DNA from: Selaginella tamariscina
Lineage: Eukaryota; Streptophyta; Lycopodiopsida; Selaginellales; Selaginellaceae
DNA: 64,000 nucleotides
Direction: 5' to 3'
Assembly (NCBI GenBank): GCA_003024785.1
Contig: PUQB01000023.1
Span: 235,508 to 299,507 of the forward strand
Shown here: positions 1 to 64,000 of the stretch, one piece after another
How the letters are laid out: every line of letters starts with the position of its first letter
How positions within the stretch are numbered: the first letter of the stretch is position 1
The notes under the pieces: model-generated
The model's database searches: none
What the model was told of the DNA's origin: nothing
What the model saw: the letters and a program-made list of their open reading frames with translations, nothing else
Translations under genes and position numbers: made by a program

Positions 1-3000
1 AATATATTGTATATGTATGTGTGTGTGTGTGTATGCATATGTATATGTATATACATGAAAACCGTACATACAAGTGTGTGTGTGTGTGTGTAAAATTATG
101 CAGTTTTATGGCGGCCTTAATTGTTTAGCTTACATTAATTTTATCCTTTACCATACGTGGACATGAAAAACCGTGTCTTTAAATCAAGGCTAGTCTAAAT
201 ATTTTCAAATGTTGACTATGACAACACAAAAAAACAATAAATTAAAAGAGTTTATTATTAATATTTAATATTTAATATAATTATATCTTTATTTTTGTAA
301 ATATAGTATGTAAATGTTTTTTTATTTATTTCTATTATTATAAATGGCTGCAAACAGTGTTCTAGCAATAAACTTTTTTTGAAAACTTTAATCAATTAAA
401 ACATCACACATACATACATACAAACAATACATGCATCATGTTTATGATTTACTAATTTATAATTTAATTTCTAGAGAAGGGAAAAGGTCTCGTATTCTTT
501 CCTTAAAAGAATTTTTGAATTGTTTTAGTTTATGGTACTATAACATTAATAAATCAAAACTATTATAAATTATATTAAATATTTACAATTATTTATTGTT
601 TCCAAAACATACAGGACATTATATAAATATTCTTAAACTAACTCTTAATTCATGTTCAGTAAAATGTAGCAGTACAGAGGGAGATAATCAAATCTAGCAT
701 ATACCATAAATATTCAGATAATTATATATTATTTAAGACTTTAATCATATAAAAAGTAGCATTTTAATTCTCTATAAGCTTTACATTGTAGCAGTATCAT
801 CATATGGCCATTTTCTTACTTTATGACTTAACTCGCAGTCTTGAAAAACCTGTATGAAAATTTGAAGTTTATTTTATCTCGTAAAACGAGCTCTTCTTTT
901 ATTGTACTATATGATTAATATATAAAAGCTAATATATATTCGTAGAATAAATAAAATATATAATTTTTTAAAATATTTATAATATATTGATATTATATAT
1001 AATATAATATAATATTTACAATATATAAAATTTCTCAATATATATACTGCAAAGCATGACCATTAGACCCGAGAGTACATGTGCATTGCAAAATGTCCAT
1101 ACACAAACAAAAAAGAATGCAGGATTCTAGTATGTACATAAAATTTTACTTATCTTTTAAATTTTAATCAAATAAAACATAATACTTTAAAGCTTTACAT
1201 TATTTTCCTTGCGTTATAACTTGATTGCCTTCAGAAGAGAGATCAAAAATCATACACATGTATCAAATATGTATCATGCACACACCTTGTGTTTATAAAT
1301 AAGATATGGAACATTAATATATGTACATATACACATTATTTTGATTTATACTTATGCACAAATTCTCCCCCAAGTGTGTATGTATCTGGCTGTGGTGCTA
1401 ATCCATAGATAGGTTTCTATCTGTGTGTGTGAATATAGAGGCAATTTGTTTTCATTAATATAGACAAAAACTATATGAAATTAGTGTACATGGTCCACTC
1501 TATCAAATTAAATAGTTTAAAACTTTTTTATTGGGATAAATTCTAAATCGTTTTAAAGTTTTAATAATTTATTAAGACTTGAAATCTTCTCGTTAAGGTC
1601 AGTTTTATTTAAATCTATCAAGGTCATGTAATGTATGTATATATATATATATATATTATATATATACACACACACACACACACATTAATTTTTAATGTTT
1701 AATCATATGTGAATTTGGTTATTTATGAATCAGGTTACTCAATATACCAAAAACATATATTTCAAATAATAAAATAAACTTTTATTACTGACGCTCTTCA
1801 ATATACCATACACTTGAACAAGTTCAGTCTTGTAATGGCGCATGTTGTATATGGATATGGATAACGTACACACATTTGTACACACCAAATGTTGAAGTCC
1901 TTAATTGTATATACATGCTGATCTCTCTCTCTCTCTCATACACACCACATACACGCACTCACGCACACACCAAACAAAATGAAAACTTATTGTGTAGGAT
2001 TACAATGCAAGTCTTTGATTTATTAAATTTCAACAAAATTTACTCATTTTCACACTGAAATTTGAAATACATATTTGTTATTGTACCTATATCAAATTTG
2101 GATTGATAACTAACAATTGACATTATTTCATGTTTAGCTAGTTGCCGTTTAAAATCATCTTAACGATAAGACACAACAACACAAACTAGAGTAAAAAAAA
2201 TTCCAGAATAATATAAAACTCTGTATAGTAATGTTTTAATTATATAAAAGTTATGTTATGATCACGTGGTTTTATATATATGCTTTTATAGTAAAAAAAA
2301 CCCATTCACTATTATTTTTATTACTTAAAATATCTAAAATTGGTAAATTAAATTAATTATATGAATATTCTATACAATATATTATATGATATTTATATAT
2401 AATTTCAAATTTTGATTATATAATTAATATGACTAACTACAATTTAATTTAAGAGCAATTTAAAATCTTTTAGTAAAACCTTGTAAATCATTTTAATATT
2501 ATAAAACTTATTTAATCCCATTTAGATATTTCCTTTTTAAACCAGTTTGAAAATTGTTTACCAAAAAATTCTTTGTTGAAATTACTATTGAATATTGCAG
2601 AAGTCAATTCAACAAAGTTTTACATTTTTGGAATTTAATCTTCTTTAAAATATATTTGTTGACATGTTTAATTCTACACATTTCACTTTAATCAGTAAAA
2701 GAAGCGTTGGACTCTCTCTCACACACACACACATTGTCACGTATGTAGAATGCATCTACTAGCTAATTTCCCATCCATAGTAGTAGTAATTATTATATTG
2801 GAAGCTGTTATATATAATAAAATGATGATTTAAACAATTTTACAAGACAATAACTTGGCACGTGCTATAGGATATTTATTATATTTTGGATATATAAATC
2901 TTCGAATAAAAGTTTGAATTTTAGTGACTTTTTAATAATAAAATTATCATTTCCAATTTTGTACTGAACTGATCGCACATAGAGAAATCACATATTTATT

Positions 3001-4150
3001 GAAAACTTTTCTTATAAATAATTTGATTATATGTCATATCCTATAACTTCTCCGGATATTCTCAATGATAAGTTTATAATTTTAATTTTAACATGTGCAT
3101 AATGTATAAATAAGGATTAATTATTATAAATTAAATCATTAGATAAATAAGGATTAGAACTTTTCGTAAATTTCTACACTAACATAAGTTTATTTTCTAT
3201 GTGAAATAGAAAATAGTATACAATTGTGAATGTGTTTCACAATGTCATGAATACAAAAAAGAAAAAAAAATGAGTATAATATATTTGATTATATTCACAG
3301 TTGGATAGTTTCACAGTCTCATTTTCCTCTTGCACAAATCCGCTTGTAAAAATCACTCCACTTGCTGAAGTAGATGTGTGTGTGTGTGTGTGTGCGCCTG
3401 AACAAACTTGTCAAGAATATTCACCTGATAATTGTTTTCAATAGAGGGAAATGCTTATATACTTATAAGAGCTCTCTCTCTCTCTCACACACACACTCAG
3501 TGCCTTATTTAGCAAACTCCTGGCCTGTATAATGTCAAGTCCTTGTGACTTACGTATTAAATTACTTTATATACGTTATTGTTATACATGTTGGACATGC
3601 TATAGAATACAAAATAAAACTGCTTGTGTTAGGTCTAAACGTGGTTGATCATGTTAAGGATTATAAAGTTTTGTTTATTCTATTTTAAGTTTTATGATCA
3701 TGATAATGGTTTATGTTTCTATAATAAACCCGATGTGTTCAATGATTATATAAACTGGATTATCATAAAATGAATTATTAACAAATATTCTTTTTAAAAT
3801 TAAACTATTTTTAAGATTTTAAAATCTTAAATGCAACTTCAGGAATCAATGTATAAAAGTTATCCCTGTTCAAGTTTAAAGCAATTTTAAAATGTAAAAG
3901 ATTTTTTAAATAAACTTTTTAGACATCTATTAACTGTAAAGTAATATATACAGTATTCTCCATTAATAACATTATTTATTAATCTATTTGCTTATTATAA
4001 AGAAAGTATATTTCTTTATGGCATAGAGTAATCAGGATCTATAACGAGATATTGAATGTTGTTCTGTCGTGTAATTCTGTCTGAGTATCATATGATGAAT
4101 ACAAGCATACTCCTATACATATATATAAATTATTCTATGCCACATATGTA
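1..4150. other. AT-rich intergenic DNA with microsatellites
   Basis: No convincing gene is visible. The stretch is strongly AT-rich with stops in all frames, and holds short simple repeats: (TG)n near 18-35 and 76-92, (TA)n(CA)n at 1630-1683, (CT)n followed by CA-rich sequence at 1922-1970, (CT)n(CA)n at 2711-2734 and 3472-3497, and (TG)n at 3374-3394. The short open frame at 1876-2058 runs through one of these repeats and is not a credible gene. Confidence 0.7.
1630..1683. repeat. (TA)n(CA)n microsatellite
   Basis: Uninterrupted TA dinucleotides pass into CA dinucleotides. Confidence 0.9.
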
Positions 4151-4154
4151 ACAG

Positions 4155-4502
4155 AGTTATGGATTGGCTGGTGACTTAATAAAGGCAGAACAGGTTATAT
4201 ATGACATAATTGAGGCCAGTATAATAAGCTCGTTCATGAAAGCTAAACAAGCCATTAAGGTATGTTATATATATATATACTTTCATTATACATATAACTA
4301 TACTTATATGAATATATATATATATATTATATATATACAGGCGAGGAATTGGCTAGATAAGGCAGTTGACAGCGGGAATGTGAGCGTGGAGATGTGAATG
4401 CAGTTATAGATGGATATTTAAAAGAGTTACTAACAGGTTTAATACCTTCATGGGGCTGGAAACTTACACAGGACACTACACCACAAGTCTTAGAAACATA
4501 AG
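4155..4502 (+). pseudogene. PPR-like exons, frameshifted
   Basis: Two exon-like blocks sit in AT-rich DNA. Exon 4155-4259 follows an AG acceptor (ATGTAACAG) and ends at a GTATGT donor. The intron 4260-4340 ends in TATACAG. The second block starts at 4341. The first encodes a helical segment with the look of a pentatricopeptide repeat (YGLAGDLIKAEQVIYDI). The second continues with ARNWLDKAVDSGNV and then hits a stop at about 4395. One base out of frame, coding potential resumes (VNAVIDGYLKELLTG) up to a stop near 4502. PPR proteins are organellar RNA-binding proteins that are abundant in plants. The family call rests on two short repeats only. The gene is either broken or affected by a one-base sequence error, and I see no start codon or other PPR units around it. 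Confidence 0.4.
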
Positions 4503-4858
4503 TGTGTGTGTCTGTGTGTGTGTGATATTCCGTACATTATACCCAAACCGATATGCATATAGATAGACTACACATACACAATACCATATGTACGAATAGA
4601 CGTACATACATACATGTGTGTGTGTGATATTCCGTACATTTTACCTGCGCCGTATATGCATATAGATAGACTACACATACACATACCATATGTACGAATA
4701 TAGTTACATAAGAGACGTACATACATACATGTGTGATATGTATTAATGCTGATTAAATATATAAATTAATGCACACATTCATACATGTGTATGTATAGGA
4801 CTCCAAGCTGGTGATTGTGAATAATGTGTTAGAACGATTATGTCTCTAACCGAGCTTA

Positions 4859-5558
4859 AAAAGCATTCAAGAAAGCTGTTAGCAAGCTTAGGCAGGAGTT
4901 AAACCCACGCTGGGCTCGTTCTTTTGCAGATGTGTTTGTGAATCACCTCCACGTGTTCGGTACGTGTGTATATGTGTGTTTTTTAATGCATAAACACATT
5001 CAAGTAACTTATCCTTTAGTGGAGATATATATAGAGAGATATATACACACACATATATATAATCCTGTCACAAGATGATGATGGCGATATTGCTAGATAC
5101 AAAGATGTATCCTCTCTCTCGTTGGTATAGCTATTACAACCGTAGGACCCGTGTACCTGAGGGTTTGTGTAACAGCATAGAATACATTCATTTATGTTAA
5201 CTAGCATATTATAACATAAACATAGCTGTGAAGTACCTGAGAATATATACACACGCCTATATATATGTTTGAGGCACACACATGTATATGTGTGTGTGTG
5301 TGTATGTTTGTGTGTTTAGAGTGTCACACACGCATACACACTTAACAGGTACGTGCGTGAGGCAGAGTTTTAAGTGTATCCAAGGGGAATATAGGAGAAT
5401 TGGCAAGACGCATGGTTTATATGGCTACAAAATATGAGTCAAGGTACAGCTTAACGAGCGGGTTAATTAAGTCCAGGAAGAAACTTAAGCAGGGTTTTAA
5501 CAGGCCAGAGAGAGTTATTATAGTATGTGGATATTCCACGGAGAGGAGTAAAGAGTAA
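4859..5558 (+). pseudogene. Unidentified exon fragments
   Basis: Two non-repetitive coding-like blocks. Block 4859-4959 reads KAFKKAVSKLRQELNP, then RSFADVFVNHLHV, and ends at a GTACGT donor. Block 5361-5558 is an open frame of 65 codons, basic in character (SRKKLKQGFNRPERVIIV), ending in a TAA stop. Between them lie CT, TG and TA simple repeats. I do not recognise the family. A sequence near 14790-14860 encodes a diverged version of the first block (SFTDVIVNYLCV against SFADVFVNHLHV), so a paralogous pair flanks the transposon cluster. These may be exons of one gene, but upstream stops and missing splice phases prevent a model. Confidence 0.3.
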
Positions 5559-5990
5559 TACACACGGTTAATAGGTTTATGTGTGAAGGAAACTTGTTTA
5601 GAGATTGGCTTATGGAAGAGCAAGTTGTTAGGGAGCTGTGTGTGTGCGTGTAGACTTACGGTCTGCCACAAGAAGTAAAACAGACCGATACATACAGGCT
5701 AGAAAAGAAAATAAACTAACAAATCTGCATAGTTTAAACTATGTAAATCTAAATTGAAATATTACAAGTTCAAAATATAACTTTAAAATTTAAAATTTTA
5801 TTGTAAGTTCAATCTCAATTCTTTTTAGATTGTGAATCATGGTTTAATTTATGAGGAAGTCAAAAAGACATCCTGTGTTGTTCCAGGTTTAATTTAATCT
5901 TTAAATTTAAAGAAACAAGTTGTTAAGAATGCATTCGTTTATAGTATTACATTAACCACAGTAGGACAGGTTATTTTGAGCCAGTATATA
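5559..5990. other. Intergenic DNA, nothing recognised
   Basis: AT-rich sequence between the unidentified exon block and the left inverted repeat of the transposon. I see no gene or RNA. Confidence 0.5.
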
Positions 5991-6030
5991 TGCACGTTGT
6001 AACTAAAGTGGCGATATATTGAAAATGGGA
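5991..6030 (+). repeat. Left terminal inverted repeat, copy 1
   Basis: Matches the first 40 or so bases of the left TIR at 28393 with a few differences (GTGGCGATATATTG where the full copy has GTGGGCATGATACG). It reads as the complement of the right ends at 43723, 47151 and 49517. Confidence 0.8.
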
Positions 6031-6469
6031 ATATAATAAATTACTAATTAATACTTAAGTTTTAATTTATTAATTAATTATTTAATTAATATGTAATTAA
6101 GCCTTAAATATTAATTAATTAATAAAATTAATCCTTCAATAACCTTACTTAGTAAGGAATATTCTTAAAATATCTTAGAATATTCATATTATTTTAAAAA
6201 TAGTTTACAATAATTAAAAAATACTATTAAACATAATTACAAATGAAATCATTTTCTTATCAACATGTTAATTTTTTTATAAATACTTTCTTCTATTATA
6301 TAAAGAAATCTTCTCATTTTTTAAAATCATCACTTCCGGATTAATCAAATTATTTTGATGAATATCTAATGTTGTTGCCATCACTAACACTCTCACAAAT
6401 GCAATTGGGAGTTGCCATCCTTGTTAATACATAAGATGTAATAAGAGAAGGTTGCATAAAGGCTCATTA

Positions 6470-7360
6470 AAAATTGACGTTCTTTAAAAATAATATTATA
6501 AAGCACCCGGTTGTTATCCTTCATTTTATAAAATTCAAAATATCAGAAAAGAGAAAGGTTTGATATGGTAAATACTGCTCATAAAAGTTTTCGAGATTCT
6601 TCTTTCTAAGCACGTATCCAAGTAGTTCACTAGCTTATCCATGATATTGATATCAGAATATGGGTCGAAAGTGATTGGATGAATACAAGCAATGTTTTGG
6701 TTGAGCATTAGCCTTCTGAGGAGAGTCGTCTACCATTAACCTATGTGTGTTCTTCATTATCCTTAACTGATTGATCTTCCCATGAAGCCTAATAAATCTT
6801 TTATTTTTGAAGAAGTATGACTTTGCTTTCTTTATATTGTGAAATTCGAGAGGTTTATAACATATTCGCTGGTTAAAAATTCAATCTTTACGAATCACCT
6901 CTTTTGTAACACTACAATGTTTCTTAAGCAAATTCAGCGGCGGTGTCAAATTGTGAATCTGCATGCATGACTAAATCCCCACAAGTGCACCATCTCCTTA
7001 AGCTTTTGAAAGAGACGGTTTCAACCCTGGACAAAAATAATATCATATCGAAATTTACCATGACAAGGAATGAAATCTTCTTGTTTGATTTCTTTTTTCT
7101 ATCCTCAGGCCTTTGTCGATGAAGCAGAACACCATTGACATATAACAATGCAATATGGCCATGGGCAACATGGGGTAGCGTTGCCTCTTGAATGCTTTGC
7201 AACTCACTTGTTTACTCCCTTCACATTTATTTATTGACAATATATCGTTGCCTATCCCTTTATCACTTAATTGTACATCATCCTTACAAGATTCAAATAT
7301 TGAAGGTGCTGAAGAAAGTGATTTAGGAATTGAAACCAATAGAAATAATGATGAAAAAAA
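6470..7360 (-). pseudogene. FCP1/HAD-like protein, copy 1 (broken)
   Basis: Minus-strand relative of the gene at 28866-29837. The frame carries ALLYVNGVLLHRQRPEDR, in which the nucleophile aspartate of the HAD DxNG motif has become tyrosine, and fragments equivalent to the RPGLDRLFQKLKEMGALVG region, shifted between frames near 7060-7200. The C-terminal motif with two aspartates lies in yet another frame near 6720-6740. Several frameshifts plus loss of the nucleophile make it non-functional. Its 5' end is separated from the rest by the retrotransposon inserted at 7382. Confidence 0.7.
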
Positions 7361-7377
7361 CCGAAGAGGTCCTTATG

Positions 7378-7382
7378 GTAAC
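7378..7382. repeat. Target-site duplication, left (GTAAC)
   Basis: GTAAC directly precedes the left LTR and is repeated at 13468-13472 directly after the right LTR. The unoccupied site is present once in the paralogous element at 29785-29789, in the context CATGGTAACGATGTTTTG. Confidence 0.95.
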
Positions 7383-7883
7383 TGTCAAGCCACGATCCAG
7401 GAACCAGGAAGCAAGTAGGATTCCGAGAACAGGAAGGCTTGACTCAGGAACAGGACCGAGAGCAGGACAGGAACTAGGAACAGGAACAGGATGGATCCAG
7501 GAACAAGACAGGATCCGGGAGCAAGACAGGAGCAGGAGGCAAAGAGTAAGACAAGAACAAGACAAGAACAAGGAACAGATAATCGTAGAATGAGTGGTGT
7601 TGATTGTAACTGATTGTACAAAACAATTAGGTCGGAGCTTTTTATGCTCACAACTCCAAGCTAATCTGGTCATGAGCCTAATCTAGTCACTAGCCAAAAT
7701 TGGTATTCCTTATCCTATAGGAATATCCTGAGGAATATCCTGCGGGATATCCTGTGGATATCCTGTGGAATATCCTGGGAATCCTGTGGATATCCTGTGG
7801 GAATCCTGTATCGATCCTGTATCCTGTAGGCTGAATCCTGTATGTCGTATCCTGTATCCTGTATCCTGTATCGGGTCGTGACA
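7383..7883 (-). repeat. LTR of the chromovirus (3' LTR)
   Basis: Starts TGTCAAGCCACGATCC and ends GGGTCGTGACA. About half of it (7700-7875) is built of imperfect tandem TATCCTG / TCCTGTA units. The two LTRs differ mostly by unit number and one-base indels here. The rest is an AACAGGA/GACAGGA-rich stretch (7400-7590). Confidence 0.95.
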
Positions 7884-10800
7884 GCACCTCCTCCCTAAGG
7901 ACGAGTTCCACGAGTCTTGGGACCTGGTTTAGCAGGATAACCGATGGAAAGCAGCAACTTTGGAAGAAGCATGGAGTAAGTTGGATGCAGGTTCCCAAGT
8001 GCGATCGGTAGGCAAATAACCTTTCCAATCCACCAAGTATTGAAGTTGACGACGATGAAGACGAGAATCAAGGATGGCTGCAACTTCGTACTCAGGTTCA
8101 CCAGCAATGACCACAGGAGGGGGAGGAGAAGAAGCACGACCAGGAAGAGAAGAAGGATGATACGGCTCCAACAAGGAGGTGTGAAACACAGGATGAAGTT
8201 TCACCGTAGGTGGTAACTCGAGTCGGAAAGCTACAGGATTTACCTCCGCCACGATCCTGTAAGGGCCCAATCGTTGAAAATCCAACTTAGAAGAAGGCCT
8301 GTTGGTGCGAATGTGTCGACGAAGAAGCCACACGAGATCACCAATCTTGTATGCAGGTGCTGGTTGACGGTGAGCATCAGCATGATGCTTGTACCGTTCC
8401 TGTGCCTGCTGAAGGTGAACCTGGAGATCATCCTGTACCTGCCGAAGATGCTGAAGACGATCCTGTACTGCAGGAGCGGAAGAAGGAGAAGCAGGAGAGC
8501 AAAGTCAAAACGTGGATGGTGACCTGTAAGAGCAAAGAAAGGTGTCTGGCCTGTAGATGCGTGAATGGAGTTGTTGTAGGCAAACTCCGCCATAGGAAGA
8601 AGGTCCAACCAATTATCCTGTTGGTAACTGATGAAGCAACGAAGATATTGCTCCAAGGTCTGGATTGTGCGTTCTGACTGTCCATCAGTTTGCGGGTGAT
8701 ATCCTGAAGAAAGATCCGCTTTAACCTGTAGACTCCGAAGAAGCTCTCGCCAAAACTTGGACATGAATTGTGGACCTCGATCGGAAACAATGCTCTCAGG
8801 AAGACCATGATGTCGGAACACCTCACGGATCACCAATCGGCAGTTGTCTGACCTGTAGCTGTCTTGTTGCAGGGTAGGAAATGAGCCTGCTTGGTGAAAC
8901 GGTCAACCACCACAAGAACTGCATCGAATCCACGAGAAGGAGGAAGATCTGTGAGGAAATCCATAGAAATGGATCTCCAAGGAGTAGAAGGAACAGGAAG
9001 AGGACGAAGAAGACCAGAAGGTGCATGACGAGGCATCTTCGACCTGTTGCAGGTGTCACAACTCCGTACAAACCTTTCCACAAAACCCGCAACCCAGGCC
9101 ACCAATAGTTGCGAGTCACCAACTCAACTGTCTTGGCCACACCAAAATGTCCTGTAGCCGGGTATCATGACAATCCTGTACCACACGAGTCCTGCAAACA
9201 CCAACAGGAACGTACAGGAGACCTTCCCGGTACAGGAGTCCATCCTGTATGGTGAACAGGTTGTAGTCTGGACGGGAACTGGAGGAAGAGGAACTTGCAA
9301 CGTCAGGATGAATGTGTGAGAACACATTCTTTGCCAAGTCGTCTGTAGCCAACTGCGAACGGACGTCTTAGGAGAGTTGAATTTGCTGGAGCCTGATGAC
9401 CTGCAGTGCCGCAAGCCGGAATCGATCAGGACCCAACAACACTTGCCTTTGACAGTCAAATGCAGGATCGCCCGGGCTTGGTGCAAGGTAGGAGCGCCTA
9501 GACAATGCGTCCGCCTTGCCATTCCGAAAACCGGGCCTGTAGACGATGACGAAGTCAAAACGTGATAGGAACTCCGCCCACCTAGCCTGTCGCCGACTGA
9601 GAACTCGAGCCGTTCGAAAGTACTCCAGGTTCTTGTGATCCGTAAGAACTTGTACAGGATGTGCAGCACCTTCCAGGAAATGCCGCCACTCCTCAAACGA
9701 ATCCACAATGGCCTTGAGTTCCTTGTCATGAATCTCGTAATTGATCTCCGCCGACAGGAATTACGAGAGTGAAAAGCTACAGGATGAAGCAACTTGTCCT
9801 CTCCAACTTGCGATAGGACGGATCCTACTGCAAAATCCGAGGCATCTGCTTCAACGAAGAAAGGACGAGAAGGATCAGGATGTGCTAAAATCGGAGCTGT
9901 CGTGAAGGTGTCCTTGAGTGTTGTGAATGCATGTTCCGCCTTGTCGGACCAAGAGAAAACCTCTGTGCGCTTGGTGAGTTCCGTGAGTGGAAGTACACGC
10001 TTGGAGAAGTCCTGTATGAATCGCCTGTAGAAGTTTGCAAAGCCAAGGAAACATTGTACATCTCGTACAGACTTGGGCCTCTCCCACTCCACGATGGTCT
10101 TCACCTTGTGCATGTCCATGGAAACGCCAGCAGGAGAGACGATGTAGCCCAAGAACTCCACAGAATCCCTATCGAAAAAACACTTCTCCAACTTCGCATA
10201 CAAGCCATGCTCACGAAGCCGCTGTAGAACCAACCGTACATGCTTGTCATGTGCCGCCTGGTCCTTGGAGAAAATCAAAATGTCGTCAGGTAGATCACCA
10301 CAAACTGGTCCAAGAAGTCACGAAAGATGTCGTTCACCATGTGTTGGAACACGGCTGGGGCATTGGTAAGGCCGAAAGGCATCACCGTGTACTCGAAGTG
10401 TCCATACCTTGTACGAAAGGCAGTCTTCCACTCATCGCCGGGACGAATCCGTACAAGGTTGTAGGCCCCTCGTAAGTCGATCTTCGTGAACACCTTTGCT
10501 CCTCGCAGCCGATCGAGAAGTTCCGGGATCAATGGCAACGGGTACCGATTCCGAATGGTAGCTTGATTCAAACCCCTGTAGTCCACAACCAAACGTAAGC
10601 TCCCATCCTTCTTCTTGACAAAGAAGATTGGCGCTCCTGCAGGGGACTTTGAGTGACGAATGAAGCCGGATGCCAAGTTGTCCTCGATGTACTGGCGAAG
10701 AACCTCCAACTCTGTGGGTGACAATGCGTAAATCGGTCCGAACGGTGGGGTCTTTCCTTCTGCAAGATCAATAGGACAGTCGTAGGACCTGTGAACAGGA

Positions 10801-11877
10801 AGAACTGTAGCCTTGTGCTTGTCAAAAACGTCCTTAAAGTCGTGGTACTTGGATGGTAGAGAAGAAGGAGGAGAAGGAGAAGGAGTAGGTGAAGGAGATT
10901 GAAAAACAGGAGAGTCAGACACAGGAAAGGTAGAAGAGGACGTAGGAGTTACTTGAAAGGCAAAAAGGTGGAAAGGAGCAGGATCAGTGGTAAGTTCATG
11001 CATGGTAGTGGTAAGAACTCGGAGAGGAGCAGGAGAAGGAGCTGTGATTGAAAAAGAGGAAGGATCTTGGGGGTGGAATAGAAACAGAGTAATGAAAGAA
11101 GCAGGATTGGAAGAAACAGATGTGGATGTTGACAAGTGTACAGGATTGGAAGAATCCTGTACAGAAGTCCGTGGATGCACAGGAGTGAGGAGAGCCTGTG
11201 AATGTGCTGATGGATCAACAGGAGGTGGATCCTGTTGAGGAGGAACCTTCGACACTGATACAGGATTGGAAGAACCCTGTACAGGACACCGCAAACTTAC
11301 AGGAGTGGAGAAAGCCTGCGGATGTGCTGAGGAACTGACATGAGGTGAATCCTGTCGAGCAGGAGTCTTCAACACTGGTACAGGAACAGGCACGGTCAAT
11401 CCTGTAGCTTGTACTGCCTCAGACACCAAGGATGTATCCTGCACGCAGGAAGGTACAGGTTGATCCTGGCTGTTGGAGAGGAAAACGTGAGCGTCCTAGA
11501 CCTCCAGTCGATCTGCGGATTTGCAACAACGAACCATGGCATGCCAAAAATGATGGGAGTCGACCGAGTCTTGATCAGTTGAAGGAAATCGAACAGTTGA
11601 ATGCACCATGATTGCAAGAGAGAGGTGTGGTAGCGTGGGTAACTGCGCCAGAAGCAATCAAACGACCATCGGCCACCTCTACAGGAATTGCACGCTTCAA
11701 CTTCACCACCGGAATGCCATGCTGAGCTGCAAAAGTGTCATCCATGAAACATGCATTTGCACCAGTGTCTAACAGGGCAAACTCCTTGAGCTCTCGATTA
11801 TTGAGGCGAATGTGTACAGGAAACTTGAGTGATGGAATGGTATGAGTAGCACCAATGGAGCCTGCACCTACGTCCAA
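7884..11877 (-). pseudogene. pol: Chromovirus Pol: protease, RT, RNase H, integrase, chromodomain
   Basis: Protease: 11575-11877 with the active-site triplet in FALLDTGANACFMDD. Reverse transcriptase: within 10275-10900, with [29 protein letters not shown] and [16 protein letters not shown] one-base deletion near 10285 falls inside the YxDD catalytic motif and moves the rest into another frame (9700-10278, with VEFLGYIVSPAGV). RNase H: about 9368-9960, with [13 protein letters not shown] and GKADALSRR. Integrase: HHCC region and core across 8240-9352, with catalytic residues in [17 protein letters not shown] and GQSERT. Chromodomain: 7929-8333, with LQYLVDWKGYLPTDRTWEP. At least four frame changes disrupt it. 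Domain order and chromodomain place it among chromoviruses, which insert by integrase and often target heterochromatin through the chromodomain. Confidence 0.9.
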
Positions 11878-11887
11878 CTTCGCGGCT

Positions 11888-12862
11888 CCTAGACGAAGTG
11901 GACATTGAAGTTTTCCGACTGAACTTCAGCTTCGGCTTCACGCCCTTGAACTTCCTGGCTTTATTAGGACATTCCGCCACCTTGTGTCCTGCTGCACCAC
12001 AATACAAGCATAGGTTCTCACCCCGTCGACGTTGCTTCTCAGCAGTTGAAAGTGGGCCACGCTTGGAATTGTTAACCTCCATAGGAACTGCTCCAGAAGG
12101 TGTCGCAGGAACATGTGCTACGGCTACAGGTTGGCTGGCAGGAACTGCTGACGGAATTTTTCCTGACGGCGCTCGAACAAACGGTTGTCGCAGCGAACGG
12201 CCTGTTGCATGATCTCCGCTAACGTTTGGGCATCCGGTAACGTAAGGAGAAGGTCCTTCACGTCGTCCTCAGCCCAAAACGGAAATGTTCGATCAATGCA
12301 GTCTCGTCCCATGGAATGTTCGTGCACAATTGCTGGAATTCGGATGCATAAACGGAAGCTGGTCTGGATCCTTGTGTGAGCCTCCGTAACTTGTGCATGC
12401 AGAACGGTACTTATCAGGATCTCCAAAGCAGGCTTCAAAGGCAGCCACGAAACCTTCAAAGTCTTCCATCAATGGGTCGTCACGCTCCAGCAAGGGAGCA
12501 ACCCAAGCTCGTGGAGATCCACTTAGTAAGGATGCCAAAAGGCCAACCTTTTGTGCATCCGTCGAGTAGCGGCGTGGTTGCATGCGGATCAAGAGCCGGA
12601 TCTGATTCAGGAAACCTTGGAAATCGGCACGGTTGCCACTGAACTTCTCTGGCATGCTGATCTTCGGCTCCGGAGAAAAGTTCGATGAAGAAGGAACCAC
12701 CGATGCCTGAGAGAGAGCCTGCGCAGCAGCCTTGGAGGATGCATCAGCAGCTGCATGTGCCGCATGGGTGGAGCCTTGTAGATCGGTGACCACTTGGCGC
12801 AAAGTGGCCAGCTCATGAAGCAACATTTGGTGCTCGCGTTGAAAGTGCTCAAAATCAGCCAT
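11888..12862 (-). pseudogene. gag: Chromovirus Gag
   Basis: The start at 12862 (MADFEHFQREHQMLLHEL) opens with a probable coiled coil (LATLRQVVTDLQ), followed by an alanine-rich linker and a capsid-like domain (ISMPEKFSGNRADFQGFL, then VGLLASLLSGSPRAWVAPLL). This is the retrotransposon-gag fold of the Ty3/gypsy type. A frame change near 12400 moves the C-terminal capsid part to 12124-12459. The nucleocapsid zinc knuckle CLYCGAAGHKVAEC (CX2CX4HX4C) is in a third frame at about 11970-12010. The protein would assemble the virus-like particle. As written the gene is broken. Confidence 0.88.
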
Positions 12863-12962
12863 GATCGTATGAAAGAAAGAAAGGAGAAAAACGAAGGAAA
12901 AGAATCAAGGAAAAAAAAAGTAGCTGGGAAACGAAGAGCTATGAAAGCAGTTACTATCAAAC

Positions 12963-13467
12963 TGTCAAGCCACGATCCAGGAACCAGGAAGCAAGTAGGA
13001 TTCCGAGAACAGGAAGGCTTGACTCAGGAACAGGACCGAGAGCAGGACAGGAACTAGGAACAGGAACAGGACGGATCCAGAACAAGACAGGATCCGGGAG
13101 CAAGACAGGAGCAGGAGGCAAAGAGTAAGACAAGAACAAGACAAGAACAAGGAACAAGAATAATCGTAGAATGACTGGTGTTGATTGTAACTGATTGTAC
13201 AACAATTAGGTCGGAGCTTTTATGCTCACAACTCCAAGCTAATCTGGTCATGAGCCTAATCTAGTCACTAGCCAAAATTGGTCATCCTTATCCTATAGGA
13301 ATATCCTGTAGGAATATCCTGCGGGAATATCCTATGGCATATCCTGTGGAATATCCTGCGGGAAATCCTGTATGCATATCCTGTAGGGAATCCTGTATCG
13401 TATCCTGTATCCTGTATCAGGCTGAATCCTGTATGTCGTATCCTGTATCCTGTATCGGGTCGTGACA
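12963..13467 (-). repeat. LTR of the chromovirus (5' LTR)
   Basis: 505-bp partner of the LTR at 7383-7883, with the same TG...CA ends. Most differences are single-base indels and changes in the number of TATCCTG units at 13300-13460. It is the promoter-bearing LTR for minus-strand transcription. Confidence 0.95.
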
Positions 13468-14045
13468 GTAACGATGTTTTGAGCTGCATTATTATCCATT
13501 TCCTACATAAACTCTGTCATTCTGACATGTGGTACAAAAATTTTTACCAACCCCCTCTCTTACCTCATGGCAATGCTGAAAATCCATGTTTTCAACTGTT
13601 TCATTACATTTACAAAATGATAATTAGTTGACCTTATAATTATCAAGATATATTATTTACCTTGTTAATGTGACTCATGTTTGAACTAAAAGCTTCATTA
13701 ATCTTTGAAAATTTATTTTTTGTACAAATATAAACGAAATATACAAAAATGCCTTATGTTATACTCATTTACAACTATTCGTCACTCTAAGAACTCATTA
13801 ACAATTCTTCTTTGTTATTACCTTCTGAGTAAGGTGAAGAAGGTCTAGGCCGCTTATGAGATGGTTCAAGATCTTCCGTATCTTCTGTTAATGTTTTCAT
13901 GGGTAATGGAGTGTGTGAATGTTCTGTACTCCTCGACATAACTTCCGATATAATATCTGATTAAAATTCGTCTTCACACTTCAACATTGAACCAGATTCG
14001 TCTTCAGAAATATTGCACTTATCGGAAGGGACTTTCTCAAATACT
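13468..14045 (-). mobile_element. Giant TIR element, copy 1 (continuation)
   Basis: Resumes the element after the retrotransposon: GTAACGATGTTTTGAGCTGC matches 29785 onward. The match covers the 5' end of the HAD-like gene and the C-terminal tail of the ParB/methylase-like gene, and ends at about 14043, where TTTCTCAAATAC runs into a (TA)n/(GA)n repeat and host-like exons. The equivalent point in the full copy is about 30363. Copy 1 therefore keeps only the leftmost 2 kb of the element. Confidence 0.8.
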
Positions 14046-14099
14046 CTTGTATATATATATAGAGAGAGAGAGGGGGGGAGAAAGAGAGAGTACCATCTT

Positions 14100-14555
14100 C
14101 TACAGAGCATGCAGCCATGTTTGTGTGAAGATAAACAATGTGTCAAGTGCTGCTTCCTGTGCAATCTCCGACTCATCTTCATGGCACCAATCAATAAAGG
14201 AATGCTTGCACTGGCTACTTCGGTCATTCTAAACTGTGGGAACAGATTAAACATTGTGTTTATCGATTTAACTATCTCTTCTTGTACTGGTTGCCTTGAC
14301 CATAGGTCCTTCTCTAATAGAGCTGCCACAATACAAACAATTTAGATGTATGTATGTGTGTGTGTGTGCGTGTGCGTGTGTGTAAATAATATTAAACACG
14401 TAAACAACCTTACCAAGGAGGGCCTGGAGAGTCTCAACGGAGGCAAACTCATGAACGGTGTGGTTAGAGAATAAAATCCTGATTAATGAAGCAGCCTGAA
14501 CGGCAGTCTCTGGTCTTCCTATAGCAAGGATCTCTTGTAATGCTTGAACTCCATT
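14100..14555 (-). pseudogene. ARM/HEAT-like protein, two exons
   Basis: Two minus-strand exons in correct splice phase. The exon from about 14555 to 14414 encodes VQALQEILAIGRPETAVQAA and continues to LQALL, with donor G|GTAAGG at 14413. The intron ends in TTGTGGCAG, and the second exon starts at 14322 with LLEKDLWSRQPVQEEIVKSI, then VASASIPLLIGAMK. After AMK a one-base shift is needed to continue (SEIAQEAALDTLFIFTQTW) to a stop at 14100-14102. Alternating amphipathic helices with ALLxLL and IPLLIGAM patterns suggest an armadillo/HEAT solenoid. The specific protein is not recognised. Higher GC than the surroundings marks it as host coding sequence, probably cut off by the transposon end at 14045. 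Confidence 0.5.
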
Positions 14556-14785
14556 TTATTATTTTATATATAATAAAATTATAGAATAATGATTTAAACA
14601 ATTCCATATGCCACTATATGCATTATATGGATCTATATATATAGATATAGGACACTAATGTATTTTTATATCTATACTTGCTTACATACACATAATAACA
14701 TTGATTTTTTTTAATGAGTTTGTCAACTCTGTTTAACTCCTGCCTAACCTTTTTAACCACGTTGTTGAAAAGTTCTTAATCTCCC

Positions 14786-15019
14786 TCTTATACCGAGTTC
14801 TTTTACGGATGTGATTGTGAATTATCTCTGCGTGCTTGTGTGTGTGTGTGTGTTAATTTATAAGAGGTATCAGTGGTTTTATTAAGGTGGTTAATAAAGT
14901 TTATGGTGAACTTAATTTAAGTTTCTTAATATATGTGTGTGTGTGTGTGTAGAGGTATAATCGCTACATGTAAAGACGGTTGTACATATGTTTGCTACAT
15001 ATGTATATACATATGACCT

Positions 15020-15059
<40 letters not shown>

Positions 15060-15454
15060 GTGTGCTTCTTTAGATATATGCAGAATATATACACGATATA
15101 TGCTGAGTATCTCTGTGAGGTGTATGTGTATGTATGTATATGTGTATGATGTATATGCGTGTCTGTATAAAATACATACCTGATGTTGTTTTCTTGTACT
15201 ATCAGGGAGAAGCTGTCAGAGGCAGATGGCACAACGAGTTACAGTGAGGTAAGTGCTTTTGCTATATACATATAGATAGATCATTATGATATGTATATAA
15301 TGTATGTGTATATGTGTATATATATAGAGGAACTAGTTTCGTTATTCTAGACTGCGCTACTGTTTCAATATATTTTGCACACACACACACACAGGGAAAA
15401 ACTAAAACAGGCGTTTATAAGAAGCAGATTGAAAAGCTTGTGACGCTTACTTGA
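14786..15454 (+). pseudogene. Unidentified gene 3' exons
   Basis: Three small exon-like pieces. About 14790-14860 encodes SFTDVIVNYLCV, paralogous to the block at 4859-4959. Exon 15206-15248 follows a TATCAG acceptor, reads EKLSEADGTTSYSE, and ends at a perfect GTAAGT donor. The intron 15249-15394 contains (TA)n and (CA)n and ends in CACAG. The last exon 15395-15454 reads GKTKTGVYKKQIEKLVTLT and then TGA. The two final exons join in phase 0. The basic C-terminus is not diagnostic. This looks like the 3' end of a real plus-strand gene whose 5' part is not recognisable here. Confidence 0.4.
15016..15060. repeat. (CA)n(TA)n microsatellite
   Basis: Uninterrupted CA then TA dinucleotides lying within the exon-bearing region. 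Confidence 0.9.
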
Positions 15455-15459
15455 AGTTA

Positions 15460-17289
15460 GTTCTATTTATATCCACTTTTTTGGATAAAAATCTGTATAT
15501 TAATATTCTATGTAACAACATATTATACAATATTTATTATTATTAAGACTAAAATCCGTTGGTTTAAAATGTACGGCACTGGGCTATACCATAGAGATTG
15601 TCCTTGTTGATCAATGCACGCACACACACAGTTTCTTCAAGCTCAAGTGCCATGTGTTGTGTGTGTTGTGATGAAGACAGGCGGTCCTTATTCCAACCAT
15701 CAATTGGATCCTCTTTCTCTCTCTCTCTCTCACACACACAACACACGCATACTAAACGAAAAGCATAATCAATCATGTGTTTGTGTGTACATTCTATTTT
15801 TATCTGAAATACAATTAAATAATTTTTGTTTATCATAACATTAAATAATAATTCTTAATAATTTGTTTAACTTACAGTCGGGAAGGCTCAAACTTGTTAA
15901 ACTTATAATCATTATATTCCCTCATACCAGATTACCTAATAAATTTGAATATAAACTTCTTATGAATATATATTAATTACATGTCACAAATACAATGTAT
16001 ATAAATGAAAATACAGTAAATTCTGTTACTATATTACATTATTCTTTATTTCACTTTTATTTTCATTTTATAATTTTGATTATAACTATTATTGATGAAT
16101 TACAAATAAAATTATGAATATATTTAGAAAATGTGTTCTATATATTCTTTTAGAAAAGCTCTCCCCTTTTTCTCATTGTTTTTGTATATCTGGATGTATA
16201 TACATGTGTGTAATATATATTATATATTATGATGAAATTCTCATAATATTATAGTACGAAACTAATATTAGAAAATGCACAAACAGCAAAACACCCACAT
16301 TTATGCAACATTCTACATCAAGTTCTCTACCAATTGACCTATATATATATGCAATTGTAGATATGCACATAAAGTATTATTTTTTATAATAACTATTAAT
16401 ATAAATACATGTATTTTACAACATTTTAATTTGATGATTTAAATTTGATTTATTTTAAGAGTATTTTAGTAATATCTTATATTTAATGTATAAAACAATA
16501 TATTTTAAAAGATATATTTATAAATTGTGTATGCATGTGTGTGTGGTGTGTGTTGTGTGTGTTTATTTAATTATCTATTAAATTTATTTTACATGAAAGC
16601 AGATGCTATGTGTACTTTGCCATGCATAATGCTGCAAATACACAATATAAACTATTTTTTATTATTAGCAACTTATAATTATATTAATAATTTAAACCTT
16701 TCAGGTAGGAAATGACTATTTTAACGTGTTTGTGTAGTGTTTGATTTATTGAAATATGAATATGTGAAACAAACTCTTTAATTAACATCTCATACTATGC
16801 TAAGTATCTTTTAATTAACAGTTCATACTATGTGTGTGTGAGAGAGATTCAAAAACATAAAAAACCATTATTCTTTAAGTGAAAATAGTTTCAACATCAA
16901 GAAAGAATAGGACGAATATTCTCAATCTCTTGAACGTTAGGTTAAATTTAAAACGCTGCTTCATATATATATAAAGTTTAAATATAAAAGAGTTATTTAA
17001 ATCAACATTGTATAATAATATTAATTAGTACACATTAAACATTGTTACCAGTTTATATTTTTTGTTAAATTAAAAATGCAAAATAGAATGTATGTTCTTT
17101 CCATCTCTCTCTCTCTCTCTCTCTACTGGATCTATATACACTATACTTTGAAGTTTCGCGTATTTTACATATTCATGAGATTTTTAAAATAATTACAGCA
17201 GAGAGAAGTTTAATTGGTGTTGGTTCTAATCATTTTGATATGTCAATGTAGATGCTAATGATTAAAATTAGATCTTGCCCCCCCCGGTG

Positions 17290-17336
<47 letters not shown>

Positions 17337-17650
17337 GCACGCACGCACGCATCATCGGGCACTTTTGTGTAACTCCTGCCCTTTTTCAACAATATAACTT
17401 ATATTGTCTCCTTAAAATTAGTTTTGTAACGATTTACATTATATGCACACATGTTATTGTTATTGTTATTATATAAAATTTTATTCTTCTTCTATTTATA
17501 ATAAGCTTAAAGATTCAATATCAAATCGGTTGGATTTTTCAAATTAAATAAGTTTTTAGGACTTTAAAATCTTAATTGAGGAAGATAGACATGTAACAGT
17601 ATTCTCCATTAATATACTTAAAATTAATTAATAACGAAGCATATTCGCTT
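15460..17650. other. AT-rich intergenic DNA
   Basis: No supported gene. It holds (CT)n(CA)n at 15714-15747, its reverse form (GTGTGAGAGAGA) at 16831-16848, a (CT)n tract at 17105-17123, and a long CCCCCC/(CT)n/(CA)n/(CGCA)n composite at 17277-17350. Short open frames here run through the repeats. Confidence 0.65.
17289..17350. repeat. (CT)n(CA)n(CGCA)n composite microsatellite
   Basis: CT dinucleotides switch cleanly to CA, then to GCAC units. Confidence 0.9.
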
Positions 17651-17658
17651 ATGCATAC

Positions 17659-17760
17659 ATGCTGAGGAACAAGCACCTATTACGGGACGATGAGGCATTT
17701 GTCAAGGCACGGTATGGGAAGAAAATCAAGTACGCCTCCTCCCCCACACTTGTCACGTGA
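17659..17760 (+). CDS. Possible small exon, unidentified
   Basis: A 33-codon open frame from ATG to TGA (MLRNKHLLRDDEAFVKARYG, then KKIKYASSPTLVT) in a GC-richer island inside AT-rich DNA. The charged, non-repetitive composition looks coding. The frame also stays open a few codons upstream of the ATG, so it may be a terminal exon and not a complete gene. I do not recognise the product. Confidence 0.3.
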   Translation: MLRNKHLLRDDEAFVKARYGKKIKYASSPTLVT

Positions 17761-17827
17761 GGAGAAGTATATGGTAAATGCACACACCTATGCAGGTATA
17801 TAAAATTTCATATATGATATATAATCA

Positions 17828-17859
<32 letters not shown>

Positions 17860-18018
17860 TTTCTTTATATAATACAAGGGTTTCTTTACAATATAGCGTG
17901 TGCATGCTGACTAGTGTTTTAAGATGTAATATAAGATAGTAGTAATTATAATAGTAAATCAACCTATTTAACGAATGAGCTTATGCTGCATATTAAAACA
18001 CTTTACTTACCTGATGTG

Positions 18019-18079
<61 letters not shown>

Positions 18080-18840
18080 GTCTATCTATATATTTAGTAG
18101 GTGTTAATAATAAGAGTTAAACTATACAAAGTTATATAGCATGATTATATTATGTTTTACAGACACAATATATTGAATTGTATACCATACATAACATATT
18201 GCAAAAATTATATATAATATATAAAATGGCCCATGATTTTAAATAATAGTTTTAAAAAAATTACATGACGGTAAATCCAGGACCATGCGTTATTACTTAG
18301 AGATTTTAATATTAATGAAACTGATATAACTTGGTATAATTTCAAATATTAAAAATACCAAGGATATTTCACAATTGTTGTTATTCTTGATAAAAGGTAA
18401 AATAAGTAATACAATAAAAAGAACCAATAATATCAAAAATAAAAGTAATAATAATACGTATATATACATATGTATTACTTTTACTTTTGATATTTACTTT
18501 TATAAAAAATAAAAGTAGTTTTCAATCACAGTGAAGAAAACATAAATAGTTTTTTTTATATATCTGTACAATAAAAGAAGAAACGACAGCAGACTCATAA
18601 GAATAACTATGTCTACATATATATATTATATATATATATATATATATATTAGATATCCTGATAAACTAAATTATATACATGTATATATATATGGCTATGT
18701 TAGTGTCTACTATATTATCTTTAACATTTAATCTCATTTAATTTAACTGTTTTAACATTTCAACAATCAAGATAAACAAACACAAGAACTACGATTTATC
18801 AATTTTATAAGTATGAATATTTATATATAAGTACAATTAC
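17761..18840. other. AT-rich DNA with microsatellites
   Basis: Holds (CA)n at 17827-17860, a long (CT)n(CA)n composite at 18021-18078 and (TA)n at about 18620-18650. I see no gene. Confidence 0.7.
18021..18078. repeat. (CT)n(CA)n composite microsatellite
   Basis: About 17 CT units followed directly by about 12 CA units. Confidence 0.95.
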
Positions 18841-19187
18841 CTGATTATATATTTACACAGCAATACTTCATCCACACTCAGGTTAACTCTCTTGATACCA
18901 AACCAAAGCCTCGAATGCAAGGCAGCAATCCGAACCCAAGGCAAACACCCCAGACATGAAGCCGACCTAGCACGCAAAGGAGCAGTTCAAGCAAGCACGG
19001 ATCCACACTCCCATGGCAAAAAGAGGCACATATGACAAATCATCCAAACTTGCAACACACACCCCATTGTGATTTAATCGAATACAAAACCTAGGGCAGC
19101 CACTTGAGTACGGGTCCACACTCCCATTGCTCTAAACCAAGTCTAAAGGACAACCGTCCAGGAGCTCAAGACTCACACTCATTGACA
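18841..19187. other. GC-richer island of unknown nature
   Basis: A stretch rich in CCAAGGCAA, AAGCACGG and CCACACTCCCAT words. TCCACACTCCCAT occurs at about 19000 and 19112. It has no long open frame in any frame and no similarity to the other elements in this window. It may be a fragment of another retrotransposon. Confidence 0.3.
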
Positions 19188-20420
19188 TTTAAATATTGTC
19201 AATTTTTATTAAGAAATATTTTTACAAAAATTATGCAAAAGTATAAAAATAGAGTTTATACATGTGTTAAACTCAAATACTCAGCATTTCAATATGGTTT
19301 AAACATAACAAAATAAAAAATATACATAAATTAATATATGTATATTTAAAATGCTAAATGTTTAAACACTGATATAACTACAAATAGTTTTCCCAAAATT
19401 AAATGATTATATTTTATGGGTAAAACATATGTTACACTTTTGTATGGTGTAACAAATAATTATTAACATTAATAATAGTATGATAATAATTAAAATTTAT
19501 TAAACTAATGACTTTGATAAAGTTCAAGTTTAACTTTTAAGGTTAGTTATATGTTTGTTTTAAACAAAATTAGTAAAATAATACAACCAAACCGGTTTTT
19601 GTGTTTAAAAAAAAAATGGTTGTGGTAAATAATGGTTTAAAACATAAGTATATATAAACTCGTATAAATGCATATATATGGAAACTAAATGTTTCCAATG
19701 CTAAATGCATATATATGGAAACTAAATGTTTCCAATGCTAAATTAGAATACTGAGAGGTTTTATTTATCTCTCTAAGCAGATACGAGAAATAAATTTTAT
19801 GTTTATCATTTATAAAATGTGTTAAAATAATTATAAAATAGCATGAGTTTAAAATTAGAAGTTAAGATTGATAAAACTTCAAAAATAAAAATTGACATTT
19901 AAATATTGTCAATTTTTATTAAAAACGCTTTTACAAAAGATTTGCAAAAGTATTCAAATGGAGTTTAAACAAATGTTAAACTCAGGTACTTAGCTAATAA
20001 ACATGGTTTAGACACGACAAATAAATTTACATGAAATATACATGTAGATAAATGCTTAATGTTTTAAAACACCAATATACCTATAAATAGTTGTTTCCAA
20101 ATGTAAATACATTTTGGAAGTAACATATGTTATACATAGAATATCTTTTCTATGAATTAATAAATTATTATTAGCATACTGATTATAGTATGATAATAAA
20201 AAATTTAATAATTAAACTAAAGACTTGCATAAAGTTCAAGTTTAATTTTTAAATATTGTTGTCAAAGGTAAATACTTTTTTGGGAATAACATGTATTACT
20301 TATAGAAAGTTTTTTCTATGAAGTAATAAATTTTTATTAACATACTTGTAATAGTGTGATAATAATTAAATTAGTAATTAAACAAAAACTTACATTAAGT
20401 TTAAGTTTAATTTCTAAATA
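19188..20420. repeat. AT-rich tandem duplications
   Basis: TGACATTTAAATATTGTCAA starts at about 19183 and again at about 19892, and the following 350 bases match diffusely (ACAAAA, AAAGTAT, TGTTAAACTC, GGTTTA and GATAATAATTAAA landmarks), giving a unit near 709 bp. A third partial copy runs from about 20263 to 20420. Inside the first unit, 19667-19741 is a 36-37-bp tandem duplication (GCATATATATGGAAACTAAA plus ATGTTTCCAATGCTAAAT). No coding capacity. Confidence 0.7.
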
Positions 20421-21388
20421 TGGGAACAAGATTACCAAATGAAACCCCGTTTTTTTTTTTTAAATAATAAATAGTAGTTTCAAATAATGAGTAAAACATA
20501 AGCTTAAATAAAACTTGTAAAATCATGTGGAAATTTAAAATATTCCTATGGCTGGATAAGAATATTCAGATTGCAAGACAAGAATATTCATAAGAATATT
20601 CTAAAGAATATTCCATTTGTTGTCAGAGTTTTAACCTAAAGGGCCAACACGTGGCAACACGTGGCTACCAAGTGGCCATTCGGCGTCATCACCCTGTGTG
20701 AGCAATGCTAAGTCTTCCAAGATAACCCTAAGAGTTTAACTCAGGGGCCCAATTAAGCAAAAGACTTATAGTCCTACCCTAAGTCCCCTAGAATGACCAT
20801 CTCCTAAACCCTAGAGGATAACCCGAGTAGACTTTAGGATCCTGTCCCAGTAGACCTAGACAGGCTCATGCCCTAACCCCACAAAGGAGATGTGTCTCAC
20901 ACATACCCCCGTGATGCATCGTCACTTACCCCTCGAGGAATCACCCTCATTTGAGAATACAACCCCTTTAGGGCGACAAGGGGTACCCTAAACCATGACT
21001 AACCACTAAGGGTTTGAGTGGCCAAGTCATACCCTATACCTAGGGCTAATACTTAGTGAGGACACGTGTGCGCCGTAGGTGGACACGAGTGTTTTGCTAA
21101 GCAAACTTCCTAAAACTAGGTTTGGATAACCCTAAGTACATGACCTTGCGAATGTCTTATGATAGGGCTTTTGCTAATGAGCTTAGGTTTTCAACCCTTA
21201 AATCCTAAGGAGAACACCCCCTAGCCAGGTGTGCCAAAGCACACCTAGTTACGAGACCTAACCTCCCTTGAGCAAATGCTCAAGGTTTAGCACCCTAGTG
21301 TAAACACAAGCATGTATGTTTACTAGAGTATCCAACCCCTTAGCAACAAACCCATGACACAACCCCAAAGGGTGTGCCTCGGCGTTGT

Positions 21389-22454
21389 TGTCATAGTTTT
21401 TACTATGACTCGACCTTTACTTTGGGGTTTGACTGTTGTTACCTATCGAGTTGTGTGACGAACCTTAGATAGTTTGTTTTGAATTGCCTCGAAAGTAGAT
21501 ATCACACGGAAACACAATCACGTACATTTTTTGAGCTTGCCCTAAACCCTAAACCCTAAACCCTAATTAACCTTAAACCAATAAAGGTTAATTGTGATTT
21601 AGGGTACCCCTTATCACTTAAAAAGGGGTTGTATTTGTAGGAAATTCTAAGCGAAGATAGAACTTACCTTCTAGAAACTTTCCCTCGGTTTGATGTTCTA
21701 GATTAGGGTTCTTTGCAAAGTATAGCTTGTCAAAATAAGGGTTAGGGACACCCCTAGGGTTGACCTAACCCTAGGGTTGTCCTAACCCCACGCCCTAAAC
21801 CCCCCCCTCTAGGGGTTAGGTTTAGGGTTAGGTAGGACAACCGTTTTCTCTAAGGGCTGGCATTTCCGTGCCAGCCCACTTACTCATTTAAGTAAACAGG
21901 GGAGGGGGTCCGTCACATAAATAAGGTAGAATATATGTAATGAGGCTTCTTGGGTTCAAAAGAGAGCTTATTAACCTCCTATTGGTGCAAGTTAAGCTTG
22001 TGTCATCAAGGTGCAACCCTCCGTTGTGCCGCCCAAACTTCCACACGACAGGGGTACAACCCACCCTAGGGTTAGACTATCCTTATCGGTGGCAGGATCT
22101 TGCCTTTGAGATAGGGCACGTCACTTTTAAGGAGTTAGTCAGATTCCTTGGTTTGAAAACTTGCTCGTAAAACTCAAAGGCATTGCTCGAGTTCAAAACT
22201 AGTGGTTGAGGCCTTGCTTCGGTCGCCTCAACCACACCAAGTTAGGAACGACACCTAAAGCTCGGCTAGTCCGTGTATCCTGATTCACAAGGTGAGTCTC
22301 GTTCGAGGACTTCGTCAGCTAGGGGTTTGACTTCCTAAGGCTTGGGTTCCTAATACGTGTTACTTTACCAGATTCTGTGGGGTTTCCAAGAGAGGGGATT
22401 CTAGGGTTGGCACCTAGCAAGCCGCCTTTGTGGCACCAGGTGAAAACTCTGACA
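21389..22454 (+). repeat. Nested solo LTR with 5-bp target duplication
   Basis: Begins TGTCATAGTTTTTACTATGA and ends GAAAACTCTGACA. GTTGT flanks it on both sides (21384-21388 and 22455-22459). The paralogous unit lacks it: at 25460-25464 a single GTTGT joins the two flanks. Its ends are the reverse of the surrounding LTR, so it is a relative of the same family in the opposite orientation. It includes a telomere-like run of CCCTAAA units at about 21540-21565. Confidence 0.75.
21540..21566. repeat. Interstitial telomere-like (CCCTAAA)n
   Basis: About three and a half tandem CCCTAAA units, the plant-type telomere motif. It lies inside an LTR, so it is not a chromosome end. Confidence 0.85.
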
Positions 22455-23380
22455 GTTGTATCGTGTAACGACTAGCCCAATGTCACATCTCCATGTGACA
22501 CTACCTTCCACAATGTGCCATAGCCCTTTAGATTCGAGAGTTGCACCAAGTGCCACAAACATGGCCCCCTAAATGCCAACTCTAGAACCCCTTAGTGAAC
22601 CCTTAGGAACTGGTAAGGTGAACCTATCAAACAAGATCCCACACCCACAGCCGGTCAAGGACACGGATGTGCCTGGCTTGGCCATGAGTGCTACACCTAG
22701 TTTGACGTGGAGGAGTAGGCTGGAGACAAGCCACAACCTTTGCCTCTTGGAACGTGCATCCCGACAAGACCTCCCAGGCATGGATTTGCCAATGTTAAGG
22801 GTAAGCTATCCCGAAGGTGGGACGTACCCCTATCATCTAGAAGTTAGGGCGGCACAATAGAGGTTGTACCTTAACGACACAAGCTAAAGCTTGCACCGGT
22901 AGAAGAGTAATAAACTCAGTCATGAACCCAAGAGCTCTCCTACGTATACTCTACCTTATTTATGTGACGGCCCCCCCCCCCTTTCCGGTATGTGTAAGTG
23001 GGCTGGCACTAAATGCCAACCCCTTAGTTAATGAGTTGAGTTTGCACACTAACCCCTACCTTTAAACCCTAACCAAGGGGGGTGGGGTTTTAGGGCATGG
23101 GTTAGGGCAACCCTAGGGGTGTTCCTAACCCTATTTAACATGCCAAACTCATCTTAACTAGGACGTCAAAATTGGGGGTGGGTTTTCTAGAAGGTAAGTG
23201 CTACCTTCGCTTAGAGTTTCTCGCGACATCTAAAGATAGCTGGCCGGACTACCCCTAAACACCTAAGTGCACTAAGCGGGGCTATTTTTTTACTATATTT
23301 AGGGTTCATCAACATAGTACAGTAGGTAACAACAATCACTATCCAAAGTAAAAGGTCAAGTCATAGTAAAAACTATAACA

Positions 23381-24612
23381 CACTCCCCGCCTTTGAAAAT
23401 GTCAATGTCCTCGTTGACGTCCAACTCCAAGACTATATAATGTTAGAAAAAATTAACCAAAACTAACATATCACTCTATGTGGAGTCAGCCAAAAGTTCA
23501 TATAAGTTTTATTAACCCCCTTGCATTATGTGAAACCAAGTACTTTAGAATTGTCGTTCATTGAGTCATAAACCCAGCTGCCGGAGGCACCACTTGCGAC
23601 ATTAAGTCACTTGGAGACCTTTTGCACGTCTGCAAAGTCTGTCACCCGACGCAAACAACACTGGTTAATTTATTTACTTAAGTAGAATTTATATTTGGAG
23701 GCCTCTAGTTAGTGTGTTGCCGGCCCCTTGGTTAATAAGAAATAAAGACTTGCTTTATTCCTTAATATCAAACGCTATTGATGACCTTGTCGTCTTAGCG
23801 CACAACAAGCACTTGACGTCTATCTCAAGTGCTTAACTAAACGCCTTCACGTTTCTCCAATTGTTTCACATTTTCACATGTCTCGGTATTAAAGCTTCAC
23901 TTTTCTGTATCCCTCAGTGTTTCTCATTACCCCTTTACATAAGGGTCTGCTACTATATCTATCCCCCTTTAGTATATAGTTACGCCAGACTAGGTATGAG
24001 ACTTTTTTCGGAATCAAGTTCTTTTCCGATACTAGAGTACTAATCCCGAAACCCTGTTCTTTGTAGACATGTCAATCTGGCCAGAGGCGATCACAGAGGC
24101 GCATGGCTGTACACATGTATACAACAAGGTCATACCAATCTGCCAAATGCCATCCACTTGGTGTGTCATTAGCATAATTTATTCTTAATAGGAACCAAAT
24201 TGAGTCAAATCTACAACAAAGTGTGATAGCTCTTACCATTCGTCTTTCGCAACCTAGCTTGTACTCTTTCATAACACCGACCAGTTCAGGGATCAGATAA
24301 GCTAACATACCTTTCTTACAAACTTGTGTGGAAACTAGGAAATTCTACCCATCTCTAGCACCTCAATCGATGACCTTAGATAACACGTCCCTTAATTGTC
24401 ACTTTCATTGTACTCATTCCCCAAAGAGCACATCATACTAGATGCCGTTCAGTACTTCCCAACTCTTTATCTCACTAAGTTTAAAATACTAAATTTAAAA
24501 ACTTAGTTTCTACAATAAGAGTCTCCCTGAACTCAGAATACTGCATGTTATTCATAATATTATACTCATGTCCATCTCTCAAATTGATTATGTAAATGTT
24601 TCTCAACATTAT
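23381..24612 (-). mobile_element. Internal region of a non-autonomous LTR retrotransposon
   Basis: 1.2 kb between two LTR-like units, repeated at 26977-28210. Adjacent to the left LTR, the minus strand reads like the tail of a gypsy-type polyprotein (ELDVNED, then a purine tract). The rest has only short frames; the longest (24072-24308, minus) is unrecognised and is not preserved intact in the second copy. There is no RT, integrase or RNase H, so it would depend on proteins from another element. It resembles large LTR elements without genes (LARD type). Confidence 0.55.
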
Positions 24613-26431
24613 TGTCAGAGTTTTAACTCAAAGGGCCAACACGTGGCAACACGTGGCTGCCAGGTGGCCATTCAGCGTCATCACCATGTGTGAGCAACGC
24701 TAAGTTTCCCAAAACAACCCTAACGACCCCTAGGGTTAGACTTTAATGCCCAAGTGGACAGGAGACTTAGGATTTAGCCTAAGTCTCCCTAGAATGTCTG
24801 CCCCCAGAACCCTTGAGGGATAACCCTAGTTGACTTAGGGTTTAGCCTAAGTCTCCCTAGAGTGTCTACCCCCAAAACCCTTGAGGGATAACCCTAGTTG
24901 ACTTAGAACCTTGCCCTAGAAGACCTAGACATGCTCATGCCCTAACCCCCATCAAGAGACATGTGTTCCACACATACCCCCGTGACAGAGCTAAGGCATC
25001 GTCACTTACCCTTGAGGAATCACCCTTATTCGGGAGTACAACTCCTTTAGAGCGACGAGGGTACCCTAAACCACGACTTAAGAGTTTGAGTGGCCAAGTC
25101 ATACCATAGACCTAGGGTTAGTATTTAGTGAGGAACGAGTGTGCGTTGTAGGCGGACACGAGTGTTCTGTTAAGCAAACTCCCTAAGGCTAGGTTTGGGA
25201 TAACCCTAAGCACATGACCTTGCGAGTGCCTCATGAAAGGGCTCCTGCTAACACGCTTAGGTTGTTCAACCCTTGAATTCCAAGGAGAACACTCTCCTAG
25301 CCAAGTGTGTCAAAGCACACTTAATTATGAGACCTAACCTCCCTGAGCGGATGCCCAAGGTTTAGCACCCTAGTGTAAGCACAAGCATGCCTGTTTGCTA
25401 GAGTATCCAACCCCTTAACGACAAGCCCATGACATAACCCCAAAGGGCGTGCCTCGGGCGTTGTACCATGTGATGTTTAGCCCAGTGTCACATCTCCATG
25501 TGACACTACCTTCCATGATGTGGGCTATCATGCCATAGCCCTTAGATTCAAGAGTTGCACCAAGTACCACAAACGTGGTTCCTAAATGCCAACTCTAGAA
25601 CCCCTCAACGAACCCTCAGGAACCAGGTAACGTGAACCTGTCAAACAAGATCCCACGCCCATAGTTGGTCAAGGACACGGATGTGCCTTGCTTGGCCGTG
25701 AGTGCTACACCTAGCTTGACGTGGAGTAGGAGGCTGGAGACAAGTCTCAACCTCTGCCTCTTGGAACGTGCATTCCGACAAGACCTCCCAGGCATGGATT
25801 TGCCAACGTTAAGGGTAAGCTACCCCAAAGTGGGACGTACCCCTGCATCTGGAAGTTAGGGCGGCACAACAGAGGGTTGTACCTTAACGACACAAGCTGA
25901 AGCTTGCACTGGCAGAAGAGCAAAAACTCATTCATGAACCAGGAGCTCTCCTACATATACTTTACCTTATTTATGTGACGGAGCCCCCCCCCCTCTTTTC
26001 CTATATGTGTTAAGGGCTGGCACTGAATTTTAGCCCCTTAGACAATTAGCAATATGAGCTTATAACTCACCCTCACTCCTACTCCTAACCCTACCCAAGG
26101 GGGTGGGGTTTTAGGGCGTGGGTTAGGGCAACCCTAGGGTTAGGTCAACCCTAGGGGTGTTCCTAACCCTACTTAACACACCAAACTCATCTGCAAAGAC
26201 CAATCAGCCTATTTGGACGTCAAAATTGGGGGTGGGTTTCTAGAAGGTAAGTTTTAGCTTCGCTTAGAGTTTCCTGCAAATACCTAATGACACCGACCGG
26301 ACCATCACCAGATACCCAAGTGCACTAAGCGGGCCTGTTTCCTACTACATCTAGGGTCCATCAACATAATACAGTAGTAACAACAGTCAACGTCCAAAGT
26401 AAAGGGTCGAGTCATTGTAAAAACTATGACA
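24613..26431 (-). repeat. LTR-like repeat 2
   Basis: Begins TGTCAGAGTTTTAACTC and ends GTAAAAACTATGACA. It aligns with 20621-23380 except for the nested solo LTR. Small direct duplications occur inside (GTTGACTTAG-containing unit at about 24826-24905). It carries the words CCCACGCCC/AGGGGGTGGGG and a poly-C tract at 25984. Confidence 0.65.
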
Positions 26432-28210
26432 GCTCCTACTAACATGCTTAGGTTGTTCAACCCTTGGATTCCAAGGAGAACACTCCCCTAGCCAAGTGTG
26501 CTAAAGCACACCTAGTTACGAGACCTAACCTCCCTTGAGCGGATGCCCAAGGCTTAGCACCCTAGTGCAAGCATAAGCATGTCTATTTGCTAGAGTATCC
26601 AACCCCTTGGCGACAAGCCCATGACATAACCCCAAAAGGCGTGCCTTAGGCGTTGCACCTTGTGATGTTTAGCCCAGTGTCACATCTCCATGTGACACTG
26701 CCTTCCCCGATATGGGCTATCATGCCATAGCCCTTAGATTCAAGAGTTGCCCCTTAGTGAACCCTCAGGAACTGGTAATGTGAACCTGTCAAACAAGATC
26801 CCACACCCACAATTGGACAAGGACACGGATGTGCCTTGCTTGGCCATGAGTGCTACACCTAACTTGACATGGAGGAAGAGGCTGGAGACAAGCCTCAACC
26901 TCTGCCTTGCCAACATAGTACAGTAGGTAACAACAGTCAACGTCCAAGTAAAGAGGAGTCATAGAAAAACTATGACACACTCCCCGCCTTTGAAAATGTT
27001 CAACGTCCTCATTGACGTCCAACTCCAAGACTAGATAATGTTAGAAAAAACTATCCAAAACTAACATATCACTCTATGCGGAGTCAACCAAAAGTTCACA
27101 TAATTTTTATTACCCCCCTTGCATTACGCGAAACCAAGTACTTCAGAACCGTCATTCACTAAGTCGTAAACTTAGCTGCCGGAGGCACCACCTGCGACAT
27201 GAAGTCACTTGGAGACCTTTTGCCACGTCTGCAAAGTCTGTCACCTGACGCACACAACACAATGGTTAATTTCTTTTACTTAACTAGAATTTATATTGGA
27301 GGCCTTTAGTTAGTGTTGTTGCCAGCCCCTTGCTTAACAAGAAATAAAGACTTGCTTTATTCCTTAATATTAAATGTTGTTGACAACCTCTGTCATCTAA
27401 CACACAACAAGTACTTCTCAAATGCTTGACCAACACCTTCGCATTTCTTTTGATTTTTCAATAGTCCCACATCTCCACATCTTATGATATTATAGCTTAC
27501 ATCTCTGCATCCCTCGGTGCTTCTCATTACCCCTTTTTCATAAGGGTCTGCTACTATACCTATCTCTCATTAGTATATAGCTACGCTAGACTAAGTATGA
27601 GACTTTTATAGGAATCAAGCTCTTTTCCAATACAAGAGTACAATTCGTAAAAACCCTGTTCTTTGTGAACATGTCAATCTAGCCAGAGGCGATCACAGAG
27701 GCGCATGGCTTACACATGTATACACAAGGTCTTGCCAATCTACCAACTGCCATTCACTTGGTGTGTTATTAACATAAATTTATTCCCGATAGGAATCAAA
27801 TTCAGTCAAATCCGCGACCAAGTGTGATAGCCTTACCATTCGTCCTTCGCATTCATCTTTGTACTCTTTCATAACACTGACCATTTCAGGGACCAAATAA
27901 GCTAACTACCTTTCTTACAAACCAATGTGGGGACCAGGAAATTCAACTCATCTCTAGTGCCTCAATCGACCACCTTTAGATAACACGTCTTTTAATTGTC
28001 ACTCTCATTGTACTCATTCCCCAAAGAGCACAACATACTAGGTGCCATTTAATAATTCCTAACTCCTTATCGTACTAAGTTCAAAGTATTGAATTTTAGA
28101 ATTTATTTCCACGATAAGAGTCTCCCTGAACTCGTAACACTGCACGCCTCCATAACATTATATTGATTTCCAACTCCTAAATTGATTTCGTAAATGTTTC
28201 TCAACACTAT
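26432..28210 (-). repeat. Partial LTR plus second internal region
   Basis: 26432-26976 repeats part of the LTR (compare 25246 onward) with an internal deletion that joins TCTGCCTTGCC to AACATAGTACAGTAGG. 26977-28210 repeats the internal region 23381-24612. LTR and internal parts therefore alternate (LTR, internal, LTR, partial LTR, internal), a product of unequal recombination between copies. No complete gene. Confidence 0.6.
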
Positions 28211-28391
28211 ACCGAATATAGTATTTTCACTAATTGAAGCAACTAGTGTTTTGATAAACATCTTTTAAAACTAATTCTTATTCTATAATAGTCACAATAT
28301 CGATATTGATACTCTTGAATGGATAATGATCGTTTTAACGTTCCAATCCTAAGCTTATCAACTAGTTGTTATATTAGTGAATATAAACTTA
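28211..28391. other. Short AT-rich spacer
   Basis: Unique-looking sequence between the retrotransposon array and the left TIR. It contains TATTAGTGAATATAAACTTA just outside the TIR. No gene. Confidence 0.5.
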
Positions 28392-28392
28392 A

Positions 28393-28435
28393 TGCACGTT
28401 GTAACTAAAGTGGGCATGATACGTGAAAATGGGAA
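28393..28435 (+). repeat. Left terminal inverted repeat, copy A
   Basis: Starts TGCACGTTGTAACTAAAGTG. All 43 bases are the exact reverse complement of 43723-43765. Confidence 0.95.
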
Positions 28436-28865
28436 TATAAATAAATTACTAATTAATACTTAAGTTTTAATTATTAATTAATCATTTAATTAATATGTAA
28501 TTAAGCCTTAAATATTAATTAATTATTAATTAATCCTTCAATAACCTTACTTAGTAAGGAATATTCCTAAAATATCTTAGAATATTCATATATTCTAAAA
28601 ATAGTTTACAATAATGAAGAATACTATCAAACATAATTACAAATGAAATCTTTCTTATCAACATATTAATTTTTTATAAATACTTTCTTTCTATCATACA
28701 AAAGAAATCTTTTCATTTTGTCTAAATCATCACTCTCCGGATTAATCAAATCATTTGGTCAATATCTTGATGTTGTTGCCACCACTTAACACTCTCACGA
28801 ATGCAATTGGGAGTTGCCATCCTTGTTAATACATAAGATGTGATAAGAGAAGGTCTGCATAAAGG

Positions 28866-29837
28866 CTCATCTAAAACTGACGTTCCTTAAGAATAATATA
28901 TAAAGCGCCCGGTTGCTATCCTTCATTTTATAAAATTCAATATCACGAGAAAGAAAAGCTTCAGGAAATGTATGATACGGTGGATACTGCTCACAAAAAT
29001 TTTCGAGATTCTTCTTTCTGAGGCACGTATCCAAGTAGTTCACTAGCTCATCATGATATCGGTATCAGAATATGGATCGAAAGTGATTGGATGAATACAA
29101 GCAATGTTTTGGTTGAGCATAGCCTTCTGAGGAGAGTCGTCTACTACTAGATATGTGCATTCTTCGTTATCCTTAAGCGACTGATCTCCCCATGAGTCCC
29201 AATTATTCTTTCATTCTTGAAGAAGTATGGCTTGCTTTCCTTTCTTATATTGTGAAATTCGAGAGGTTTATGACACATTCGCTGGTCAAAAATCCAATCT
29301 TTACGAATCACCTCTTCTGCAACACTACAATGTTTCTTAAGTAAATTCAACAGCGGTGTTAAGTTATGAATCTGCATGCATGACCAAATCCCCACAAGCG
29401 CACCCATCTCCTTAAGCTTTTGAAAGAGACGATCCAACCCTGGACGAAAAATAATATCATATCGAAATTTACCATGACAAGGAATGAAATCTCCTTGTTT
29501 GATTTTTCTATCCTCGGGCCTTTGTCGATGAAGCAGAACACCATTGACATCCAACAACACAATATGGCCATGAGTAACATGAGATAGCGTTGCCTCTTGA
29601 ATACTTTGCAAATCACTTGTTTGCTCCCTTTCACATTTATCCGTTGCCACTATTCGTTGCCTATCCCTTCATCATTTAATTGTACATCATCCTTACAAGA
29701 TTCAGATATTGCATGCGCTGAAGAAATTGATTTCGGAACTGAAGCCAATAAAAATGATGATGAAAAACTGAAGTGGCCCCCATGGTAACGATGTTTTGAG
29801 CTGCATTATTATCCATTTCCTGCATGAACTCTGTCAT
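28866..29837 (-). pseudogene. FCP1/CTD-phosphatase-like HAD protein (frameshifted)
   Basis: A reading from MTEFMQEMDNNAAQNIV (start at 29837) runs to a TGA at 28866-28868, about 320 codons with at least two frame changes. HAD motif I is LLDVNGVLLHRQRPEDR, with the nucleophile Asp at 29549-29551 and Asn where CTD phosphatases usually have the second Asp. It is followed by YDIIFRPGLDRLFQKL, and ALVGIWSCM as motif II. After a frame change near 29190 comes WGDQSLKDNEECTYLVVDDS, with the motif IV aspartates at 29136-29141. The C-terminal part reads LVNYLDTCLRKKNLENFCEQ. Active relatives dephosphorylate phosphoserine on the RNA polymerase II tail. The DxN change, also found in plant FCP1-like proteins, makes catalysis uncertain. 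A possible upstream exon (29886-29931, CNEIIENMDFQHCHE) follows a TTTTGCAG acceptor. At least four copies exist in the window. Confidence 0.7.
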
Positions 29838-30120
29838 TCTGACATGTGGCACAAGAAATTGTCGCCAAACCCCTCTCTTACCTCATGGCAATGCTGAAAA
29901 TCCATGTTCTCAATTATTTCATTACATCTGCAAAATGATAATTAGCTGACCTTAAAATTATCAAGGTATATTATTTACCTTGTTAATGTGTGACCCATGT
30001 TTGAACTAAAAGCTTCATTAATCCTTGAGAATTTATTTTCTGTACAAATATAAAAGAAATATACAAAAATGCCTTATGTTACACTCATTTACAACTATTC
30101 ATCACTCTATCAATTCATTA

Positions 30121-33100
30121 TCAATTCTTCTTCGCTATTACCTTCTGATGAGGCGAAGAAGGTCTAAGCCGCTTGTGAGATGGTTCAAGATCTTCTGCAT
30201 CTTCTATTGATGTTTCCATGGGTCCTGGAGTGTGCGAATGTTCTGTACTCCTCGAGATAACTTCCGGTCTAATATCTGATTGAAGTTCGTTCTCAGACTC
30301 CGAGATTGAACCAGATTCACCTTCAGAGCTATCGCACTTATCTGGAGGGAACTTTCTCAAATACGCCTTTATGGATTCGTTGGGGTACTCAGTTGAGACC
30401 CAATCTATCCACTTGTTCAGGTCCTCAACCATGGTCTTATCCTTTCAACGGCAAACACACATGTATGCCGAAGGTAACACTCCTTCAAGACGGACCCCCT
30501 AGTGCAGTAGTCAAAAACCCACGCATCACTGTGAGGACCCCTGATCAAGTTGACGATGCTCCGTGCCGCTTGACTTGTAATGTTTGGATAACGTACATTG
30601 CCGAATACGTCACTCATACCTATCGGTGTATCGGATGGAGGTTCAGGGCCGTTGGAGTGCAAACAGATGCCTGGCCAGTCATTTGGAAGCTTGAAATTGT
30701 TTGGCGCATTCCTAACAACCAAGTGAACAACAGTATCAATGCACTTGGGATTAGCATCGTTCATATAAAATCCTGTCCAACGATGTCTATTCTTCTTGGC
30801 GAAGGCGAAGGCAAAAGTATCGGTGACATGAGCAAGAATCAAGAAATAAATACCTGAAAAAGTAGGTATCAGTGAAGAGCGCAAGCATGAATTCAATAAT
30901 AAATACCTTCTATGTATATGCTTGCACGGCTAAGTTTCTCCACCAGATCCTCTAGTGCCCTATCTGTCGAAAGATTTTTTGACACCCGCCGATCCATCAC
31001 GAACAATTGAAACGGTTTCCTACAAGCAGTGATGTTACCCCATAAAGTCTCCGAATCTAACAACAAACATCTGTAGGGCTTGTCGTGATTCGTAGCATCC
31101 TCCTTTATAAGGTTCAATTCGGTTCTCCGCTGCTGAAGGACTGCCATAAGAGAAGGCGTCATCCCAATGTTCTCCTTTTTGGCGTTGGCGTGCAATAGAT
31201 TCTTGCCTAGATCTTCCGATTGGTTCACCCATTCGACAAGCATATCATCGTTCGTCACATGCAAATATTTGCTGACCTCTTCATATGTTGAAGTCGAGGT
31301 CCAACCCAGTTTGTGGCAGTGTATTCCCAACCACTCCTTGAAATGCCTGACCGTCTTCAACTCCATTGCCTTGAGATGAAAAGGAGAGGTTGGGCTGCTG
31401 TTATTAATTTGTAGTTTGCCATCGATCACCAAATCAGCCAAGACTTCCATCTCCTCCATCGTTGTTCCATTTAAAGGCTTCAACCATGTGAGCTTGAAAT
31501 CGTTGTCTACATCCTTTGTAGATTGAACAGACTTAGCCTTCGGCGTCTTACTGGGTTTCTTTGCAGACTTTTCTGAGGGCTCCCCTTCACTTGTCTGCTT
31601 CTTCTTCAGTGTTCCTTTTGAAAAGGATTCCATAATCCCCAACCATTTGGCAAAGATCCTATCTTCGGGGCAAGAAATCAACATCATCAGAAATGATGTT
31701 TCCTTCCCGCCCACCTGGGCAAAATCAACTGCTGCAATTTCTTCAACTCTCTGAGGAAAAAGACAGATTAATATACCGGCGAGATAAATCCCGCCCAAAC
31801 AATTTGCTTACCCGGTATTCCGCAGATTGTGTATTCCCTGCGGTAGCTCTTTGTGGTCGCTGAAGAGATTCCCACACGGCTCGCGTGTGTTTAAACTTCT
31901 CCCATATTTTGCTGTTGTAGTGGTTGGTGTCGGCAGCGTCCCATTCCGCCGATAACTTATGGTACTGCTCGATTGTGAGATTCGGCTTAGCTAAAAACGC
32001 CGATCTTTTTGTCAGCTTCTCACGGGTATGCTCGGAAAGTTTTGTTGCCATCGTTCCTTTGTTGTGTTCATCGAGAAGTCGTTGGGCTGCCGTTATTGTG
32101 TGCTGGCCACTAATGATGTAGTACTTGATAGATTTTATTCTCCGTCTGAATCTTCATGAGTTGTTCTGGTGTTGTGATCCAGACTTTGTCAGCACCCTTC
32201 CTTCTTTCATAGTATGGACACAAAACAGCATTATGTGGAACGGTATAAGAATTGTCGTCCTTCATCTTCTCCATGAGCTCAGCTACACGTTCCTGGTTGA
32301 GTGGCCTGTAATTGAAGTTTGGGTTGACGCTGCAATATTTAACCCTACAAGGATAAATCTTATCATCCAACATCATTTCCTTGTGACTTATTGCAGCATG
32401 AGATGCCACAGGTGCAGCTGACAAAACGATTGATGATTTTTCTTTTGCGATCCGAATCAACATGTGTGATCCCCGACTGCAGCTGTTCTAGTGTTCTCGG
32501 CACACTCTTCCAGCTCCCGAAGCTTCCTAAGCAAATTGAACGTGATCTGTAGAGAACCTGAGACCGAGCCACCTCTCAATCCCTTATGATGTCGCTGTGT
32601 TCTTCTTCAATGTGAAGAGGGAAGATTGCTCCACTTGCTGATTTTCTGTATTGTGAAGCAATATCTCCTGACAATACACCTACTCGATGAGTCTGAAGAT
32701 CTTCGAAGTAGACATCCAGATGGATCCCCTCCATAGATGGGCTTTCGTTGAGTTGAAGAAGAACTCCAAGGTCAACATCATTAGTGAACACGTGAACGTC
32801 ATTATCCACAAGTCGACAAAACCACCCGAGATTAATGTTGTAACTGACGACCTCTGGATCCGAGAACGTGACATTGGATGGAACAAGGCATATCTGTCGA
32901 GCATCGTCCAATCTGGGTTCGCAGCCTGCTTTCGGGTGCTTGACTAGCGAATCTACTTTCCATTGTTTTGCTTGTCCATGAGATGTGACAGAGGTTAATT
33001 TGACAGCAACCATGGTTGCTCCAATGCGCTTCCCATTTATCTTAAAATATGGCCAAGTTGATTCCAGAATCCCCCTGCCCATCTCTTCTCCTGCTCTTGT

Positions 33101-33248
33101 CTTTAATGTCACCTCAATTCCACATCTGAATACAAAAATGATTAGTTCAAGTATCCGAGTATAACAGATTTTATTTTAATTCTTACCCAGAATTTGACGA
33201 CGACTCCATACTAATGACTCGATCTCCTTGTTTGATCAAATCGTCCTT
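30121..33248 (-). pseudogene. ParB-like / DNA-methyltransferase-like fusion, 4 or more exons
   Basis: Exons with GT-AG introns: 33248-33187, 33125-31812, 31750-30907 and 30853-30121. The introns are 53-61 bp. The N-terminal region (33125-32580) holds a GRGI motif. The ParB/sulfiredoxin-like part (32463-32040) has KIYPCRVKYCSVNPNFNYRP, NQERVAELMEKM and, one frame over, ISGQHTITAAQRLL, which fits the ParB GEHRxxA signature. A lysine-rich linker lies near 31600. The C-terminal part carries SDAWVFDYCTRGSVLKEC followed by CVFAVE, resembling motif I (DxFxGxG) of N4/N6 DNA methylases, where motif I follows motif IV. The expected DPPY motif is not clear; the nearest match is FVMDRRV near 30990. Single-base frame changes occur near 32580, 32455, 32125 and 30440. 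The copy at 56590 keeps the missing A at the last site. ParB-methylase fusions are known in phages and bacteria. The tail is acidic and serine-rich. Confidence 0.55.
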
Positions 33249-33589
33249 CTGCAAAATAATACACTATAAATATAAATTATATAAAAACGCACACACACTT
33301 GTATAAACCCGAATATACAAAAATAATACACAGAGAGAAGTAGACGTAATTAACTGTCCGAAGCTCACATTTGTGTTAGTGCAAAGAAAGATAACATAGT
33401 CGTCATTAAAACTGTCCGAGCTCACATTTGTGGTGGTTTACAAGATGTTATCTCTTTTACTAAAAAATGTGAGAGAGCTCTGGACAGTTTTACATAGATT
33501 CCTAGCTTTTACTCGTATTATAAGAGATGATAAAAGTAAATAAAATGAGATATGCAACTTATATATACTAATACACATATATATTCACA
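33249..33589 (-). promoter_or_regulatory. Putative 5' region of the ParB/methylase-like gene
   Basis: An AT-rich spacer between the first recognised exon (acceptor TTTTGCAG at 33249) and the palindrome array. It holds a near-duplicated AACTGTCCGA(G)AGCTCACATTTGTG pair at about 33352 and 33411. An upstream leader exon must lie here or in the array, but I cannot place it or a TATA box. Confidence 0.4.
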
Positions 33590-35125
33590 TGGAATTAATC
33601 TCGCCACCCCTTCAATGCCTCCTGAAAGAGTGGGCGGGATTAATCTCGCCACCTTTCTGGAGGCCTTGAACGGGAGTGCGGAATTAATCTTGCCACCCTT
33701 CTCGGTCTCAGAGAGAACTGGGCAGGATTTATTTCTCACACCCCTTCAGTGACTCCAGAAAGGAGGCGGGATTAATCTCGCCCACCATGTAAGGATGGTT
33801 AAATGAATCTCGCCACCCTTCCCAGTCTCCATTGGTATGTTGTAAACCTTCTACGTCTTAGACAGAAACGTTTGGGATTGGTCCAACTCACCAATGGAGG
33901 AAAAAGGGAAGGGTGGCGAGATTCATTTCTCCAACAGGCATTGAAGACTCGGCGGGATTAATCCCGCCGCCCAGGGCCTTCACTCGATCCCTATGCGGCG
34001 GGATTAATCCCGCCGGACGCCAATTCCTGCGGAATCGGGCGGGATTAATTCCGACGCCTAGGCACTTCAGGCAGGCCAATGGCGGCGGGATAAATCCCGC
34101 CCGATTTCGAGCAGGGCATTGGCGTCTGCGGGATTAATCCCGCCTCCCAGGCCCTTCACTCGGGCCTTAGTCGGCGGGATTAATCCCGCCGAACGCCAAT
34201 GCCCTGTGCGAAATCTTGCGGGATTAATCCCGCCGCCTAGGCCCTTCAGGCAGGCCAATGGCGGCGGGATAAATCCCGCCCGATTCCGCGCAGGGAATGC
34301 GTACGCGGCGGGATTAATCCCGCCCACCATGTAAGGGATGGTGAAATTAATCCCACCACCCTTCTGGTTCCCTCCATTGGTATTTTGTAAACCTTCTCCG
34401 TCTCAGACAGAGTTAGTCGGGATTGATTCAACATACCAATGGGGTAATGAAGGTTCGGAGATTAATCTCGCCACCGGGTAATGAAGGTTCGGAGGCTAAT
34501 CCCGCCGCCCTCTCGTAAATCATGCGCTCACACATATATATTGGCTGCGGCATTTTTGAACAGGGATGGGTGGGGGCGGGATTAATCCCGCCGCCCAGGG
34601 AATTCACGCAGGACATGAACGGCGGGATTAATCCCGCCGCCCTCCGCGAAGGGCATGAGCGTGGGGCCGGATTAATCCCGGCGTTCATGTCCTGCGTGAA
34701 TTCCCTGGGCGGCGGGATTAATCCCGCCGCTCTACGACAAACCGAAGAGCGGCGGATTAATCCTGCCGCCCATTCCCTGTAAATGCCCTGCGCGGAATCC
34801 GGCGGGATTAATCCCGCCCATTAGAACCTTCACACAGGCCATTGCCGGCGAGATAAATCCCGCCGCATTCCGCGCAGGGCATGGATGAGCGGCGGGATTA
34901 ATCCCGCCGCCGAGGCCCCTCACGCAGGCTATGGGCGGCGGGATTAATCCCGCCGCTCTTCGGTTTGTCGTAGAGCGGCGGGATTAATCCCGCCGCCCAT
35001 AGCCTGCGTGAAGGGCCTCGGCGGCGGGATTAATCCCGCCGCTCACCCATGCCTGAAGGGCCTCGGCGGCGGGATTAATCCCGCCGCCATGGCCCCAACT
35101 ATATAGCGGCGGGATTAATCCCGCC
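33590..35125. repeat. Palindrome array 1 (GGCGGGATTAATCCCGCC)
   Basis: At least 22 copies of the 18-bp perfect palindrome or close variants, GC-rich and CpG-rich in AT-rich DNA. The first part (33590-33940) is degenerate. From 33951 the starts fall at 33951, 33997, 34038, 34084, 34127, 34173, 34217 and 34262, a period of 41-46 bp. Variants include a central ATAAAT. The spacers are also reused: 34594-34620 is the exact reverse complement of 34683-34709; 34731-34750 of 34957-34976; and 34921-34957 of 34974-35010, the last pair able to fold into a long hairpin. Apparent open frames with GGINPA and AGLIPP peptides are translations of the palindrome in two frames. The array lies just upstream of the minus-strand ParB/methylase-like gene. 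Confidence 0.95.
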
Positions 35126-35909
35126 GCTCGAGGGGCTTAGCGAGATAAAAACACACACATATATATGTGTGTGTGTGTATATATATGTATGTATGTATGT
35201 ATGTATAGGAGTGTACGTGTGTGTGCAAGAGATAGATAAATAAATAAACTTATACAGTACTGGTACACCTAATATATGTGTGTACATAGGTATATATATG
35301 TGTGTATATGTATATCGTGTGTATGCGTGTGAGCGAAACAAATAAAATCATACAGATAAACAAACACACACACACACATATATATACACAGGAGTGTGCG
35401 TGTGTGTGCAAAGATAAAACTAATAAATAAAATTATACAGATAAACACACATATATATGTGTGTATATAGATATATAATCTATAGAGAAAGAGAGAGAGT
35501 CTGTGAATATATAAGCATATATAAAACTAGTGTTGTATGTATGTATATATGGTATTATATAGGTATATATATGTATAGTGTATGCGTGTGTGAGCGAAAC
35601 AAATAAAATCATACAGATAAACAAACACACACACACACATATACATACACAGGAGTGTGCGTGTGTGTGCGAGAGATAAAACTAATAAATAAATAAAATT
35701 ATACAGATAAACACACACATATATATATGTGTGTATATTATGAATATATAAGCATATATATAAACTAGTGTTGTATACTATTTGTTAATATGCATTGATT
35801 ATATATATATATATATATATCTGTGTGTGTGTGTGTGTGTGTAAAGCAGTGCGCGTGTGTGTGGGAGAGATAGATCAATAAAAAAAAATTTACAGATACT
35901 GGTACACAT

Positions 35910-35940
<31 letters not shown>

Positions 35941-36200
35941 ATGTGTGTGTGTGTGTGTGTGTGTTGTGTGTGTGTGTAAAGCAAGATCAATAAAAAAAAT
36001 TTACAGATACTGGTACACATAATATATGTATGTATATATGTATATAGGTATATATATATATATGTATATGTATATCGTGTGTATGCGTGTGTGAGCGAAA
36101 CAAATAAATCATACAGACACATATACATACACAGGAGTGTGCGTGTGTGTGCGAGAGATAAAACTAAGAAAAAAAATTATACGCACACTCCTATACATAT

Positions 36201-36231
<31 letters not shown>

Positions 36232-36240
36232 GATCTCACC
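35126..36240. repeat. GT/TA-rich minisatellite block
   Basis: Tandem copies of a roughly 200-bp unit. Landmarks are CAGGAGTGTGCGTGTGTGTG, GAGATAAAACTAATAAATAA, ATACAGATAAACACACACAT and GCGTGTGAGCGAAACAAATA. They recur near 35210, 35390, 35590, 35650, 36080 and 36130. The unit is interspersed with (TG)n, (TA)n and (CATA)n runs. The frames through it are repeat artefacts. Confidence 0.85.
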
Positions 36241-37110
36241 TGTGTGCACAGCCGCCGCCGATTTCACAGCCGCCGCCTCTTGAAACCCTAAGAATATACC
36301 TAAACCCTAAAGGAATTAAATATATATATCAACCCTAATAGAATATTCCTTCTGAGAATATACTTAAACCCTAAAAAGAATAAAATATAGATTCGCCCTA
36401 AACGAATATTCTTTCATTATATTATTAGCGCGTGCGTGTGTGTGGGTGTATCACATACACCTCAAAAATATAAATCATGCAGGGATTTAACATGTGTGTG
36501 TCCATGAGAGTGTTAAAGTTTCATGTGTACACATTGCATATATTAATACACATAATATATACATACACACGTGTATACACACAGACATACACACATATTA
36601 CATGGGTTTAGGGTTTAGGGTTAGGTAGGGTTTTGGATTTAGGATGGATCATGCATGGTGTGTATGTATGAGAGAAGAGAGAGTGTTGAAAAATTATTTT
36701 TGTACACATTGCATATATTAGTACACATATATACTTACACATATTATACACAGATATACATACATAGTATATGAGAGAAGAGAGACAGTACATATTAATA
36801 TGGATCATGCATGGTGTGTATTATACACACAGACATACATACATATTAGTACATAATATTAGAGAGACCGAGTACATATTATAGATCATGCATGGTGTGT
36901 ATGTTTGAGAGAAGAGAGACAGTACATATTAACATGGATCATGCATGGTGTGTATGTATGAGAGAAGACAGAAAGTACACATATATACATACAGAGTACA
37001 CATATATACATGCACACGTGTATACACACAGACATACATACATATTACATGAGTAAATTCATTGTGTTACATATTAGGGTTTAGGGTTTAGGTTAGGGTT
37101 TAGGGTTTGC
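36241..37110. repeat. CATGCATGG-containing tandem repeats and telomere-like words
   Basis: 36250-36280 has two AGCCGCCGCC boxes. Units of about 50 bp with GGATCATGCATGGTGTGTAT and GAGAGAAGAGAGACAGTACA occur near 36645, 36803, 36883 and 36937. GGGTTTAGGGTTTAGGGTTA-type telomere-like runs lie at 36604-36630 and 37076-37108. ACCCTAAA words lie near 36290-36390. No gene is visible. It sits between the palindrome arrays, on the side of the plus-strand gene. Confidence 0.7.
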
Positions 37111-37359
37111 TCCCAACAAGCTTAATATAAATATTACACATGTAAATTCAATGTGTTACATATACACAGATTGAGTACATATATCATACATGCGTTGAAC
37201 ATGATGTTTTCAATAAAGAAGCAACATATTTCTTCAGTTTGGTTTAGGGTTGTGCATGTGTGTGCATATGTGTTTTTGTAAGTTCTTGTAATGCGTGTGT
37301 AAATTTATGATTGTGTTTATATATGTGTGCAAAACAAACATCGAATAATTAAGAAAATA

Positions 37360-38150
37360 AAATTAATAAACACACTAGGAACATATTTTAAATTATACAT
37401 AATAATATATGATTTTATCTAATATATAGCCATATATAGTTTTAATAATATAATTAATTTAATATTGATAAAAAGGTTTAACATTGAAATATTCTTGAAA
37501 TAATAAGAAATTAATTGAGAAAATCCCATTAATATATACAAATGTAAATTAAGTACTCAAATAATTAACTAAATTAATTATCATAATCATGTTTAATATT
37601 GGAATATTCTTGGAATAATAAGAAAATAATAAAGAATATCCCATTAATATAAAGAAGATTAATTACTCAAGTAATTAAGGAAATGATATTAATATATATT
37701 ATTAAAACTATATATGACTATATATTAGATAAAATGATGTATTATTATGTATAATTTAAAATATGTTCATAGTGTGTATTAATTTAATATTGATAATAAG
37801 GTTTAACACATGAATATTCTTGAAATAATAACAAATTAATTGAGAAAATCCCATTAATATATACAAATGTAGAATAATTACTGCAATAATTAAGAACAAG
37901 ACTAATTTAATTATGATAATCAGGTTTAATATTAGAATATTCTTCAAATATTAATAAAATAAAGAATATCCCATTGATACTAGGAAATGAAAACTAAATA
38001 CTCGAGTAATTAAGAAAATAATAATAATAAACAGACTATGAATATATTTTAAATGATACATAATAATATCAATTTATTTATTGTATAAGTATATATTTAT
38101 ATATATATAATAATATAAATATACTTGAATACTAAGAATGTAGAATATAG
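37360..38150. repeat. AT-rich direct and inverted repeats
   Basis: 37372-37450 (ACACACTAGGAACATATTTT onward) recurs inverted at about 37690-37780. The block with GAATATTCTTGAAATAATAA and AATCCCATTAATATATACAA recurs directly at about 37480, 37590, 37810 and 37940. The same block appears in reverse orientation at 63100-63880, so it belongs to the element. No coding capacity. Confidence 0.75.
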
Positions 38151-38159
38151 TCTAAAATT

Positions 38160-38696
38160 TCGTAATATTAAACAGCTTGAATCACTTGAATAACATTAAA
38201 TGCAATTTTAAAATACTCATTGGAACTGGAGAGTATATATGTCAGAGTGTCGGATATTTGTGTCAACTCATCTTAAATTTTATTTTCTGTTCTTTTTAAA
38301 AATTTGAATTTCTGACATATGTATTGTCGGTCTGACATATAAATTTGAAAATGCATTTAATTTCCCACTCAAATTCAGATCTGGTTCTTTCTCCGGCAAG
38401 GGTTTCTTCATTTCTGTATTTTTCACTCTTTAGATCTTCTTTTTTCTTCATAGTGATCATCTCAGGAGCGAGATTAAATTGGGTGCTATTCTTTATAGGA
38501 AAGCACGGCGCCTTCAGTGCTGTTTACAAGTAAGTATTATAAACAAATTTAAAAATACTTATTAAGATTCACTCTCTTACATTCTCTCTTAAAATTACAA
38601 TTTAGGGGTTTAGAAATGCATTAGGATTATAATATATTCCGTTAGGGATTTATCACGTTTAAATATCCTTTTAACTTAATATTCTAGGTTAACCGG
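38160..38696 (+). promoter_or_regulatory. Leader/promoter region of the DUF7869-like gene
   Basis: This stretch is preserved in reverse orientation at about 62640-63080, unlike the fast-changing repeats beside it. It contains TCTGACATATGTATTGTCGG and CTGACATATAAATTTG and ends in a strong splice donor, TACAA|GTAAGT, at 38530. The next good acceptor, TTATGTGCAG, is at 39627 just before the gene. I infer a non-coding first exon ending at 38530 and an intron of 1.1 kb that contains palindrome array 2. The short frame 38345-38533 is probably leader, not protein. Confidence 0.45.
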
Positions 38697-39482
38697 GGCG
38701 GCGGGATTAATCCGGCCATTTCTTTTTCGCCTCTTTGAAGAAGTGGCGGGATTAATCCCGCCACCATCTCCCGGGCAATGCTTCTCCGCCACTGAAAAAG
38801 AGTGGCGGGATTAATCCCGTCGATAACCTTCTCAACTGATGAAGAGTTACCAGAATTTATTAGAAAGAGTTGTCGGCGGGATTAATCCCGCCAACCATTT
38901 TAGGAGGCAGGGAAGGGGTGGCGGGATTAATCTCGCCACCACTTCACTGTTTTAAAGATTTGGGGACAGGATTTATCCCGAGATCTCTTTGAAATCATAG
39001 TTTTGGAGAGAGTTATGTGCGGATTTAATCCCGCCACCCATTCCCCGTCGTAAGAATTGTGGGCGGGATTAATCCCGCCTTGGACTCCCTCCGACAAGGA
39101 AGAGCCGGCGGGATTAATCCCGCCGCCTCTTCCTCCGACGAGGAAGGGAGTCCGGCGGGATTAATCCCGCCGACTCTCTCCGGCGAGGATGAGTCGGCGG
39201 GATTAATCCCGCCGGACTCCCTTCCTCGTCGGAGAGAGTCGGCGGGATTAATCCCGCCGGACTCCCCCCGAGGAGGAAGAGGCGGCGGGATTAATCCCGC
39301 CGGCTCTTCCTTGTCGGAGGGAGTCCAAGGCGGGATTAATCCCGCCGACTCTCTCCGAAGGGGTTGAGTCGGCGGCGGGATTAATCCCCCGACTCTCTCC
39401 GAAGGGGTTGAGTCGGCGGCGGGATTAATCCCGCCGACCGTTCCTCGTCGGAGGGATTCGTTGGCGGGATTAATCCCGCCCA
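38697..39482. repeat. Palindrome array 2 (GGCGGGATTAATCCCGCC)
   Basis: Same palindrome as array 1. The last ten copies are strikingly regular, starting at 39062, 39107, 39154, 39196, 39241, 39284, 39329, 39374, 39418 and 39463, i.e. steps of 42-47 bp. The 24-29-bp spacers are related to each other and nearly self-complementary (GACTCCCTCCGACAAGGAAG, then forms such as CTTCCTCCGACGAGGAAG). The six or so copies at 38697-39040 are less regular and partly decayed. The array lies in the inferred leader intron of the plus-strand gene. Confidence 0.95.
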
Positions 39483-39633
39483 TCAGTTGTATTAATCAAA
39501 CATGAGATATTATCTCTAAACATAATTATGTATTATTGCATATGCATATTATTAAGTAACCGTAATTCAGATTTCTTAAAATATTGCATAAACAGATATC
39601 ATAAATAATACAATTATTTATGTGCAGGACAAT

Positions 39634-42600
39634 ATGTTTAATACTGGAGATAAAGTATGTCTTCTTCGGAACAACGAGATAGTTGGCATGGAACTGTGGA
39701 AGTTCGAGATAATAATGCATCATGTCACAATATTTCCCAAGGATCTTGTGTGTACGTATGGGTGAACACCATTTTCAAGCATGTTGAGGTTCTGGGAATG
39801 GAATTTGAGGAGGGTTCTCCTGTATTGTGGAATTTGGATGAAGTCAAGGCTGACACAAAATGCAGAGTCACAAACAAATAGTAGCACGAGTTTACCAGAT
39901 GATGGCTTGCCTGCTGTGATGGATGAGGTGATTCTCTTTCTTCGTGAGATTGAAGTCGGAAGAGGCATCATCACAGCTATAAATCCAATGGAAGCAGTGT
40001 CAGAAGAGAAACTAGGGTCCGACTTCGTGGGTAGTTGTGACAGAGGTTTCACCTAATGGCACATTGTATCCTGGATCCCTCGTGAGGTGGCGAACATCTG
40101 AATTAAGACGGCAAGATGGTTCAACATATTCTGGGTTGGATTTCAATAATAACAACCCGGAAGAACAACTCATATTTGAAGAGGTTCCTTGCATTGGTCC
40201 TATTGTAAGAAAAAGGCGATTCATGGGTTGTAGATCTTCCCCTGCAAGTTTCAGCAAGAGGGTAAAGATGGATCCTACATCTTCCGAAAGTGTTACGAGC
40301 ATTTCCACGATTGACTGTTGCAAGAAGAAGTGTTGTCAGATGGCAGACCGGAATGAAATTACCCAATGTAGACATGTCTTTCGTATGCTCACCCAAAAGC
40401 AAAGGCATGAGTTTGTATATGCTGCACTAACTGGGTGTATTGATGGAATGGCCTCGGACACAGGTTATCAGAGTACATCCATGGTATTTAATAAGGTGGC
40501 CATCTGCTTCAAAGCTTGGTACAGTATATACGGGATCCCAAAGACCACGTTCTACCGTCGGAGGGATGAGTGGCTAGATGGAGCGCGAACCTCAGTTCAT
40601 GGGAACACTCTTGGTCAAAACCCGCTCTCACATCATGGCAGCCATAGAGATACTCAAGGCTTTTGTGGAAGCAAATGCAGACAGGATGCCTCACAAATGC
40701 CGAACCACAAATGCAGGGGTCAGGGAAAATCTCAAGGTTTTACCTTCAATCTACACTCAATTGAAACTGTGTGAACATGTGAACAAGTGCCTCAGTTTGA
40801 TGGGGCTCCAAGCAATCTGCACTGGTACCTTCAACAACATATGGAATACTCATTTTAAGGATGTGGAGATTGCAAAACACTCTAGCTTTTCTAAGTGTGA
40901 CACTTGTACATCATTGAAGGCTGCAGAGGCTTGTGCAAAAACCTTGGTGGAGATCACTACCATTCAAAGGAAGATGGAGGCCCACATGATTGCACAACAA
41001 ACTTGTCGGTCTCAGTACTATGCACACCGCATGCTTTCTGTGTCACGCCCATCAGAGTACCTGTGCTTGATCCATGACAAGATGGATCATTCAAAGACCA
41101 GCATTCCAAAGCTCTTTGCAACACCAAAGTGCCTTGGAAATGTCATGAAACTTCCGATTTCTTTAACAGGTGTGCTAACACATGGACACGGTTGTGAGTC
41201 ATATGGACACTTTTCACTTCCACATTGGTCTAGCGACTCCAATTTCACTATTGGGTCGTTAGCCATGTGTTTCAGAAACCTTGAAGCCCACTCACAGACA
41301 AATCCTATCAGTGATCTCAAAGTGAAGAAACAACACCTTCAACCTTTACATAATGCTCTCATGAACACGTCTGCACTTGAGGCTACTTGGGAATATGAGA
41401 GGCATTGTCAGCAACCTGCACAAAAAACAGATGGCCCTGTTGAGAGTTCAGGTTCAGTGGAGGGATCTAGCTCAAATAGTGTACATGTGTCCTCAACATC
41501 AAATAAGCTTCCTCGTCATTTGCTTTTACAGATGGATAATTGTGCAGGCGAGAACAAAAATAGGTAAATCATTTTACTTAAGGGTTTCTCAAGCTCATAC
41601 TTACTTTTATTTTCTAGATATGTGCTAGCATACTTGTCAATGCTTGTTGCCAAAGGTGTGTTTGAAACAATCACGCTCAGTTTCCTTATGGTTGGTCACA
41701 CTCATGAAGATATTGATGCGTTCTTCAGCAAGGTCTCCAACTCTACAAAAAGGACAAGTGCACTTACCTTACCGCATATGATGAATCTTTTTGAAAATTG
41801 CATCTCCAAAAAAAGTTGTGCTTTGCTTGTGACTGAGGTGCCAGACTTCAAAAAATTTCTCAAGGAGTATATAAAAGAAGGGAGTGATTCTTTAGTTGGT
41901 CACCTTGTGCCGCTACAATTCTTTTTCTCCATACGAGATGGTATACCTATTATGCAGTACAAGTTACGGCCATCAGAGCAGGAGTGGTTACCGAAAGAGG
42001 GCTTAATGCTCTTCAAAAGTGGAGAGGATGGAAAGCCACTTCTCCCAGAAGGACAACCAGACCCTATTCCATTGAGTGCCCAGCTCAAGGAACAAGAGGT
42101 TATTATTGATGGCATCAAAAAAATGTGGCATGGGTTCAAAAATCGATGCCAAAGAATTCTGATAAGGCAACTGGTTACTCAGAACTATATAAGCATGTGG
42201 TCAACTATTGGGAGACTGTTGTTCGAGAGTTGGAAGGGCCTACTGTCACAAGTACAGAATTGCAACACCCTTTCTGGCCTAAAACAAGGTGGCGAGAGGA
42301 GATTGAAATGACATCACTGAGCACAGACGACATAGAAGCCAGTAGTGATGTGGAAGTGCAAACCCCACACTTTGTTGGACAAAGGAACCAAAAACCTAAA
42401 GCATACTTTGATTGCTGCAAGGATCTTCAAAAACTAATGATGGTTCTCATTACTCCAGATGCGTCATATAATCAGCCTATTTGGATGGGTCAAATTATCG
42501 ACACACCTGAAGTAATCACAAAAAATAGTATTGTTAAGGTTGCATGGTTCAAACCACAAAAAAGGCGACACGAGAAGGAGAGCGAAAGATATAATGGATG

Positions 42601-42745
42601 CCTAGAGAAAACATGGTCTCCCAATCAAAAAGACCCAGCATGTTTTATAAATGTTAAATCCATTCGATATGGGTGGATGTCAAGAAGCGTTGATAAAGTC
42701 ACGATTAACAAAACTGCAAGGGAATGTATGTTTTCTGAAGCTTAA
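39634..42745 (+). pseudogene. DUF7869-like protein, probable transposase, copy A
   Basis: Begins after acceptor TGTGCAG (39627). Possible starts are 39634 (MFNTGDKVCLLRNNEIVG) or 39657. The N-terminal region has a GRGI motif (about 39960). A cysteine cluster CCKKKCCQ is at about 40315-40340. A middle segment reads CDTCTSLKAA. LLQMDNCAGENKNR precedes a 54-bp intron (41564-41617, GTAAAT...TTCTAG). The second exon gives YVLAYLSMLVAKGVFETITL and GHTHEDIDAFF (41694-41726). From memory, DNxxGENKN...GHTHxDxD matches DUF7869, an RNase H-like family found in repetitive eukaryotic genes. The acidic residues fit a DDE-type nuclease, though activity is unproven to my knowledge. The end is EARECMFSEA-like, at 42745. 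Frame changes near 39860, 40025, 40608 and 42118 break it. Copy B is intact at these points but broken elsewhere. Confidence 0.75.
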
Positions 42746-43206
42746 AGCAATTACAAAATTATAAAATATCATATATTTAATATTCATAATTATTAAAACT
42801 CTTTAATAATAGTACCAAATTGTATACTTAACTATATAAATTTAAAAAATGATATGGAAGATTGACTATATTATAGGATTTATATATATATTATTACTAC
42901 TACAAATTTTAATTAATAATGTTATATTTAAATATTAATATTTTAATAACAACATCAATATTTATATAATGTACCTCTTATGCTCTTCCTTAATTGTTAT
43001 ATTAGGCAATATATTATATAATTTAATACATTCTACTTTTTAATGTTATTAATTTTTGTTCAATGAATGCTATAATTTATTAAAGGGTAGAATACAAAAT
43101 AGAATATTCTAAAGAATATTCTCTTTTCAAACATATATTCTAAAAAATTCCTTTAATATTAGAAAATGCTAATTAAATAGCTAAAATTGCTAATTATTAG
43201 GAAATG
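42746..43206. other. AT-rich right subterminal region, copy A
   Basis: Shared almost base for base with 46692-47157. It contains paired AGAATATTCT motifs (43100-43125) and the word GCTAAAATTGCTAATTATTA near the end. Probably 3' untranslated and subterminal sequence of the element. Confidence 0.7.
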
Positions 43207-43722
43207 NNNNNNNNNNNNNNNNNNNNNNNNNNNNNNNNNNNNNNNNNNNNNNNNNNNNNNNNNNNNNNNNNNNNNNNNNNNNNNNNNNNNNNNNNNNNNN
43301 NNNNNNNNNNNNNNNNNNNNNNNNNNNNNNNNNNNNNNNNNNNNNNNNNNNNNNNNNNNNNNNNNNNNNNNNNNNNNNNNNNNNNNNNNNNNNNNNNNNN
43401 NNNNNNNNNNNNNNNNNNNNNNNNNNNNNNNNNNNNNNNNNNNNNNNNNNNNNNNNNNNNNNNNNNNNNNNNNNNNNNNNNNNNNNNNNNNNNNNNNNNN
43501 NNNNNNNNNNNNNNNNNNNNNNNNNNNNNNNNNNNNNNNNNNNNNNNNNNNNNNNNNNNNNNNNNNNNNNNNNNNNNNNNNNNNNNNNNNNNNNNNNNNN
43601 NNNNNNNNNNNNNNNNNNNNNNNNNNNNNNNNNNNNNNNNNNNNNNNNNNNNNNNNNNNNNNNNNNNNNNNNNNNNNNNNNNNNNNNNNNNNNNNNNNNN
43701 NNNNNNNNNNNNNNNNNNNNNN
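43207..43722. other. Assembly gap (N)
   Basis: 516 unknown bases between GGAAATG and TTCCCATTTTC. Copy B crosses from GGAAATGG directly into the right terminus, so few real bases need to be missing here. The gap length may be nominal. Confidence 0.95.
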
Positions 43723-43765
43723 TTCCCATTTTCACGTATCATGCCCACTTTAGTTACAACGTGCA
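43723..43765 (-). repeat. Right terminal inverted repeat, copy A
   Basis: Ends TTAGTTACAACGTGCA and is the exact complement of 28393-28435. Confidence 0.9.
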
Positions 43766-43769
43766 TATA

Positions 43770-46691
43770 ATAATGCATCATGTCACAATATTGTCCAAGG
43801 ATCTTGTGTGTACGTATGGGTGAACACCATTTACAGCATGTTGAGGTTCTGGGAATGGAATTTGAGGAGGGTTCTCCTGTATTGTGGAATTTGGATGAAG
43901 TCAAGGCTGACACAGAATATGCAGAGTCACAAACAAATAGTAGTACGAGTTTACCAGATGATGGCTTGCCTGCTGTGATGGATGAGGTGATTCTCTTTTT
44001 CGTGAGATTGAAGTCGGAAGAGGCATCATCACAGCTATAAATCCAATGGAAGCAGTGTCAGAAGAGAAACTAGGGTCCGACTTCGTGGTGTAGTTGTGAC
44101 AGAGGTTTCACCTAATGGCACATTGTATCCTGGATCCCTCGTGAGGTGGTGAACATCTGAATTAAGACGGCAAGATGGTTCAACATATTCTGGGTTGGAT
44201 TTCAATAATAACAACCCGGAAGAACAACTCATATTTGAAGAGGTTCCTTACATTGGTCCTATTGTAAGAAAAAGGCGATTCATGGGTTGTAGATCTTCCC
44301 CTGCAAGTTTCAGCAAGAGGGTAAAGATGGATCCTACATCTTCCGAAAGTGTTACGAGCATTTCCACGATTGACTGTTGCAAGAAGAAGTGTTGTCAGAT
44401 GGCAGACCGGAATGAAATTACCCAATGTAGACATGTCTTTCGTATGCTCACCCAAAAGCAAAGGCATGAGTTTGTATATGCTGCACTAACTGGGTGTATT
44501 GATGGAATGGCCTCGGACACAGGTTATCAGAGTACATCCATGGTATTTAATAAGGTGGCCATCTGCTTCAAAGCTTGGTATAGTATATACGGGATCCCAA
44601 AGACCACGTTCTACCGTCGGAGGGATGAGTGGCTAGATGGAGCGCGAACCTCAGTTCATGGGAACACTCGCTTGGTCAAAACCCGCTCTCACATCATGGC
44701 AGCCATAGAGATACTCAAGGCTTTTGTGGAAGCAAATGCAGACAGGATGCCTCACAAATGCCGAACCACAAATGCAGGGGTCAGGGAAAATCTCAAGGTT
44801 TTACCTTCAATCTACACTCAATTGAAACTGTGTGAACATGTGAACAAGTGCCTCAGTTTGATGGGGCTCCAAGCAATCTGCACTGGTACCTTCAACAACA
44901 TATGGAATACTCATTTTAAGGATGTGGAGATTGCAAAACACTCTAGCTTTTCTAAGTGTGACACTTGTACATCATTGAAGGCTGCATAGGCTTGTGCAAA
45001 AACCTTGGTGGAGATCACTACCATTCAAAGGAAGATGGAGGCCCACATTGATTGCACAACAAACTTGCCGGTCTCAGTACTATGCACACCGCATGCTTTC
45101 TGTGTCACGCCATCAGAGTACCTGTGCTTGATCCATGACAAGATTGATCATTCAAAGACCAGCATTCCAAAGCTCTTTGCAACACCAAAGTGCCTTGGAA
45201 ATGTCATGAAACTTCCGATTTCATTGACAGGTGTGCTAACACATGGACACGGTTGTGAGTCATATGGACACTTTTCACTTCCACATTGGTCTAGCGACTC
45301 CAATTTCACTATTGGGTCCTTAGCCATGTGTTTCAGAAACCTTGAAGCCCACTCACAAACAAGTCCTATCAGTGATCTCAAAGTGAAGAAAACACCTTCA
45401 ACCTTTACATAATGCTCTCATGAACACATCTGCACTTGAGGCTACTTGGGAATATGAGAGGCATTGTCAGCAACCTGCACAAAAACAGATGGCCCTGTTG
45501 AGAGTTCAGGTTCAGTGGAGGGATCTAGCTCAAATAGTGTACATGTGTCCTCAACATCAAATAAGCTTCCTCGTCATTTGCTTTTATAGATGGATAATTG
45601 TGCAGGCGAGAACAAAAATAGGTAAATCATTTTACTTAAGGGTTTCTCAAGCTCATACTTACTTTTATTTTCTAGATATGTGCTAGCATACTTGTCAATG
45701 CTTGTTGCCAAAAGTGTGTTTGAAACAATCACGCTCAGTTTCCTTATGGTTGGTCACACTCATGAAGATATTGATGCGTTCTTCAGCAAAGTCTCCAACT
45801 CTACAAAAAGGACAAGTGCACTTACCTTACCGCATATGATGAATCTTTTTGAAAATTGCATCTCCAAAAAAAGTTGTGCTTTGCTTGTGACTGAGGTGCC
45901 AGACTTCAAAAAATTTCTCAAGGAGTATATAAAAGAAGGGAGTGATTCTTTAGTTGGTCACCTTGTGCCGCTACAATTCTTTTTCTCCATACGAGATGGT
46001 ATACCTATTATGCAGTACAAGTTACGCCATCAGAGCAGGAGTGGTTACCGAAAGAGGGCTTAATGCTCTTTAAAAGTGGAGAGGATGGAAAGCCACTTCT
46101 CCCAGAAGGACAACCAGACTCTATTCCATTGAGTGCCCAGCTCAAGGAACAAGAGGTTATTATTGATGGCATCAAAAAATATGTGGCATGGGTTCAAAAA
46201 TCGATGCCAAAGAATTCTGATAAGGCAACTGGTTACTCAGAACTATATAAGCATGTGGTCAACTATTGGGAGACTGTTGTTCGAGAGTTGGAAGGGGCCT
46301 ACTGTCACAAGTACATAATTGCAACACCCTTTCTAGCCTAAAACAAGGTGGCGAGAGGAGATTGAAATGACATCACTGAGCATAGACGACATAGAAGCCA
46401 GTAGTGATGTGGAAGTGCAAACCCCACACTTTGTTGGACAAAGGAACCAAAAACCTAGAAGTAATCACAAAAATAGTATTGTTAAGGTTGCATGGTTCAA
46501 ACCACAAAAAAGGCGACACGAGAAGGAGAGCGAAAGATATAATGGATGCCTAGAGAAACATGGTCTCCCAATAAAAAAGACCCAGCATGTTTTATAAATG
46601 TTAAATCCATTCGATATGGGTAGATGTCAAGAAGCGTTGATAAAGTCACGATTAACAAAACTGCAAGGGAATGTATGTTTTCTGAAGCTTA
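43770..46691 (+). pseudogene. DUF7869-like protein, copy B (5'-truncated)
   Basis: Same protein as copy A without the first 30 or so codons. The open frame 44195-44989 crosses the point (about 44670, ACTCGCTTGG) where copy A has lost two bases. It is then stopped by a TAG at 44987 (CAGAGG to CATAGG). Further damage: one-base changes near 45050, 45110, 45390 and 46027, TTTATAG instead of TTTACAG before MDN (45586), and loss of about 85 bases near 46455 relative to 42400-42500. The 54-bp intron (donor 45622, acceptor TTCTAG at about 45675) is conserved. GHTHEDIDAFF is present at about 45752. Confidence 0.8.
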
Positions 46692-47150
46692 AAGCAATTA
46701 CAAAATTATAAAATATCATATATTTAATATTCATAATTATTATAAAACTCTTTAATAATAGTACCAAATTGTATACTTAACTATATAAATTTAAAAATGA
46801 TATGGAAGATTGACTATTATTATAGGATTATATATATATATTATTACTACTACAAATTTTTAATTAATAATGTTATATTTAAATATTAATTTTTAATAAC
46901 AACATCATATTTATATAATGTACCTCTTATGCTCTTCCTTAATTGTTATATTAGGTAATATATTATATAATTTAATACATTCTACTTTTATAATGTTATT
47001 AATTTTTGTTCAATGAATGCTATAATTTATTAAAGGGTAGAATACAAAATAGAATATTCTAAAGAATATTCTTTTCAAAATATATTCTAAAGAATATTCC
47101 TTTAATATTAGAAAATGCTAATTAAATAGCTAAAATTGCTAATTATTAGG

Positions 47151-47191
47151 AAATGGGACTATAGCCATGCCCATTTTAGTTACAACTTGCA
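47151..47191 (-). repeat. Right terminal inverted repeat, copy B
   Basis: AAATGGGACTATAGCCATGC, then CCATTTTAGTTACAACTTGC(A): a diverged version of the terminus at 43723-43765. Confidence 0.8.
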
Positions 47192-49046
47192 TATAGGTAC
47201 CTTTCAGGTGGATTTGTAAGTGTCAAGGGCATTTGACCAGTTAAAAGAGTTCCTGACAACTCCACCATTGCTTCAATACCAAATTTTACTCGTCCATTCA
47301 TTTTACGAGTAGATGCATCAGATATTGGCATTGGTGGTGTGTTGATGCAAACCGATGCTATGGATCCTTCAATTCGACACCGGTGGCTTACATTAGTCGA
47401 GTATTCGAGCCTGCTGAGCAAATTATTACACTACTGAAAAAGAATGCCTTGCTGCTGTTTGGGGTTTTGAATGACTTCGTGCCTACTTACATAGGAGTGA
47501 AACACTTTTGGAGTGTGATCATGCTGCAGTCACTTCCTTATTAAAATGGATTGAATTTAATGGGTTATGTAGCTAGATGGGCATTACGTCTTCAAGTATA
47601 TAACTTTAAAGTGGTGCATAGGCCTGGGCAAACAATGGTGGATGCAGATGCACTTTCTCGAGCACCCCTTTCCGATTCCACTTTGCATGCTCATGCAGTA
47701 GCTGTAGTGTTCAGTTTGATACATGCCCCTCAGGTATTGATGTCGATTTACCATCCTTGGAACAGTGGCAGGATGCTAAAAAACATGAAGCATGGACGAG
47801 GCAATTGCGTGATGTGTTTGCAAATCTGTCTTTTGAACCTCAGTTTCAACAATATCACACTCAATTTCAACTTCAGAATGGTTTATTATGTTTTATTAGA
47901 ACAAATCCAAAAGACAAATGGTGTTTGGTTGTACCCTTTACATATGTTCCACACCTTTTTCGAGCATATCATGATTCACCTATTATTGGAGGTCATCTTG
48001 GTCACCAACGAGTGTTGGAGAAGCTTCGCCGATCCTTTTTTAGCCCAGCATGCGTGGTGATATGATCAGGTATATCCAAAGTTATCCCATTTGTCAAACT
48101 CGAAATTCCTCTATGACTCGGGCCATGGGGGTGTTAGAATCCATTAGTGTCTCTTGCCCTTTTGAGTTAATTACAGTGGATTTAATGGGACCTTTTCCAC
48201 ATTCTTCTCAAGGTAATCAGTACATCATTGTGGTATCTAATTATTTAACTTGTTAGGTGGAGGTTGGTGCCCTTCGGATGCAACTACCATGTCAACAGCT
48301 TTGTTTCTATTCAATAATGTGGTTTTGCAGTATTCTTGTCCAGAACGGATGTTATCAAATAATGGCCCCGCTTTCATTGCAGAGGTATTTTGAGTGTTGT
48401 GTAAAAGTTAGGGGTAAAACATTCATTTGCCTCTCCATATCATCCATAAACTAATGGTTTAGTGGAGCGATTAAATCGGACCTTCAAGGGTATGATCTTA
48501 AAGTATATGAACTTCAATCATACTGACTGGGATTGGTATTTGCGATGCTTGAGATTTGCTTATGTAACATACATTTAGAGTTCGATTGGCATCTCTCCAT
48601 TCAAGGCATTGTATGGATTGATCTTAAGTTACCTAGTGAATTGGGTTATCATTGAATTTGCCACGTGCCGAGGATGCAAAGATGTGGGCTTGACATTTGG
48701 ATGCTGTTTTGCCTCTTACACGTAGAGTCTCTGAACATCTTGGTCGAGCTTAAATACGGCAGCAATCTTCTTACAATGCACGACATTCAAATTCCACCAG
48801 ATTTTGCTAACGGTGACTTGTATGTTTTCCCAAGTTGCTTGCAACTGGCTTATTACATAAGTGGCTTGGTCCCTACCGAGTACTTCGAAAGGTTGGTCCT
48901 CAGGTGTATCAAGTACAGTTAGTGGAATTTCATGAAGTTTGTCGTTTGAGACCCGTTGAGTACATTCAGTCATACCTTAGATAAATCACATAAATCTAGG
49001 AGCATCATATCCATCACCATCTACACAGCCACAGAGGGGAGGATAA
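47192..49046 (+). pseudogene. Ty3/gypsy relic (RNase H and integrase)
   Basis: Starts in the RNase H region (AFDQLKEFLTTPPLLQYQ at about 47230). It continues with YVARWALRLQVYNFKVVHRP and DADALSRAPL (47551-47690). The integrase zinc-binding region follows (HDSPIIGGHLGHQRVLEKLR, about 47970-48030), then the core with FELITVDLMGPFPHSS (about 48160-48210). Many stops and frame changes disrupt it. The 5' two thirds (gag, protease, most of RT) are missing. It is a different lineage from the chromovirus at 7383-13467. It leads directly into an LTR at 49047. Confidence 0.8.
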
Positions 49047-49239
49047 TGTAAGATGTTGTATACTATATACGCATGTGTATATACACACATGCGTAGTGAC
49101 ACATGGGTGGTGATCTGGCCCCCATGTGTCAGCGCCACGTGTCGCACATGTGCCACGTGGCAGAAGGTCTCTTGTATATAAGCAGGGTTTTGTACATAAA
49201 TAAATCATCACATTTTGTGCATATTTATCTGTTCTTTCA
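49047..49239 (+). repeat. 3' LTR of the gypsy relic
   Basis: A purine tract (AGAGGGGAGGATAA) precedes TGTAAGATGTTGTA. The LTR ends at TCTTTCA. Two perfect CACGTG boxes lie at 49136-49141 and 49154-49159, followed by a TATA box (TATATAA) at about 49175, a compact promoter arrangement. No matching 5' LTR is visible. Confidence 0.65.
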
Positions 49240-49557
49240 GTATTTTAATAACAACATAAATATTTATATAATGTACCTCTCATGCTCTTTATAACATTTA
49301 TATTAAGCCCATACAATTTTAAATATAATATTTATAATTTAATATCTTCTACTTTTATAATGCTATCAATTTTTGTCCACTAATGTTCTAAAAAATATTC
49401 TATCTTTAAACATATATTCTAAAGAATATATTTTCATTAAACATATATTATTTTAAATAATATACCTTTAATATTAAAAATTACTAATCAAATTACTAAA
49501 TTTGCTAATTATTAAGAAATGGGATTATATGCATGCCCATTTTAGTTCCAACATGCA
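49240..49557 (+). mobile_element. Right-end remnant of the giant TIR element
   Basis: TATTTTAATAACAACATAAA onward matches 46895-47191, including AATATATTCT words, GCTAATTATTAAGAAATGGG and a right terminus ending TTCCAACATGCA at 49557. The gypsy relic abuts it at 49239/49240, so the retrotransposon probably inserted into this copy. Confidence 0.75.
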
Positions 49558-49860
49558 TGTCCTACAAAGGTACATATTATCCTCAATGGGAGCAACCCAT
49601 GTATGTATGTGACATGCAGTGTTTTTGGGGATTTGTGAACTTCTAAAACGAACCAAGGCATTGATAGTCAAACTTTCCACAAGGCTACATAGTCTCAATG
49701 TTGCATCAAAGAAGTTAGACTTGCTCACCAACCTGATAAACTAGACTGTCTTTATGATACCAATTAGTAGTTGTCTTTTGATGTTCTTGTGCCTCCAAAA
49801 GATGTTGATGAAACATTGTTTGGACATACTGAAGATGGTCGATCTTCAACAGGCAGATTT
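49558..49860. other. Unassigned sequence
   Basis: Plus-strand reading gives a short piece resembling a polyprotein (DVDETLFGHTEDGRSSTGRF), with no family signature. Probably another element fragment. Confidence 0.3.
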
Positions 49861-52300
49861 ACTAACTCCCGGGCCTATCAAACTCCATCGTGGATGTTGA
49901 CCTGTCAAGGCATAAAAGTCTTTGTATATGGTAGGAAGTAAGCCATCTTAGCAAGAAGAGAATAATGTCAAATCCTTGAGTTGGCGGCAAATTAGTCACA
50001 AAGTCCATTGAAATGAAAAACCAAGGCATTATTGGAGATGGAAGCAGTTGGAGGAGACTATACGGACAATGGCTAAAGCAAGCACAGATGTCACAAGTAC
50101 AAATAAACTTTGGAATAGTTGGGGCCACCAATAGTCAGATGCATCTATCTCCGTCACAAAAGGGTTTGGTCGGGTCAAGGTGAAGCTAGATCGGAGCCAA
50201 GGTAAAAGCAAACTTCAATGTGATAAATGCATGTTCTCAGCCTTTGTAAACCACTTGAATGGAACCTCCTTCTTGGTGAGCTGATTGAATGGAAAGAACA
50301 ATTTTGGAGAAGTCCTTGATGAAGCACTGGTAGAAATTAGCAAAGCCAAGAATATATTGAACGTCTCAAGTGATTTTGGCATTTTTTACTCAAGAATTGT
50401 GTGCACCTTGGCCGAGTCCGTGTAGATTTTAATGCATTACACCATGTATCCCAAAAACTCGACTTGTTCTTGATGAAATTAACACTCTCCAACTTGGCAT
50501 AGAGACCATGCTATCAAATTCTTTCCAGAACCTAACAATGTGTTGTTAATATTCCTCCTTCATCGTTTCAAAAAAATAAGGATGCTGTCCAAGTAAATAA
50601 TCATAAAGTAATTAAGAAAGTCGCAAAAATGTCATTGGCCATATGCTAGAAAAACCATAGGGGCATTGTTTAACCTAAAAAGCATTATTATGTACTCAAA
50701 ATGCCCATAGCATGTATAAAAAGTAGTCTTTCATTCATCACCATGGCGAATATGGAGAGATTGTAGGCACCTTGAAGGTCAATCTTCGTAAAGTAATAAG
50801 TTCCATAAAGATGCTTAAGAATCTCAGAGATAAAAGGTAGAGGATACTAGTTGCAAATGGTGTTGTTCAACTCGTGATAGTCGACCACTAATTGAAAAGT
50901 GTCATCCTTGACGAAGAAGATAGGGGACCAACTGGAGACTTGAAATAATAAATGAAATCAATAACTAGGTTGTCGTTGATGTATTTTTGTAAAGCTTCAA
51001 GGTTGAGTGGAGAAAGATTATACATCGGACCAAACAGAGGTGTTTTACTTTCAAAGTATCAATTGGATAGTCATATGGATGATGTTCATGAAGACAACTA
51101 GCTTAGACCTTGTTGAATACATCTGTAAACTCATGGTATGTAGACAACAAGAAGATGTCAAAGAGGGAGTCACCATCATAGCAAAAACTATGTTGGGTTG
51201 AGTATGGCCAGCATGGATAAATTTGGCTAATTGGAAGTTAGAGCTGATATCTTTGGAGACATAAGACGTTACCAGGCTGGAGTCGTGATGAAGTCGGAGA
51301 CATAGACAAAGTCAAAATCAAAGTTGGAGTTGAAGTAGAGCCAAAGATGAATACGGAGTCGAAACCCAAGTCGGAGTTAGAGTTGGAGCTAGAGACGGAG
51401 ATGCAAAACTATTGCAAGGAACTAGAGGTGTCAAAATGCATCCATTGTAGAGGTACTGCCAGAGTGTCGAGAATTGAAGTGACATTGAAGGAGACAAAGC
51501 ACAAGATATTACTAAGGGTAACCATGAGAAGCACCATTTCTTCAGTAATATCATCAAACATCATTGGTCTTCCATCAGCAACCATCAACTCAATCAAATT
51601 GAAACACAAAAGAAGCTTCAGATTATGTTTATTGGAGGAAGAGGCAGTCTCAATCAAGTTGCCAGTTGCACCACTATCAAGTAGCAAATCAATGTTTGTC
51701 CTTACTATAATATAAACACAAGTTTGTTTGAAGACGTTGTTGTCGCTTGGCTTGTGTTAGTGGCCCTCGTGGTCAAAGAACGTTCACTTGCATTAGTTTG
51801 ACATCAAAAGATAAAGTGGCTGATGGCTCTTGCACTATTGGAGTTAAAGTAAGAAATCCTTGTTGAAAACGTTTCTCTTAATGTTGCTCAAAAAGTTGAT
51901 TGTCACAACAAACTACTTGAGCAATAGCTTTGTTTAGAAAATCTCGGTCCTCAAGAGTGAGCAAGAGATCATTGACATCGTCATGAAAACCTTCCCTGAA
52001 CTAATTCTGGAGGGCAGCATCGTCCCAATTGATGTCGCATGAAACCTCAAAATTGTAATCTTGATCCATCAAATTTGGCTGGTAGGTGGACTTTCAATTC
52101 TAAAACCCATGTTGAGGATGATTGTCGCTATAGATCTTGTCATAAGAATTGATTCTCAAGTTGTAACTACTAAAATTGTTGTGCAAGGAATTCTACATTA
52201 ATAGAAGACATGTTAAGAAACTTGAAAGCTCGAAACTAAGGAACAAAGAAGGATTTCGATTCAAATTGTAAGAAATCAAACTAACAAGACATGGAACAAA
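49861..52300 (-). pseudogene. Chromovirus relic, minus strand
   Basis: A decayed Ty3/gypsy element. Gag-like sequence lies at about 51800-52200. Protease is at 51409-51687, with MLLDSGATGNLIETA in place of the usual DTGA. RT lies at about 50280-51100, recognisable by alignment to the intact element (for example the CATGTATAAAAAGTAGTCTT region and GTCGACCACTAATTG, which codes VVDY on the minus strand). The integrase core is at 49862-50131 with FISMDFVTNLPPTQGFD. The RNase H to integrase-zinc segment is missing between about 50130 and 50280. Many stops. No LTRs found. Confidence 0.75.
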
Positions 52301-52554
52301 CTATATTATAGAAATCAAAATAAGACAAAAGGCTTAGTTCCTAAATTGGTGTTGAATCGAAATGCTTAATCCTAATCACATCTACCCTTATATATCATAA
52401 GGGAAGCCAAATCTGAACTTAGCTAAATTTAGTGACCCTTATCCATATTCATAACCTTATCTTGGACTTGACTAATTTTAATGTATCCTTATTCATATCC
52501 TTATTCGTATCCATATTCGTATCCATGTACCAAGTCAAATTGTCACAATTGGTG
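52301..52554. other. Unassigned sequence
   Basis: Contains TATCCATATTC/TATTCGTATCC words resembling the TATCCTG arrays of chromovirus LTRs. It may be a decayed LTR of the preceding relic, but I cannot define ends. Confidence 0.3.
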
Positions 52555-52930
52555 ATGTTTTTTTTGCAAGAGGGCTTTAACAACATGTTACATCTAGCAG
52601 CATTCCACTTTCATAAATTCACATCAACAAAGATCAACTACGACATCTTCAATAAGGAGTTGCTGTCAATCATAGATTTCTTCTTGATCATGCGTTGATT
52701 GGGCTGCCTCCACAATAAGGCAAATGCAGTCTCATGGTGTAGTTATCTTGCTTACTCCACTCAATGATAACTTGACTAGTTAGATCAAGGCAGCCCAAGA
52801 TTTTTATCACAAGACTTTGCACAGGATTTTTATGTATTAAAAGGAGAACCTTGCCTTTGAGTTGTCTAGGTTTGTCATGGCCCTCATATGACTAGACACT
52901 TTAGAATTTGGAAGCCGATGGAGTTGGCTA
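52555..52930 (+). pseudogene. Gypsy RNase H fragment
   Basis: The frame within 52560-52698 reads LAAFHFHKFTSTKINYDIFN followed by KELLSIID, the typical start of the Ty3/gypsy RNase H domain (VAFHSRKFTPAEINYxIxDKELLAI). Decayed sequence follows to the HAD-like relic. Confidence 0.65.
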
Positions 52931-54249
52931 AATCATAAAATTCGAGAGGTTTATAACATATTTGTTGGTCAAAAACCCAATCTTTATGAATTACCTCTTT
53001 TGCAATATTTATTAAGCAAATTCAGTAACGGTGTCAAGTTGTGAAACTACATGCATGACCAAATCCCCATAAGTACACCCATTTCTTTAAACTTTTGAAA
53101 GAGACGATCCAACCTTGGACGAAAAATGATATCATATCAAAATTTACCATGACAACATATGAAATCTCCATGTTTGATTTCTTTTTCTTTATCCTCAAGC
53201 CTTTGTCGATAAAGCAAAACACTATTGACATCCAGCAACATAATATGACCATGGGTAACAAGGGGTAACATTAACTCACTTGTTTAGTCCCTTTCACATT
53301 TATCTTTTAAAGCTATATTGTTGCCGATCCCTTTATCATTTATTTGTACATCATTTTTACAAGATTCAGATATTACATGTGCTAAAGAAACTGATTTAGG
53401 AATTGAAGACAATAAAAATGGTGATGCAGAAACTGGAATGGTCCTAAAAAATAAGGATGTTTTGAGCTGCATTATTATCCATTTCCTGCATGAACTTTAT
53501 TTCTGACATATGGCACAAGAAATTTTTGGCATACCCTCTCTTACCTCATGCACTGCATGTTCTTAACTTTTTCATTACATTTATAAAACAATAGTTAGTT
53601 GGCCTTATAATTACCAAGGTATATTATTTACCTTGTTAATGTGTGACCCATGTTTGAATTAAAACTTCTTTTAATCCTTAAGAATTTTTTTTGTACAAAT
53701 ATAAATGAATATACAAATGTCTTTATGTTACACTCATTTATAATTATTCATCACTCTATTAACACATTATCAATTCTTCTTCATTGTTGCCTTTAAATTT
53801 GAATGAAACGAAGAAGATTTTAGCCATTTGAAGACTGTTCAACATCTTCCGTTTTTCTGTTGATGTTTCTATGGTCAATGGAGTAAGTGATTGTTATGTA
53901 CTCCTTGAGATAACTTCCAGTGTAATAGCTGGTTGAAGATCGTTCTCAAACTCCGACATTAAATTGGTTTAGGTTTAAACCACAAAAAAGGCGACATGAG
54001 AAGAGCAAAAGATTTAATTGTGCTTACATAAAACATGGTCTCCAAATTAAAAAGAGCTAACATGTTTTATAAATGTTAAATACATTCAATATAGGTGGAT
54101 TAAGAAGCATTGATAAAGTCACGATTAATAAAATGTAAGAGAATGTATAATAAATATTCATAATTAATAAACTCTTTAATAATAGTACCAAATTGTAAAC
54201 TTAAGTATATAAATTTATAAAAAGATATGAAGATGACTATATAGGATTT

Positions 54250-54290
<41 letters not shown>

Positions 54291-54645
54291 TTAATTACTA
54301 GTACAAATTTTTAATTAATTTTATATTTAATATTAATATTTTAATAACAACATAAAAATTTTTATAAATGTACCTCATGCTCTTTAATAATTTTTTATAT
54401 TAGGCCTTACAAGCTTAAATTAATATATTATATAACTTAATACCTTCTACTTTTATAATGTTATTATTTTTTGGTCCACGAATGCTATAATTTATTAAAG
54501 GGTCAATTACAAAAATATAATGTTCTAAAGAATATTCTTTCTTTAAACATATATTATTCTAAAGAATATTCCTTTAATATTAGAAAATGCTAATTCAATA
54601 GTTAAAATTGCTAATTATTAAGAAATGGAACTATAGACATGTGCC
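52931..54645. mobile_element. Giant TIR element, internal-deletion copy C
   Basis: 52931-53965 corresponds to about 29250-30310 (HAD-like gene and the tail of the ParB/methylase-like gene). At 53970 it jumps directly to sequence equivalent to about 46495 (AAACCACAAAAAAGGCGACA), the 3' end of the DUF7869-like gene, and continues to GCTAATTATTAAGAAATGGA near the right end. About 12 kb in between, including both arrays, is missing. A (TA)n run sits at 54255-54290. Confidence 0.75.
52935..53530 (-). pseudogene. FCP1/HAD-like protein, copy C
   Basis: Open pieces at 53034-53261 and 53284-53472. The nucleophile region reads CCWMSIVFCFIDKG in the listed frame and LLDVNSVLLYR-like in the neighbouring one. 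This copy keeps a longer unbroken N-terminal region than copy A (PVSASPFLLSSIPKSVSLAH), useful for reconstructing the family alignment. Frameshifts and an internal deletion near 53270 make it dead. Confidence 0.6.
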
Positions 54646-54770
54646 TCAATTTGATGGGGCTGTAAGCAATCTGCACTAGTACCTTTAATAACATTGAAGG
54701 CTGTAGAGGCTTGTGCAAAAACCTTGGTAAAGGTCAATGCCATTCAAAAGAAGATGGAGGCCCTGATTGG
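54646..54770 (+). pseudogene. DUF7869-like fragments, scrambled
   Basis: TGCCTCAATTTGATGGGGCT matches 44850, and GGCTGTAGAGGCTTGTGCAA matches 44980, with the bases between deleted. The block ends at GATGGAGGCCC, where HAD-like sequence begins (TGATTGGATGAATACAAGCA). Two unrelated breakpoints within 125 bp show a scrambled copy. Confidence 0.7.
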
Positions 54771-55105
54771 ATGAATACAAGCAATGCTTTGGTTGAGCTT
54801 AGCCTTTTGAGAAGAGTTGTCTACCACTAAGATATGTGCATTCTTCATTATCTTTAACTAATAATTTCATAATGAAACCCAATTAATCTTTCATTCTTGA
54901 AGAAGTATGGCTTGTTTTTCTTTTTTACATCGTAGAATTTGATAGGCTTATAAAAAAATATTCACTTGTCAAAAATTCAATCTTTACGAATCACTTCTTT
55001 TGTAACACTACAATATTTATTAAGCAAATTCAGCAGCAGTGTCAAGTTGTAAAACTACATGCATGATTAAATCCCCACAAGTGCACCCATCTCGTCACCA
55101 CTTCC

Positions 55106-55605
55106 TTGCTTCAAGCATGTGTGTGTGTAACAAAAAGAGAAATATAAAGAACTTATAATATACAAATAAACATGTATATATACATACAGTTGTGTGTGTG
55201 TATGAAATAGAGAGATAAAGAAATTACACATATACAAATGCACACATACATATATTTAAGAGTGTGTGTTTGAGAGAGAGATAAAGTAATTATATATACA
55301 CAAATACATAAGTACATACACATACAGTTCGTGTGTGTGTGTAAGAAATAAATAAATAAATTATATTATACAGATACACACATATATAATATGTATATGT
55401 ATATACAGGTGTGTGTTGTGTGTGTCTGTGAGGGAGATACATAAATAAATTAAATTATGCAAATAGTATATAGATACACACACATGTATATGTATATGCA
55501 TATATACAGGAGTGTGCGAGAGATGGATAAAAAAATATAGTATATAGACACACACACACACACACACATATGTATATGTATATACAGTGTGTGCACATAG
55601 TGCTT
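55106..55605. repeat. GT/TA-rich microsatellite block inside the HAD relic
   Basis: Units with GTGTGTGTGAGAGAGATAAA, AATAAATAAATT and ATACACACATATA resemble 35126-36240. The block interrupts the HAD-like sequence, and the words just before it (AAATCCCCACAAGTGCACCC at 55068) are repeated after it (AAATCCCCACAAGCACACAT at 55657), so part of the gene is duplicated around the insertion. Confidence 0.8.
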
Positions 55606-56329
55606 GTTGAGCAAATTCAGCATTGGTGTCAACTTGTGAAACTGCATGCATGACTAAATCCCCACAAGCACACATTTTCTAAGCTTTTGAAAGACATGAT
55701 CCAACCTTAAATAAAAAATCATATTGTGTCAAAATTTATCATCACAACAAATGAAAACTTCATGTTTGATTTTTATTTCCCTATCCTTAGGCCCTTTTGA
55801 ATGGTATGCAACTTACTTGTTTGGTTCTTTTCACACTCATCTTTTGAAGCTATATTGTTGCCAATCTCTTATCATTTTCTTGTACATTATCTTTATAAGA
55901 TTTAAATATTGTAGCTGGCGAAGAAAGTGGTTCAGGAATTAAAGGTGATAGAAATAGTGATGCAAAAACTAGAGTTAAAGATGGTGGTTCAAAAACCTCA
56001 GTAATAAACTCCTTATGCAACTTGCCAAGACAAGATCCCACAATGACGATGTTTTGAGCTGCATTGGTGTACATTTCCTACATAAACTCTGTCATCTTAA
56101 CATGTGCACAAATAATTTTTGTCATACCCTCTCTCTTACCTCATGCCACTGTTGAAAATCTTTATTCTCAACTGTTTTATATATTTATAAAATGATCGTT
56201 AACTAGCCTTATAATTATCAAGGTATATTATTTACATTGTTAATGTGTGACCCATGTTTAAACTAAAAGCTTCTTTAGTCCCTAGGAATTTATTTTCTAT
56301 ATAAATATACATGAAATATACAAAAATGT

Positions 56330-59000
56330 CTTATGTTATACTCATTTACAACTATTTGTCACTATAACAATTCATCTTCACTGTTATCTTTTGAGGGGGG
56401 CAAAGAAGGTTTTAACCACTTAGGAGATTCTTCAATTTCTTCTGCTGATGTTTTCATGCTTAGTGGAGTAATTAAAAATTATGTGCTCATTTTTCCGAGA
56501 GGGAACTTTCCCAAATACCCTTGTATGAGTGTTGGGGGTAGTTAGTTGAAAACCTCTCTATTCACTTATTTAAATCTTCGACCATGGTCTTATCCTTTTC
56601 AACAACAAACATACATGTATCCGGAATGTAACACTCTTTCAAGACGAAACCCTTAGTGCAATAGTAAAAAACTCAAGTGTCACTTGGAGGACCCCTGATT
56701 AAGTTAAGGATGTTGTGTGTAGCCTAACTTGTAATATTTAGATAATGTACAAAATACGTTTCTCTCAGCTATTGGTGTATTGGATGGAGGTTCAAGCTCG
56801 TTAAAGTGAAGGCAGATACCTGGCTAGTTGTGTGAACAACAAGTGAACAACCATATCAATACACCTGGGATTGTTCATGTAAAATATAGTCTAGCAATGT
56901 TTGTTCTTCTTGGCAAAGATGAAGGCGAAGGTATTAATGACATGTGCAAAAATCAAGAAATAAATACCTAAAGACGTAGGTATCAAAAAAGTGTGCAAAA
57001 ATTAAATAATAAATATCTTCTTTATATATACTTGCAAGACTAAGCTTCTCCACCAAATCTTCTAGTGCCCTATGTAAAGATGGATTCTATGATACCCAGC
57101 AATCCATCACAAACATTTAAAAAGGTTTCTACAGGCAGTGATGTTACCTTATAAAGTCTCCGACTCCAACAATAAACATTTATAGACTTTGTCATGATTC
57201 ATATTGTCCTTCTTTATCAAGTTTAACTCGGTTCTCTGCTATTAAAGGACTACCATAAAAGAAGGCATCATTGTGATGTTATCCTTTGTGGTGTTGGCAT
57301 GCAATAGATTCTTGCCTAGATCTCCTAATTAGTTTACCCATTGGGCAAACATATCGTCGCATGTCACCTGCAAATATTTGCTGACCTCCTTGTATGTTGG
57401 AGTTGCCAGTTTATGGTAGTGTATTCCTAACCACTCTTTCAAGTGTTTACTTTTTCTTAAGTGTTCCTTTGGTGAACGATTCCATAATCCCTACCCATTT
57501 ATTAAATAACTTGTTCTTGGGGCAGGAAATCAGCATCATTAGGAAAAATGTTTCCTTCCCACCCACATGGGCAAAATCAACTACCTGCAATTTCTTTGGC
57601 TCTCTATAGATGGATTAATTAAAAGATTAAAATGTGGAGATAAATCATGCAAAGAATTTTTCTTACTTGGTAATTTGCACTTTGTTCTCTCCCTACAATA
57701 GCTCTTTGCAACCACCCAAGAGTTACCCACATGGATTGTGTGTGTTGAAATTCTCCCATATTTTTTGTTGTAGTGGTTGGTGTTGGCAGTGTCTATAGCT
57801 TATGGTACTTCTTGGTTGTGAGATTTGACTTAACTAATTAAGCCGATCTTGTTGTCAGCTTTGCATGAATATGCTTGAAAAGTTTTATTTGCCATCGTTC
57901 CCGTATTGTGTTCATCGAAGAGTCATTGGGCTGCCGTTATTGTGTGTTAACTACTAATAATGTAATACCTTATTTGATTTTTTACCCTCCATCTAAATCT
58001 TCATGATTTGCTCTAGTGTTGTCACTCACACTATCACAATGTCTTTCTTTCTTTTATAGTATGTGCACAATATGACATTATGTGGGACAATGTATAAATT
58101 GTCTTCATCTTTTTCATGAGCTCAGTTACACTCCTAATTTAGTGGTCTATAGTTGAAGTTGTGGTTAACACTGTAATACTTAACCTTTAACATCATTTTC
58201 TTATGGCTTATCACAACATGGGATGCTATTAGTGCACCTAATAGAATAATAAAAGACTTTCTCTTATGGTCAGAATCAACATGTGAGTCCCGCTTGTAGT
58301 TGTTTTAGTGTTTCTAGAACACTCTTCCACTTTTGAAGATTCCCAAGCAAATTGAACGTGATTTGTAAAGAACTTGAGACTGAGCAACCCTCTCAATCTT
58401 CCTAACAATGTTGCTGTGTTTTTCTTCAATGACAGTTTGGACAATTGCTTTATTTGTGGATCTTTTGTATTGTGAAGCAATATCTACTGTGAATACACTT
58501 ACTTGATGGATATTGTGATCCTTAAAGAAGACATCTAGCCAGATCTCCTTTATATATGGACTTTCATTTAGTTAAAGAAAAATTTCACAGTCGACATTAT
58601 TGGTGAACATGTGAATGTCATAATTCATAATCTGATAAAATCACCCAAGGTTTGATTGTATCTAGCCTCTTTCAGATTCAAGAATGTTACAATGGATGAA
58701 ACGAGGTATATATTTCCGACATTGTCCAATCTCAATTTGTAGCATGCCCTCGGGTGCTTGACTAATAAATCTACTTTTTATTGTTTACTTGTCCATGTCG
58801 ATCCAAATGCACTTTCTGTTTATTTTGAAATATGGCCAAGTTGATTCCAGAGTCCCCTCGCTCATCTCATCTTCTCTTCTTGTGTTTAATGTCACATCAA
58901 TGTCACATTTAAATACAAAAATCATAAGTTCTTTAAGCACATGTATGAGTATAACAAATTATATTTTAACTTTTACTCAAATTTGAATACGACTCCATAC
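56330..59000 (-). pseudogene. ParB/methylase-like protein, copy D
   Basis: Collinear with 30121-33250 but full of stops. At about 56590-56605 the sequence CTTATCCTTTTCAAC has one T more than copy A (30434-30448). It therefore restores the frame at that point and shows that copy A lost a base. ParB-like, linker and C-terminal parts are recognisable by DNA alignment only. Confidence 0.7.
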
Positions 59001-59139
59001 TAATGGCTAAATCACTTTATTAAAATGCACATACCTCAGTTCTGGCACCACCACCATAGTTTTACAGGGCTTATTGGCATTCACTCAGAAGATTAAGATA
59101 AGGTTATAAAAGTAAATAAATGATAAAATGAAATACTTA

Positions 59140-59470
59140 TTATGTGTTTGTGAGTGATAGAGATACAAGGAAAACAAGGAATGCGTGTTGTAAAAGAATG
59201 GGTGTATTTGGTGGGATTAATTCAGTTGAGGATATTCATACACGCCTTGGGCCAATAATTTTATTTCTATCCCACCAAGTTGATTCTTGCTACCTTGGGC
59301 TGGGCGGGATTAATCTGGTCAAGGGCCAAGGAGGAGAGGAATTGATTCAACGAGATTAATCCTACCGGCCCAAGGCTAGTAGAGTGGCCTTACCAAATTA
59401 ATTTTGCCTAGCTCGAGAAGGGCATGAGTTGTCTCGGCAGGATTAATCTTGCCAAAAATAAATAAAGAGA
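59140..59470. repeat. Decayed palindrome-array remnant
   Basis: GGTGGGATTAATTCAG, GGCGGGATTAATCTGG, GAGATTAATCCTACC, GGCAGGATTAATCTTGCC and GGCGAGATTAATCTCATC at irregular spacing. These are the 18-bp palindrome with mostly G-to-A and C-to-T changes. Position matches array 1 relative to the ParB/methylase-like relic. Confidence 0.8.
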
Positions 59471-59589
59471 AGAAAATGTAAAGGATGTGTGTTTTTGGCG
59501 AGATTAATCTCATCTTGGTGTGTGTGTGGTATAAATGTTTGGTTTAGGTTTAAACCCAATGCCATATACTCTAGACCCTAAACATAGAG

Positions 59590-59915
59590 TGTATATATCT
59601 ATTATGCAGTACAAGTTATGGCCATTAAAATATGAGTGGTTACCCAAAGAGGGCTTAATGCTCTTCAAAAGTGGAAAAGATGGAAAGCCACTTTTCCCAT
59701 AAGGACAACCATGGATTCAAAAGTTGATGCCAAAGAATTTAGAACTATATAAGCATATGGTTAATTATTAAGAGATTAATTTTTGAGAGTTAGAAGGACA
59801 TGTCGTCACACGTATAGAATTATAGCACCCTTTTTGGCCTAAAAGAAGGTGGCACAAGGAGATTAAAACCACATTAATGAGTGAAGACAACATAAAAGCT
59901 AGTTCGAGTTTGAGT
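59590..59915 (+). pseudogene. DUF7869-like 3' fragment
   Basis: TATTATGCAGTACAAGTTAT matches 46008 onward through GAAGACAACATAAAAGCTAG (46380). Stops and deletions throughout, so only a remnant. Confidence 0.75.
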
Positions 59916-60880
59916 CTAGTTTGAAATATGAGTACTCATCCTAGTGTAGTCAATGCTTGTGTTGACTGGAGTGCTTGACATGGTCAATGGTCAATGATAT
60001 GCCCTAACCATGACTATTGCCAGATTTTCGCAAGTGACCGCAACCACTTAGTGTGGAGTCATACATGACTCTCTAGTCACGTACCATCACCACCTCCCTT
60101 CCAAGAGGTTTTATGGTTAGGACGTTCAATGACTTTAGCAAATGCAAGTCTTGAGTTTGAGTCTAGTATGAAATATGACTACTTGTCTTAAGTTCGGGTT
60201 TGTATGAAATATGACTACTCGTATTAGTGTAGTCAATGTTGGAGTGGATGGCAAAGATGAATTTAAGAATGTGAGGGACTCCACAACATGGAAGAGCCTA
60301 AAGGAGTCCAAAGAGTTGAAATGTTCCTTTAGTGAAGGAGTTCATTTGCAATTGTGCAAAGGCCTACATTAAAGTTCAAGAGATGCTGAAAAGAAGGCAA
60401 GTTTGTCCACACCCACCACCTGAATTTGGGAAAGCAACAATAAGACCATGGAAAATTAATACAAGGTGAAATGGTGAGGCTACACTATAACAAAGTTACA
60501 TGGCTATTGGAGAACAAGTTTAGCCAATGGAAAGGAGACCCTAGAGTAATACCAAAAAGATTCATGTGAGAACATGGAGGACAACGAACATTAAGCCATG
60601 AAAAGAAACCTTAAATGATTGAGAAGAACATGGATGACTTGTGTTGAATGTTTTAAAGAAACTTAATATAAAGGCCTATTATATAGTGACACACTAGTAG
60701 TGGGATTGGGAGTTACAACTCAAGTTGAAACTAAGAGTCGAACTTCAATTGGAACTAAAAGTGGAAACTCTAGTTGGAACTGAAAATGAAAACTCTTGTT
60801 GGAACTAAAAATAAAAACTCTAGTTATGCAAGTTGTAAAAATACCATGGATGTACTTTGATAACTTATGTCCAAGGACAT
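59916..60880. other. Unassigned spacer with short tandem repeats
   Basis: GAGTTTGAGTCTAGTTTGAA / AATATGACTACT words repeat at about 59930, 60160 and 60210. 60724-60830 is a 25-bp tandem repeat, about four units (TTGGAACTAAAAGTGGAAAC plus TCTAG). No recognised protein. The sequence is not seen in the other copies of the element. Confidence 0.5.
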
Positions 60881-61690
60881 TCCATTAATACACCTAGTTA
60901 ATGCAGCATATACAAACTCATGCCTTTGCTTTTGGGTCAGCGCATACAAAAGATATGTCTACATTGGGTAATTTCATTTTGGTTTGCCATCTGACAGCAC
61001 TTCTTCTTGCAACAGTCAATCGTGGAAATGCTAGTAACACTTGTTGAAGATGTAGGATCCATCTTGATCCTCTTGCCGAAACTTGCAGGGACAGATCTGC
61101 AACCCATGAATCGCCTTTTTTCTATTATAGGACCAATGCAAGGAACTTCTTCAAATATGGGTTGTCCTTCCAAGTTATTATTATTGAAAATCCAACCCTG
61201 AATATGTTGAACTATCTTGCTGTCTTAATTCAGATATTCGCCACCTCACGAGGGATCTAAGATATGTAATGTGCTATTAAGTGAAACCTCTGTCACAACT
61301 ACACCCACGAAGTAGGCCCCTAGTTTCTATTTTGATACGGCTTCCATTGGATTATAATTAATGATGATGCCTCTCCCAACCTCGATCTCATGAAAAAAGA
61401 GAATCACCTTATCCATCACAGTAGGCAAGCCATCATTTGGTGAACTCGTACTATTATATTGTTTGTGACTCTGCATATTTTGTGTCAGCCTTGACTTCAT
61501 CCACATTCCACAATACAGGAGAACCCTTTGCAAATTCCATTATAGGAACCTCAACATGCTTGCAAATGGTGTTCACCCATACATACACACAAGATCTTTG
61601 ATCAATATGTGTGACATGATGCATTATCATCTCGAACTTCCACAGTTTCAGTACTAACTATTCTTGTTGTTCTGAAGAAGACATACTTTA
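60881..61690 (-). pseudogene. DUF7869-like protein N-terminal part, copy E (inverted)
   Basis: Reverse complement of about 39620-40440 with decay. The frame 60937-61173 (minus) keeps PIFEEVPCIGPIIEKRRFMG and the STIDCCKKKCCQ cluster. The frame 61327-61533 keeps EIEVGRGIIINYNPMEAV. It starts from the same leader as copy A and lies in the opposite orientation. Confidence 0.8.
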
Positions 61691-61849
61691 TCTCCAATAT
61701 TAAACATATTGTCATGCACATAAAATAATTATGTTATTTTGATATCTGTTTATGGAATATTTTAAAAAATCTGAAATTGAGGGTGCTTAATATATATGTG
61801 TGTGCATAAATATATAATTATATATAGGGATAATATCTCATGCTTGATT

Positions 61850-62640
61850 ATACAATTAGTGGAAGAATTAATCCCGCCACCCTTTCTTCGCCTAATAGAA
61901 TGATGAGCGGGATTAATCCGCCCATGACTCCCTCCAACAAGAAGAGTCGGTGAGATTAATCCCGCTGCGAACTCTTCCTCGTTGGAGAGAGTCGGTGAAA
62001 TGAATCCATCACTGGCTCCCTCCGACAAGAAAGAACCGGCGGGATTAATCTCTCGTCGGCTCCCTCCAATGAGGAAGAGTCGGTGGATTAATCCCGCCAC
62101 CAACTCTTCCTCATTGGAGAAAGGTGGCGGGATTGATCCTGTCATTGACTCCCTCCAATGAGGAAGAGTCAGTGGGATTAATCCTGCTCACAACTTTCAC
62201 CGACGGGGAATAGGTGGCGGGATTAATCTTGCCCACAACTCTCTCTGAAGCTATGGTTTTAGAGAGATCTCGAAGGGGTGGCGGGATTAATCATGCCAAT
62301 GCTTCTCTGCTCCTAAATTGATCGGTGGATAAATCTTGCCCACAAATCTTTAAAACATGAAATGGTGGCAAGATTAATCTCGCCACCCCTTCTTTGCCTC
62401 TTAGAATGGTCGGTAGAATTAATCTCGCTGACAATTCTTTCTAATAAATTCTGTTAACTCTTCATCATTTTAGAGAGTTGTTGGCGGAATTAATTCCACC
62501 GCTCTTATTAAAAGGCAGAGAAGCATTGGCCTGATTAATCATGTCACAGCTTCCATGTTTTAAAAAGTTGTGAGTGGAATTAATCCCACCATCTCTTCTA
62601 AAAGGCGAAAAAGAAATGGCTGATTTAATCCCGTTGCCCT
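61850..62640. repeat. Decayed palindrome array, copy E
   Basis: Some 16 degenerate versions of the 18-bp palindrome, inverted relative to array 2, with matching spacers (GACTCCCTCCAACAAGAAGAG). Typical forms are GGTGAGATTAATCCCGCT, GGTGGATTAATCCCGCC and GGCGGGATTGATCCTGTC. Nearly all keep the central ATTAAT and have lost CpG. Confidence 0.9.
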
Positions 62641-63880
62641 AGCTAACTAAGAATATTAAATAAAAAAAATTTATAAACGAGATAAATCTTTAATGGAATA
62701 TAATGTAATCCTAATGGATTCCTAAACCCCTAAATTTTAATTTTAAGAGAGAATGTAAAAGAGTAAATCTTTATAAGTATTTCTAAATTTGTTTATAATA
62801 CTTGTAAACAGCACTAAAGGCATTATGCTTTCTTATAAACAATAGCATTTAATTTAATGTCACTCCTAAGGTGATCACTATTAAAAAAAAAGAGATTGAA
62901 GAGAGAAAATTACAGAAATGAAAAATCCTTGGAAGAAAGAATTAGATCTGAATTTGAGTGGGAATTAAATGCATTTTTAAATTTACATGTCAAACAATAA
63001 TACTTATGTCAGAATTTCAAAATTTGAAAAAAAAAAGATAATAAAATTTAATATGAGTTGACACAAATAACTAACACTCTGACATATATACTTAATTCTA
63101 ATAATTTTATATATTGCATTTAATGTATTTAACATTATCAAGTGATTCAAGCTGTTTAATATTACAAAATTTTAGTAATTATTCTACATTCTTAATATTC
63201 TAGTATATATTATAAGTATATATTATATAATATATACTTATACAATAAATAAATGATATATTATTATGTATCATTTAAAATATTTATAGTGTGTTTATTA
63301 ATATTATTTTCTTAATTATTCAAGTAATTAATTTACATTTCTTTATGTTAATGGGATATTCTTTATTATTTTCTTATTATTCCAAGAATATTCCAATATT
63401 AAACCTAATTATCATAATTAAATTAGATATTCTTAATTATTTCAGTAATTATTCTACATTTGTTTATATTAATGGATTTTCTCAATTATTTCTTATTATT
63501 TTCAAGAATATTCCTATGTTAAACCTTATTATCAATATTAAATAATATATATTATTAAAACTATATATGACTATATATTAGATAAAATGATATATATTAT
63601 GTATAATTTAAAATATGTTCATAGTGTGTTATTAATATTATTTTCGTAATTATTCGAGTAATTAATTTACATTTCTTTATATTCCAAGAATATTTTAATA
63701 TTAAACATGATTATCATAATTAAATTAATTAATTATTTCAGTAATTATTCTATATTTATATATATTAATGGGATTTTCTTAATTAATTTCTTATTATTTC
63801 AAGAATATTTTAATATTGATAAAATGATATATTATTATGTAAATTTAAAATATGTTCATAATGTGTATATTAAATATTAT
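62641..63880 (-). mobile_element. Inverted copy of the element's central AT-rich region
   Basis: Reverse complement of about 37380-38690: leader (62650-63090, including the TGTCAGA/CTGACAT words), then the AT-rich blocks with TCAAGAATATTCC and TTAATGGGATTTTC. The copies confirm that this region is part of the element. Short frames here are AT-rich artefacts. Confidence 0.75.
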
Positions 63881-64000
63881 TTTCAATTTAATTCAAATTG
63901 GCAAACTTTTTCCATGGTGCTTCACCTACCATACTAGTTTCACAAGCAACTTTTGCAAGCTCACCATTGTTTGTGGAGGACTTGAATGATGATGGGATGA
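63881..64000. other. Unassigned window edge
   Basis: From about 63885 the sequence no longer matches the element (CAAACTTTTTCCATGGTGCT onward). No call. Confidence 0.4.

Follow-up and report, generated by a model that had tools for sequence, protein, structure and literature searches.

The 64,000-nucleotide stretch of Selaginella tamariscina DNA analysed here (hereafter, the window) probably contains members of one family of large DNA transposons, bounded by terminal inverted repeats (TIRs) and mobilised by a protein of the DUF7869 family acting as a DDE/D transposase. The telomere-type CCCTAAA repeats, the gypsy element and the protein tree described below agree with a land-plant genome. The longest copy (B) runs from position 28392 into an assembly gap, and at least five further partial copies are found in the window. 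The anatomy, the repeated copies and the assignment of two proteins to the DUF7869 and NIF families are direct observations. An intact element would measure about 15 kb and feature an imperfect inverted repeat of about 27 bp at each end. Its left half would carry, on the minus strand, a HAD/NIF phosphatase-like gene and a large gene termed ParB-like; its central region, two arrays of an 18-bp palindrome repeated about every 45 bp; and its right half, on the plus strand, the DUF7869 gene. With the same confidence as for the transposon as a whole, we regard the window as a nest of copies which were inserted into one another and then decayed. The features are as follows.

5990..7382, plus strand: copy A, left end and HAD gene, 88% identical to copy B (self-comparison).
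13468..14052, plus strand: continuation of copy A beyond a nested gypsy element (self-comparison).
28392..28434, plus strand: left terminal repeat of copy B; the first 27 bp are common to the right ends.
28903..29641, minus strand: HAD/NIF (FCP/SCP-type phosphatase-like) gene, conserved part, frame-broken (PF03031).
30417..33232, minus strand: ParB-like gene (label unsupported), in several exons or frames, with in-frame constraint relative to copy F.
33633..35125, no strand: palindrome array 1, GGCGGGATTAATCCCGCC and near copies at a spacing of about 45 bp, 5' of the ParB-like gene.
38700..39480, no strand: palindrome array 2, immediately upstream (5') of the exons coding for DUF7869.
39626..42745, plus strand: DUF7869 gene, probable DDE/D transposase, with frame breaks (PF25273 on two ORFs).
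43207..43722, no strand: assembly gap of 516 N, expected to hide the right end of copy B.
43724..43766, minus strand: inverted left-type end at a contig edge, joined to an internal part of copy C and distinct from the right end of copy B.
43767..47192, plus strand: copy C, comprising a truncated DUF7869 gene and a right end of its own (self-comparison).
47166..47192, minus strand: right terminal repeat of copy C.
49241..49558, plus strand: copy D, right-end fragment (self-comparison and end alignment).
49532-49558: right terminal repeat of copy D.
52938..54641, plus strand: copy E, part of the HAD gene joined to the right-end region, a deletion derivative.
54764..63817, no strand: copy F, which combines parts of the HAD, ParB-like and DUF7869 genes with remnants of the arrays; the segment 60839-63817 is inverted.

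The initial annotation described a 15.4-kb unit bounded by perfect 43-bp inverted repeats. The arms are indeed exact, as 28392-28434 is the reverse complement of 43724-43766 at 43/43 positions, but they do not bound one unit. The right arm starts one base after the only gap in the window and matches the left end of copy B at 43/43 positions; it is a left-type end located behind the gap, and its reading as the second end of a single unit was rejected. The true right ends lie at 47192 (copy C) and 49558 (copy D). In end alignments, the left end of copy B matches the right ends of C and D at 25/27 and 24/27 positions, values that fall to 26/43 and 24/43 over 43 bases, while the left end of copy A matches them at 22/27 and 21/27. 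The two right ends are alike at 38/43 positions, and the left ends of A and B at 22/22 and 24/27. These scores define an imperfect terminal repeat of about 27 bp and identify the right 43-bp arm as left-type and inverted. Inverted repeats are thus present at both end types (left, A and B; right, C and D) and follow the pattern 5'-ATGCA(C/A/T)GTTG...GGGCATG, in which ATGCA is found in 5/5 ends. The 27-bp pattern occurs at five sites in the window, compared with a mean of 0.00 in 100 shuffles, which excludes chance; among viral contigs it was met in one only, a match taken as fortuitous.

The right end of copy B itself should lie about 37 bases beyond 43206, within the gap. The inverted left end joins copy C at the position equivalent to 39709, within a DUF7869 exon, and the perfect right arm would be a by-product of one of the nesting events, or of a faulty join, at the contig edge. 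As claimed in the initial annotation, other ends lie beside the same genes, since the left end at 5990 adjoins the HAD gene, as does that of copy B, and the right end at 47192 adjoins a DUF7869 gene. Copy D comprises only the last 300 bp or so, downstream of the DUF7869 gene, and copy E includes the last part of this gene, but its terminal repeat is cut short. The existence of a multi-gene TIR family is supported, while its right border and the length of 15.4 kb had to be corrected. Within the 64-kb window, no copy retains its two ends together with the two flanks, and hence no target duplication was seen; nor can one be derived from the five flanks, three of which begin with ATA outward and two of which do not, as judged by eye.

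Self-comparison revealed that 39709-43206 is repeated at 43767-47155, in pieces that are 98.5% and 97.0% identical; copy C extends past this repeat through GGGACTATAGCCATGCCCATTTTAGTTACAACTTGCAT to 47192. Copy F, which is 72-90% identical by piece, features HAD pieces, a ParB-like segment (56499-59021) and DUF7869 parts at 59594-59903 and, inverted, at 60839-63817. Several other repeats are interspersed with the copies. A gypsy element showing reverse transcriptase, capsid-like and chromodomain matches, with LTRs 93.8% identical, is nested in copy A (7380-13468). A gypsy-like fragment, recognised by eye, occupies 47193-49240, separating the right end of copy C from the copy D fragment, and suggests the insertion order D, then gypsy, then C. 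At 54637-54769, a truncated right terminal repeat directly adjoins an internal segment of the DUF7869 gene; this joint, somewhat similar to that at 43766/43767, perhaps reflects an aberrant insertion or a self-insertion. Unrelated repeated blocks, 72-91% alike, some inverted and associated with telomere-type repeats, fill 20617-28210 and end just left of the element.

The HAD-like gene reported in the initial annotation belongs to the NIF type. PF03031 scores 34.7 bits on the unmended ORF 29147-29668 and 46.3 bits on a hand-joined reading, both above the Pfam cut-off of 21.8. By score, the protein shares this domain with the NIF/FCP/SCP-type HAD phosphatases. NIF-type HAD phosphatases carry a DxD motif; the element's protein reads DVNG instead, which makes its phosphatase activity uncertain. 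Sequence comparison of the HAD protein with the PDB gave nothing credible.

The ParB/methylase-like name of the second minus-strand gene came from motif reading alone and found no profile support. The protein has no Pfam match at E≤5, none of 7522 candidate sequences is related at E≤0.001, and only weak, non-ParB matches were found in NCBIfam, PDB sequences and PHROGs. Neither name, ParB or methylase, is supported by the Pfam, relatives, NCBIfam, PDB and PHROGs searches, none of which returned a ParB match. In the available passages of a ParB-fold survey, no word begins with plant or transpos (PMC12704722). The N-terminal part of the protein scored 4.3 bits against the profile of the DUF7869 N-terminal domain (best of 200 shuffles, 3.2), which is not significant.

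Constraint was estimated from dN/dS ratios between copies in the window, obtained by simple counting without transition correction and compared with shifted frames. Non-coding controls gave 1.14-1.79 and 0.64-0.85, with one frame at 0.64 (P=0.045). The middle part of the ParB-like gene gave 0.24 (P=1.2e-8; shifted frames 0.81 and 1.21), clearly indicating in-frame constraint; values were 0.37 for the C part (0.81, 0.51) and 0.55 for the N part (0.72, 0.69). HAD values were 0.41 for B/A (0.65, 0.85), 0.32 for B/E (0.25, 1.47) and 0.55 for A/E (0.65, 0.39). Constraint on the HAD gene thus appears moderate or mixed, as both B/E and A/E are lower in one shifted frame.

The plus-strand gene matches PF25273 (DUF7869) on two ORFs, at 50.2 and 95.3 bits (Pfam cut-off 26), confirming the DUF7869-like gene inside the unit on both exons. 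A GT-AG intron (41564-41617), the sequence of which is seen in copies B and C, separates the two ORFs. The protein is a member of the family by score; the Pfam entry names no function. A first sequence search found eight relatives, and an alignment search, in which scoring was confined to the 8000 candidates with the most words in common, raised the number to at least 91 at E≤1e-3. PF25273 is matched by 60/60 aligned relatives. Named relatives come from Riccia (liverwort), Ceratodon (moss), Mytilus (mussels), Saccostrea (oyster), Branchiostoma (lancelet) and Tubulanus (ribbon worm), and one is an MMETSP transcript. The Tubulanus protein carries a fused kinase domain, so that not all DUF7869 members need be transposases. 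In a tree built from 78 of the 94 sequences (16 were dropped for coverage), the window protein groups with the relatives P0001 and P0015 (0.999), within a clade of support 1.0 that holds the Riccia (liverwort) and Ceratodon (moss) members. Profile searches of viral contigs yielded no DUF7869 relative among 23 stretches (8-row alignment) or 19 stretches (60-row alignment). In genome contigs, three relatives were found among 43 stretches (L001, L002 and L003); these contigs are filed as bacterial but probably are of eukaryote origin, and L001 features a 963-codon open frame. L001-L003, only 4.3-6.4 kb in length, show neither a HAD nor a ParB-like gene.

The DUF7869 genes of the window are frame-broken. 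Between copies, dN/dS is 0.37 in the C part (shifted frames 1.16, 1.23) and 0.49 in all three frames in the N part; for the core, B and C differ by 1.0 synonymous and 8.0 replacement changes (ratio 2.20). As constraint between the window copies appears weak or absent, the case for constraint on DUF7869 rests on its relatives. Conserved columns, taken over 60 alignment rows in the numbering of P0013, include D526 (52/52), D664 (57/58), E703 (56/59), D704 (59/59) and D706 (59/59), with spacings of 138 and then 39-42 residues. A structure was predicted for P0001, which shares 48% identity with the joined protein of the window over 73% of the latter (57 rows; mean pLDDT 80.9, pTM 0.75). The model features strands 186-194, 220-227 and 233-238, followed by helices 246-261, 280-285 and 289-303, strand 347-353, helix 360-373, strand 379-385 and helix 392-407. 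Of the matching acids, D192 sits towards the end of the first strand, strand 347-353 ends on D353, and the last helix opens with E392, D393 and D395. Acids at these places are usual for DDE enzymes. Judged by the order of its elements, the model shows an RNase-H-like succession of strands and helices. The predicted structure and the conserved columns agree with an RNase-H-like core with three acidic residues, although the third acid is ambiguous. Identification of the DUF7869 protein as the transposase, proposed in the initial annotation, is strengthened by the RNase-H-like order in the model of a relative, the conserved D-D-E/D residues, the presence of several copies and the terminal repeats. 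DUF7869 is the best candidate for the transposase, probably of the DDE/D type.

Sequence comparison of DUF7869 with the PDB gave nothing credible. When hand-joined (with one guessed residue), its N terminus matched a profile of 14 relatives at 1.2e-7; as a single open frame it scored 3.0 bits against the same profile, which is not significant. PF26133 is a precomputed domain in 14/91 relative rows. The N-terminal domain of the relatives resembles Transposase_23 (TNP1/EnSpm, PF03017), with matches in 4/60 of them at E≤0.1, the best of which (6.6e-4, 19.9 bits) lies below the cut-off of 21. Besides DUF7869, the only other transposon-related family among the 25 of 26 Pfam families listed was a single weak Transposase_32 (E 0.066).

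The two palindrome arrays noted inside the unit were both recovered in copy B. The 18-bp palindrome GGCGGGATTAATCCCGCC has 25 exact occurrences, all of them in copy B. Allowing up to three mismatches, the window contains 52 sites, of which 40 belong to copy B and 12 to copy F, compared with a mean of 0.00 in 100 shuffles. Among 39 sites, 30/38 successive spacings measure 40-47 bp, and 24/37 two-step sums fall within 80-100 bp, spanning 85-92. The palindromes of copy F differ by 24 transitions and 10 transversions. Between the two arrays lie short plant telomere-type repeats (TTTAGGG; 36298-36311 and 36607-37105). An AT-rich inverted repeat with 83-bp arms, 95% identical, occupies the element centre (37370-37777) and recurs in copy F. 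Among viral contigs, the palindrome was met in one only, taken as chance.

Comparable arrays were looked for on the three contigs in a post hoc and small comparison. L003 ends in an 89-bp tandem unit containing two other palindromes, the starts of which are 45, 44 and 45 bp apart (4972-5162), beside another DUF7869 gene. L001 carries three sites of a third palindrome upstream and three poorer sites downstream, with four mismatches each, neither set being spaced at 45 bp; L002 has no repeated palindrome. Relative to 20 shuffles, palindrome counts were 12 in L001 (mean 7.2, largest 13), 12 in L002 (15.2, 24) and 20 in L003 (8.9, largest 17), the only contig above shuffles. As no HAD or ParB-like gene was found on these contigs, DUF7869 would be slightly favoured over the ParB-like protein as the binder of the palindromes.

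Across the window, numerous 1-2 bp indels separate the members of young repeat pairs. This suggests that some assembly errors remain, and part of the frame breaks may have the same origin. In a global alignment of 39709-43206 and 43767-47155 (3375 aligned bases, 37 substitutions), 23 of the 24 gap events involve 1-2 bp. It is somewhat unlikely, yet worth weighing, that faulty assembly around the gap produced both the tandem duplication and the inverted left end. The gap lies between the two repeat copies, and small indels are frequent in the duplicated pair (0.65 gap events per substitution, compared with 0.04-0.16 in four older copy pairs). However, a young pair of gypsy LTRs located well away from the gap reaches 1.62, indicating that indel noise is general, and a simple doubled overlap would not be expected to place a left-type end at the joint. 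A chance composite, in which a smaller DUF7869 transposon happens to neighbour other repeats or HAD and ParB-like genes unrelated to it, is very improbable. Copy C consists only of a DUF7869 part and the right end, copy A is limited to the left end, the HAD gene and a short stretch past it, and neither accessory gene is seen on the short contigs L001-L003. However, copy F combines parts of all three genes with array remnants, HAD is linked to the same right-end region in copy E, and both left ends (A and B) adjoin HAD. A set of copies sharing just the DUF7869 gene and the TIR, the pattern that the initial annotation had set against its 15-kb unit, was not found in the window, where copy F carries parts of all three genes.

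The element might also be a divergent member of CACTA/EnSpm (CMCT), with DUF7869 as a strongly diverged CACTA transposase, a reading that we consider improbable. It would account for the TNP1/EnSpm-like N terminus, a domain which can occur in the CACTA transposase according to the available part of PMC2613891, as well as for the large size and the repeated palindromic motifs. In the same source, ATA is the duplication of a published CACTA element, and three of the five flanks described above begin with these letters. The Transposase_23 score, however, remains below the cut-off, no tnp2 match is found among the 25 of 26 Pfam families listed, and the conserved termini read ATGCA..TGCAT rather than CA..TG, the exact last base not being fixed without a target duplication. 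In the accessible passages of PMC12730594, the CMCT clade has as its hallmarks C(2)C and H(3-4)H motifs located between second D and last E, CA..TG ends in most cases and 2-5 bp target duplications. Neither motif is found in the D664-D706 stretch of DUF7869, the conserved CxxC being placed ahead of the first D, and the five ends read ATGCA rather than CA..TG, subject to the exact terminal base. The clade comprises CACTA, Mirage, Chapaev, Transib, Plavaka, ESTA and Lanisha; the CMCT motifs, ascribed to Lanisha as well in these passages (PMC12730594), distinguish it from DUF7869. The element resembles EnSpm/CACTA as a large plant TIR element with a perhaps, though weakly, TNP1-like N-terminal domain and repeated motifs that an element protein likely binds, and differs in its termini, in lacking C(2)C/H(3-4)H and, among the families listed, a tnp2 match, and in having internal rather than subterminal arrays. 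Size, invoked in the initial annotation against the known superfamilies, is a weak argument, since a 20.5-kb CACTA element has been published (PMC2613891, in the part available).

DNA transposons that have captured genes for chromatin or DNA modification are described in the accessible passages of PMC12730594, such as fungal TET/JBP elements and Vandal MuDR elements encoding an anti-silencing protein. These likewise combine a transposase with accessory genes, although their transposases and accessory proteins differ from those of the DUF7869 family. The 2015 Repbase list of superfamilies, in the part available, gives names only, so that DUF7869 content cannot be read from it (PMC4455052). Searches for the name DUF7869 and the motif VGHTHED found no paper in the literature searched, Repbase Reports aside.

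We favour the large TIR transposon, in which DUF7869 would bind the ends of about 27 bp and mobilise the element through a cut-and-paste mechanism. The arrays would be control binding sites near the 5' ends of both large genes, bound by the N-terminal domain of DUF7869, perhaps TNP1/EnSpm-related, and/or by the ParB-like protein, and such binding may steer expression, silencing or synapsis. The phosphatase-like protein would be the product of an accessory gene, and both accessory genes may help or protect the element.

The element family is a candidate for a new superfamily of DDE transposons. More tentatively, DUF7869 may represent an undescribed DDE/D transposase superfamily spanning bryophytes, other plants and animals, with dyad arrays of its own, to which the family in the window would add HAD- and ParB-like genes kept under selection as transposon genes; in this joint reading, possible though short of probable, the arrays would comprise two palindromes per 89 bp or so, with family-specific letters, putatively bound by an element protein in the way that subterminal repeats are bound by CACTA proteins. 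If this is true, DUF7869, a family spread over plants and animals, would gain a transposase function, many hypothetical genes would be re-labelled, and repeat annotation would gain a missing superfamily. Ordered palindrome arrays beside a transposase gene would also offer a test bed for self-control of the element or its escape from silencing.
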